Source: Streptomyces sp. SID3343 (lineage in GTDB: Bacteria > Actinomycetota > Actinomycetes > Streptomycetales > Streptomycetaceae). From it: DNA of 40,711 nucleotides. Shown here in pieces: positions 1-40,711 of this stretch (position 1 is its first letter; every line of letters starts with the position of its first letter). Both the position numbers and the translations under genes were made by a program. The notes below the pieces were generated by a model. It made no database searches. It saw only the letters and a program-made list of their open reading frames with translations, and was not told the DNA's origin. The DNA lies in contig NZ_WWJX01001516.1 in the NCBI RefSeq assembly GCF_009865215.1, forward strand, positions 1 through 40,711, written 5' to 3'.

Positions 1-925
1 CGGTGGGGGCGACAAGGTGGTCGGGGTCGGGGACGGGGACGACAAGGGGGTCGGGGACGGCACGGCGGGTGGGGTCGAGGTGGGACGGGTGGTGGTCGAG
101 GGCGGTGGCGAGTTGTTTGCGCGCGGCGTGGACGTGGCTGCGGACGGTGGAGATGGTCACTCCCAGGTAGTCGGCGACGTCCTGGAGAGGCAGTTGCATC
201 ACCAGGTGCAGGCGGGCGCAGGTCGCCCGCCTGGCGGGCATCGCGGCGATGGTCCGGTCCAGGACGTCCAACTGGGGGACGAGGACGCCCGGGTCGGCGG
301 TGGTCGCCGCGGCGATGTCGGGGGCGCCGGGGGCGGTGAAGTCGGTGAGGATCTCGGGGGCACGGCCGCGGCGGCGGCGGATGTCGACGATCCGGCGGCG
401 CAGGATCTTGTACGCGAGCGCGCGGGGCGGGCTCGCGTGACGCACGATCTCGTTCCAGCCTCGGGAGAGCACGAGCAGGACGTCGGCGACGGCTTCCTCT
501 GCGTCCTGGGCCGAATCGAGGTGTTTCCAGGCGTGGTTGGTCAGCGCCTGTTGGTGATCGCGGCAGAACCGTACGAAGTCGCCGGGGGCGTCGCGCACGG
601 GGCCGCCGGGGGCTGCGTGCCACCGTTCGTCGGGTCCGTGCAGGTCGCTGCGCAGGCGGCGTTCCTCAAGGGCGTCGGTGAGCATGCGCAGCGCGCGCTT
701 GATCGGCGGGGAGCTTTCGCGCAGGACGTCGTCCCAGCCCTGGAACAGGGCCAGTAGGACGCCGTCGACGATGTGCTCGGCCTCGGGAAGTGCGCCGAGG
801 TGGTCGAACGCGAAGCGGGTGAGCGTGAGTTGGTGGCTCTGGCAGAACGCCACGAAGTCGTTGCGCAAGAGGTCCACCAGATCCACGTCTACGGCCTGGA
901 CCTGCTCGGGAGGCTGGTCGGTCAC
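1..925 (-). CDS. Sigma-70 family (ECF-like) factor with duplicated region 2, partial
   Basis: The gene reads leftwards from GTG 925 and leaves the window without a stop, giving 308 visible codons. Residues 220-275 look like sigma region 4: a helix-turn-helix segment with the YLGVTISTVRSHVHAARKQL pattern typical of ECF sigma factors. Ahead of it are two copies of a 60-residue region-2-like block, residues 23-82 and 116-175. They align without gaps at about 27 of 60 identical positions, sharing the DFV-FC--HQ start, GW near the middle and SPP near the end. Only the second copy is followed by the basic IRRRRGR stretch that normally leads to region 4. The visible C-terminus is a Pro/Asp/Val-rich tail with short repeats. 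The start overlaps the stop of the upstream 66-residue gene (GTGA), so translation is probably coupled. Family assignment is good; promoter target and function of the extra domain are unknown. Confidence 0.75.
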   Translation of the reverse strand, partial: MTDQPPEQVQAVDVDLVDLLRNDFVAFCQSHQLTLTRFAFDHLGALPEAEHIVDGVLLALFQGWDDVLRESSPPIKRALRMLTDALEERRLRSDLHGPDERWHAAPGGPVRDAPGDFVRFCRDHQQALTNHAWKHLDSAQDAEEAVADVLLVLSRGWNEIVRHASPPRALAYKILRRRIVDIRRRRGRAPEILTDFTAPGAPDIAAATTADPGVLVPQLDVLDRTIAAMPARRATCARLHLVMQLPLQDVADYLGVTISTVRSHVHAARKQLATALDHHPSHLDPTRRAVPDPLVVPVPDPDHLVAPT

Positions 926-1122
926 CGTCCGCCGCCCTTCCCACGCGCCGGGCGCATGACTATGCACCCGTCGGCGTGGAAGCGGATCGGCTCCGGGTAT
1001 GCCGAGCCGCGCAACAGGGCACCCAGCGGCGCGCGTACCACCACGATCAACACGCCTACGACCAGCCACAGTTGTCTGGCCTCGGGGCCGAGGAATTCGT
1101 TCAAGGCAACGGTTCCTTCCAT
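922..1122 (-). CDS. Small single-pass membrane protein coupled to the sigma factor
   Basis: This 66-residue protein has one hydrophobic segment at about residues 17-37 (LWLVVGVLIVVVRAPLGALL) followed by a basic tail ending in KGGGR. Its stop overlaps the GTG start of the sigma factor by four bases, the arrangement seen in real operons of this window. Codon third positions are mostly G or C. The start is uncertain: ATG 1122 has a GGGGGAG motif rather far upstream, while the TTG six codons later has a GGAAGGA motif about nine bases ahead. I recognise no family. A membrane protein co-translated with a sigma factor could be a small anti-sigma or signalling partner, but it has no zinc-binding anti-sigma motif and this remains a guess. 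Confidence 0.55.
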   Translation of the reverse strand: MEGTVALNEFLGPEARQLWLVVGVLIVVVRAPLGALLRGSAYPEPIRFHADGCIVMRPARGKGGGR

Positions 1123-1756
1123 GAAGTGCCGGCGCGAACTCCCCCGGCCGTCGACAGCGTGCGCCCGGAGGTGTCCATGAGGCCCGAAGACCTCTCACCC
1201 CGGATCTCGCTCGGGAGGGGCCCGGCGTCCAGGGCGCAACGGCAAAACCTGGCCTCCGGCGGCCGGACGACTACACGTTGTCGACCCACCTGGCAGGACA
1301 CCGACGAGGTGGCCCGAGCACGCGAGTCGTCGGACCGGAATCCATGTGCGGGCCGGCGCGCACGGCTGGCCGGGGCACCCGTGAGTTCGAAGCCGGCGTG
1401 CGGCGCGGCCGTCGTCTGGTCGACGGCACACGGACGCCCTGCGGCGGCACACCACGCGGGGCTCGGGTACTGCGGCACCCGTCACTCGCGGCGCCCGGAC
1501 GCGCGGCACCCACACTCGCGGCACCCACACTCGCGGCGCCCACACTCGCGGCGCCCACACGTAAGCCGGTGAACGGGACAGTCGCTCGGGACGCCGATAC
1601 ACGCCCCGTCGGCAGTGTCGCTCGACACAGTCGCCCCCGGCGGGGTGACTTGGTGTGCCGGCCACGGAAAAGGTGGTCGGGATTGGGCGTTTGGACGATG
1701 CCGACCGAGTGTGGGCTGTTCTAGCGTCGCCGACATGGCTATGGGAAGGATCCGAC
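1123..1756. other. Intergenic region between divergent transcription units
   Basis: No convincing gene was found in either strand. Open frames here are continuations or shadows of neighbours and have low-complexity Arg/Pro-rich translations. The stretch must hold promoters for both the leftward sigma-factor operon and the rightward dipeptidase gene. A TAGCGT at 1722-1727 resembles an actinomycete -10 element but has no good -35 partner. It also contains the 15-base tandem repeat at 1483-1557. Confidence 0.6.
1483..1557. repeat. Five-copy 15-base tandem repeat
   Basis: Five head-to-tail units of consensus CACTCGCGGCRCCCA lie at 1483-1497, 1498-1512, 1513-1527, 1528-1542 and 1543-1557. Units three to five differ only at the R position, whereas the first two carry a few more changes. 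The array lies in the intergenic region upstream of the dipeptidase gene. Because the unit is a multiple of three, it produces repetitive translations in every frame, none of which looks like a real protein. Confidence 0.9.
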
Positions 1757-2794
1757 GTGAGCCGTGAACTGCACGCCCGCGCCGTCGTGGCGGATACGCA
1801 CAACGATTTGCTGATGGCGGTGGTCGAGCGGCCGCCGGCTCGGTGGGCGAGTTTCTTCCGGGAGCAGTGGTTGCCGCAGTTGCGTGACGGTGGGGTGGGC
1901 ATCCAGGTCCTGCCGGTGTTCGTGGACGAGCACTTCCGGCCCGAGGGGGCGCTGCGGCGGACGTTGCGCATGGTCGAGTGCGCGCACGCGATCACCGAGG
2001 GCAATCCCGAGGACGTGCGGCTGTGTCTGGACGGCGACGACATCGACGCCGCGCTGTCACAGGGTCGCATCGCGCTGGTACTCGCGCTGGAGAGCGCGCC
2101 CGGGGTGGAGGCCGACCTCGAACTCTTCCGTACGTTGTACCGCCTCGGTGTGCGCGTGGCCTCGATCGCCCACTGGGGTCGGTCCGCGCTCGCCGACGGC
2201 AGCGGTGAGGATGCCACCGGCAGCAGACTCACCGCCGCCGGCGCCGAGGCGCTGCACGAGATGGAGCGTCTGGGCATCATCTTCGACATCTCGCACCTGG
2301 GTGCCTCCGGAGTGGAGCACGTTCTGGAGCTCGCGACTCGCCCTCTGTTGGCGTCGCACTCGGGGGCGCGCGCGGTGCGCGACCATCATCGGAATCTGAC
2401 CGACGAGCAGATCCGCGGGGTCGCCCGCACGGGCGGGGTCGTGTGCGTCAACTTCGTACCGGACTTCGTCTCCGCCGATCCCGACCGCCGGACGATCGAC
2501 GGCATAGTCGACCACATCGAGCACGTCGTCGCGGTGGCCGGCATCGATCACGTGGGCATCGGCCCGGACTTCCTGCGCGAAGTCCTCGCGGACATCACCC
2601 CGCCGTGTTGCGAGGGCGCCGAGGTAACCGGGGTGGATACCTCCGCGACCTTGCCCGGGCTCGAAGGCCCGGCCGAACTTCCGGCGCTCACCGAGGTGTT
2701 GGTGCGGCGCGGTTTCGCCGAGAAGGACATTCTCGCGATTCTCGGCGGCAACGTGCAGCGGCTGTTCCGCGCCGAGCTGGGGCGGGGCCGATGA
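1757..2794 (+). CDS. Membrane-dipeptidase family (peptidase M19) enzyme
   Basis: This 345-residue protein matches the zinc-dependent renal/membrane dipeptidase family, which hydrolyses dipeptides and, characteristically, those with a D-residue at the C-terminal position. Visible ligands are D13 and H15 in DTHND, E112 in LALESAPG, H180 in DISH, H201 in SHSGARA and D271 in GIGPDF. No signal peptide is seen, so it should be cytoplasmic. GTG 1757 was chosen because it has a GGAAGGA ribosome binding site six bases upstream and starts just before the conserved VADTHND strand; an upstream in-frame start would add an unrelated tail. The stop overlaps the next gene's ATG by four bases. With the adjoining M20 enzyme and racemase it probably processes imported dipeptides; the actual substrate is not known. 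Confidence 0.92.
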   Translation: MSRELHARAVVADTHNDLLMAVVERPPARWASFFREQWLPQLRDGGVGIQVLPVFVDEHFRPEGALRRTLRMVECAHAITEGNPEDVRLCLDGDDIDAALSQGRIALVLALESAPGVEADLELFRTLYRLGVRVASIAHWGRSALADGSGEDATGSRLTAAGAEALHEMERLGIIFDISHLGASGVEHVLELATRPLLASHSGARAVRDHHRNLTDEQIRGVARTGGVVCVNFVPDFVSADPDRRTIDGIVDHIEHVVAVAGIDHVGIGPDFLREVLADITPPCCEGAEVTGVDTSATLPGLEGPAELPALTEVLVRRGFAEKDILAILGGNVQRLFRAELGRGR

Positions 2795-3921
2795 CCGCCG
2801 CACGTGGTTTCGACGCCGCGGCGATGCTCGCCGACCTGGAGGAGTTGGTCGTCTGCGAGTCCTTCTCCGCCGACCTGCCGGCCGTCGAGCGCAGCGCGGA
2901 CGTCGTCGCCGCCCAGGGCGCCCGGCTGCTCGGCGCCGAGCCCGAGCGGATCGTCATCGAGGGGGTGACCCACCTGCAATGGGTGTTCGGCACCCCGCGG
3001 GTGCTGTTGGTGGGTCACCACGACACGGTGTGGCCGATGGGGTCGCTGTCCACCCACCCGTGGTCGGTGGTGGACGGTGTCGCGCGCGGGCCGGGCGTCT
3101 TCGACATGAAGGCCGGGCTCGTGCAGATGTTCCACGCGCTGGCGTCACTGGATTCCCTCGACGGGGTCTACGTGCTGATCACCGGCGACGAGGAGGTCGG
3201 CTCGACCACGTCGCGCACGCTGATCGAGGACGCCGCGCGCGCGTGCTCGGCCACGTTCGTGTTGGAGGCGTCGGCCGACGGAGGCGCGCTCAAGACCGCG
3301 CGCAAGGGCGGTTCCCAGTACGAGTTGGTCGTGCACGGCAAGGCCGCGCACGCCGGGCTCGAACCGGAGAAGGGCGTCAACGCGGCGATCGAGGCCGCGC
3401 ACCTGATCCTCGCGGTGAGCAACCTGGCGGACGTCGTCGACGCCGACGGCGTCGAGGGCGGACGTCGTACGACGGTCACTCCCACGGTCGTCCAGGCCGG
3501 GTCGGCGACCAACACCGTCCCCGCCCTCGCCCAGGTTTCCGTCGACGTCCGGGTGCCTACGCTCAAGGCGCAGGCACGCGTGGACGAGTTGATGCGGGGC
3601 CTGACCGCGACCGTGCCGGGGGCCAGGGTGGAGGTGCTCGGCGGTGCCAACCGTCCGCCGCTGGAGGACTCGGCGTCGGGTGCGTTGTTCGACCTCGCCG
3701 GCCTCGCCGCGACCCATCTGGGGCTGCCTCCGCTGCACAGCGCGGCCGTCGGCGGCGCTTCCGACGGCAACTTCACCGCAGGTGTCGGCTGCCCGACCCT
3801 GGACGGCCTGGGCGCGGTCGGCGGCGGCGCGCACGCCGACCACGAACATGTCATCGTCGCCGAGATGGTGCCTCGTTCCCGCTTGTTGGCCGCCTTGATC
3901 GAAGCGGTGCGGCGTGAGTGA
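2791..3921 (+). CDS. M20 family metallopeptidase / N-acyl-amino-acid amidohydrolase
   Basis: The 376-residue product belongs to the M20 zinc peptidase family and is closest in style to carboxypeptidase G2-like enzymes. Motifs include GHHDTVWPMG (first metal histidine), GPGVFDMKAG, the catalytic GDEEVGS pair, a dimerisation domain starting near KGGSQYELVVHGKAAHAG, and AHADHEHV near the C-terminus (last metal histidine). No signal peptide is present. ATG 2791 overlaps the dipeptidase stop (ATGA). Next to an N-acylamino-acid racemase, the most likely role is removal of an N-succinyl or N-acetyl group from L-amino acids, as the L-desuccinylase does in the Geobacillus N-succinylamino-acid racemase pathway. 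Glutamate carboxypeptidase or dipeptidase activity is the main alternative. Confidence 0.9.
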   Translation: MTAARGFDAAAMLADLEELVVCESFSADLPAVERSADVVAAQGARLLGAEPERIVIEGVTHLQWVFGTPRVLLVGHHDTVWPMGSLSTHPWSVVDGVARGPGVFDMKAGLVQMFHALASLDSLDGVYVLITGDEEVGSTTSRTLIEDAARACSATFVLEASADGGALKTARKGGSQYELVVHGKAAHAGLEPEKGVNAAIEAAHLILAVSNLADVVDADGVEGGRRTTVTPTVVQAGSATNTVPALAQVSVDVRVPTLKAQARVDELMRGLTATVPGARVEVLGGANRPPLEDSASGALFDLAGLAATHLGLPPLHSAAVGGASDGNFTAGVGCPTLDGLGAVGGGAHADHEHVIVAEMVPRSRLLAALIEAVRRE

Positions 3922-4020
3922 CCCGGCCGGCGCGACCCGCCCGCAGCGCCCGACGACCCGCACTGTCCGCACGCGTGACCTCGCCGCGTGACCTCGAACC
4001 TCTCCAGGAGACCGAGCACC

Positions 4021-5121
4021 ATGAAAATCACCGGAATCGAACTTCGCCGGATCGCGATGCCGCTCCGGGCGCCCTTTCGCACGTCGTTCGGCGTGGCGAC
4101 CTCCCGCGACATCCTCGTGCTTCGGGTGGTCACGCCCGAGGGTGAGGGGTGGGGCGAGTGTGTCGCGATGTCGGAACCGCGCTACAGCTCCGAGTACGTG
4201 GACGGCGCGGTCGAGGTGCTCAAGCGCTTCCTGATTCCCGCCCTGCCGGACAACGCCGACGCGCATGCGGTCAAGCGGGCCATGAAGCCGTTCAAGGGCC
4301 ACAACATGGCCAAGGCCGCGTTGGAGACGGCCGTTCTGGACGCGCAACTGCGGGCGCGGGGGGAGTCGTTCGGGGCCTATCTGGGGGCCGACCGGGAGAG
4401 CGTGCCGTGCGGCGTGTCGGTGGGGATCATGGACTCGATCCCCGAACTCCTCGACTCCGTCGGTGAGTTCGTCGACGAGGGCTACGTGCGGATCAAGCTC
4501 AAGATCGAGCCCGGCTGGGACCTCGCGCCGGTGCGCGCGGTGCGCGAGCGCTTCGGCGACGACCTGCTGCTCCAGGTCGACGCCAACGCCGCCTACACCC
4601 TCGCCGACGCCCGACACCTCGCCGGGCTCGACGCGTTCGACCTGCTGTTGATCGAACAGCCGCTGGCCGACGACGACCTGGTCCAGCACGCCGCGCTCGC
4701 CCGGCGACTCACCACGCCGATCTGCCTGGACGAGTCGATCGAGTCGGCCGAGGACGCCGCCGCCGCGATCACCCTGGGCGCCGCGTCGATCGTCAACATC
4801 AAGCCCGGCCGGGTCGGCGGCTACCTGGAGGCCAAGGCCATCCACGACCTGTGCGTCGCCCACGGCGTCCCCGTGTGGTGCGGCGGCATGCTGGAGACCG
4901 GCCTCGGCCGCGCCGCCAACATCGCCCTCGCCGCACTGCCCGGATTCACCCTCCCGGGCGACACCTCCGCGTCCCGCCGCTACTACGACACCGACATCAC
5001 CGAGCCGTTCGTCCTCGCCGACGGCCGACTCGACGTACCCACCGGCCCCGGCATCGGCATCGACCCGCTCCCCGAACTGCTGCGCGACGTGACGACGTCC
5101 AGCGAGTGGATCAAGCTCTGA
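4021..5121 (+). CDS. N-acylamino-acid racemase / o-succinylbenzoate synthase family
   Basis: This 366-residue enolase-superfamily enzyme strongly resembles the Amycolatopsis N-acylamino-acid racemase as I remember its sequence. The acid-base pair is visible as K159/K161 in RIKLKIEPGW and K261 in VNIKPGRVGGY. The metal ligands are D187 (QVDANA), E212 (LIEQPL) and D237 (CLDES). Such enzymes interconvert N-acyl or N-succinyl D- and L-amino acids, and some also make o-succinylbenzoate for menaquinone. With no other menaquinone gene here, and an M20 amidohydrolase 99 bases upstream, the racemase role is preferred. ATG 4021 is preceded by AGGAG; the upstream in-frame ATG at 3988 would add a short non-conserved extension. 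A perfect hairpin follows the stop. Confidence 0.93.
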   Translation: MKITGIELRRIAMPLRAPFRTSFGVATSRDILVLRVVTPEGEGWGECVAMSEPRYSSEYVDGAVEVLKRFLIPALPDNADAHAVKRAMKPFKGHNMAKAALETAVLDAQLRARGESFGAYLGADRESVPCGVSVGIMDSIPELLDSVGEFVDEGYVRIKLKIEPGWDLAPVRAVRERFGDDLLLQVDANAAYTLADARHLAGLDAFDLLLIEQPLADDDLVQHAALARRLTTPICLDESIESAEDAAAAITLGAASIVNIKPGRVGGYLEAKAIHDLCVAHGVPVWCGGMLETGLGRAANIALAALPGFTLPGDTSASRRYYDTDITEPFVLADGRLDVPTGPGIGIDPLPELLRDVTTSSEWIKL

Positions 5122-5134
5122 GTCGAGCGAACGC

Positions 5135-5172
5135 GCGCCCGGTCGATCGGGGGAAGACGATCGACCGGGCGC
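5135..5172 (+). terminator. Hairpin terminator after the racemase gene
   Basis: A perfect 15-bp stem pairs 5135-5149 (GCGCCCGGTCGATCG) with 5158-5172 around an eight-base loop, 14 bases after the racemase stop. There is no T-tract, which is common for actinomycete terminators. It separates the dipeptidase-racemase unit from the attenuator-controlled gene that follows. Confidence 0.7.
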
Positions 5173-5253
5173 ACTCGCCGCCGTGGAGCCGGGCGGCAGC
5201 CGCATCCTGAGACGGAGTGGACGACCGTCGCCGGGTATGGAAGGTTCGACGTG

Positions 5254-5301
5254 ATGCGACGTCGGAAGATTATTACCGGCAGCGTGCCGACACCGGGCTG
5301 A
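5254..5301 (+). CDS. Leader peptide (15 residues) with tandem Ile codons
   Basis: The short frame MRRRKIITGSVPTPG begins at ATG 5254 (or the in-frame GTG 5251), nine bases after GGAAGG, and stops at TGA 5299-5301. It carries adjacent ATT ATT codons for isoleucine at 5269-5274 followed by ACC for threonine. ATT is rare in this GC-rich genome, so stalling there would be sensitive to isoleucine supply. About 40 bases downstream lies a textbook intrinsic terminator, then an ACT-domain gene. The arrangement matches ribosome-mediated attenuators of ilv genes in actinobacteria, whose leader peptides also begin with Met-Arg and contain branched-chain codons. It is too short to be recognised except by context. 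Confidence 0.7.
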   Translation: MRRRKIITGSVPTPG

Positions 5302-5341
5302 CCAGGACGATCGACTTCCCTGCCGCCCACCGTCCGCACGC

Positions 5342-5376
5342 AGACCTCTCGCGCTTCGCGAGGGGTCTTTTTGTTT
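5342..5376 (+). terminator. Intrinsic terminator acting as attenuator
   Basis: A 12-bp stem, with one G-T pair, joins 5342-5353 (AGACCTCTCGCG) to 5357-5368 around a CTT loop. It is followed at once by TTTTGTTTG. A T-rich tail like this is rare in this window, and it sits between the leader peptide and the ACT-domain gene, so it most likely acts as a regulated terminator. I did not find a clear antiterminator pairing by eye. Confidence 0.8.
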
Positions 5377-5453
5377 GGCCTCTCGCCCGACGAAGCCGCA
5401 CCCGACGCCCCTCCACTTCGACAGTTCAGATCTCGACAGGAGTACAGCGACCC

Positions 5454-5759
5454 ATGGTTGACGACGGCACTCAGGTCCTCGAAGCCCCGCGGTACGACGA
5501 CCACTCTCCGACGATCGACGGCCGGCCAGGGTTCGACACGGTCAGGCTGGTGGCGCGCATGCGGCACGGCCGCGGCGGGCTCGCCCGGGTCGCGGCCACC
5601 GTGAACAACTTCGACGTCCGTCAACTGACCTACGTGTCGGCGGAGTTCGACGCGGCCACCGTCGATGTCGTGGTCCACGAGCGGGACGCGGCACGGGTCG
5701 AAGCCAAGCTTCGGCGCATGGTCGACGTGATCGACGTGGTGGACGTTTCGTCGGGCTGA
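5454..5759 (+). CDS. Solo ACT-domain protein resembling acetolactate synthase small subunit IlvM
   Basis: The 101-residue product has an N-terminal tail of about 27 residues, then a single ACT-like fold. The first strand is at about residues 29-36 (TVRLVARM), a helix follows from about 42-52, a strand at 56-63, another at 69-76, a second helix around 79-90 and a final strand IDVVDV. The layout and the ending RMVDVIDVVDV resemble the short IlvM-type regulatory subunit of acetolactate synthase. No catalytic subunit gene lies in the window. ATG 5454 follows AGGAG by 11 bases. Control by an isoleucine-codon attenuator supports a branched-chain amino-acid role, such as modulating an acetolactate synthase or threonine deaminase encoded elsewhere. 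Other solo ACT regulators remain possible. Confidence 0.7.
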   Translation: MVDDGTQVLEAPRYDDHSPTIDGRPGFDTVRLVARMRHGRGGLARVAATVNNFDVRQLTYVSAEFDAATVDVVVHERDAARVEAKLRRMVDVIDVVDVSSG

Positions 5760-5891
5760 CGGGCGCTCCCCCGCCGTCTTCGTCGGTCCGCACACATCAC
5801 CCGCCGGTGCTTCGTCGTCACGGCCGAGGGCGCGGCGCACACGCGGAAATAGCGTGGGAGTCCGCCTGTTCCTCGGCCTTGGAGAACCACC

Positions 5892-6800
5892 ATGACCAGC
5901 GCACCGGTACGCACCGACGTCGGCGCCGTCGAGGACCGCCTTCGGGCCGTCTTCGAGGCCGCGGGGACCGAGGGGTTCCTGTACGTTCGCGACGTCGACG
6001 ACGACGACGAGTTCACCTTCCAGGGTGATTCCCGGGTCGTGCTGGCGTCGGTGTTCAAGATCCAGATCGCTCTGGAGTACGCGCGCCAGGTCGCCGCGGG
6101 CAAGCTCGACCGGGCCTCGCGGCACGTGCTCGGCGACGCCTTCAAGGAGGGCACCGGCATCGGCACCGACAGCTTCGCGTACGACGTCGAACTGAGTGTG
6201 CGCGACGCCGCCCAGCTGATGATGACCATGAGCGACAACGCGGCCACCGACCTGGTGCTCGGCATCGTCGGCCGCGAGAACGTACGGGCGACGCTCGACG
6301 AACTGGGGTTCCAGAGCACCGGTGTCACCGGGTGCCGCGAGCTCTTCGACCAAGTGGCCCAAGAGCTCGGTCTCGACCGGGACAGCGACCTCGACCGGCT
6401 GGGCGCGGACATCACCCTCGAACAGATTCGTGCCCTGTCGGTCCGCGACCCCGGGCATGCCGCGACGAGCACCCCACGCGAGATGGCCAACCTGCTCACC
6501 GCGATCTGGCGCGACGAGGCCGGGCCGGCCGAGGCGTGTGCCGAGGTACGGGATCTGATGGGTCGGCAGATCTGGCCGCATCGTCTCTCGTCCGCCTTCG
6601 AGGACGAGATCAGGATCTCCGCCAAGACCGGCACCCTGTGGGGTGTGCGCAACGAGGCCGGGGTGGTCGAGTATCCCGACGGCAAGCGCTACGCGGTGGC
6701 GGTCTTCCTGCGTCCCGAGTCGATGGGTTTTCGCCTGCCGGCGGTCGACGCGGCGATCGGTCGCGCGGCCCGCGAGGTGATCGACCACCTGCGGTCGTAG
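5892..6800 (+). CDS. Class A beta-lactamase-like serine hydrolase (cytoplasmic)
   Basis: The 302-residue protein carries the class A active-site motifs in order: S53-V-F-K56 (SxxK), S114-D-N116 (SDN) and K245-T-G247. SxxK-to-SDN spacing equals that of true class A enzymes, but SDN-to-KTG is about 28 residues longer, because of an acidic, helix-like insertion around residues 150-190 where the omega loop with the deacylating glutamate should be. I cannot identify that glutamate with confidence. There is no signal peptide, so an exported antibiotic-degrading role is unlikely. ATG 5892 is preceded by GGAG. It lies between the amino-acid genes and a peptide transporter operon, suggesting an amide, ester or peptide substrate inside the cell. 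Substrate unknown. Confidence 0.82.
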   Translation: MTSAPVRTDVGAVEDRLRAVFEAAGTEGFLYVRDVDDDDEFTFQGDSRVVLASVFKIQIALEYARQVAAGKLDRASRHVLGDAFKEGTGIGTDSFAYDVELSVRDAAQLMMTMSDNAATDLVLGIVGRENVRATLDELGFQSTGVTGCRELFDQVAQELGLDRDSDLDRLGADITLEQIRALSVRDPGHAATSTPREMANLLTAIWRDEAGPAEACAEVRDLMGRQIWPHRLSSAFEDEIRISAKTGTLWGVRNEAGVVEYPDGKRYAVAVFLRPESMGFRLPAVDAAIGRAAREVIDHLRS

Positions 6801-6848
6801 CCGGCGGGAACGGATGCAGCGGGCCGCCGTCGAGGGGCGCCGCGAGTG

Positions 6849-6877
6849 CGCGAGAGCCACGGGCAGTGGCTCTCGCG
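6849..6877 (+). terminator. Hairpin after the serine hydrolase gene
   Basis: A perfect 12-bp stem pairs 6849-6860 (CGCGAGAGCCAC) with 6866-6877 around a five-base GGGCA loop. It starts 49 bases after the stop of the hydrolase gene. No T-tract follows. It is probably the end of that transcript. Confidence 0.6.
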
Positions 6878-7490
6878 GGCCGCTCCGATCGAGGGGTACG
6901 GCCGAGGAACGTCTCGCGCGGGGCACGATCGAGAGCCGGCTCGTGCGAGGTATGGCCGACAACGTCTCGCCCCGGGCGCGGCCCAGGAACGTCGGTGCAC
7001 GACGTGCGGCCGAAGTCTCGCCGGGACCGCGCCCGGCCGGGCATCACGGGCACGCGCAACCGAGTGGGACCGGTCCCACGTCCCGGCCGGCCGCCGCGCG
7101 CTTTTCGCGCACCACCGCCGTGGTCACGTCGTCAACGCCGCCACCGACCCCCCACGGGCACCACGCCGGCCACGCCCGTCCTCGGGTGTCGGCCCCGGCA
7201 GTGGCCCCCGGCGCGCACGATCGAGTCGATGCCGGCGGTCCCCGCCGACCGAGTGGATCGGGGGACGTGCACCCACCCGTGACGTGGCTCCCGTCCGTTG
7301 CGCCGCATGGGCGCGGCCCGTGGAACACCCCCGCAGAGGATCGCCCGCGGCGGCCCGATTCGGCGTCGGTGATTCCGACAGGTTCGGCGGTGGTTCTTCG
7401 TCGGCGACGACGATTCGGGGATTTCGGGCGCTGCCTAACGTGATCGCTCACCGCGGCGCTCACCACCGCCGCCCTACGAGGAGGTACCCG
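6878..7490. other. Long intergenic region upstream of the peptide transporter operon
   Basis: About 600 bases lie between the hairpin and the next start codon. Open frames that cross this stretch give Arg/Pro/Gly-rich translations without family features. The frame leading into the next gene is open through it but lacks a ribosome binding site until 7479-7484. I see no further gene, RNA or repeat. The operon promoter should be here, although I could not pick a clear one. Confidence 0.5.
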
Positions 7491-8996
7491 ATGACGGGAC
7501 GTTCCGATGCGCCCTCGGCCGCGGCCGATGCGCAGGCCGCCGGCCCTGGCTCGCAGAACCCCGACACGACCCTCCCGTTGCCGACGCCCGAGTACCTCGC
7601 GACCCGGCTCGCCGAGCTGATCCGGCGGGGGAACATCCCCGGCGCGAGCGTCGCGGTGCGTGCCGGGACCGAGACCGTCACCGCCACGGCGGGCGTACTG
7701 GGCCTGGCGACCGGCTACCCGGTGACCGCCGACTCGGTCTTCCAGATCGGCTCCATCACCAAGGTGTGGACCGCGACCCTGGTGATGCAGCTCGTCGACG
7801 AGGGCGTGATCGATCTCGACGCCCCGGTGCGCACCTACCTTCCCGAGTTCCGGACCGTCGACGAGGCCGCCTCGAAGGCCGTGACGATCCGTCAACTGCT
7901 GACCCACACCAGTGGTATCGAGGGCGACATCTTCGACGACCACGGGTTCGGCGACGACGCGGTGGCGACGTACGTCGCGGGTCTGGCCGAGACCGCGCCG
8001 CAGATCTTCCCGCCCGGTGAGCGGTTCTCGTACTGCAACAGCGGAATCGTGGTCCTCGGCCGGGTCGTCGAGGTGCTGACCGGCCAGACGTGGGAAGCCA
8101 CGTTGCGCGAGCGTCTGGTCGTGCCGTTGGGTCTGGCCCACGTGGCCAACGACGCGAACGAGGCGATCCTGCAACACGCGGCCATCGGCCACATGCCCGG
8201 CCCCGACGGCACGTTGGTCACGGTGCCGACCTGGCAGATGCCCCGGAGCAACTCGCCGGCCGGCTCGAACCTGGCCATGTCCGCGACGAACCTGCTCGAA
8301 TTCGCCGCCGCGCACGTCAACCTCGGCCTGCTTCCCGACGGGACACGCCTGCTGTCGGAGTCCTCCGCCCTGGCGATGCGGGTGCCCCACGTCGACGTGC
8401 CGGGCCCCGAACCGATCGGCTCCGCATGGGGCTTGGGCTGGAACCTGTACGACTGGGCCGGCGGCCCGGTCGTCGGCCACGACGGCGGCACGCTCGGCCA
8501 GAGCGCGATGCTGCGGGTGGTGCCCTCGCGCGGCGTCTCGATCGCGATCCTCACCAACGGCGGCAATCTGCTCGTCATGTACGACCTGGTCCGCGAGTTG
8601 TTCGCCGGCCTCGCGGACGTGCGGGTCCCCGAGTTGCCGACGCCGCCCGCCGAGCCCGCCACCGTCGACCCGCGTTACTTCGTCGGCCGCTACGCCTCGC
8701 GGAGCTCCGCGCTCGACGTCACCGAGACCGAGGACGGGCTGAACGTGAGCATGCGGTTGCTCGGTTCGATGGCGGCCCTGGCGGGCGGTGACCGCGCCTC
8801 GGTCACCAAGGTCGTGGCGGCGGACGCCCGCACGCTCGTGGCCACCGAGCAGCAGGACGGGCGACACGCGGTGTACTCGTTCGTCGGCGACGGTGACCGC
8901 GCCGAGTTCCTGTACCAGGGCCGCGCCGTGCGCCGGGTGTCGGCCGGCGAGGCCGAGCAGGATGTCGCGGACCGCTCCGAAGAGGGGCACGAGTGA
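7491..8996 (+). CDS. Serine hydrolase, class C beta-lactamase / D-aminopeptidase-like (S12)
   Basis: This 501-residue protein has the S12 motifs S88-I-T-K91 (SxxK), Y181-C-N183 (YxN) and H329-D-G331-G. The catalytic domain ends near residue 380. A further 110 residues, rich in short strands, resemble the beta-barrel extensions of D-aminopeptidases and related enzymes. No signal peptide is visible, so it should work in the cytoplasm. ATG 7491 has an AGGAGG site six bases upstream, which decides against the longer open frame. Its stop overlaps the start of the substrate-binding lipoprotein, making it the first gene of a six-gene peptide-uptake operon. A peptidase or amidase acting on imported D-residue peptides is a reasonable inference; esterase activity cannot be excluded. 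Confidence 0.88.
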   Translation: MTGRSDAPSAAADAQAAGPGSQNPDTTLPLPTPEYLATRLAELIRRGNIPGASVAVRAGTETVTATAGVLGLATGYPVTADSVFQIGSITKVWTATLVMQLVDEGVIDLDAPVRTYLPEFRTVDEAASKAVTIRQLLTHTSGIEGDIFDDHGFGDDAVATYVAGLAETAPQIFPPGERFSYCNSGIVVLGRVVEVLTGQTWEATLRERLVVPLGLAHVANDANEAILQHAAIGHMPGPDGTLVTVPTWQMPRSNSPAGSNLAMSATNLLEFAAAHVNLGLLPDGTRLLSESSALAMRVPHVDVPGPEPIGSAWGLGWNLYDWAGGPVVGHDGGTLGQSAMLRVVPSRGVSIAILTNGGNLLVMYDLVRELFAGLADVRVPELPTPPAEPATVDPRYFVGRYASRSSALDVTETEDGLNVSMRLLGSMAALAGGDRASVTKVVAADARTLVATEQQDGRHAVYSFVGDGDRAEFLYQGRAVRRVSAGEAEQDVADRSEEGHE

Positions 8997-10561
8997 TGAG
9001 ACGGACCCCGCGCGTGGCCGCCACGGCCCTCGCGCTCGGCCTCGTCGCCGGCGGCTGTGGCGCCGATGCCGGCAGCACCGGCGCCGAGGGCGCGGTCGGC
9101 ATCAGCATCGGCGGTGATCCGGCGAACCTGTCGCCGCTGACCGGCACCGCCTCGACCACGTTGCTGATGAATCGGTTCGCGTACGACCCGCTGGTGAACG
9201 TCGACGCGCGGGGAAACGTCGTCTCGGGAGTCGCCGAGACGTGGAGCGCCGACCTCACCTCGGCGAACTTCACCCTCAAGCGCGGGGTGACGTGCGTGGA
9301 CGGTACGGAGTTCAAGGCATCCGACGCCGCCGCCCAGTTCAACTACATGGCGAACCCGGCCAAACCCTCGCCCCTCCTGGGTCTGAGTGTGCCCGTCGGC
9401 GTCGTCGCCACCGCCGACGACGCCGCCAACACGCTCTCGCTCAGGACCGAACAGCCCGTCGCGTTCTTCCTGCGGATGATCTCGCTCGTGCCGCTCACCT
9501 GTGCCAAGGGGCTCGCCTCGCCCGACGCGCTGATCAGCGCGTCGGAGGGTACCGGCCCGTATCGCCTCGCCGAGGCCGTGCCGAACGACCACTACACCTA
9601 CGTCAAGCGCCCCGGCTACACGTGGGGACCCGACGGCGGCGGATCCGAGTCGGCTCCGGAGAAGGTCGTCTTCAAGATCGTCCCCAACGAGACGACCCGG
9701 GCCAATCTGCTTTTGGCCGGTCAGTTGGACATCGCGCGTGTCAACGGCGCCGACCGCCGTCGCCTCGACGCGGCCGGCGTCAAGTCGGAACTCGAACTGG
9801 TCCCGGTCGGCCAACTGTTGTTCAACGAGACACCCGAGCACCCCACGTCGGACCAGCGGGTGCGCTGGGCGCTGACCGCGGCGCTCGACCTCAAGCAGTT
9901 GGCGGCCGTGGCCACCGGCGGCAAGGCGCGGCCGTCGACCATCCTGGGGGCGAGCATGGCAGTGCCCTGCACCGGCGATTCGGTCACCCCCAACACCCCG
10001 CCGCACGACCGCGAGCGCGCCGCCCGAGCGCTCACCGAGGCCGGCTGGAAGAAGACCGGCGGCCGATGGACCAAGAACGGCGAGCGACTGTCGATCACCC
10101 TGTCGTTCCCCGCCGCGTCCGGCACCCCGCTCGTCTCCGCCGCCGAACTGGCGGCCAAGCAGTGGAGTTCGTTCGGCGTGCAGGTCGACCGTCAGCCCAC
10201 CACCCCGGCCACGCTCGGCCAGATCCTGTCCGCCGGTGACTGGGACGTGTCCTGGACACCGATCGCGGTCGCCAATCCCGACATGAACGTGCCCTTCTTC
10301 TCCGGACCCCGGCCCCCCGAGGGGAACAACTTCGGCGGCGTCGACAACCCCGAGTATCGACGCCTGGTGTCTGTCGCCGCCACCAAGCCGGACACCGCGG
10401 GCTGCGCCGAATGGACCGCCGCCGAATCCGAGTTGGCCAAGCGCGTCGACGTAGTGGCCTTCGCGGACATGCTCATCCCTTATTTCACCAAGGGATACAC
10501 CTTCAGCTTGGATGGAAACGGACTCTTGCCCACCTCTTTGCGCCCGGTAGGTGACCGATGA
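8996..10561 (+). CDS. Peptide ABC transporter substrate-binding lipoprotein (SBP family 5)
   Basis: The protein starts with a basic N-terminus, a hydrophobic stretch and a lipobox ending LVAGGC (C21), so it is exported and lipid-anchored outside the membrane. The rest fits family 5 solute-binding proteins for oligopeptides, dipeptides or nickel. Landmarks are the early LSPLTGTAS segment, FTLKRGVTCVDGTEFKASDA, the GTGPYRL strand and the later RVRWALTAALDLKQL helix. ATG 8996 overlaps the upstream stop, and an in-frame GTG sits one codon before. The stop overlaps the permease ATG (ATGA). Position 1 of the transporter and the flanking peptidases point to peptide import. The exact ligand cannot be read from sequence. 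Confidence 0.9.
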   Translation: MRRTPRVAATALALGLVAGGCGADAGSTGAEGAVGISIGGDPANLSPLTGTASTTLLMNRFAYDPLVNVDARGNVVSGVAETWSADLTSANFTLKRGVTCVDGTEFKASDAAAQFNYMANPAKPSPLLGLSVPVGVVATADDAANTLSLRTEQPVAFFLRMISLVPLTCAKGLASPDALISASEGTGPYRLAEAVPNDHYTYVKRPGYTWGPDGGGSESAPEKVVFKIVPNETTRANLLLAGQLDIARVNGADRRRLDAAGVKSELELVPVGQLLFNETPEHPTSDQRVRWALTAALDLKQLAAVATGGKARPSTILGASMAVPCTGDSVTPNTPPHDRERAARALTEAGWKKTGGRWTKNGERLSITLSFPAASGTPLVSAAELAAKQWSSFGVQVDRQPTTPATLGQILSAGDWDVSWTPIAVANPDMNVPFFSGPRPPEGNNFGGVDNPEYRRLVSVAATKPDTAGCAEWTAAESELAKRVDVVAFADMLIPYFTKGYTFSLDGNGLLPTSLRPVGDR

Positions 10562-11547
10562 GCGCCACGACCATGGCCGCCCGCTTCACCGGCGCCCGCC
10601 CCGGCCCTTGGACCGCCTTCCTGCTGCGTCGTACCGGCCGCCTCCTGGTATCCCTCGTCGCACTGGTCACCGCGTCCTTCCTGATGATCCACCTCGTCCC
10701 CGGCGACCCGGTCCAAGCCGCCCTCGGCCTCAGCGCCTCGCCCGAGGCGGTCAAGGCCCGCAAGCACGAACTGGGCCTGGACCAGTCGTTGTTCACCCAG
10801 TACGGCGACTTCGTCCGCGGCATCTTCGACGGTGACCTCGGTCAGTCGATCACCGCCCGGGTCCCCGTGTCGCAGATGATCGGCGACCGACTGCCCGCGA
10901 CGCTCGAACTCGCGGTCATCGCGTTCGTGATCGCGATGCTGGTCGCCATCCCGCTCGGCATGGCGATGGCCGTCTACACCCGCAACGGCCGTCGCCGCCG
11001 CGGCGAACTCGGTTTCATCGGCGTGACCGGGGCGATCGTGGCGATCCCCGAGTTCCTCCTCGCCGTCGCCCTCACCTCGGTGTTCGCCGTTTCGCTCGGC
11101 TGGTTCCCGGTGGCCCTGCGCGGCGGTCCCGACTCGTACGTGCTGCCCGTGCTCGCCCTCGCGATCACCCCGATCGCCGCGCTGTCGCGCATCGTTCGGG
11201 TGGAGGCGCTGCGGGTGTTCGACGCCGACTACATGCGCACCGCCCGTGCCAAGCGGCTGCCGGCCCGGTTGGTGTACACCCGCCACGCGTTGCCGAACCT
11301 GCTGACCTCCTCGCTCACCCTCGGCGGTCTGCTGCTGAGCGGAATGCTCGCCGGCACCGTCCTGATCGAGAACGTCTTCGCGTGGCCCGGCCTGGGCATG
11401 ACCATCGTCCAGGCGATCCTGCAGAAGGACTATCCGCTCGTGCAAGGCATCGTGCTCGTGTACGGAGCAGCGGCCCTGGCGATCAACTTCACGGTCGACG
11501 TCGCCGTCGCCGCCGCCGATCCCCAATCCACCATTCGCGGGAGCTGA
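10558..11547 (+). CDS. Peptide ABC transporter permease, DppB-like
   Basis: This 329-residue inner-membrane protein is of the DppB/OppB type. It begins with a membrane segment containing SFLMIHLVPGDPVQAALG and keeps the DQSLFTQYGDFVRGIFDGDLG segment usual in this family. The EAA-like cytoplasmic loop appears as VEALRVFDADYMRTARAKRL followed by RHALPNLL. About six membrane segments are visible. ATG 10558 overlaps the stop of the binding protein. It pairs with the permease half of the next gene to form the transport channel. Confidence 0.92.
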   Translation: MSATTMAARFTGARPGPWTAFLLRRTGRLLVSLVALVTASFLMIHLVPGDPVQAALGLSASPEAVKARKHELGLDQSLFTQYGDFVRGIFDGDLGQSITARVPVSQMIGDRLPATLELAVIAFVIAMLVAIPLGMAMAVYTRNGRRRRGELGFIGVTGAIVAIPEFLLAVALTSVFAVSLGWFPVALRGGPDSYVLPVLALAITPIAALSRIVRVEALRVFDADYMRTARAKRLPARLVYTRHALPNLLTSSLTLGGLLLSGMLAGTVLIENVFAWPGLGMTIVQAILQKDYPLVQGIVLVYGAAALAINFTVDVAVAAADPQSTIRGS

Positions 11548-11549
11548 CG

Positions 11550-13412
11550 ATGCCCGACGCACCCCGATTCCGCCGCGCCCTGCGTACTCCGCTGGGCATG
11601 TCCGCCGCGGTCGCGACCACGATCATCGCGCTGGTCGCGATCTTCGGCCCGATGGTGTTCGGCGACACGGCCGACCGCATCGACACCGACCAGATCGGCC
11701 GCCACAGCGGCCTCGAACACCCCTTCGGCACCGACGCGTTGGGGCGCGACATCGCCGCCCGCGTGATGGTCGCCACCCGTCTCACCCTCGAACTGACCTT
11801 GTTCGCGACGCTGATCGCGGCCGTCGGGGGCATCGTCCTCGGTGTCCTGCCGACGGTCCTGGGCAAGCGCGCGGGTCGCCTCGTCACCGCGACCGTCAGT
11901 CTGCTCGTCGCCTTCCCCGGACTGCTGTTCGTCCTCTTCCTGGCGGTCATCTTCGGAGTGGGCACCTATTCCGCGGCGTTCGCCATCGGGCTCGGCGCCG
12001 CGCCGGCCACCGCCAGGCTCGTGCAGAATCTGACGTTGTCCATCGCCGGGATCGACTACGTGGCCGCGGCCCGCATCCTGGGCGTCGGCCGCTTCAAGAT
12101 CATCGTCCGCCATGTGCTGCCCAACATCGCCGAACCGGTGGTCCTGTTCCTCTCCCAGACCGCTGCGGGCATCCTGGTCGCCTTCTCCGGCCTGTCCTTC
12201 CTGGGCCTGGGCGTACAGCCCCCCGACTACGACTGGGGCCGGCTGCTCAACGAACAACTCGACCGGGTGATGATCGACCCGATGTCGGCCGTGGGGCCGG
12301 GCTCCGCGATCGTGCTCACCGGCATCACGTTCGGTCTGATCGGCGAGGTCATCGCCAAGATGAGCGGCGGACGCACCGCCCCGCAGGGCGAGGTCGCCGC
12401 CGACCCGTCGGGCGCCGAGTCGCCGGTCGTCGACCGGGCACCCGAGGGTCTGTTGCACATCGACCACCTCCAGGTGCGTTTCCCGGGCGGCCACACGGCG
12501 GTTCGCGACGTGTGCCTGACCGTGGCGGAAGGCGAGGCCGTCGGCATCGTCGGCGAGTCCGGCTCGGGCAAGAGCCTCACTGCCCTCGCCGCGGCCGGGC
12601 TCGTCCCCCACCCCGGCCGAGTCGACGCTCACACCCTGCGCTTCGCCGAGCGCGACATGCGCACCCAGGCGCCGCAGGGTACGTCGATGGCCATGGTCTT
12701 CCAGGACCCGATGGCCTCGCTCAATCCGGCTCTGACGGTCGGCCGGCAACTCTCCGAGGTTGCCGAGGTCCACCACGGCGCGTCGCGTGCCGCGGCGACC
12801 GCCCGCGCCGTCGCCCGCCTGGGCGCGGTCCGCATCCCCAAGCCCGAACAGCGGGTGGGCCAACGCCCGCACGAGTTCTCCGGCGGCATGCGACAGCGCG
12901 TGATGATCGCGATGGGGCTGATGGGCGAGCCGCGGCTGATCATCGCCGACGAGCCCACCACCGCGCTGGACGTGACCGTACAGAGCCGGGTGCTCGGCCT
13001 GTTGCGCGACGTGCGCGCCGAATCGGGCGCCGCGCTGCTGCTCATCTCGCACGACATCGCCGTCGTCTCGCAGGTGTGTGATCGCGTCGTGGTGATGTAC
13101 GCGGGCCGAGTCGTCGAGGAACTGCCCGTCGGCGACCTCGCGGCGGGCGTCGCGCACCCGTACACGGCCGCGCTGCTCGGCGCGATCCCCGACATGACCA
13201 CGGACCGGGACACCCCGCTCGTGACCATCCCGGGGCGACCTCCCGAGCCCGGCGAGGACTTGGCCGGCTGCCCGTTCGCCCCGCGCTGTGAGCGGGCGAG
13301 CGACCGCTGCCGGACCGAGCAGCCGGTCCTGGAACCGATCGGTCCCGGTCGTCGGGTCGCCTGCTGGGACCCGGTCACCACCCACACTCCCGAATCGGAG
13401 GAGGCCCGATGA
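11550..13412 (+). CDS. Peptide ABC transporter permease-ATPase fusion (DppC-DppD)
   Basis: Two normally separate subunits are joined in this 620-residue protein. Residues 1-270 form a DppC/OppC-like permease with about six membrane segments; GTDALGRDIAARV and the DYVAAARILGVGRFKIIVRHVLPN coupling segment (169-192) are clear. A 25-residue linker rich in Pro, Ala and Gly leads to an ATPase from about residue 300. It has Walker A GESGSGKS (335-342), signature FSGGMRQR (443-450), Walker B LIIADEP (463-469) and the C-terminal cysteine motif CPFAPRC with two more cysteines, typical of DppD/OppD. The frame is continuous with no stop at the junction. The start lies two bases after the previous stop. 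The end overlaps the second ATPase gene. Confidence 0.93.
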   Translation: MPDAPRFRRALRTPLGMSAAVATTIIALVAIFGPMVFGDTADRIDTDQIGRHSGLEHPFGTDALGRDIAARVMVATRLTLELTLFATLIAAVGGIVLGVLPTVLGKRAGRLVTATVSLLVAFPGLLFVLFLAVIFGVGTYSAAFAIGLGAAPATARLVQNLTLSIAGIDYVAAARILGVGRFKIIVRHVLPNIAEPVVLFLSQTAAGILVAFSGLSFLGLGVQPPDYDWGRLLNEQLDRVMIDPMSAVGPGSAIVLTGITFGLIGEVIAKMSGGRTAPQGEVAADPSGAESPVVDRAPEGLLHIDHLQVRFPGGHTAVRDVCLTVAEGEAVGIVGESGSGKSLTALAAAGLVPHPGRVDAHTLRFAERDMRTQAPQGTSMAMVFQDPMASLNPALTVGRQLSEVAEVHHGASRAAATARAVARLGAVRIPKPEQRVGQRPHEFSGGMRQRVMIAMGLMGEPRLIIADEPTTALDVTVQSRVLGLLRDVRAESGAALLLISHDIAVVSQVCDRVVVMYAGRVVEELPVGDLAAGVAHPYTAALLGAIPDMTTDRDTPLVTIPGRPPEPGEDLAGCPFAPRCERASDRCRTEQPVLEPIGPGRRVACWDPVTTHTPESEEAR

Positions 13413-14251
13413 CATCCGTGAGCCCCGTGCACTCGGCCGATCCCCCGGCCGCCGTGTCCCGCACGACGGGCGCGACGTCGGGATCGCTCGAACTGCGCCA
13501 CATCACCGTGCGCTACGGTCGCGGTCGCGGCGCCGTGACCGCCGTCGACGACGCGCAGTTGGAGGTTCCGGCGGGCAGCGTGGTCGGGCTCGTCGGCGGG
13601 TCCGGTTCGGGCAAGTCGACGCTCGGTCGCGCGGCGGTGGGCCTGGTGCCGATCGCCGCGGGACAGGTTCTCGTCGACGGCGTCGACATGGGTCGCCGGC
13701 CGCGCCGGGGCCCGGTCCAGATGGTCTTCCAGGACCCGTTCGCCTCGCTCGACCCGCGAATGACCATCGGCGCCTCGGTCGCCGAGGCGGTGCCGCGCGG
13801 CGGCGATCGGGCGCAGCGGGCGAGCGAGGTCGCCCGGCATCTCGATCTGGTCGGCATCGACCCCGGCATGGGCTCGCGCCTGCCGCACGCCCTTTCGGGT
13901 GGCCAGCGCCAGCGGGTGGCGCTCGCGCGGGCGCTCGCGGCGCGTCCCGCCGTGTTGGTGGCCGACGAGATCACCTCGGCGCTCGACGTGTCGGTGCAGG
14001 GCGCGGTGCTCAATCTCGTCCGGGATCTCCAGCGCGAGCTGGGCTTCGCCCTGCTGTTCATCTCGCACAACCTGGCCGTCGTGCGCTACATCGCGGACCG
14101 GATCGCGGTGATGGACCACGGCGTGATCGTCGAGAACGGCCTCACCACGCAGGTCCTGGAGGACCCTGCGCACGAGTACACGCGCGCGCTCCTGTCGAGC
14201 GTGCCCCGGATCGGGCAGCCGCTGCCCGACGCGCAGGTGGAGGCACTGTGA
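13409..14251 (+). CDS. Peptide ABC transporter ATP-binding protein, DppF-like
   Basis: The 280-residue protein has Walker A GGSGSGKS (63-70), a Q-loop in VFQDPFASLDPRM, signature LSGGQRQR (162-169), a Walker B VLVADE strand and the switch histidine in FISHNLAVV. It lacks the C-terminal cysteine motif present in the ATPase half of the preceding fusion, which is tolerable for an OppF/DppF partner. The two should form a heterodimeric motor. ATG 13409 overlaps the preceding stop, and its own stop overlaps the GNAT gene (GTGA), so all are probably translated from one message. Confidence 0.92.
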   Translation: MTSVSPVHSADPPAAVSRTTGATSGSLELRHITVRYGRGRGAVTAVDDAQLEVPAGSVVGLVGGSGSGKSTLGRAAVGLVPIAAGQVLVDGVDMGRRPRRGPVQMVFQDPFASLDPRMTIGASVAEAVPRGGDRAQRASEVARHLDLVGIDPGMGSRLPHALSGGQRQRVALARALAARPAVLVADEITSALDVSVQGAVLNLVRDLQRELGFALLFISHNLAVVRYIADRIAVMDHGVIVENGLTTQVLEDPAHEYTRALLSSVPRIGQPLPDAQVEAL

Positions 14252-15174
14252 CATCGACACCGCAACGCGCCCGAGGCGGATGTCTCTCGCTCGACTCCCC
14301 GGACCCTCGTGATCCCCGTGAGCGGGCGGCGGCCGCCGCCGAGCGCGCGACGCAGGCGGCGGGCGTGGAGATCCGCGAGTTGCACTCGCCGGCCGACATG
14401 TTCGAAGCGTGTCGACTCTTCGAACGGGTGTGGCGCACCGACTCGACCAGTCCGTTGATGACGATCGAGCTGATGCTCGTGCTGGCGCATTGCGGCGGCT
14501 ACGTCGTGGGCGGCTACGAGGGTGGGCGGATGACGGCGGCCGCCGCCGGGCTGCTCACCCCGACCGGCCTGCACTCGCATATCGCCGGTGTCGACGAGGG
14601 CTCGCGCGGGCGCGACATCGGCTACGCGCTCAAGACCCACCAGCGCGCGTGGTGCCTGGCGCACGACATCACCGAGGTCACCTGGACGTACGACCCGCTG
14701 GTCGGCCGCAACGCGTGGTTCAATCTGGCCAAGCTCGGTGCGATTCCGGTCGAGTACCTGCCGAACTTCTACGGGCGCAGGTCCGACGGGCTCAACGGGG
14801 ACGCGCCGTCCGACCGGCTTCTGGTGCGGTGGGACCTGTCCACCGAGCGGGTCGCGCTCACGGGTGAGGGCGTGTCGCACGGGATCGAGCCGGATCCGGT
14901 GGTCGCCGGCGCCGAGGTCGGTGCCGGGGCGACCGTGGTGGGGCTGGACGCGGGGCCCGACGGGCGTCCGATCGTGGGGCGGCTCGACGGTGACGTCGTG
15001 CTCGTACGCGTTCCCCGCGACATCGAGACGCTGCGCGGGACCGATCCGGATTCGGCGGACGCGTGGCGGATGGCGATGCGGGACGTGTTGGGCGTGCTGA
15101 TGGCCGAGGGCCGCGCCGTGTGGGGGTTCAGCCGGCAGGGCTGGTACGTGGTCGGTCGGAGCCCGCAGCCCTGA
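14248..15174 (+). CDS. GNAT-superfamily acyltransferase (predicted D-amino-acid N-acyltransferase)
   Basis: This 308-residue protein begins with a variable 30-residue tail, then a GNAT-like domain from about IRELHSPADMFEACRLFERVW. Features include the strand GGYVVGGYEGGRMTAAAAG and a coenzyme-A loop region SRGRDIGYALKTHQRAWCLA, followed by ITEVTWTYDPLVGRNAWFNLAKLG. It fits the predicted GNAT acetyltransferase group that I associate with N-acylamino-acid racemase genes. A GNAT enzyme is the succinyl-CoA:D-amino-acid N-succinyltransferase of the Geobacillus racemase pathway. GTG 14248 overlaps the ATPase stop, so an acyltransferase is embedded at the end of a peptide-uptake operon. Acyl-donor and substrate are inferred, not shown. 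Confidence 0.8.
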   Translation: MTSTPQRARGGCLSLDSPDPRDPRERAAAAAERATQAAGVEIRELHSPADMFEACRLFERVWRTDSTSPLMTIELMLVLAHCGGYVVGGYEGGRMTAAAAGLLTPTGLHSHIAGVDEGSRGRDIGYALKTHQRAWCLAHDITEVTWTYDPLVGRNAWFNLAKLGAIPVEYLPNFYGRRSDGLNGDAPSDRLLVRWDLSTERVALTGEGVSHGIEPDPVVAGAEVGAGATVVGLDAGPDGRPIVGRLDGDVVLVRVPRDIETLRGTDPDSADAWRMAMRDVLGVLMAEGRAVWGFSRQGWYVVGRSPQP

Positions 15175-15207
15175 CCGAACCACCCGGCGGCCCATGCCGC
15201 TTCGATG

Positions 15208-15272
15208 GGAACGGTCTCGGAGTCGGGCACGCGCGATGGTGGTTCGCGTGGCTCCGACTCCGAGACCGTTTC
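15208..15272 (+). terminator. Long hairpin at the end of the transporter operon
   Basis: A perfect 17-bp inverted repeat pairs 15210-15226 (AACGGTCTCGGAGTCGG) with 15254-15270. A G-T and a G-C pair extend it outwards. The 27-base interior holds its own 6-bp stem, CACGCG at 15228-15233 with CGCGTG at 15245-15250. It begins 34 bases after the GNAT stop. A terminator or transcript-end stabiliser is likely. Confidence 0.7.
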
Positions 15273-15410
15273 GGTGCGTCGGTGGGTGGCCACGGCGCGG
15301 CGCGTCGGGGTGTGGCCTGCGGTTTTTCGCCATGTGCGACCGGCCGTTCGAGGTGTGGGTCCGGTGTGGGAGCATCGTCGCTTCCGACTGCGACGGGGAA
15401 AGAAAAAGCC

Positions 15411-15638
15411 ATGCTCATCTGGGGAAACAAGACCCTCTTCAAGACGCTGTCCGAAGGCGTCTTCCACTGTCCGCGATGCGGTGTCGCGCGCGCCTATCGG
15501 CAGCGGTTGGCCAGGCGCTGGTTCACCCTGTTCTTCATCCCGGTCTTCCCGTACCGGACGGACGACTCGCACGTCGAATGCACCACGTGCAAGGGGACGT
15601 TCCACGACGCGGTCCTCCAGCCGTCCGCCACCGCGTAG
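15411..15638 (+). CDS. Small zinc-ribbon protein
   Basis: The 75-residue product contains two cysteine knuckles, CPRC at about residues 19-22 and CTTC at about 60-63, separated by a hydrophobic stretch RRWFTLFFIPVFPYRT. This matches the zinc-ribbon domain proteins found across actinomycetes, of unknown function. ATG 15411 follows a purine-rich GGGGAAAG site. A perfect terminator lies 11 bases after the stop. It stands alone between the transporter operon and the MarR gene, so context adds little. Confidence 0.75.
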   Translation: MLIWGNKTLFKTLSEGVFHCPRCGVARAYRQRLARRWFTLFFIPVFPYRTDDSHVECTTCKGTFHDAVLQPSATA

Positions 15639-15648
15639 CACCGACCGG

Positions 15649-15695
15649 GCCCGAGGCGGCGCGTCGCCACTTGCGACGCGCCGCCTCGGGCTTTG
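15649..15695. terminator. Bidirectional terminator between zinc-ribbon and marR-type genes
   Basis: A perfect 19-bp stem pairs 15649-15667 (GCCCGAGGCGGCGCGTCGC) with 15673-15691 around a CACTT loop, followed on the plus strand by TTTGT. It lies between two convergent genes and probably ends both. Confidence 0.9.
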
Positions 15696-15737
15696 TCGTG
15701 TGTCAGGGCTCTGTGGTTCGTCTGGGCTTGTCGTTCG

Positions 15738-16325
15738 TCAGGGCTTTGTCGCGTGGTCGTACGCGTCGATCACCCGGTCCAGGAAGGCGACCACGGTGGA
15801 ACGCTCCTGCGGCGTCAGGGCAGCCGCGGCCTCGGTCACGCCGTGGACGATCGGGGCGACGTACGTGTAGGCGGTCGCGCCCCAGTCCTCGGCCGGGGTG
15901 ACGATCACCTTGCGGCGGTCGGTGGGGTGGGGCTGCCGGGTGGCGTGGCCGCCGGCGACGAGTCGATCGACGATCAGGGTCGTCGCCGCGGTCGACGCCT
16001 CGAGGCGGCGGGCGAGTTCGGTGGGGGTCGCCGGGCCGACGTTGACGAGGTGGTCCATCACGGCCAGGCCGGCCGGGTCGACGTGCAGTCGGCGGCTCAG
16101 GTATCGCTCGAACCGCTGTTGACGCAGGGTCAGGTTTCGCAGTCGGTCGCGGAGATCCTCGCGCGCCGCGGTCGCGCCTTGTGCGTCGGGAGGCGCGGAA
16201 ACGGAAGCCGATGCGGGCGCTGACGCGGGTGCGGAAGCGGTCGCCGATGCGGGCGCGTCGGCGTCCGGCGCGCTGCGCTCCGTCTCGGCCGTGGGTACGG
16301 CCGCGGAGTCCCGGTTGACATTCAT
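15738..16325 (-). CDS. MarR-family transcriptional regulator
   Basis: From ATG 16325 the protein is 195 residues long. The first 50 are low-complexity Ala/Ser/Pro repeats (APASAPASAS type). The winged-helix core follows: LTLRQQRFERYLSRRLHVDPAGLAVMDHL is the dimer and first DNA-binding helices, TPTELARRLEASTAATTLIVDRL the recognition helices, and HPTDRRKVIV the wing. MarR proteins usually repress a divergent exporter and are released by small ligands. Here an MFS drug exporter starts 59 bases away on the other strand, with an AT-rich operator-like segment between them. A longer frame from 16370 would start inside that segment, so 16325 is preferred. The repetitive N-terminal tail is unusual for the family. 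Confidence 0.88.
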   Translation of the reverse strand: MNVNRDSAAVPTAETERSAPDADAPASATASAPASAPASASVSAPPDAQGATAAREDLRDRLRNLTLRQQRFERYLSRRLHVDPAGLAVMDHLVNVGPATPTELARRLEASTAATTLIVDRLVAGGHATRQPHPTDRRKVIVTPAEDWGATAYTYVAPIVHGVTEAAAALTPQERSTVVAFLDRVIDAYDHATKP

Positions 16326-16340
16326 GGGGCCGAGACTACT

Positions 16341-16375
16341 CTCGATATTGCTAAGAATATTGGTAATCAATGAGA
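16341..16375. promoter_or_regulatory. AT-rich promoter/operator between marR-type and MFS genes
   Basis: This is one of the few AT-rich patches in the window. It holds an inverted repeat, ATATT (16345-16349) and AATAT (16356-16360) six bases apart, with a further TTGGTAATCAA half-site-like sequence next to it. Location between a MarR gene and its divergent exporter makes it the likely operator for both promoters. Confidence 0.6.
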
Positions 16376-16384
16376 TGAGTCACT

Positions 16385-17860
16385 TTGCGCGCTGAACCGG
16401 TCGCCGAGGCTCCCTCCCGGTGGCGCTGGTCGATCCTGGTGGTCATGCTCGTCGCCGAGATCATGGACCTGCTGGACGCCTCGATCGTCAACGTGGCCGG
16501 GCCCGACCTCGAACGGTCCCTGGGCGCGAGCCCGGTGGGCCTGCAATGGGTGATCGGCGGCTACGCCCTCACGTTGGGCGCCGGGCTGATCCTGGGCGGT
16601 CGCCTCGGCGACCGATACGGACGTCGCCGGATGTTCCTGATCGGCCTGTCCGCCTTCACCACCGCGTCACTGCTGTGCGCGATCGCGCCGAACATCGAGT
16701 CCCTGATCGCCTTCCGTCTCGTCCAGGGCGCGGCGGGCGCGATGCTCCTGCCACAGGGTCTGGGGCTGCTGCGGGAGAACTTCTCCGGCGCGGAACTGAC
16801 CAAGGTCTTCGGCGTGTTCGGCCCCGTCCTGGGACTGGGCGGCATCGTCGGTCCGGTGCTCGGCGGCGCACTGATCGAGGGTGACTGGTTCGGCCTCGGC
16901 TGGCGACTGGTCTTCCTGGTCAACGTGCCGATCGGCGTCGTGGCCCTGATCGTCGCCGCCCGCGTCGTGCCCAGGAAATCCGGCGACCGCAGCGTGTCCG
17001 TGGACGGCGTGGGAGCGGCCCTGGTCGCGGTGGCCTGCGCCCTGCTGGTCCTTGCGCTGAACCAGGGCCAGGACGCGGGATGGCCGCTGTGGACGTGGCT
17101 GAGCATGGCCGCCTCCGTGGTGGGCTTCGCGCTGTTCGCCCGCCGGCAGCGCAGCACCGCCGCACTCGGGCGCGAACCGTTGGTGACGCCCGCCCTGCTG
17201 CGCAAGCCCGCTTTCACCGCGGGACTGGGCGGGATCGCCCTGTTCTTCGCCGGGCTGATCGGCAGCCAACTCGTGCTGACCCTCTACCTCCAGATCGGGC
17301 AGCGGTTCACCGCCGGCGAGGCCGGACTGGGCAACCTGCCCCTCGCCGTGGGTACGGCGATCGGCGGCGCCGTCAGCGGCGCGTTCCTCGCGGACAAGGT
17401 CGGCCGCAAGGTCCTCCAGATCGGCCCGCTCGTCCAACTGGGCGGCGCGGCACTGCTGTGGTTCGAACTCGACGACGCGGGATCCTTCTCCGCGTGGGAC
17501 ATCGCCCCCGGGGTGGCCGTCTCGGGGATCGGCGCGGGAATGGTCATCGCGGCCCTGTTCAGCTTCATGCTCGCCGCGGTCGACGACGACGAGATCGGCT
17601 CGGCCTCCGGCGTACTGTCCGCCGTCCAGTCCATCGGCGGTTCCGTCGGTGTGGCCGTCTTCGGGTCGTTGTTCTTCGCCCGGGCCGAGAACGGCGACTT
17701 CGTCGGCGGGTTCCACCACGCGCTGATCGCCCAGGCGGTCGTTCTGGCGGCCTTTTTGGCCATCACGTTCCTGCTGCCGGAGAAGGCCCGCCCGGAGGGC
17801 GAACCGGCGGCCGAGGCCGAACCCGAGACACCCGAAACGCCGAAGAGGGCCGGCGTGTGA
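16385..17860 (+). CDS. MFS drug exporter, DHA2 family (14 TM)
   Basis: The 491-residue protein has about 14 hydrophobic segments. It carries DHA2 hallmarks: the first-helix MDLLDASIVNVAGPDLERSLG motif, WVIGGYALTLGAG, the loop GGRLGDRYGRRRMFL (motif A), and motif C-like GPVLGGALIEGDW. The acidic, Pro-rich C-terminal tail is not conserved. The start is TTG 16385; no in-frame ATG or GTG precedes the first membrane helix and no ribosome binding site is visible, so a leaderless message is possible. The divergent MarR gene is its probable repressor. The substrate is probably a toxic organic compound. Export of the siderophore made by the downstream genes is possible but only by proximity. Confidence 0.9.
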   Translation: MRAEPVAEAPSRWRWSILVVMLVAEIMDLLDASIVNVAGPDLERSLGASPVGLQWVIGGYALTLGAGLILGGRLGDRYGRRRMFLIGLSAFTTASLLCAIAPNIESLIAFRLVQGAAGAMLLPQGLGLLRENFSGAELTKVFGVFGPVLGLGGIVGPVLGGALIEGDWFGLGWRLVFLVNVPIGVVALIVAARVVPRKSGDRSVSVDGVGAALVAVACALLVLALNQGQDAGWPLWTWLSMAASVVGFALFARRQRSTAALGREPLVTPALLRKPAFTAGLGGIALFFAGLIGSQLVLTLYLQIGQRFTAGEAGLGNLPLAVGTAIGGAVSGAFLADKVGRKVLQIGPLVQLGGAALLWFELDDAGSFSAWDIAPGVAVSGIGAGMVIAALFSFMLAAVDDDEIGSASGVLSAVQSIGGSVGVAVFGSLFFARAENGDFVGGFHHALIAQAVVLAAFLAITFLLPEKARPEGEPAAEAEPETPETPKRAGV

Positions 17861-17892
17861 CGAACCGTCGCGGCCGGGCGGGCCCGACATGA

Positions 17893-17929
17893 GAACACCT
17901 CCTCCCTGGTCGGTGGGGAGGAGGTGTTC
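17893..17929. terminator. Bidirectional terminator after the MFS gene
   Basis: A perfect 14-bp stem pairs 17893-17906 (GAACACCTCCTCCC) with 17916-17929 around a nine-base loop, 32 bases after the MFS stop. The reductase gene on the other strand ends at 18144 pointing towards it. The remaining bases up to 18143 show no gene. Confidence 0.85.
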
Positions 17930-18143
17930 CGCTCATCGTCGGGCTCGTCGCCCGAACCCACGCCGCCCGTCGAGGAGACGGTCGCCGTGCCACACCCCTG
18001 CCCCCACCGGGGCGTTTCGCACTCGCCCGATCGGGTGAAACCCCCGAGTCCGGCGCCGGGTCGGCGGGTCGGGGGGTTCGACGTCGGTCGGCACCCACCT
18101 ACCGGAGTCGTTCTTCGAGCAGACGACGTCGTGGGGGCGGTGG

Positions 18144-18950
18144 TCAGCTGTGGGTGAGTTGTTTGTCCGGGGTGCGGGCGTGGGCCGTGTCCTCGGTGTG
18201 GCCCACTCGCCAGTAGCCCATGGACGCGATCGAGCGGCGGTCCATGCCGCGGTCGTCCTTGAGGTGGCGGCGGAGGGCGCGCACACAGCCGGCTTCGCCG
18301 GCGATCCACGCGTAGCCACCCTCCCGGGGCAGGTCGGTGTCGCGAACGGCTTCCAGGAGGGGGTTGCCGGTCGGCGCGCGGTCCCCCGGCTCCGGGTGCA
18401 ACCAGTTCACCCGTACGCCCGGCGGGGCGGTCAGGTGTTGGCGGTCCGCCGAGGTGGCCACCTCGACGAACACGTGCCCCTGCGCGTCGTGCGGCAGCGA
18501 CTCGACGATGGAACCGATGGCGGGCAGGGCCGCGTGGTCGCCGGCCAGCAGGAGCGGGCTGCCGGCGGGCGGCGCGAAGCTGTATCCACCGTTGCGCTCG
18601 CCGGTCGGGCCGAGCAGGTCGATCGTGTCGCCGGGACACGCCGAGCGGGCCCACCGGGACGCGGGTCCGCCCTGGGCGTGCAGGGCGAAGTCGATGTCGA
18701 TCTCCGGGGGTTCCGTACGGTGGGCGCGCACGGTGTAGGTGCGCTGGTACGGGCGATCCGGCTCGGGGATGCGCTCCCATGCCTCGCGCCAGGTCAGGCC
18801 CCGCCGCACGATGGGCGGCGCCGGGCGACCCGCGCGGGGTACGAAGAGCTTGACGCGTTGGTCGGGCGCGCCGGCCACGAAATGGGCCAGGTCGGGACCG
18901 ACCAGGGTGATGCGACTGGCGTTGCGAGTGATCGGGGTGTTGCGCACCAC
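18144..18950 (-). CDS. Siderophore-interacting protein (FAD-dependent ferric-siderophore reductase)
   Basis: The product belongs to the ViuB/SIP flavin reductase family, which releases iron by reducing imported ferric siderophores in the cytoplasm. Motifs are the FAD-binding RTYTVRAH segment, GDTIDLLGPTG, LLAGDHAALPAIGSI (nucleotide-binding) and YAWIAGEAG near the C-terminus. GTG 18950 gives 268 residues but seems slightly short: the same frame stays open upstream with a family-like YRPFHLTVVRN strand and no ATG, GTG or TTG. A CTG or other rare start is possible. An iron box lies about 90 bases upstream, and the siderophore operon diverges from it. The function of the pair is therefore iron acquisition under iron-starvation control. 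Confidence 0.9.
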   Translation of the reverse strand: MVRNTPITRNASRITLVGPDLAHFVAGAPDQRVKLFVPRAGRPAPPIVRRGLTWREAWERIPEPDRPYQRTYTVRAHRTEPPEIDIDFALHAQGGPASRWARSACPGDTIDLLGPTGERNGGYSFAPPAGSPLLLAGDHAALPAIGSIVESLPHDAQGHVFVEVATSADRQHLTAPPGVRVNWLHPEPGDRAPTGNPLLEAVRDTDLPREGGYAWIAGEAGCVRALRRHLKDDRGMDRRSIASMGYWRVGHTEDTAHARTPDKQLTHS

Positions 18951-19041
18951 GGTCAGGTGGAAGGGCCGGTACAGCTGCGCGCGGCGTTCACGTTCGGTGG
19001 AGATTGGAACTCGCCCTCTCGGACACGAAGCGATGTCGGAG

Positions 19042-19060
19042 TTAGGTTAGCCTAACCATG
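19042..19060. promoter_or_regulatory. Iron box (IdeR/DmdR-type operator) for the reductase gene
   Basis: TTAGGTTAGCCTAACCATG matches the 19-base actinobacterial iron-box consensus TTAGGTTAGSCTAACCTAA at 16 positions and contains the perfect palindrome GGTTAGCCTAACC except at its centre. It lies about 90 bases upstream of the reductase start. An iron-loaded IdeR/DmdR repressor should bind here when iron is sufficient. Confidence 0.85.
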
Positions 19061-19129
19061 GACCCAGGCATGCGCGGCTCGCCACTCGCCGGCGGAACCG
19101 GACCCGAACGGCCCCATCCGACACCGGAT

Positions 19130-19158
19130 TTGGCCGCCAAGTATGCCTACCCTAAGTT
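19130..19158 (+). promoter_or_regulatory. Promoter with overlapping second iron box for the siderophore operon
   Basis: A plausible -35 TTGGCC (19130-19135) and -10 TAAGTT (19153-19158) are 17 bases apart, putting the transcript start near 19165, about 38 bases before the first gene. The spacer and -10 are covered by a second, weaker iron box at 19139-19157; its reverse complement begins TTAGGGTAGGC and matches about 13 of 19 consensus positions. Repressor binding here would block polymerase directly. Confidence 0.65.
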
Positions 19159-19202
19159 GTTCCGCGTCCGGGACGGCGTGTCCGAGGGGGGACCGATCAC
19201 GT

Positions 19203-20426
19203 ATGCGGTTGTATCTGCTCGCTCTCAACCCCACCGACTCGGTGACCGAAGGCTTCCTGCCGGCCGCCGGCCGGCTGGGACTCGACGTCACACTGCTCAC
19301 CGAGCCCGCCCACGCGGCACGCCATCGTGACCTGTGCGCGGGCGCGTTCGCGTCGGTCGAGGTGCTGGAGTGCGACGTCCGTGACTTTCGTGAGGTGGTC
19401 GGCCGGATCTCCGCTCACCATCCGCCTGCGGCGGTGTTCACCAACAGCGACCACCTCCAGGTTCAAGCGGCCTTGACCGCCGAGTACTTCGGTCTGCCCG
19501 CCAAGGACTGGCGAGCCGCGCTGCGGGCGAAGAACAAGGCGCAGATGCGGCATCGGCTCGCCGCGTCCGGGATCGACACCGTGTGGTCGGCCGAACTCGC
19601 ACCCGCCCGGCGGGCCAAGGACCTGCTCACGCACACGCGCTGCCCGTACCCGTGCGTGGTCAAGCCGCGCGAGGGTGTCGCGGGCGAGGACGTGGTGCTG
19701 GTCGCCGACGACGCCGAACTGGTGGCGCGGTGCGACGAGATCCAGGCCCGACGGCCCGGCGCGGCGTTGCTGATCGAGGAGTTCCTGCCCGGCGAGCTGT
19801 ACACCCTGGAGACTCTCGGCGACCGGCACGGCACCCGGGTCGTGGCCGGCTTCCACACCCACGTGTCGCCGCCGCCGTACTTCGTCGAACTGCGCCTGGA
19901 CCTCGTCCCCGACCCGCCGCGCGCGACCACCGCCGCCGTGCTCGCCCGACTCGACGCGCTCGGGGTGGGGTTCGGGGCCTGCCACACCGAGTTCGTCGTC
20001 CACGACGGTCGCGCCCGGATCGTCGAGGTGAACTACCGCGCGATCGGCGACCAATGCGACCTGCTGCTTGCCGAACTCCTGGAAATCCCGCTGTTCGAGT
20101 ACATCCTGCGCATCCACCTCGGCGAGGACCTCCCCGCCGATCTCGGCGCGCGTGGGGACCGACACGCCCGCGTGGACTACCCGTGCGCCGCACGCGCGGG
20201 TGTGCTCACGGCCGCCCCGGACCGCCTCGACGTCGCGGTCACGGACCCGGCGGGCGACGTCCGCCGGACCTACCGCCCGCTGCGCGCGATCGGCGAACGT
20301 CACGAGCACCACCACTCCAACCGGGACTACCTCGGCGTCCTGCGCACCACGGGCACCGATCGGGCCGCGGTGGACCGCGCGGCCGAGCAGTTCCTGACCG
20401 GGCGGCACTGGAGGATCACCCCGTGA
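19203..20426 (+). CDS. ATP-grasp ligase of siderophore biosynthesis (PvsA-like)
   Basis: This 407-residue protein has the ATP-grasp layout. An N-terminal Rossmann-like part begins MRLYLLALNP. The ATP-binding lysine strand is CPYPCVVKPREGVAGEDV, the second is ALLIEEFLPGELYTLE, and the metal-binding end is RIVEVNYRAIGDQCDLLL. Such enzymes form amide bonds from a carboxylate and an amine through an acyl phosphate. In the vibrioferrin pathway PvsA, also ATP-grasp, is thought to attach an amino acid to the citrate-derived precursor. ATG 19203 is the first in-frame start that begins the conserved strand; an upstream one would add unrelated residues and begin inside the promoter. The stop overlaps the next gene's GTG. 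Confidence 0.85.
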   Translation: MRLYLLALNPTDSVTEGFLPAAGRLGLDVTLLTEPAHAARHRDLCAGAFASVEVLECDVRDFREVVGRISAHHPPAAVFTNSDHLQVQAALTAEYFGLPAKDWRAALRAKNKAQMRHRLAASGIDTVWSAELAPARRAKDLLTHTRCPYPCVVKPREGVAGEDVVLVADDAELVARCDEIQARRPGAALLIEEFLPGELYTLETLGDRHGTRVVAGFHTHVSPPPYFVELRLDLVPDPPRATTAAVLARLDALGVGFGACHTEFVVHDGRARIVEVNYRAIGDQCDLLLAELLEIPLFEYILRIHLGEDLPADLGARGDRHARVDYPCAARAGVLTAAPDRLDVAVTDPAGDVRRTYRPLRAIGERHEHHHSNRDYLGVLRTTGTDRAAVDRAAEQFLTGRHWRITP

Positions 20427-22315
20427 CGGATCGCGCCGCCGGCGACGCGTCCCCGTCCCGGGCGCGGGCCCTGGTCCCGCGCTCGCCCGACATGCCGTCT
20501 TCGACCGACCTCCCGGTCCGGGCCGACACCCTCGCCCGGATCGACGTCGCGCCCCCGACCGACGGATCCGACCCCGCCCTCCCGAGCACCCTCGACCCGG
20601 CCACCGGCCCCGTCGACCCGGTCGACGCCTCCGTCGACCTGCTCGACGCCCCCGTCGATTCGCTCGACGCGCCGGCCGACCGGGAAGTGCTCCGCCGGGT
20701 GCTGGACACCGTGCTCCGCGAAGACGTCCTGGCCCTGCGCTCGACGGCCGAACTCGTGCGGCGCCCGGACGGGCCGTGGCTGCGCCTGACCCGGCCGCCC
20801 CACGCCGGCGCCTGGCTGCTGCCGGTCCGGGCGGACGGATTCCAGTGCGAGTACGCCGCCCGGCTGCCCCTCCTGGAAGCCGAGGCCGACGGCGCCCGAC
20901 GCACCGACACCGCCGGCGTCCTGGCGGCGCTGCGAGACCTGGCCGACCCGCAGGACCGGTCCGGCTTCGACGACTTCGCCCACGAGTGCCGGCAGGCCGT
21001 AGCCGTCGCTCGCCTGCACGAGAGCGCCGGCCCCTCGGTCCGGGCCGCGCTCGCCGACCGTCACGGCCCGGACCCCAGCGCGTGGACGGGCCTGCGCGCC
21101 TCCCCCGCCCTGGACACGCTGGCCGCCTACCTCCAACACCCCGTCTACCCCACCGCGCACGCCCGTTCGGGCCTCGACGCGGCGGCGCTGCGCGCACACG
21201 CGCCCGAGTTCCATGCCGCCTTCCAGCTGCGCTGGGCCGTGGTGGCGCGCGAGGCACTGACCCTTGCCGGCGCTCTGCCCGCATGGTGGCCCGACCCTGC
21301 GGCGCTCGGCCTGCCGCGACTCGCGGCGAGCCATCTCGCCCTGCCCGTACACCCGTTGACGTTCGACCGACTTCCCGATCCGGCGATCCGCGTCGAACGG
21401 CCGTACCTGGACGTGCTCCCCACGCTGTCGATGCGCACGGTCGCGTCTACCGCGGATCCGAGCGTGCACCTCAAACTCCCGCTGCCCACCGCCAGCCTCG
21501 GCCTGCTCAACCGTCGCACCGTGAGGCCCGGCTCGCTCGTCGACGGCGCGGCCGGCCAACGCCTCCTGGCCGCCGTCCTCGATCGCGAACCCCGGTTCCG
21601 CGACCGGGTGTTGCTCGCCGACGAACAGAGTTACCTGCACGCGGGGCACGAGTTGCTCGCGGTGATGGTGCGCCGATACCCACCCGTCCCCGAGGGCGCG
21701 CTCGTCCTGCCGCTCGCGGCGCTGCTCGCCCGCGGGCCCGACGGCGCCCTCGTCCTGGACCGGGTCGCCCAACGCTTCCACGGCGGCGACCGGTTCGCCC
21801 TGATCGACGCCTACCTGAGTCTGCTCCTGGACTGGCAGACCACGCTGTACCGCTACGGCATAGCGCTCGAATCCCATCCGCAGAACGTCTCGCTCGTGCT
21901 GACCGAGGGTCGGCCGCCGCGACTGTTGTTCAAGGACAACGACGGCCCGCGCGTCAACTCGGCCCGCTGCCCGCTCCCCCACGACGACTTCGCCGACCCC
22001 CGGACCCTCACCACGCACGACGGGCCGCTCGCCGACGTGTTCGTCACCATCACCGTGCACCTGTGCGCGGGCGCCGTCGCGTTCGCGCTGCCCCCGGCCG
22101 AGCGCGAGCGCGTACTCGACCTCGTGCGCGACCGCGTGGCCGCGACCGCCGATCCGGACCTGCGCCGCCGGGTCCTGGCCGCGACACGCCTGCCGGTCAA
22201 GGCGATGGTCACGGCCGGCACCCTCCTGAGCAAACAGCGCTCCGGCGCGGCCGACATCAACAAGCATTACGTCACCGGGCCGAACTACCTGCGCCGGCCG
22301 ACCGCCACCCGGTGA
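20423..22315 (+). CDS. IucA/IucC family NIS siderophore synthetase (first copy)
   Basis: The 630-residue protein is an NRPS-independent siderophore synthetase, which adenylates a carboxylate such as citrate and condenses it with an amine or alcohol. Motifs include QHPVYPTAHARSG (238-250), PVHP (308-311), PTLSMRTV (333-340), HLKLPLPTASLG (349-360) and ESHPQN (483-488). The C-terminal part ends with a ferric-reductase-like segment, as is usual. The first 80 residues are a non-conserved Asp/Val/Pro-rich leader with repeated VD-LDAPVD units; a later ATG at 20492 region could be an alternative start. GTG 20423 overlaps the ATP-grasp stop. By order it corresponds to PvsB of the vibrioferrin genes. 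Confidence 0.9.
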   Translation: MTDRAAGDASPSRARALVPRSPDMPSSTDLPVRADTLARIDVAPPTDGSDPALPSTLDPATGPVDPVDASVDLLDAPVDSLDAPADREVLRRVLDTVLREDVLALRSTAELVRRPDGPWLRLTRPPHAGAWLLPVRADGFQCEYAARLPLLEAEADGARRTDTAGVLAALRDLADPQDRSGFDDFAHECRQAVAVARLHESAGPSVRAALADRHGPDPSAWTGLRASPALDTLAAYLQHPVYPTAHARSGLDAAALRAHAPEFHAAFQLRWAVVAREALTLAGALPAWWPDPAALGLPRLAASHLALPVHPLTFDRLPDPAIRVERPYLDVLPTLSMRTVASTADPSVHLKLPLPTASLGLLNRRTVRPGSLVDGAAGQRLLAAVLDREPRFRDRVLLADEQSYLHAGHELLAVMVRRYPPVPEGALVLPLAALLARGPDGALVLDRVAQRFHGGDRFALIDAYLSLLLDWQTTLYRYGIALESHPQNVSLVLTEGRPPRLLFKDNDGPRVNSARCPLPHDDFADPRTLTTHDGPLADVFVTITVHLCAGAVAFALPPAERERVLDLVRDRVAATADPDLRRRVLAATRLPVKAMVTAGTLLSKQRSGAADINKHYVTGPNYLRRPTATR

Positions 22316-22366
22316 CGGTCGGGCCCGTTCGTAGCACGCACCACCCTCGAACCGCTGGAGTCGTCC

Positions 22367-24127
22367 ATGCCGTTTCCGTCGGCCCGCCCCGGAGCCACGA
22401 CCGCGCCCGCCTTGCCCGTCGCGGCCTCGCCTCCCTCGCTCCCCTCGGCCGAGGACGCGGTCGCGCACACCCTGCTCAACTGTCTGCACCGCGAAGTCTC
22501 GGGCCCGGAACGGCGAACGGCCGTGGAGGCCGCCACGGGTCGCTCCGCCGATGCCGGACACCTGCGGCTGCGGCTGGCCCGATCCGGCACCGTGCTGCGC
22601 GTACGACTACGGCGCACGTCCCTGCTCGGCGACCACCGCTTCCTGGGGCCGGTCGCCGAACGCAGCGGACACGCCTGGCACGAGCTCACGTGGCAGGATC
22701 TGGCCGAGCGCGTGCACACCGAACTGGGCCTGCGTACCGGGGTGGACAACGACGAGTTCCTGGGCCAACTGGCCGCCAGCCACGCGGGCGTGGCCGCCGG
22801 CCTGGGGCGGCGCGCGCCCGCCCCCGCGTCGCGCTACCTCGAATCGGAACAGGCCCTGGTGTTCGGGCACCGCTTCCACCCCACGCCCAAGGCCCGCAGC
22901 GGCGACCTCGCGACGTGGGCGGCCTACGCCCCCGAGGCTCGGGCGACCTTCCGACTGCGCCACCTCGCGGTGCGCAGCGAACTCGTCGCGCAGGACCGGG
23001 TTTCGCCGGCCGCCACCGCCGTACTCGACCGGCTGCGTCGCGTCCCCGACGGCTACACGCTGCTGCCCGCGCACCCGTGGCAGTACGAACTCCTGCGCGA
23101 CGACCCGCGTCTGCGGGCCGCCCTCGCCCGCGGCGACGTGCTGGACCTGGGCGAAGGCGGCGCGCACTTCACCCCCACGGCGTCGGTGCGCACGCTGTCC
23201 GGCGCCGGGGCGTTCCTGAAATTCAGCCTGAACGTACGGATCACCAACTGCATCCGCAAGAACGCCGCGTACGAGCTGTCGGGCGCGGTCGCGCTCACCC
23301 GTGCGCTCGCGCCGATCCTGGGCCGGCTCGCTCGGCGGTTCCCCGGTCACGCGGTGCTCGGCGAGCCCGCCTATCGCAGCGTCTCCGCGGCCGTCGCGCC
23401 CGATCTGCTCGAAGGGTTCGGCGTGATCGTCAGGGAGGGTCTCGACGCGCACGTACGCCCGGGAGCCACACCGCTGTTGGCCGCCGCCGTGGCCGACGAA
23501 TACCCCACCGGGGCCGCGCACATCTCCCGGCTCCTCGACGGCGGCGGGCCGCGCGACGCGCTGCGGTGGTGGGACGCCTACCTGCGCCTGCTCGTGCCAC
23601 CCGTGCTGTCCGCCTACCTCGACCACGGCGTCGTCCTGGAACCGCACCTGCAGAACGTGCTCGTCGCGGTGGACGACGACGGGCTGCCCTCGCGGGTCCT
23701 GTTGCGTGACATGGAGGGCACCAAACTGCTCCCCGAACCGCACGCCGCCACCCTCGCCGCATTGCCGACGTCGGTCGCCGAACCGATGACCTACGGCGCG
23801 CGACGCGGTTGGGACCGGGTGACCTACTGCCTCCTGGTCAACAACGTCGCCGAGGTCCTGGCCGCGCTCACCGATCTGCACCCGCGCCTGGAGGCGCACC
23901 TGTGGGCCCGGGTGCGCGCGGTCCTGGAGGGTTGCCGGGCCGAGCACGGCGACCGGGCTCCCCTGCGGGCCCTCCTCGACGGTGCGCCGCTCCCGGCCAA
24001 GGCCAACCTGCTCGCCCGGTGGGAGCGCCGCGCCGATCGCGAGGCCGAATACGTCCGTATCCCGTCTCCGCTGGCCCGATCGGTCCTCGGCGGCGCCCTG
24101 CGCACCCGCGTCCGGAGAAGCTCGTGA
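22367..24127 (+). CDS. IucA/IucC family NIS siderophore synthetase (second copy)
   Basis: At 586 residues this is a full-length second synthetase. Its motifs are complete: HRFHPTPKAR (168-177), PAHPWQY (234-240), PTASVRT (270-276), LKFSLNVRITNCIRKN (284-299) and the later LEPHLQN. The HPTPKAR and ITNCIRKN forms are closer to classical IucA/IucC proteins than those of the first copy, so the two probably act on different acceptors. ATG 22367 has a GGAG about ten bases upstream, 51 bases after the previous stop. By order it corresponds to PvsD, which makes the first citrate conjugate in vibrioferrin synthesis. Substrate is inferred. Confidence 0.92.
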   Translation: MPFPSARPGATTAPALPVAASPPSLPSAEDAVAHTLLNCLHREVSGPERRTAVEAATGRSADAGHLRLRLARSGTVLRVRLRRTSLLGDHRFLGPVAERSGHAWHELTWQDLAERVHTELGLRTGVDNDEFLGQLAASHAGVAAGLGRRAPAPASRYLESEQALVFGHRFHPTPKARSGDLATWAAYAPEARATFRLRHLAVRSELVAQDRVSPAATAVLDRLRRVPDGYTLLPAHPWQYELLRDDPRLRAALARGDVLDLGEGGAHFTPTASVRTLSGAGAFLKFSLNVRITNCIRKNAAYELSGAVALTRALAPILGRLARRFPGHAVLGEPAYRSVSAAVAPDLLEGFGVIVREGLDAHVRPGATPLLAAAVADEYPTGAAHISRLLDGGGPRDALRWWDAYLRLLVPPVLSAYLDHGVVLEPHLQNVLVAVDDDGLPSRVLLRDMEGTKLLPEPHAATLAALPTSVAEPMTYGARRGWDRVTYCLLVNNVAEVLAALTDLHPRLEAHLWARVRAVLEGCRAEHGDRAPLRALLDGAPLPAKANLLARWERRADREAEYVRIPSPLARSVLGGALRTRVRRSS

Positions 24128-25320
24128 TCACCCCCGCCGTCCGGGCCCGCGTCGAGAACCTCGGCACCCACGAACTCCCGTGCTACCTCTACGACACGAG
24201 CGGTCTCCGCGACCATGTGGCGGCAGTACGGGCCGCGTTGCCGCGGCGCGTGGAGTTGTACTACGCGGCCAAGGCCAATCCCGCTCCCGAGATCCTGGCC
24301 GCGCTCGCGGGCCTCGTCGACGGCTGCGAGGTGTCCTCCGGCGGCGAACTCGCCCACGTGCGACGCCGACTGCCCGGCACCGCCCTCGCGTTCGGCGGCC
24401 CCGGCAAGACCGAGGCCGAACTGGCCGACGCGCTGCGGTTGGGCGTCGCACGCTTCCACGTGGAGAGCCGGCACGAACTGCACCTGTTGGCGGCGCTCGC
24501 GGCGCGGGTGGCGCCCGGGCGCGACGTCGACGTACTCCTGCGGGTCAACCTTCCGCTGGGTCCGGGCGTCCTGCGCGGCGCGGCGCTCGCGATGGGCGGC
24601 GATCCGTCGCCGTTCGGCCTGGACCCGGACGGCGTCGAGTCGTGCCTCGACGTCTTCGCCGGACCCGACGCGGGCCGGCTGCGCGTGCGCGGCATCCACG
24701 CCCACCTGGCCAGCGGCCTGGACGCCGAGACGCAGGTCGACGTCGGCGCCCGTATCGTCGCGTGGACGCGCGCGCTCGCGAACCGCAGGCGCGTGGAACT
24801 GCGCGAGGTGAACATCGGCGGCGGCATGGCGGTCGACTACGCGAACCCGACCGAGCGCTTCGACTGGCGAGCCTTCGGCGCGGGGCTCGCGCGCATCCTG
24901 GCCGACGACCCGGCACTGGTCCTGCGAATCGAGCCGGGCCGGGCCCTGACCGCCTACTGCGGCTGGTACGCGACGGAGGTCCTCGACGTGAAGCACAGTC
25001 ACGGCGAAGCCTTCGCCGTCCTGCGCGGCGGAACCCACCACCTGCGCACCCCCGCCGCCAAACAACACGACCAACCCTTCACCGTGGTCCCCACCGCCAC
25101 CGCCTGGCCGCACCCGTGGCCCCGCCCCGAACTGCACGAAGCCCCGGTCACCCTGACCGGCCAGCTGTGCACCCCCAAGGACGTGTTCGCCCGGCGCAAG
25201 CCGGTCCACGTGCTCCGTGCGGGCGACCGCATCGCCTTCGCGATGGCCGGCGCCTACGCGTGGAACATCTCCCACCACGATTTCCTGATGCACCCACACC
25301 CCACCTTCCGACAGGTGTGA
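24124..25320 (+). CDS. PLP-dependent decarboxylase, fold type III (PvsE/SbnH-like)
   Basis: This 398-residue protein is of the alanine-racemase/ornithine-diaminopimelate decarboxylase fold. The cofactor lysine is K50 in YYAAKANP. Other landmarks are GCEVSSGGEL, GGPGKTEAEL, GIHAHLASGL, VNIGGGMAVDY, the phosphate-binding RIEPGRALTAY, the catalytic GQLCTPKDV cysteine and AGAYAWNISHHDF. In NIS siderophore clusters such enzymes decarboxylate an amino acid or a citryl-amino-acid intermediate; PvsE and SbnH are the known examples. GTG 24124 overlaps the stop of the second synthetase, so the four biosynthesis genes form one unit. No exporter or receptor gene follows. Confidence 0.9.
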   Translation: MITPAVRARVENLGTHELPCYLYDTSGLRDHVAAVRAALPRRVELYYAAKANPAPEILAALAGLVDGCEVSSGGELAHVRRRLPGTALAFGGPGKTEAELADALRLGVARFHVESRHELHLLAALAARVAPGRDVDVLLRVNLPLGPGVLRGAALAMGGDPSPFGLDPDGVESCLDVFAGPDAGRLRVRGIHAHLASGLDAETQVDVGARIVAWTRALANRRRVELREVNIGGGMAVDYANPTERFDWRAFGAGLARILADDPALVLRIEPGRALTAYCGWYATEVLDVKHSHGEAFAVLRGGTHHLRTPAAKQHDQPFTVVPTATAWPHPWPRPELHEAPVTLTGQLCTPKDVFARRKPVHVLRAGDRIAFAMAGAYAWNISHHDFLMHPHPTFRQV

Positions 25321-25330
25321 CGGCCTGCGA

Positions 25331-25379
25331 CCGGGCCACCGGGCCACCGGGCCGTCGGAGCACCGGACCGTCGGAGCAC
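25331..25379. repeat. Short tandem and direct repeats after the siderophore operon
   Basis: An eight-base unit CCGGGCCA occurs nearly three times from 25331 to 25353, followed by CCGTCGGAGCAC at 25352-25363 and again at 25368-25379. They lie just after the decarboxylase stop in a 214-base gap that shows no gene. Slippage repeats of no evident function. Confidence 0.7.
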
Positions 25380-25534
25380 AGCGCCCGGATCCCGGTCGAG
25401 GAATTCCGGTCGAGAAAAGAATTCCTGTCGAGTGATGTCGCGATCGGGCCTTCCGCCTCGACCTTCGATATGCGGGGCCCACTCCGGGTACCGGCGGACA
25501 CAGCGTCGATGCGTCGACGCGGACGGGAGCGATC

Positions 25535-25939
25535 ATGGGAATCAAGGGACAGGCCGTGGTGCACTTCGAGATCGTGGGAACCGATCCGGCGATGCTTCGC
25601 GACTACTACGGCAAGCTGTTCGGGTGGGAGTTCGATGTCGGGGACGCGGCCACCGAGGCCATCTCCGAGCCCGGCAACTACGGCTTCGTGGACGGCGCGA
25701 AGACCGACGCCGGGGGCGGGAATCCCGGCATCAACGGCGGCGTCGCCGGCGGCGCGGACCACGAGCGCCGGGTGCTGTTCTACGTGGGCGTGCCCAGTGT
25801 CGAGGCCGCGCTCCGCAAGGCGGAGAGCCTCGGCGGGACTCGCACGATGGGCCCCGAGCCGGCCTCGGCGGCCGACTTCGCGGTCGGGCACTTCACCGAC
25901 CCCGAGGGGCATCTGATCGGCGTCGCGGGTCCGGCCTGA
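25535..25939 (+). CDS. VOC family (glyoxalase/bleomycin-resistance fold) protein
   Basis: The 134-residue product has two beta-alpha-beta-beta-beta units of the vicinal-oxygen-chelate fold. It begins with VVHFEIVGTDPAMLRDYYGKLFGWEF, and the second half includes LFYVGVPSVEAALRKAESLGG and ends with FTDPEGHLIGVAG. E in the final strand region and H in the first are the usual metal-ligand positions. ATG 25535 follows GGGAG. It sits 94 bases before the DGPF protein and the ECF42 sigma factor, a neighbourhood in which small VOC and DGPF proteins are common. Substrate unknown. Confidence 0.88.
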   Translation: MGIKGQAVVHFEIVGTDPAMLRDYYGKLFGWEFDVGDAATEAISEPGNYGFVDGAKTDAGGGNPGINGGVAGGADHERRVLFYVGVPSVEAALRKAESLGGTRTMGPEPASAADFAVGHFTDPEGHLIGVAGPA

Positions 25940-26033
25940 TCGGCCGCGCCCACAGCGCCGCACCCGCGGCCCGAACCGGCCGAACCGGCCGTGCGAGTCG
26001 GCCCGCCCACCGCGAGAACCACAGGGAGTCGAG

Positions 26034-26429
26034 ATGAAGTATCTGCTCTTGATCTACAGCAACCCGAAGAACTGGGGACACCCGATCTTCGCCCGCACCC
26101 CGGAGTTCCTGGCGCTGCCGCAGGACGAGCGGGACGCCCTGAGCGGGCAGGCCGACGCGTTGTTCACCGAGATCTCCGCTTCGGGCGAGTTGGTCGTCGG
26201 CGCGGCGCTGGCCGACCCCGTGCTCACCCGCACGGTGCGGGTGCGCGAGGGCGTGCCGGCGACCACGGACGGTCCTTACGTCGAGGCCAAGGAGCAGTTG
26301 GCCGGGTATTTCGTGGTCGACTGCGACAGTCCGGAACGGGCAGCCGAGATCGCCGCGCGCTTCCCCGACGCCCGGTTCGCCGCGCTGGAGGTCCGTCCGA
26401 TCATGGACATGTCCGGCCAGGAGATGTGA
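26034..26429 (+). CDS. YCII/DGPF-domain protein
   Basis: This 131-residue protein starts with the typical MKYLLLIYSNP strand and carries the family signature TTDGPYVEAKEQLAGYFVVD, followed by SPERAAEIAARFPDA and EVRPIM. The function of the family is not established. It is the usual genetic partner of ECF42 sigma factors, as here, where the sigma gene's GTG overlaps its stop. ATG 26034 follows a GGGAG site. It may be a target or signalling partner of the sigma factor. Confidence 0.93.
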   Translation: MKYLLLIYSNPKNWGHPIFARTPEFLALPQDERDALSGQADALFTEISASGELVVGAALADPVLTRTVRVREGVPATTDGPYVEAKEQLAGYFVVDCDSPERAAEIAARFPDARFAALEVRPIMDMSGQEM

Positions 26430-27673
26430 ACACGCAACCCGACGTCGAGGACCTGCTGCGCCGCCTGGCGCCGCGGGTCCTCGGCGCGCTCGTACGCCGA
26501 CACCCGGACTTCGAGGCCGCCGAGGACGCGGTCCAGGAAGCCCTGTTGGCCGCCGCCACGCAGTGGCCGAAGGAGGGTGTGCCGGATCGCCCGGAGGGTT
26601 GGCTGGTCACCGTCGCGTCCCGGCGGATGACCGACCGTTTTCGCAGCGACCTGGCGAGTCGGCGCCGCGAGGAGCGGTCGGCCGCGCTGACCCCGACGGA
26701 CGAACTCGTCGCGCCGGCCGCCGACGCCGGGGAGCCGGCGGGCGAGGACGACACGCTCACCCTGCTGTTGCTGTGCTGCCACGACGATCTCGGCCCGTCC
26801 TCCCGGGTCGCCCTGACCCTGCGCGCCGTCGGCGGTCTGACCACGGCGGAGATCGCCAACGCGTTCCTGGTTCCCGAGACGACGATGGCCCGACGGATCG
26901 GCCGCGCCAAGCAGCGCGTCAAGGCCGGCGGCGCCCGATTCCGCAGGCCGCCCGAGGACGAGCTGCCGGAGCGCCTGCGCGCCGTCCTGCACGTGCTCTA
27001 CCTCGTCTTCAACGAGGGGTACACCGCCACGTCGGGCCCCGACCTGTACCGCACCGACCTCGCGCGCGAGGCGATCCGGCTCACCCGGACGGTACGCGCC
27101 CTGCGCCCCGACGACGGCGAGGTCGCCGGCCTGCTCGCGCTCATGCTGCTCACCGACGCGCGACGGCCGGCCCGTACCGACCCCGAAGGCAACCTCGTCC
27201 CCCTCGCCGAGCAAAACCGCGACCGATGGAACCGCGCGTACGTCGACGAGGGCATCGCCCTGATCACCGACACGCTGGCCCGCGCCCCGATCGGCCCGTA
27301 CCAGGTCCAGGCGGCCATCGCGGCCGTGCACGCGGAGGCCGCCCACGCTCGGGACACCGACTGGCCGCAGATCGTCGAGTTGTATCGCGTCCTGGAAGAC
27401 CTGGCCCCCAATCCCGTGGTCACCCTCAATCACGCGGTGGCGGTCGCGATGACCCACGGCCCGCGGGCCGGACTCGCGCTCCTGGAGCCCTTGGACGCCG
27501 ACCAGCGCATGTCGGGCCGGCACCGTCTACCTGCGGTCCGCGCGCATCTGTTGGAGTCGGCCGGCGACATCGAGGCCGCGCGAGCGTCCTACCGCATCGC
27601 CGCCCGACTGACCACGAGCCTGCCCGAACAGCGCTACCTCCAGGACCGCGAGGCACGCCTGGCCCGCCGGTAG
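26426..27673 (+). CDS. ECF42-group sigma factor with C-terminal TPR-like extension
   Basis: The 415-residue protein has sigma region 2 (HPDFEAAEDAVQEALLAAATQWPKEGVPDRPEGWLV, split by a turn at QWP) and region 4 (LTLRAVGGLTTAEIANAFLVPETTMARRIGRAKQRV). After these come some 230 residues of helical, TPR-like sequence with YLVFNEGYTAT, HAEAAHARDTDWPQIVELY and NPVVTLNHAVAVA. This architecture and the adjoining DGPF gene define the ECF42 group. No anti-sigma gene is present; in this group the C-terminal extension is thought to control activity. GTG 26426 overlaps the upstream stop. The gene ends 32 bases from the convergent response regulator. Confidence 0.93.
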   Translation: MNTQPDVEDLLRRLAPRVLGALVRRHPDFEAAEDAVQEALLAAATQWPKEGVPDRPEGWLVTVASRRMTDRFRSDLASRRREERSAALTPTDELVAPAADAGEPAGEDDTLTLLLLCCHDDLGPSSRVALTLRAVGGLTTAEIANAFLVPETTMARRIGRAKQRVKAGGARFRRPPEDELPERLRAVLHVLYLVFNEGYTATSGPDLYRTDLAREAIRLTRTVRALRPDDGEVAGLLALMLLTDARRPARTDPEGNLVPLAEQNRDRWNRAYVDEGIALITDTLARAPIGPYQVQAAIAAVHAEAAHARDTDWPQIVELYRVLEDLAPNPVVTLNHAVAVAMTHGPRAGLALLEPLDADQRMSGRHRLPAVRAHLLESAGDIEAARASYRIAARLTTSLPEQRYLQDREARLARR

Positions 27674-27705
27674 TTCGCCGAGCACGGCCGCGCGGTCGCT
27701 CCCGT

Positions 27706-28368
27706 TCACGGCTCGATGAGGCCGGCGCGGATCGCGTAGCGGGTCAGTTCCAGGCGGTCGCGCAGGCCGAGCTTGTGCAGCAGGTTGGCGCGGTGGCGTT
27801 CGACGGTCTTGACGCTGATCACCAGGAGGTTCGCGATCTGCCGGGACGTGTGCCCCTCCGCGACCAGCTTGAGCACCTCTTCCTCCCGCTCGGTGACCGC
27901 CCTGGCCGGCAACGGCTCGCCTTGGCGGGCGCGGTCGAGGTAGCTGCGGGTCAGGGTGGTGATCGCGCCGGGGTAGACGAAGGGCTCGTCGCGCATCGCC
28001 GCTCGGCACGCTTCGACGAGGTCGCGGTCGGCGACCGACTTGGGCACGTAGCCACTGGCCCCGGCCTTGAGCGCCTCGAAGAAGTACTGCTCGTTGTCGT
28101 ACATGGTCAGGATGAGGATGCGCAGGTCCGGCTTGAGCCGGGAGAGTTCGCGGGCGGCCTGCAGGCCGGTCATCCGGGGCATCGAGATGTCCAGGATGGC
28201 GAGATCGATCCGCGCGGTGCGCGCCTGTGCGACCGCCTGGGCGCCGTCGTCGGCCTCGGCGACGACGGTGAGGTCGGGTTCGTGGTCGAGGATGAGCCGC
28301 ACGCCGCGGCGCACGAGCGCGTGGTCGTCGGCGAGCAGGATGCGCGTGGGCGCCAACGGTGCGGTCAT
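27706..28368 (-). CDS. NarL/LuxR-type response regulator
   Basis: The 220-residue protein has a receiver domain with acidic pocket D14/D15, phosphoacceptor D60 in LAILDISMP and a conserved lysine in GYVPKSV. A LuxR-type helix-turn-helix follows at about residues 153-210, with LTEREEEVLKLVAEGHTSRQIA and VSVKTVERHRANLLHKLG. It is the second gene of a two-gene operon; its ATG overlaps the stop of the histidine kinase gene. Targets are unknown. The divergent cation/proton antiporter genes beyond the kinase are candidates on position alone. Confidence 0.94.
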   Translation of the reverse strand: MTAPLAPTRILLADDHALVRRGVRLILDHEPDLTVVAEADDGAQAVAQARTARIDLAILDISMPRMTGLQAARELSRLKPDLRILILTMYDNEQYFFEALKAGASGYVPKSVADRDLVEACRAAMRDEPFVYPGAITTLTRSYLDRARQGEPLPARAVTEREEEVLKLVAEGHTSRQIANLLVISVKTVERHRANLLHKLGLRDRLELTRYAIRAGLIEP

Positions 28369-29486
28369 CGCTCGACTTCCTGTGCGGCGGGCTCGCGTGC
28401 GCCGCGACCCCGTACAGCGGACTCCGGGGCAGCGGGCTCGCGTGTGGCTGATCCCCGTGCAGCGGCTGATCCTCGTGCAGCGGGTTCCGGTGCTGCGGGC
28501 TCCTGTACGGCGCGTTCCCCCACGGCGGGCTCCGCTGGGGCGTGAGGTTTCGGTTCGGGCACGCGCAGGCGGATCTCGGTGCCGCCCGCCGGACCGGACC
28601 CGATCGACAGGTCGGCTCCGGCGAGCAGCGCCCGCTCGCGCATGCCCCGGATCCCGGCACCCTCCGGCGCGGTCCCGATGCCGCGGCCGTTGTCGGCGAT
28701 CAACAGTTCGACCCCGCCGGCCGGATCCGGGCGCAGCTCCAGCCTCGCCCGGTCCGCGCCGGCGTGCCGGGCGGCGTTGGTCAGGCCCTCCTGGGCGACG
28801 CGGTAGACCACGAGTTCGGTGTCGCGGTCCAGCGCGACCAGCCCGGGGGTGAGCCGATGGCGCACGCCCAGCGCGGGCGTGCTCAGCTCTGCGGCCAGCG
28901 CGCGCAGGGCGCTGGCCAGGCCGAGTTCCTCCAGGACGCCCGGGCGCAGCCGGCGCGCGATGCGGCGGAGTTCGTCGAGGCTGCCGCGAGTGGTCTCGAC
29001 CGACAGGCGCAGGTCCTCGCGGATCGGTTCGGGGGCCCGGTCGCTCGCGTACTTGAGCTGGAGGAGGACGGCGGTCAGCGTCTGTCCGATCTCGTCGTGC
29101 AGTTCCCGGGCGATGCGTCGACGCTCTTCTTCCTGCGCGGACAGGACTCGGGCGCTGCTGGTGGCGCGTTCGCTTTCCAGACGGTCGAGCATCGTGTTGA
29201 ACGTGGCGACCAGGACCGCGATCTCCCCCGATCCGGTGACCGCCGGGCGGGAGACGGGGCGCAGCAGGTCGGCCGTGCTCATCGCCCGGGTCAGTCGGCG
29301 CAGCGGGGCGAGGGCGACGCGCAGGATGACGGCGTTGACGACGAGCATCATCGTCAACCCGGCGGCCAGGACCAGGGCCTGGCCGGGCAGTACCGGGGTG
29401 GAGACCGTCACCGGTCCGAGCAACAGCACGGCGGCCAGCGCGAGCACGACCGCGTTGAGCAGGAAGATCCGCCAGAACAACGACAC
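28365..29486 (-). CDS. Sensor histidine kinase, HisKA_3 (NarL-partner) type
   Basis: From GTG 29486 the kinase is 373 residues. That start has AGGGAGG upstream and begins just before the first membrane helix; an in-frame start at 29528 would add 14 polar residues. Two membrane segments (about 4-25 and 34-58) enclose a very short extracytoplasmic loop, so sensing is probably at the membrane. A HAMP-like linker leads to H130 in RIARELHDEIGQT, then the ATPase with ARHAGADRARLEL and DNGRGIG. The last 50 residues are low-complexity Ala/Glu/Pro/Arg repeats (EPAAPEPAARGSA-like), encoded by degenerate repeats at 28380-28545. The stop overlaps the response regulator start. Confidence 0.92.
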   Translation of the reverse strand: MSLFWRIFLLNAVVLALAAVLLLGPVTVSTPVLPGQALVLAAGLTMMLVVNAVILRVALAPLRRLTRAMSTADLLRPVSRPAVTGSGEIAVLVATFNTMLDRLESERATSSARVLSAQEEERRRIARELHDEIGQTLTAVLLQLKYASDRAPEPIREDLRLSVETTRGSLDELRRIARRLRPGVLEELGLASALRALAAELSTPALGVRHRLTPGLVALDRDTELVVYRVAQEGLTNAARHAGADRARLELRPDPAGGVELLIADNGRGIGTAPEGAGIRGMRERALLAGADLSIGSGPAGGTEIRLRVPEPKPHAPAEPAVGERAVQEPAAPEPAARGSAAARGSATREPAAPESAVRGRGAREPAAQEVER

Positions 29487-29760
29487 GACCCCACCCTCCC
29501 TGGTGGACGGACGCGACCGCTGCCCCACCTCCCGAAACCCGCCGGCCTTCGCCGGCTTACCGCACCCTCACGACCTGCGCGAAGGTGCACAAGCGATCCA
29601 GTTTGTCCGGTTGTCGCGGGCCCTGTCCATCCGTACTGACACCCATATCGCCGCACCCCTGTCAAGTGGCAACATGGCGGGCTTGTGCCGGGCGACCACG
29701 CCGTGTGCACCCCCGAACACCCTTCGGGATCCGCCCGTGAACGACCAGAGGAGGACGGCC

Positions 29761-30246
29761 GTGCCCGCCCCGCGGATGAGCACGACACCCTTGCCCGGCA
29801 TCGGTGTCCGGTACGACCTCACCACGCGAGAACAGCGTCACCTGTCGGTGATCGCGCACCGCGACGGCACCCGGACGGTGAGCCTGTATCGCGCCGACGA
29901 CCCGGACGCGTGCGGGCGCTCGCTGCACCTGACGGGCGCGGAGTCCGCGTCGTTGATCGACGCGTTGACGCCCTCGCCGCACAGCCCGAACGTGTTGCAC
30001 ACCACCGATCTGGGCCTGGTGGCGGAGCGGATCCCGCTGTCGGCGCACGCGCACTGGAACGGGCGGGTGCTGGGCGAGACGCGTATGCGCACCGATACCG
30101 GGGCGTCGGTGGTGGCGGTCCTGCGCCGGGCGCAGGCGATCCCGTCCCCCGCGCCGGACTTTCGGCTGGCCGGCGGGGACACGCTGATCGTGGTGGGCAC
30201 GCGCGAGGGCATCGAGGCCGCCGCGGCGATCCTCGGTCGAGAGTGA
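29761..30246 (+). CDS. KhtT-like RCK_C regulatory subunit of a cation/proton antiporter
   Basis: The 161-residue protein opens with TTPLPGIGVRYDL, close to the LPGIGKK-start of Bacillus KhtT. A middle region of strands follows, and a TrkA_C/RCK_C domain covers about residues 80-158, with GRVLGETRMRTDTGASVVAVLR and LAGGDTLIVVGTREGIEAAA. KhtT controls the K+/H+ antiporter KhtU, and RCK_C domains bind small ligands, including cyclic-di-AMP in several proteins. GTG 29761 was chosen for the AGAGGAGG site six bases upstream; ATG 29776 is the alternative. Its stop overlaps the antiporter start, so the two subunits are co-translated. Confidence 0.9.
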   Translation: MPAPRMSTTPLPGIGVRYDLTTREQRHLSVIAHRDGTRTVSLYRADDPDACGRSLHLTGAESASLIDALTPSPHSPNVLHTTDLGLVAERIPLSAHAHWNGRVLGETRMRTDTGASVVAVLRRAQAIPSPAPDFRLAGGDTLIVVGTREGIEAAAAILGRE

Positions 30247-31466
30247 CGCCGGTGCATTCCGCGATCTTCCTGATCGAATTCGGCGCGATCATCCTGGGCC
30301 TGGGTCTGCTCGGCCGGGTCGCCGGTCGGCTGCGCTTCTCGCCGATACCGCTGTATCTGCTGGCCGGGCTCGCGTTCGGCGAGGGCGGCCTGCTTCCGCT
30401 GGGCACGAGCGAGGAGTTCGTGGCGATCGGCGCCGAGATCGGCGTGATCCTGCTGCTGTTGATGCTCGGTCTGGAGTACACCGCCGGGGAACTGGTCTCC
30501 AACCTCAAGACCCAGTACCCGGCGGGCCTGGTCGACTGCGCCCTCAACGCGACCCCGGGGGCGGCGGCCGCGCTGCTCATGGGGTGGGGGCCGGTGGCCG
30601 CGGTGGTTTTGGCGGGGGTCACCTGGATCTCGTCGTCCGGGGTGATCGCCAAGGTGTTGGGGGATCTGGGGCGGCTCGGCAATCGCGAGACTCCGGTACT
30701 GCTGAGCATCCTGGTCCTGGAGGACCTGGCGATGGCCGTGTACCTGCCGGTGGTCACCGCCCTGTTGGCGGGTGTCGGCCTGGCGGCGGGCAGCGTGACG
30801 TTGGCGGTCGCGTTGGGCGCGGCGGGGCTCGTGCTGTTCGTGGCCGTCCGCTACGGGCGGTTGATCTCGCGTTTCGTCTCCAGCGACGACCCCGAGAAGC
30901 TGCTGCTGGTGGTGCTGGGCCTGACCCTTTTGGTCGCGGGGCTGGCCCAGCAGCTTCAGGTCTCCGCCGCGGTGGGGGCCTTTTTGGTCGGCATCGCCCT
31001 GTCGGGTGAGGCCGCCGAGGGTGCGCACACGCTGCTCAGTCCGCTGCGGGACCTGTTCGCCGCGGTGTTCTTCGTGTTCTTCGGTCTGCACACCGATCCG
31101 TCCGGGTTGCCGCCGGTTCTGTTGCCCGCGCTCGCGTTGGCCGCGGTCACCGCGGCGACGAAGATCGCGACCGGCTATTGGGCGGCGAGACGCGCGGGGA
31201 TCGGCGCCACCGGTCGGTGGCGGGCGGGCGGTGCGCTCGTGGCGCGCGGCGAGTTCTCGATCGTCATCGCCGGGCTCGCCGTCAGTGCCGGCATCGAACC
31301 CTCCCTCGGCCCGCTGGCCACCGCGTACGTCCTGATCCTGGTTGTGCTCGGCCCGTTGACCGCTCGCTACACCGAACCGGTCGCCGCGTTCGTGACCGCT
31401 CGGGTGCGGCCGTCCTCGCGCACCGCGGACGCGGTCGACGAGGCCCCGGCGGTCGTCGGCGAGTGA
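30243..31466 (+). CDS. CPA2-type cation/proton antiporter (KhtU-like)
   Basis: This 407-residue membrane protein has about 12-13 hydrophobic segments. CPA2 features include PLYLLAGLAFGEGG in the third segment, LLLLMLGLEYTAGEL, ISSSGVIAKVLGDLGRL with the following LVLEDLAMAVYLPV (conserved acid), and GAFLVGIALS. It ends without the RCK_N domain of KefB/C, which fits control by the separate KhtT-like subunit encoded just upstream. It should export K+ or Na+ in exchange for protons, for ion and pH balance. GTG 30243 overlaps the preceding stop (GTGA). Confidence 0.93.
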   Translation: MTPVHSAIFLIEFGAIILGLGLLGRVAGRLRFSPIPLYLLAGLAFGEGGLLPLGTSEEFVAIGAEIGVILLLLMLGLEYTAGELVSNLKTQYPAGLVDCALNATPGAAAALLMGWGPVAAVVLAGVTWISSSGVIAKVLGDLGRLGNRETPVLLSILVLEDLAMAVYLPVVTALLAGVGLAAGSVTLAVALGAAGLVLFVAVRYGRLISRFVSSDDPEKLLLVVLGLTLLVAGLAQQLQVSAAVGAFLVGIALSGEAAEGAHTLLSPLRDLFAAVFFVFFGLHTDPSGLPPVLLPALALAAVTAATKIATGYWAARRAGIGATGRWRAGGALVARGEFSIVIAGLAVSAGIEPSLGPLATAYVLILVVLGPLTARYTEPVAAFVTARVRPSSRTADAVDEAPAVVGE

Positions 31467-31525
31467 GCCGCGGGTCCGGTCCGATCGAACGTCGCCCGCA
31501 CACGAGTTCCGGGAGTCGCCCGCGT

Positions 31526-32608
31526 ATGGGTTCGGATCGTCCGCCGCCCCCGGCCGGGGCCGCGCAGCCGCGCCGGTTGAGCTGGGACGTGCTCCGGGCG
31601 TCGGCGGTGCTTTTGGTGATGCTCTACCACGCGACCTGGCTGGCTCCCCGCTGGCATCCGGAACTGGCGTCGCACGGCGTCGAGTTCGCCTATCCGGTGG
31701 GCGCGAGTGTGTTGTTGGTGGTCTCGGGTTACTTCGCGGGCGTGTCCGTGCGTCGCGGAGAGCCGCTGCGGTGGTGGATCGGCCGGCTGTGCCGGATCCT
31801 GCCCGCGTTCTGGGTCGCGGTGCCGGTGACGGCGCTGCTGACGGTGGTGTTCTCGCCGGCCGACTGGTGGTCGCCGACCTGGCGTGACGTCGGCGCGAAC
31901 CTGCTGATGTTGTGGCAGTGGAAGCCGCAGAGCCACCCGTTCGTGGACTCCTCCTACTGGACCCTGCCGATCCAACTCGTGGGTTTCACGGCCGTGCTCG
32001 TGGCCGCTCGCCGCCGGCGCGGCGGCGCGGTCCGGTTGCTGCTGTGTGGCCTGGTGGTCGAGGTGGCGCTGTGGCCGGTGCGGGTGTACGCGGCGGCGGA
32101 GCCGTTCCGGATGGTGTACGACGGCCTGGGCCTGTACCGCATGCACCTGCTCGTCGCGGGCGTCGCGGTGTATCTGCTCGCGGCCGGGCGCGTGGGCCGG
32201 GTCCCCGGCTTCGCCCTGGTCGCCGCGTGCCTGGCGGCGCACGCGTTGCAGACCCTGGAGGTGGGCACGACGATCGGCGTGGCGTTCGGGATCGGCGCGG
32301 TGTGTGCCGCCGCTCTGGGGCCCGACTGGGACGTCGTGGTCCCGGCCGTGGTGCGGCCGGGGGTGCGATGGCTCGCCGGGATCGGCTACGGCGTCTATCT
32401 GATGCATCAGGCCGCGGGCACCGTGGTGATGCGGCGGCTGCACGATCTCGGGGCCGGGCGGTCGGTGCAGGTGCTCGGCATGCTCGCCACCGGGATCGTG
32501 TTGGGGTGGGCGCTCACCGTGTGGGTGGAACGGCCCGCGTATCGGGCGTTGACCCGGCTGCGGGATCGGATGCTCGACCGGCGCTCGCCACGTCCGGCGC
32601 GGCGGTAG
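31526..32608 (+). CDS. Acyltransferase-3 family membrane protein
   Basis: The 360-residue protein has around ten membrane segments. It starts with RRLSWDVLRASAVLLVMLYHATW, where the histidine-containing first helix is the family signature, and includes VSGYFAGVSVRRGEPLRWWIGRLCRILPAFW and a final HQAAGTVVM...WALTVWVERPAYR segment. Members transfer acetyl or other acyl groups to sugars, lipids or antibiotics at the membrane. ATG 31526 has GGGAG ten bases upstream; the in-frame GTG 31463, which overlaps the antiporter stop, is an equally open alternative and would add 21 residues. The acceptor is unknown, and the link to the antiporter may be only positional. Confidence 0.85.
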   Translation: MGSDRPPPPAGAAQPRRLSWDVLRASAVLLVMLYHATWLAPRWHPELASHGVEFAYPVGASVLLVVSGYFAGVSVRRGEPLRWWIGRLCRILPAFWVAVPVTALLTVVFSPADWWSPTWRDVGANLLMLWQWKPQSHPFVDSSYWTLPIQLVGFTAVLVAARRRRGGAVRLLLCGLVVEVALWPVRVYAAAEPFRMVYDGLGLYRMHLLVAGVAVYLLAAGRVGRVPGFALVAACLAAHALQTLEVGTTIGVAFGIGAVCAAALGPDWDVVVPAVVRPGVRWLAGIGYGVYLMHQAAGTVVMRRLHDLGAGRSVQVLGMLATGIVLGWALTVWVERPAYRALTRLRDRMLDRRSPRPARR

Positions 32609-32712
32609 CGCGCTCGCGGCCGATGGCCGGTTCTGCCCTGTACCACCTCTGGGCGTGGTCGGAGGATCGAGGCGACGGTAGTACCGCGAGGCCGAGCATC
32701 CTTGGGGGAATC

Positions 32713-34245
32713 GTGACCGCGTCCGTACCTGTGTCCATCCGTCCGTTCGGGAATCGTGCGGTGCCCACCGGCCGAACCCTGATGATCCATCCGCCGTACG
32801 TGCACGACAACTATCTCGCCCAGGGCACCCCGTTCGTGACGGATCGTCAGCCCTTTCTTCCGGTCGCCCCGCTGTACGCGGCCGAGCTCCTGGAACTGCA
32901 CGGCTTCGCCGAGACGCGTTTGTTCGACTGCCAGTTGCACGACCTGCGCGACGCGTCCGACGTGGCGGGATACGACTCGTACGGCATCTCCGTGATGGGG
33001 GCGCAGAACATCACCCCGGCTTATCACGTGTTCCGTTACCTCGCCGAACGCGTCGACTCCGGGCGGATCCACGTCGGCGGACAGGGCATCGAGAAGCTGT
33101 CCGAGGAGGAGTTTCAGCGGGTCTTCCCCGGCGGACACAAGACCGACCGTCAGGCGCTCGCGGGGCTTCCCGGGGCGATGGACGTCGACCTCGAACGCCA
33201 GGTGGCGAAGCTGAGCGACGCGGACCTGCGCGTCTACCTCGCGAACGAGATGACGCTGCCCTTCTCGCAGGGATGTCTGTTCGGGTGCAGTTTCTGCGGT
33301 GCGCAGATCCAGCGGCGCGAATCGTTCTTCGACGTGCCCACGCACCTGGATCTGCACTGCCGGTTGGCCAAGCGGTTCGGGGTGTCCTCGATCGACCTGT
33401 ACTGCACGTCGCTCGACTTCTTCCAACAGGCGTTGCCCGGCGGGGACATCGCGCGGTTGACCCGGCTCCTGGAGGGCGTGATCGAGTTGCGCGAGCGGCA
33501 CGGTCTCGACATCGGGCTGCGCGCGCTGACCCGTGCCGATTCGTACAACGCCGCGATGAAGTCCGAACAGATCCGCGACCTCACCGCCGGCGCGGGCTTC
33601 TCCCGGTTCGGGTTCGGGGCGGACGGGGCCGCGTCGGCCGACGTGGTCCGGGCGATGCGCAAGCACGCCGACGGGCTGCGTTCGGAACTGCTGCGCGCGT
33701 TCGAGCACATGGAGGCGAACCGGTTCGTTCCGGAGATCTTGTACGTGTTCGGGATCCCCGAGGACACTCGGGACACTCTCGCCGAGACCCGGGAACTGTG
33801 TGGTCTGCTCCTGGAGACCTTCCCGAACTCCGAGTACCGGGGTTTTCCGGCCAAGAACGAGATCCCGGGGAACTCCAACTGGAATCGTCGGGGCTGGCAG
33901 GGATCCGCCGCCCACACTCGCCTGCTGGACGAGCCCGACCTGTTCCTGAACCTGGGGTTCGAGACGCTCGCGAACGAGATATCGCACCCCGACCCCGACA
34001 AGCGCCTGATGGTCAATCGCTTCGCCGTCGACATGAGCCACCTCGCGCACGAACTCGGCCGGGTGGGCAGCTATCTCACCGTCCCGGTCGCCGACGAGGG
34101 CGTGGAGATCATGGACGACCCGACGATGTCGCGCTACCGCGAGATCGTCGCGAACTACGCCCCGGATCTGGCCCCGGGACTGCGGCCCGACAATCTGGTC
34201 GCGCAGCGCACGGAGCTGAACTCGGCGATCCCGAAGGACACGTGA
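32713..34245 (+). CDS. Orphan radical SAM protein with B12-binding-like N-terminal domain
   Basis: The 510-residue protein has the radical SAM cluster motif C188-LFG-C192-SF-C195, preceded by MTLPFSQG. The N-terminal 170 residues (TLMIHPPYVHDNYL, ELLELHGF, YDSYGISVMGAQN, GRIHVGGQG) have the strand-helix pattern of the cobalamin-binding domain often fused to radical SAM enzymes, but no DxHxxG motif, so cobalamin binding is doubtful. The C-terminal part has EILYVFGIPEDTRDTL and a conserved-looking GFPAKNEIPGNSNWNRRGW stretch. GTG 32713 follows GGGGGA. It appears to be a single-gene unit: no peptide precursor, methyltransferase or other partner lies next to it. Reaction unknown. Confidence 0.85.
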   Translation: MTASVPVSIRPFGNRAVPTGRTLMIHPPYVHDNYLAQGTPFVTDRQPFLPVAPLYAAELLELHGFAETRLFDCQLHDLRDASDVAGYDSYGISVMGAQNITPAYHVFRYLAERVDSGRIHVGGQGIEKLSEEEFQRVFPGGHKTDRQALAGLPGAMDVDLERQVAKLSDADLRVYLANEMTLPFSQGCLFGCSFCGAQIQRRESFFDVPTHLDLHCRLAKRFGVSSIDLYCTSLDFFQQALPGGDIARLTRLLEGVIELRERHGLDIGLRALTRADSYNAAMKSEQIRDLTAGAGFSRFGFGADGAASADVVRAMRKHADGLRSELLRAFEHMEANRFVPEILYVFGIPEDTRDTLAETRELCGLLLETFPNSEYRGFPAKNEIPGNSNWNRRGWQGSAAHTRLLDEPDLFLNLGFETLANEISHPDPDKRLMVNRFAVDMSHLAHELGRVGSYLTVPVADEGVEIMDDPTMSRYREIVANYAPDLAPGLRPDNLVAQRTELNSAIPKDT

Positions 34246-34263
34246 GGCAGCCGTGAGGCAGCC
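34242..34263. repeat. Eleven-base direct repeat over the radical SAM stop codon
   Basis: GTGAGGCAGCC occurs twice head to tail at 34242-34252 and 34253-34263; the first copy contains the stop codon of the radical SAM gene. A third GTGA follows. Probably a small slippage duplication. Confidence 0.8.
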
Positions 34264-34398
34264 GTGACCGACCCGCGCGTGAGCGGGAGCCGGCCGGGAT
34301 CGGTACGGTGATCGGCGCGGCGGGAGTCGGTGTGTGGCGACCGCCGCGCCGCCGCGCCGCAGGGCGCAACGGGACGGGAACACGGGGGTCGGGGTCAC

Positions 34399-34680
34399 AT
34401 GACGCAGCCATATCCACCATCGCGGGAAGCGTGGCCCGCGGGCGGTCCCGGCGGACCGGAGGCGCCGCTGCCGCTGCCGCCGCGGAAGGCGCTCGTCGTC
34501 GTGGTGAGCGTGCTCATCACGGCCGCGTCGGCCGCGGTGATCGTGTTCCTGGTGCTGTGGATGCACAACGTGAGCCAAATCGCCGGGCCGGTGGGCCGCG
34601 ACGACCTGAAGGAGTTGCCCGGTCCGCGCCACGTGGGGCTGGGCGTCCCGGCGGCACCGGGGACCGGAGGCGGCGCGTGA
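34399..34680 (+). CDS. Small single-pass membrane protein coupled to the propeller protein
   Basis: From ATG 34399 the product is 93 residues. It has a Pro/Gly-rich cytoplasmic start, a basic RK pair, one membrane segment at about residues 32-57 (ALVVVVSVLITAASAAVIVFLVLW), and a short outer part ending in Gly/Ala. No family is recognised. Its stop overlaps the GTG of the beta-propeller gene by four bases. The two proteins have similar topology and are likely co-translated, so they may form a membrane complex. Confidence 0.75.
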   Translation: MTQPYPPSREAWPAGGPGGPEAPLPLPPRKALVVVVSVLITAASAAVIVFLVLWMHNVSQIAGPVGRDDLKELPGPRHVGLGVPAAPGTGGGA

Positions 34681-36707
34681 GCACGCCGGACCACCCGTGG
34701 GAGACCGAAGAGGAACGGCGGGCACGGACCGGGCGGGAGGGGGCGCAGCCGCCGCCCTTCATGCCGCCGCCTTTCCTGCCGCCGCAATCGCCGCGACCTG
34801 CGAACCCGCAGCCGGGGCAGGCGGGGCGGGCGCACGCCCAGCCGCCGTTCCAGCCGCCCCAAGCACAGCCGCAGCAACCGTCGCACCCGCAGCCCCACCC
34901 GCCCGCGCAACCGCAACCACCCCACGCTCGCACACCGTCCTCGCCGCCGCCGCAGCCGCAGCCGCATGCGCAACGGCAGGCCCACGGCCAACCGCCGTTC
35001 ATGCCGCCCCAAGCACAGCCGCAGCAACCGTCGCACGCTCGGACACCGTCCTCGCCGCCGCAGGCGCAGGCGCAGCAGCCTTCGTACCTGCAACCCCACC
35101 CACAGCCGCAGCCGCATTCGCACCCGAACCCGAATCCGCAGCAGGCCACGCCCCGCCCCGTGCCGTTTCCGAACGCGTCGCAGGGCGGGTTCGTGGTCAA
35201 CCCCAGCCTGCCGCTGTTCGATCCCGCTCCCCAGGCCACGCCCTACCCGTACTCGTCGCCGCCCTACGGCGGACCGAGCGGACCGACCGGCCCCACCGCC
35301 CGACCGACGGCCGGGCCCGCCCCGGCCCAACCCACCCCCCACGGGCACGGCTTCGTCTTCGGGCCGCCCCTCGACCCCACTCGGATCCGGACCCCACGGA
35401 CGCGCCCCATCCTGCTCCGAAGCACCGTCCTGGCCCTCGCGGTGCTCGCGGTCGCCGGGGTCGGGGCCGTGCGGCAGGCGGGAAAGGACACCACCGACTA
35501 CGACAACACCGGCCGCCGTAACAGGGTCGCCTGGGCGTTGAAGGACGGCCGCGACGGCCCCCCGATCACGCGGACGCCGGTCGCGGACTCGCGCGTACTG
35601 GAGGGCACGTGGTTCCGGGGGGACACCGTGGTGCGCTCCGAACTCTCGCGCGTGGTGGCGTACCGCGTCGACACCGGGGCCACGGTATGGGAGTCGCCGC
35701 TGCCGGACGGCGCCGCGATGTGCGCCGCCGGTGACGCGACCGACGGTCCGATCGCCGTGGTCGTCTACGGCGTCGGGGGTGCGTGTGACCGGATCGCGGG
35801 CGTCGACATCTCCTCGGGAAGGGAGGTGTGGGTCAAGCCGCGCCCCGACAAGGACTCGCTCACCGGCGGCGGCGAACGCCTGGCGGTGTCGCAGGGGGTC
35901 GCCGTCACCGCCGACACGGCGTTCCGGATCAAGGACGGTGCCCGGCTCTGGGCCGCGGATCGCGGTTTCGGGGCCGGCTGCCACGTCTCCGCGTTTCGCG
36001 GCGGGGCCGCGTTGGTGGCCAACGGGCGCTGTGGCACCACCGATACGGTCTGGGCGGTAAACCCGGCGACCGGAAAACCGGCATGGGCGCACGCCCTGCC
36101 CAAGGGCGGCACGATCCTCGGGTCACCGGTGGTCGCCACATCACCGGTGATCGTCGACGAACCGGTCACCACCGGCGTGCCGCGCCTGACCGTGTTGACC
36201 GACAAGGGCGAACCCGCCTACACGATCGAGACGGGCAACCCGGTGATCTCGAACGCCCTGGGCCCCACACCGCGCATCCTCGCGGACGAGCGCACGATCT
36301 ACATCCCCGGCAACAACGGCCAGTCCCTGCACACTTCGGCCAAGCTGTGGGCCAATCAGATCGTCGCGGTCGATCGCGCGACCGGCAACGTCCGCTGGGT
36401 GTCGGCGCTCCCGGCGGCCGTCAAGGCGCTCGGCATGAGCGTCGACAGCAAGGCCGCGCCGATCCGGATCGACGAGGACGGCGGTCTGCGGGTGTGGGTG
36501 AACGCCGGTATCGGCAAGCCGCCGCGGCTGGTGCGATTCGCTGCGGGCGACGGTCACATCCGGGTCGTCGACGAGTATCCGCTGCGCTTGGGTGCCGCTC
36601 TCGCGCTGGACATGCCCAAGCCGTTCGAGCAGGACGGCCGGCTTTTCCTGGTCAAGGAGGACGTCGGCGACCAGGCCCTGGGCTACCGGCTCATCGTCGG
36701 CGGGTAG
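34677..36707 (+). CDS. Membrane-anchored PQQ-like beta-propeller protein with Pro/Gln-rich N-terminus
   Basis: This 676-residue protein has three parts. Residues 1-235 are low complexity, rich in Pro, Gln and His, and probably disordered. One membrane segment follows at about 240-262 (ILLRSTVLALAVLAVAGVGAV). The remaining 410 residues form repeated PQQ-like strands, such as VVAYRVDTGATVWESPL, IAGVDISSGREVWVKP, VWAVNPATGKPAWAHAL and IVAVDRATGNVRWVSAL. These resemble BamB-like or PQQ-binding propellers, but without enzyme active-site residues, so a structural or binding role outside the membrane is likely. Two pairs of cysteines in the outer domain could form disulfides. GTG 34677 overlaps the upstream small membrane protein. 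Confidence 0.88.
   Translation: MSTPDHPWETEEERRARTGREGAQPPPFMPPPFLPPQSPRPANPQPGQAGRAHAQPPFQPPQAQPQQPSHPQPHPPAQPQPPHARTPSSPPPQPQPHAQRQAHGQPPFMPPQAQPQQPSHARTPSSPPQAQAQQPSYLQPHPQPQPHSHPNPNPQQATPRPVPFPNASQGGFVVNPSLPLFDPAPQATPYPYSSPPYGGPSGPTGPTARPTAGPAPAQPTPHGHGFVFGPPLDPTRIRTPRTRPILLRSTVLALAVLAVAGVGAVRQAGKDTTDYDNTGRRNRVAWALKDGRDGPPITRTPVADSRVLEGTWFRGDTVVRSELSRVVAYRVDTGATVWESPLPDGAAMCAAGDATDGPIAVVVYGVGGACDRIAGVDISSGREVWVKPRPDKDSLTGGGERLAVSQGVAVTADTAFRIKDGARLWAADRGFGAGCHVSAFRGGAALVANGRCGTTDTVWAVNPATGKPAWAHALPKGGTILGSPVVATSPVIVDEPVTTGVPRLTVLTDKGEPAYTIETGNPVISNALGPTPRILADERTIYIPGNNGQSLHTSAKLWANQIVAVDRATGNVRWVSALPAAVKALGMSVDSKAAPIRIDEDGGLRVWVNAGIGKPPRLVRFAAGDGHIRVVDEYPLRLGAALALDMPKPFEQDGRLFLVKEDVGDQALGYRLIVGG
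34842..35066 (+). repeat. In-frame direct repeats in the Pro/Gln-rich coding region
   Basis: A 45-base segment at 34842-34886 recurs at 34992-35036 with two differences, exactly 150 bases apart. A following segment containing ACACCGTCCTCGCCGCC is also duplicated. Both copies keep the reading frame and encode the PPF-PPQAQPQQPSH motif of the disordered N-terminus. Confidence 0.85.
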
Positions 36708-36726
36708 CTTGCGGGTGCCTGTGGGG

Positions 36727-37728
36727 TCACGGCCGGGACGGTGTCCTCATGCCCCACGGGCCGCTGCGCCAGGTGATCCCGTTCCACCGTCCGAGCCGCC
36801 GGATCTCCCAGACGCTCAACGCGGTGATGATCGCCGAACCGCCGATCCCGACCACGGCCTTGAGGTTGTCCGGCACGATGTCGGAGCCCGCGAACAGCAT
36901 GTTGTCGGTCTTGAGGAACAGGTCGGTGCACGTGAACGTCCAGGCCAGCCACATCGCCATCAGCGCGGGCAGCATCGGGTGGCCGTCCGCCGCCGAGAAC
37001 AGGTGTTGAGCCACCTGCCAGATGGCCACGATCGCGAATCCGAAGACCCACAGCGCCGTCACCATCGACACCCACGACAGCGCGAGTTGGACCGTGGTCC
37101 CGTCGGTGCGCAGCGTGTTGGTGTTGGAGCCCAGTCCCGCTCCCTTGCGAGTCCCCCACGCGAGCGCCGTCCCGAGTACGGGCACCACCATGAACAGCCC
37201 GACCGCCCGGACCGGATGGATCAGTTGCCGCAGGGTCGGCCCGCGCATCTCGGGGCGGGCCAGCATCACCATGAGGCAGCCGATCAACAGGATCCCGACG
37301 ATGCCGTACAGGGGCAGCAGCACCATCCGCCGGACCAGCGCGGACACCAGCTCGCTGAAGATCTGCAGGCCGCGGGGTTTGGTCGACGTGCCGGTCGGGT
37401 GGCTGCTCTCCTTGTACAGGGCGCGCAGGAACACGGCCAGCACGATCGTCAGGCCGAGCCACGCGCGGACCCGGTTGAGGTTGCCCATCAGCCGGTCCGG
37501 GCGTCCGATGCGGTGCGACGGCCGCAGGATCCGGTGGGCCAGGACGCCCGGGACCACCACCGCCGTCACGATGCCGATCCACCGGCGCTCGATCCGATTG
37601 CGCGCGATCAAGGCCGCCTGGTGGGCGGATTGCGCCTGCACGGACGGGTCGGCGGGTGGGTGTGCGTGCGGATGCGGTGGTGTGTACGGATGCGGTTGTG
37701 CGTGCAGTTGCTGGCCGGCATGGGCCAT
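36727..37728 (-). CDS. Multi-pass membrane protein of unknown function
   Basis: The start ATG 37728 has GGGGAGGA upstream and gives 333 residues; a longer open frame from 37830 adds an Arg-rich stretch without such a site. The N-terminal 35 residues are His/Pro/Gln-rich (HPYTPPHPHAHPP). About eight hydrophobic segments follow, including WIGIVTAVVVPGVLAHRIL, MVLLPLYGIVGILLIGCLMVM, LFMVVPVLGTALAW and AIVAIWQVAQHLF. No enzyme motif is visible and I recognise no family. It is convergent with the propeller gene, with only 19 bases between their stops. The similar Pro/His-rich cytoplasmic tail may hint at a functional connection. Confidence 0.8.
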   Translation of the reverse strand: MAHAGQQLHAQPHPYTPPHPHAHPPADPSVQAQSAHQAALIARNRIERRWIGIVTAVVVPGVLAHRILRPSHRIGRPDRLMGNLNRVRAWLGLTIVLAVFLRALYKESSHPTGTSTKPRGLQIFSELVSALVRRMVLLPLYGIVGILLIGCLMVMLARPEMRGPTLRQLIHPVRAVGLFMVVPVLGTALAWGTRKGAGLGSNTNTLRTDGTTVQLALSWVSMVTALWVFGFAIVAIWQVAQHLFSAADGHPMLPALMAMWLAWTFTCTDLFLKTDNMLFAGSDIVPDNLKAVVGIGGSAIITALSVWEIRRLGRWNGITWRSGPWGMRTPSRP

Positions 37729-37820
37729 CGGTCGGATCCTCCCCGCAGAACGACCGGCTCGGGCCGCACCAAGGTAGCAACGTGGGTCCCCCTGCCGACG
37801 GCCGGCGGCGCTAAATCCAG

Positions 37821-37850
37821 GTGACCGCACCCGGCGCCGGGCCCTAGGTT
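37821..37850 (+). promoter_or_regulatory. Putative promoter of the short ORF / EF-G leader
   Basis: GTGACC (37821-37826) and TAGGTT (37845-37850) are separated by 18 bases and resemble actinomycete housekeeping -35 and -10 elements. Transcription would start near 37857, which is the A of an ATG. The element points towards the EF-G gene about 650 bases away. Confidence 0.5.
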
Positions 37851-37856
37851 GGCGTC

Positions 37857-37991
37857 ATGGATGCGACGTTCAAGGGGATCGGTGAGCGGCGCTTCGCGTT
37901 CGGCACCCGCCCGCGAAGCGCGCATCCGGCGACGAACCGGGAGCCGTGGAAGGGCCGTTGGCCCGATCGCTCCGGGTCGCCCCGCGGTTGA
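37857..37991 (+). CDS. Possible leaderless short ORF upstream of the EF-G gene (44 residues)
   Basis: ATG 37857 opens a 44-codon frame ending at TGA 37989-37991. The ATG lies seven bases after the -10-like TAGGTT, where the transcript should begin, so it would be translated as a leaderless message. About 84 percent of third codon positions are G or C, roughly as expected for coding sequence here but also not far from the background. The peptide is basic and Trp/Arg-rich and matches nothing I know. It could be a regulatory leader for the EF-G gene or chance. Confidence 0.35.
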   Translation: MDATFKGIGERRFAFGTRPRSAHPATNREPWKGRWPDRSGSPRG

Positions 37992-38501
37992 GCCGCCGTC
38001 TCGGTAGGTAGGTCGACGTCCGTCGCCCCGCCCGCCGGCCCGCGGCCGAAGACCGTCGCCGAAGCCGACCCGAAGGCCGTCGGGACTCCCTGAGCCCGGC
38101 CTGTCCAGGCCCCTGACGTCGCACGTCGCTTCCCGTCCCCCGCCCGCGGTTCGCGCCGCGTCACGCCGGTGCGGGGTGTCGTGTCGCCGTCGGCCTCGAC
38201 GTGCCGGGCGTGCCGCCGCGTCCCCGTCGGGGGATCCGGCGGACCCGGCATGCGATGTTCGTCCTGCCCCGACCCGCGCGTACCCGATCGACCTGTCCGG
38301 ATATCCGTACGGGCGGTTCGCCGTGCGCTCGGCGAGGCGTGCGCTCGGCGAGGTCGCCGGCCGGCTGGGCGTCGCGCCGTGTACCCCCGTACAACGACTC
38401 CGGTCGGCGCTCCGAGGCCGACCCGTCGGTCGATCGATCCGTTTCGTCGCCGCGTTCATCCGCCCGCCCGTCATCGAGAACCGAGAGAAGAACGAACCGT
38501 T
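37992..38501 (+). other. Long leader region before the EF-G gene
   Basis: About 510 bases separate the short ORF from the EF-G start. Open frames across it give Arg/Pro-rich translations that I reject. It contains a 16-base tandem duplication (38323-38353). A purine-rich GAGAGAAG site lies about 12 bases before ATG 38502. I see no known riboswitch. A second promoter closer to the gene may exist but is not obvious. Confidence 0.5.
38323..38353. repeat. Sixteen-base tandem repeat in the EF-G leader
   Basis: GTGCGCTCGGCGAGGC at 38323-38338 is followed directly by the same sequence at 38339-38353 with only its last base changed. No function is evident. Confidence 0.8.
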
Positions 38502-40622
38502 ATGGTCACCACCACGCGCAACCTCGCCGATGTCCGCAACATCGGGATCATGGCCCACATCGACGCGGGCAAGACCACCACCACCGAGCGGATCCTGTTC
38601 TACACGGGCGTCTCGTACAAGATCGGCGAGGTGCACGACGGCGCCGCCACGATGGACTACATGGCCCAGGAGCGCGAGCGCGGCATCACCATCACCTCGG
38701 CCGCGACGACCTGCCACTGGACGCTCGACGGCGTCGATCATCCGATCAACATCATCGACACCCCCGGGCACGTCGACTTCACCGTCGAGGTCGAACGCTG
38801 CCTGCGCGTGCTCGACGGCGCGGTGGCGGTGTTCGACGGCGTCGCGGGCGTCGAGCCGCAGTCCGAGACGGTGTGGCGCCAGGCGGACCGCTATCGCGTA
38901 CCCAGGATCTGCTTCGTCAACAAACTCGACCGCACCGGAGCCGAGTTCCATCGCTGCGTCGAGATGATCGGCGCGCGGCTCGGCGCGGTGGCGCTCGTGC
39001 TGCAACTGCCGATCGGCGCCGAGGCCGGCTTCCGGGGCGTCGTCGATCTGGTGCGCATGCGCGCGCTCGTCTGGTCCGCCGAGACCGGGCTCGGCGAGGC
39101 GTACGACGAGGTCGACATCCCGGATACGCACGTCGAGGCCGCCGCCGAGTGGCGGGGACGGTTGCTCGAAACCGTCGCCGAACACGACGAGGCGTTCATG
39201 GCGGCGTACCTGGAGGGTGTCGAGCCCACCGAGGCGCAGTTGCACGCCGCGATCCGCCGGGTCACCGTCGTTTCCGGCAGCGGCGACGGCACCACGATCA
39301 CTCCCGTGCTGTGCGGAACGGCGTTCAAGAACAAGGGGGTTCAGCCGTTGCTCGACGCGGTCGTGCGCTACCTGCCGTCACCGCTGGACGTCGACGCGAT
39401 CGAGGGACACGCGGTCGGCGACCCGACCGCGGTGGTCGGTCGCAGGCCCGCGGAGGACGAGCCGTTCGCGGCGCTCGCGTTCAAGATCGCGAGCGATCCG
39501 CACCTGGGCAAGCTGACGTTCGTCCGGCTGTACTCCGGTCGGCTGGGCGCCGGCGACCAGGTGTCGAACCCGATCAAGGGCAGGAAGGAGCGAATCGCCA
39601 AGATCTTTCGGATGCACGCCGACCAGCGGGAGGACATCGCGTCCGCCGGTGCGGGCGACATCGTCGCCGTCACGGGTCTGAAGCAGACCACCACGGGCGA
39701 GACGCTGTGCGCGCCGGCGCATCCGGTGATCCTGGAGTCGATGGACTTCCCGGCCCCGGTCCTCGAGGTCGCCATCGAACCCAGGTCCAGGGTCGACCGG
39801 GAGAAGTTGGGCGTGGCCATCCAACGCCTGGCGGAGGAGGACCCGTCCTTCCTCGTCAAGACCGACGACGAGACCGGTCAGACCATCGTCGCGGGCATGG
39901 GCGAACTGCACCTGGATGTACTGGTCGACCGGATGCGCCGGGAGTTCGACGTAGCGGCGGACGTGGGCCGACCGCAGGTGGCGTATCGCGAGACGGTGCT
40001 CGCGTCGGTGGAGCGCCACGACTACACGCACCGGAGGCAGAACGGAGGCAAGGGGCAGTTCGCGAAGGTACGGATCGCGCTCGAACCGTTGCCGGGAGGC
40101 GGCTACGAGTTCGTCGACAAGGTCGCCGGCGGGCGCGTCCCGAGGGAGTACATCCCGTCCGTGGACGCGGGCTGTCGGTCGGCCCTGGCGTTCGGGGTGC
40201 TGGCCGGCTTCCCGCTGACCGGGGTTCGGGTGACGCTGCTCGACGGTGCGTATCACGACGTCGACTCGTCGGAGACGGCCTTCGAGATCGCCGGTTCGAT
40301 CGCCTTCAAGGAGGCCGCGCGGCTGGCTTCGCCTGCCTTGTTGGAGCCGATGATGGCGGTCGAGGTGATCACCCCGGAGGACTACATGGGTGATGTGATC
40401 GGCGATCTCAACGCCCGTCGGGGCCACGTACGGGGCCTCGCGGAGCGTTCGGGAGCCAAGGTGGTCACGGCCTTGGTGCCGTTGGCCGAGATGTTCGGCT
40501 ATGTGGGCGATCTGCGCAGCAGGACCTCCGGACGGGCCGGCTACTCGATGCAGTTCGACTCGTACGCGCACGTGCCGCGGCACGTCGCGGACGAGATCGT
40601 CGGCAGGGCCCGGGGGAAGTAG
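38502..40622 (+). CDS. fusA: Translation elongation factor G (isolated paralogue)
   Basis: The 706-residue protein is full length. GTPase motifs are HIDAGKTT (19-26), RGITITSA (switch, 60-67), DTPGH (86-90, with catalytic H90) and NKLD. Domains II-V are complete, with [30 protein letters not shown] and a final [25 protein letters not shown]. It closely follows actinomycete EF-G as I know it, and should drive ribosome translocation. There is no rpsL, rpsG or tuf gene beside it, so it is probably a second EF-G gene rather than the str-operon copy. Small departures such as [10 protein letters not shown] instead of the usual DWMEQEQERG support a paralogue. A specialised role in antibiotic tolerance or ribosome recycling is only a guess. 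Confidence 0.95.
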
Positions 40623-40658
40623 AGGGAAGGGCTCCCGCCGGCCGGGTGACGGCTCGAC

Positions 40659-40695
40659 CGGCCGCCCCGTCGCGATCGTCGCGGCGGGGCGGCCG
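40659..40695 (+). terminator. Hairpin terminator after the EF-G gene
   Basis: A 17-bp stem with one G-T pair joins 40659-40675 (CGGCCGCCCCGTCGCGA) to 40679-40695 around a TCG loop, 36 bases after the stop. No T-tract follows. Confidence 0.75.
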
Positions 40696-40711
40696 CCGGC
40701 CGCGCGGGCGG

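Follow-up and report, generated by a model that had tools for sequence, protein, structure and literature searches.

A probable D-peptide salvage locus in an actinomycete, with linked genes for peptide import, hydrolysis and stereo-inversion

The locus described here, part of a 40,711-nucleotide stretch of DNA from Streptomyces sp. SID3343 (the window), is probably an actinomycete system for the salvage of peptides containing D-residues. An earlier note on this DNA took the joining of transport, hydrolysis and stereo-inversion in one locus to be its unusual point. Conserved neighbourhoods in many genera show instead that the side-by-side occurrence of these three functions is a recurrent actinomycete arrangement, of which the window carries a split and rearranged form. 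As judged from the sequences, the novelty would lie in the coupling of the known Geobacillus-type D-to-L inversion pathway with peptide import and with hydrolases of the D-peptidase type.

Pfam and PDB matches confirmed that genes for an M19 dipeptidase, an M20 metallo-hydrolase and an N-acylamino acid racemase lie together (1757-5121, plus strand), as the earlier note had stated (Table 1). The PDB chain closest to the M19 protein is that of a dipeptidase (3id7, E value 2e-40), from a family to which the cleavage of L-D dipeptides is ascribed. The M20 protein has intact HHDT, DMKAG, DEEVG, EAS and HADHE motifs, and its closest PDB chain is carboxypeptidase G2, DapE proteins matching less well. 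It scored only 42 bits with the TIGR01891 model, versus 263 bits for the M20 protein adjoining the GNAT-racemase pair of Priestia; an M20 hydrolase is linked to the racemase, as in the NSAR D-to-L inversion pathway, with a subtype unlike that of Priestia. The racemase closely resembles the NSAR/OSBS of Amycolatopsis sp. T-1-60 (PDB 1sja), with which it shares all seven of the active-site residues compared (K161, K163, D189, E214, D239, K263 and R266). We take these residues to be the catalytic lysines and metal ligands, and the protein belongs to the NSAR/OSBS family on these grounds.

The importer operon opens with an S12 hydrolase, as previously claimed, with a penicillin-recognising hydrolase fold and intact SxxK, YxN and HxG motifs. 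Its predicted structure matched SurE (also with D-Leu), the Lip3 DL-peptidase, the R61 DD-peptidase, ClbP, D-amino acid amidase, alkaline D-peptidase and D-aminopeptidase; the closest structure was an esterase, and the matches also included class C beta-lactamases and LACTB. D-stereospecific peptidase activity is a candidate function for this protein; the fold is common to esterases and beta-lactamases. The genes that follow encode the SBP_bac_5 protein, two permease domains and two ATPase domains with oligo_HPY expected of an Opp/Dpp peptide importer. The best-scoring models for the importer subunits were oligo/dipeptide and nickel models, and the solute-binding protein (SBP) also scored on the NikA (nickel-binding) and CntA models; peptide is a candidate cargo. 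The overlap tying the last gene of the operon to that of the DppF-type ATPase, a GTGA reported in the earlier note, is real. This last gene gave no match in Pfam or NCBIfam when scanned within the longer ORF 13288-15174, and a PDB sequence search with E values up to 0.1 identified no relative, but its predicted structure (pLDDT 89.9) has a GNAT fold, with a probability of 1.00 and a TM-score to the target of 0.83 for the best Foldseek match. The gene list of the earlier note stands for all the genes named, but omitted a class A beta-lactamase-like serine hydrolase encoded between the two operons. The closest PDB chain to this protein is BlaB (2wuq). A role as a true class A beta-lactamase was rejected: the ExxLN motif carrying the deacylating Glu is absent, and the bla_class_A score of 80.9 bits is below the cut-off of 200. 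A hydrophobic N-terminus was found in the SBP and in none of the window hydrolases, including the class A-like protein; this is a weak check, as only 13 of 46 SBPs of relatives reached values of at least 2.0, some being cut at locus edges.

Table 1. Features of the candidate salvage locus (positions in the window).
Feature	Position	Strand	Evidence and remarks
M19 dipeptidase	1757-2794	+	PF01244, E 7e-84; alternative ORF start 1655
M20 metallo-hydrolase, candidate deacylase	2791-3921	+	PF01546 and PF07687; 4-base overlap with M19 gene
N-acylamino acid racemase (NSAR/OSBS family, MR_MLE)	4021-5121	+	1sja, E 2e-169; TIGR01928, 309 bits, above cut-off
Hairpin directly 3' of racemase gene	5135-5172	+	15-nt perfect inverted repeat; likely transcription-unit end
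Class A beta-lactamase-like serine hydrolase	5892-6800	+	PF13354, E 7e-52; SVFK, SDN and KTG present
S12 serine hydrolase, opens importer operon	7491-8996	+	PF00144; SITK, YCN, HDG; model pLDDT 87.6
Family 5 solute-binding protein	8996-10561 (start 8993 or 8996)	+	PF00496; hydrophobic N-terminus, 2.31
DppB-type permease	10558-11547	+	PF00528, PF19300
DppC-type permease fused to DppD-type ATPase, single ORF	11550-13412	+	PF00528, PF00005, PF08352
DppF-type ATPase	13409-14251	+	PF00005, PF08352
GNAT N-acyltransferase, candidate D-amino acid acyltransferase	14248-15174	+	Predicted structure, racemase co-occurrence, tree; GTGA overlap with DppF gene at 14248-14251

All the listed genes lie on the plus strand, and their transcription units probably number three or more: M19-M20-racemase, the class A-like hydrolase alone, and S12-SBP-DppB-DppCD-DppF-GNAT. 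Further hairpins were predicted at 5342-5368 and 6849-6877. The hairpin assignments are weak alone, because the terminator scan found three, against 4.1 expected. A single operon spanning the whole stretch is nevertheless unsupported, because hairpins and gaps speak against it. A sigma-70 scan of positions 1-16400 found no promoter, and an Rfam scan of the window gave no match at the gathering score. The corresponding operons of Embleya, sisters of the M19-M20-racemase operon, have an internal GNAT gene that the operon of the window lacks. A different GNAT gene closes the importer operon; in the window, this gene is 9 kb from the racemase gene. The same genome carries two more GNAT genes, with a complete GNAT-racemase pair elsewhere (C1630).

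The neighbourhood survey called for in the earlier note revealed a link between GNAT and racemase beyond chance. Among 394 genomes of the class, 112 had both genes (of the 119 with either), five had the racemase only, two had the GNAT only and 275 had neither (p 1.7e-89, a value that overstates the association because the genomes are related). Absences from these counts may hide copies, because mostly five candidates were scored per genome in the class protein searches. For 113 of 140 racemase genes, a same-strand GNAT gene lay no more than 5 kb upstream, so that at family level the GNAT is genetically linked to the racemase, as in the NSAR inversion pathway. Neighbours were determined for the best-scoring 60 of 138 racemase places outside the window's own genome and for 20 of the 29 places where a GNAT stood alone; several regions fell short of 20 kb at contig ends. 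The 60 racemase-centred regions contained S12 (42), M20 (43), a Dpp-type importer (32), S9 (30) and, in only six cases, M19, whereas the control regions (20 of 43 listed) contained no S12, S9 or GNAT, one M20 and one Dpp. There was no Dpp set within 10 kb in 28 of the 60 racemase regions, and the nearest S12 gene was on the strand opposite to the racemase in 13 of 42. In a named set consisting of the best 80 of at least 594 matches, and therefore biased towards close relatives, GNAT, racemase, M20, S12 and Dpp were all present in 32 of the 80 loci, and in 13 of 36 named groups. Of 191 loci, a total that includes overlapping loci from the same genomes, 54 encode the S12 domain in fusion with an S9 oligopeptidase.

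The interpretation of the earlier note is borne out in part. These conserved neighbourhoods strongly support its premise that peptide import and hydrolysis are linked to inversion by GNAT, racemase and M20; the D-stereochemistry of the substrates and the succinyl group would follow from published work on the families. In the pathway that we propose, the SBP-DppB-DppCD-DppF importer would take up short peptides with D-residues, which the S12, class A-like and M19 hydrolases would cleave inside the cell, with the fused S9-S12 peptidase, present in many relatives, as a putative additional cutter. The freed D-amino acids would be acylated by the GNAT, with succinyl-CoA as the probable donor, the racemase would interconvert the N-acyl-D and N-acyl-L forms, and the M20 enzyme would remove the acyl group from the L-form. 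Net flow would run from D to L because M20 would deacylate the L-form. This GNAT, racemase and M20 inversion chemistry is known for the family. In this strain the GNAT has been lost from the inversion operon, which most likely relies on the one in the importer operon, although the genome has two others. The cell would thereby be able to use D-rich peptides from other microbes as food, be they lipopeptides, further kinds of non-ribosomal peptide or wall peptides. In the non-actinomycete loci inspected, amino-acid-type transport genes adjoin the GNAT-racemase pair, which fits this reading. Counting against it are the carboxypeptidase G2-like M20, the esterase, class C beta-lactamase and LACTB matches of S12, the NikA match of the SBP, the racemase regions that have no Dpp set, the S12 genes on the opposite strand, the rarity of M19, the division of the window into separate operons and the complete GNAT-racemase pair elsewhere in the genome.

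Public records label such racemase genes menC, and the TIGR01928 model matched above its cut-off is that of o-succinylbenzoate synthase; enzymes of the NSAR/OSBS family can catalyse both reactions. It is nonetheless very improbable that the window racemase is the MenC of menaquinone synthesis, with merely incidental neighbours, since its conserved partner is the GNAT and the rest of the men pathway was not recovered from its own genome: the best menD score was 61.9 bits (cut-off 244.2), the best menB match was weak (E value only 8.6e-39; cut-off 342.7 bits), and mqnC, of the futalosine route, exceeded its cut-off. Synteny with menaquinone genes, which the earlier note had named as evidence against its reading, is likewise unlikely here. 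Among the 11 contigs for which menB places were taken, at least three racemase genes of other genomes (G116, G328 and G386) lie 8-12 kb from menB, and a menaquinone role, unlikely in this genome, is possible where menB is near.

A cargo other than D-residue peptides appears unlikely, for instance amino compounds bearing acyl or ester groups, a metallophore or some special natural product, which S12/S9 and M20 would open. The NikA and CntA scores of the SBP, the esterase closest to S12, the resemblance of M20 to carboxypeptidase G2 and an additional PRK09061-type amidohydrolase in a Streptomyces plasmid locus (one of five plasmid records chosen by hand from 44) would fit such a cargo, but the most constant partner is a GNAT, which adds an acyl group, S9 and M19 are peptidase families, and oligo/dipeptide models are among the best for the importer subunits. 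It is more doubtful still that the same biochemistry serves to detoxify D-peptide antibiotics, or to recycle peptides of the cell's own wall, and not to feed the cell. Resistance enzymes are known among the D-stereospecific S12 peptidases, and MurR/RpiR-family regulators adjoin the GNAT and racemase genes in Priestia, Deinococcus ficus and Sulfitobacter, but importing an antibiotic before cutting it would be an odd defence, and a step that inverts the released D-amino acids suggests that the cell uses them.

The N-succinylamino acid racemase pathway of Geobacillus kaustophilus, reportedly described by Sakai et al. in 2006 as a D-to-L inversion, has the same GNAT, NSAR/OSBS racemase and M20 hydrolase, which are adjacent in many actinomycetes. 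The actinomycete set differs in the addition of the Dpp-type importer and the S12, S9-S12 fusion, class A-like and M19 hydrolases, in its carboxypeptidase G2-like M20 and, in the window, in the location of the GNAT gene in a separate operon. The window S12 shares its fold and motifs with the alkaline D-peptidase, D-aminopeptidase, Lip3, ClbP and SurE but lacks a hydrophobic N-terminus, and many relatives of the locus carry the S9 fusion. The importer has the domains of Opp/Dpp systems, but DppC and DppD form one protein and the SBP is also close to NikA. A limited literature search, in which absence proves little, recognised no description of the gene set or of the S9-S12 fusion.

Cyclic lipopeptides are rich in D-residues. 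Streptomyces venezuelae is reported to degrade its neighbours' cyclic lipopeptides and to use them as food (PMC10783051). We consider the chances evenly balanced that a set of genes dedicated to the use of D-residue peptides as food is widespread in actinomycetes, comprising a Dpp-type importer, a two-headed S9-S12 fused serine peptidase, assisted by stand-alone S12, class A-like and M19 enzymes, and a module for stereo-inversion under acyl protection. If so, the set would account for the entry into metabolism of D-amino acids from foraged lipopeptides and other non-ribosomal peptides, and the menC label would mislead in many annotations. The conserved set of importer, D-peptidase-type enzymes and D-to-L inversion makes the use of D-residues testable gene by gene, provides a marker for the trait and puts the common menC label in question, and the fused S9-S12 peptidase is an object for study.

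All genes of the locus lie on one strand (table). The window spans contig C741 (40,711 bases) of the strain's own genome (G000) from end to end; this genome is a draft assembly of 1,645 contigs with a contamination estimate of 6.69. The M19, M20 and racemase genes are adjacent (1757-5121), as the earlier note had claimed, and the peptide ABC importer (Dpp) operon indeed begins with the S12 gene and ends with the candidate D-amino acid N-acyltransferase (GNAT) gene, with neighbouring genes of the six overlapping slightly or lying 2 bases apart. Three hairpins argue from sequence for separate transcription units, although shuffled sequence contains such hairpins at least as often. The small gene, which we take to be ACT-like, had no match in the Pfam search. 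Upstream from it, within 5254-5368, a 15-codon leader ORF (MRRRKIITGSVPTPG) precedes the T-run hairpin, an arrangement resembling an attenuator; the leader DNA was present in all four genomes of the genus and in none of the 57 other genomes searched. Elsewhere in the window, positions 16385-25320 encode an MFS exporter, a siderophore-interacting protein, an ATP-grasp ligase, an IucA/IucC protein and a PLP decarboxylase, probably a gene set of its own for an NRPS-independent siderophore.

Features of the locus (window coordinates)
Feature	Position	Strand	Remark
M19	1757-2794	+	
M20	2791-3921	+	4-base overlap with M19
Racemase	4021-5121	+	
Hairpin	5135-5172		3' of racemase
Hairpin with T run	5342-5368		5' of small gene
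Small gene	5454-5759	+	
Class A beta-lactamase-like hydrolase	5892-6800	+	
Hairpin	6849-6877		3' of class A-like gene
S12	7491-8996	+	first of six-gene run
Solute-binding protein (SBP), DppB, fused DppC-DppD, DppF		+	in this order between S12 and GNAT
GNAT	14248-15174	+	last of six-gene run

The window enzymes look active, judging by their residues. The racemase had the Amycolatopsis enzyme 1sja as its nearest structure (2e-169), with identity at all seven residues compared (K161, K163, D189, E214, D239, K263 and R266). The M19 and M20 motifs were present, as were SxxK/YxN/HxG in S12 and SxxK/SDN/KTG in the class A-like protein; the latter lacks the ExxLN motif and is therefore not a typical beta-lactamase. 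The gene after DppF had no Pfam match, but its predicted structure (pLDDT 89.9) adopts a GNAT fold. The S12 model (pLDDT 87.6) matched the IS11 esterase best, followed by SurE (also with D-Leu), Pab87, Lip3 DL-peptidase, Ulm16 and R61 DD-peptidase; further matches included ClbP, D-amino acid amidase, alkaline D-peptidase and D-aminopeptidase, together with LACTB, EstG and class C beta-lactamases. In a simple scan, a hydrophobic N-terminus was found in the SBP and in none of the window hydrolases.

The neighbourhood survey proposed in the earlier note confirmed the association of the racemase with GNAT and S12. For the 60 best-scoring of the 138 racemases outside the own genome, the surrounding region (at most 20 kb) contained GNAT in 49 cases, M20 in 43, S12 in 42, Dpp (three or more of its four genes) in 32, S9 in 30, the class A-like gene in 15, SBP in 14 and M19 in six. 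In 20 control regions on the same contigs, 60-80 kb away, S12, S9, GNAT, SBP, M19 and the class A-like gene were all absent, M20 and Dpp occurred once each, and two regions gave weak matches (28-30%) to the racemase query. For 20 matched regions, the counts were 14 versus 0 for S12 (one-sided unpaired Fisher test, p 1.7e-6), 11 versus 0 for S9 and 10 versus 1 for Dpp. M20 and GNAT shared a strand in 38 of the 39 loci holding both (median gap 120); the nearest S12 was on the racemase strand in 29/42 regions and the Dpp set in 27/60. GNAT, racemase, M20, S12 and Dpp were all present in 32 of 80 named loci (the best 80 of at least 594 matches, biased to close relatives), from 13 of 36 name groups. 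Single runs were observed in Klenkia (S12-SBP-DppB-C-D-F-M20-GNAT-racemase) and Amycolatopsis kentuckyensis (M20-GNAT-racemase-S12-blaA-SBP-DppB-C-D-F-S9). Across 394 genomes of the class (E up to 1e-60 for racemase and 1e-15 for GNAT), 112 had both genes, five the racemase only, two GNAT only and 275 neither. GNAT lay within 5 kb of 115 of 140 racemase genes (median gap 72 bases), upstream and on the same strand in 113; the remaining 25 include the racemase of the window.

In many relatives, an S9 oligopeptidase gene (PF00326 plus PD40 repeats) sits between DppF and S12, and the two hydrolases often form one ORF, as in loci L168 (1097 aa, 5558-8851) and L212 (1102 aa, 5364-8672). Among 191 loci, including overlapping loci of the same genomes, S9 was present in 83 (0/20 controls) and fused to S12 in 54; the fusion occurred in 28 of the 80 named loci, from 15 groups. 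By eye, both active-site regions of the L168 fusion are intact, and the nearest structures of the S9 protein of another locus, L155, were S9-family enzymes and acyl-peptide hydrolase. The window lacks S9; the own genome carries one elsewhere (contig C165, 56%), and none of the other query genes lies within the initial 9 kb there.

Embleya scabrispora and E. hyalina were among the best named matches of the window GNAT. In the three Embleya sisters covered, the M19-M20 operon includes a GNAT gene of its own, about 0.8 kb long, which separates M20 from the racemase. The sequences on either side of this gene align with window DNA (79-84%), but the gene itself is absent at this place in the window. 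In a quick tree, the window GNAT clustered with Embleya importer-operon GNATs (support 99), within a 17-row group (support 94, not starred) that draws 10 of its rows from importer-racemase operons, and apart from the sisters' M19-M20 GNAT (L034). The class A-like gene is divergent from S12 in all three sisters and on the same strand in the window. Given the missing internal GNAT, the GNAT grouping and the strand change, the window appears to hold two modules in rearranged form. Two sisters carry both operons on a single contig, the distance between their GNAT genes being about 20 and 28 kb. The single GNAT of the window may serve both modules, and the importer-operon enzyme would then be the one used by the window racemase in this strain. 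Alternatively, two other GNATs of the genome could supply it: one on contig C1630, directly adjoining a second racemase, and one on C470, where the match carries an in-frame TAG.

A menaquinone role, raised in the earlier note as synteny with menaquinone genes, is unlikely in the own genome, in which menD fell under the cut-off, the best menB match reached only E 8.6e-39 and mqnC was over the cut-off. Elsewhere, menB lies 8-12 kb from the racemase in at least three other genomes, in which the racemase perhaps has a double role including menaquinone synthesis (e.g. G116 and G328). In these two genomes of genus g36 (contigs G116:C7 and G328:C33), menB is 8-10 kb from an M19-M20-GNAT-racemase set. 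The racemase is publicly annotated as menC in the plasmid records compared.

The plasmid comparison covered 5 of 44 records. Deinococcus ficus has the order MurR/RpiR regulator-racemase-SBP-GNAT-M20, and D. radiodurans has racemase, SBP and GNAT. A MurR/RpiR regulator is likewise found in Sulfitobacter indolifex, with an amino-acid ABC importer, racemase and GNAT but no M20 in the stretch, and in Priestia megaterium, with M20, a split transporter-like gene (L232:7159-8639, two ORFs, resembling an amino-acid permease by eye), GNAT and racemase. A Streptomyces plasmid carries MFS, serine hydrolase, a PRK09061-type amidohydrolase (L235:6249-7724; presumably a D-glutamate deacylase, from the family name), M20, GNAT and racemase, then a PucR-type regulator, S12, serine hydrolase, SBP, DppB and DppCD. 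Among the comparative evidence, this exchange of importer type hints most clearly, from few loci, that the cargo would be peptides in actinomycetes and free amino acids in the others.

Related literature includes PMC8142540, PMC8762209, PMC7431475, PMC13188892, PMC10783051 and PMC6351551. The substrates would be of D-configuration and the acyl group would be succinyl. The conserved linkage is strong and the fused enzyme unusual; the chemistry would be mostly that of the known pathway.
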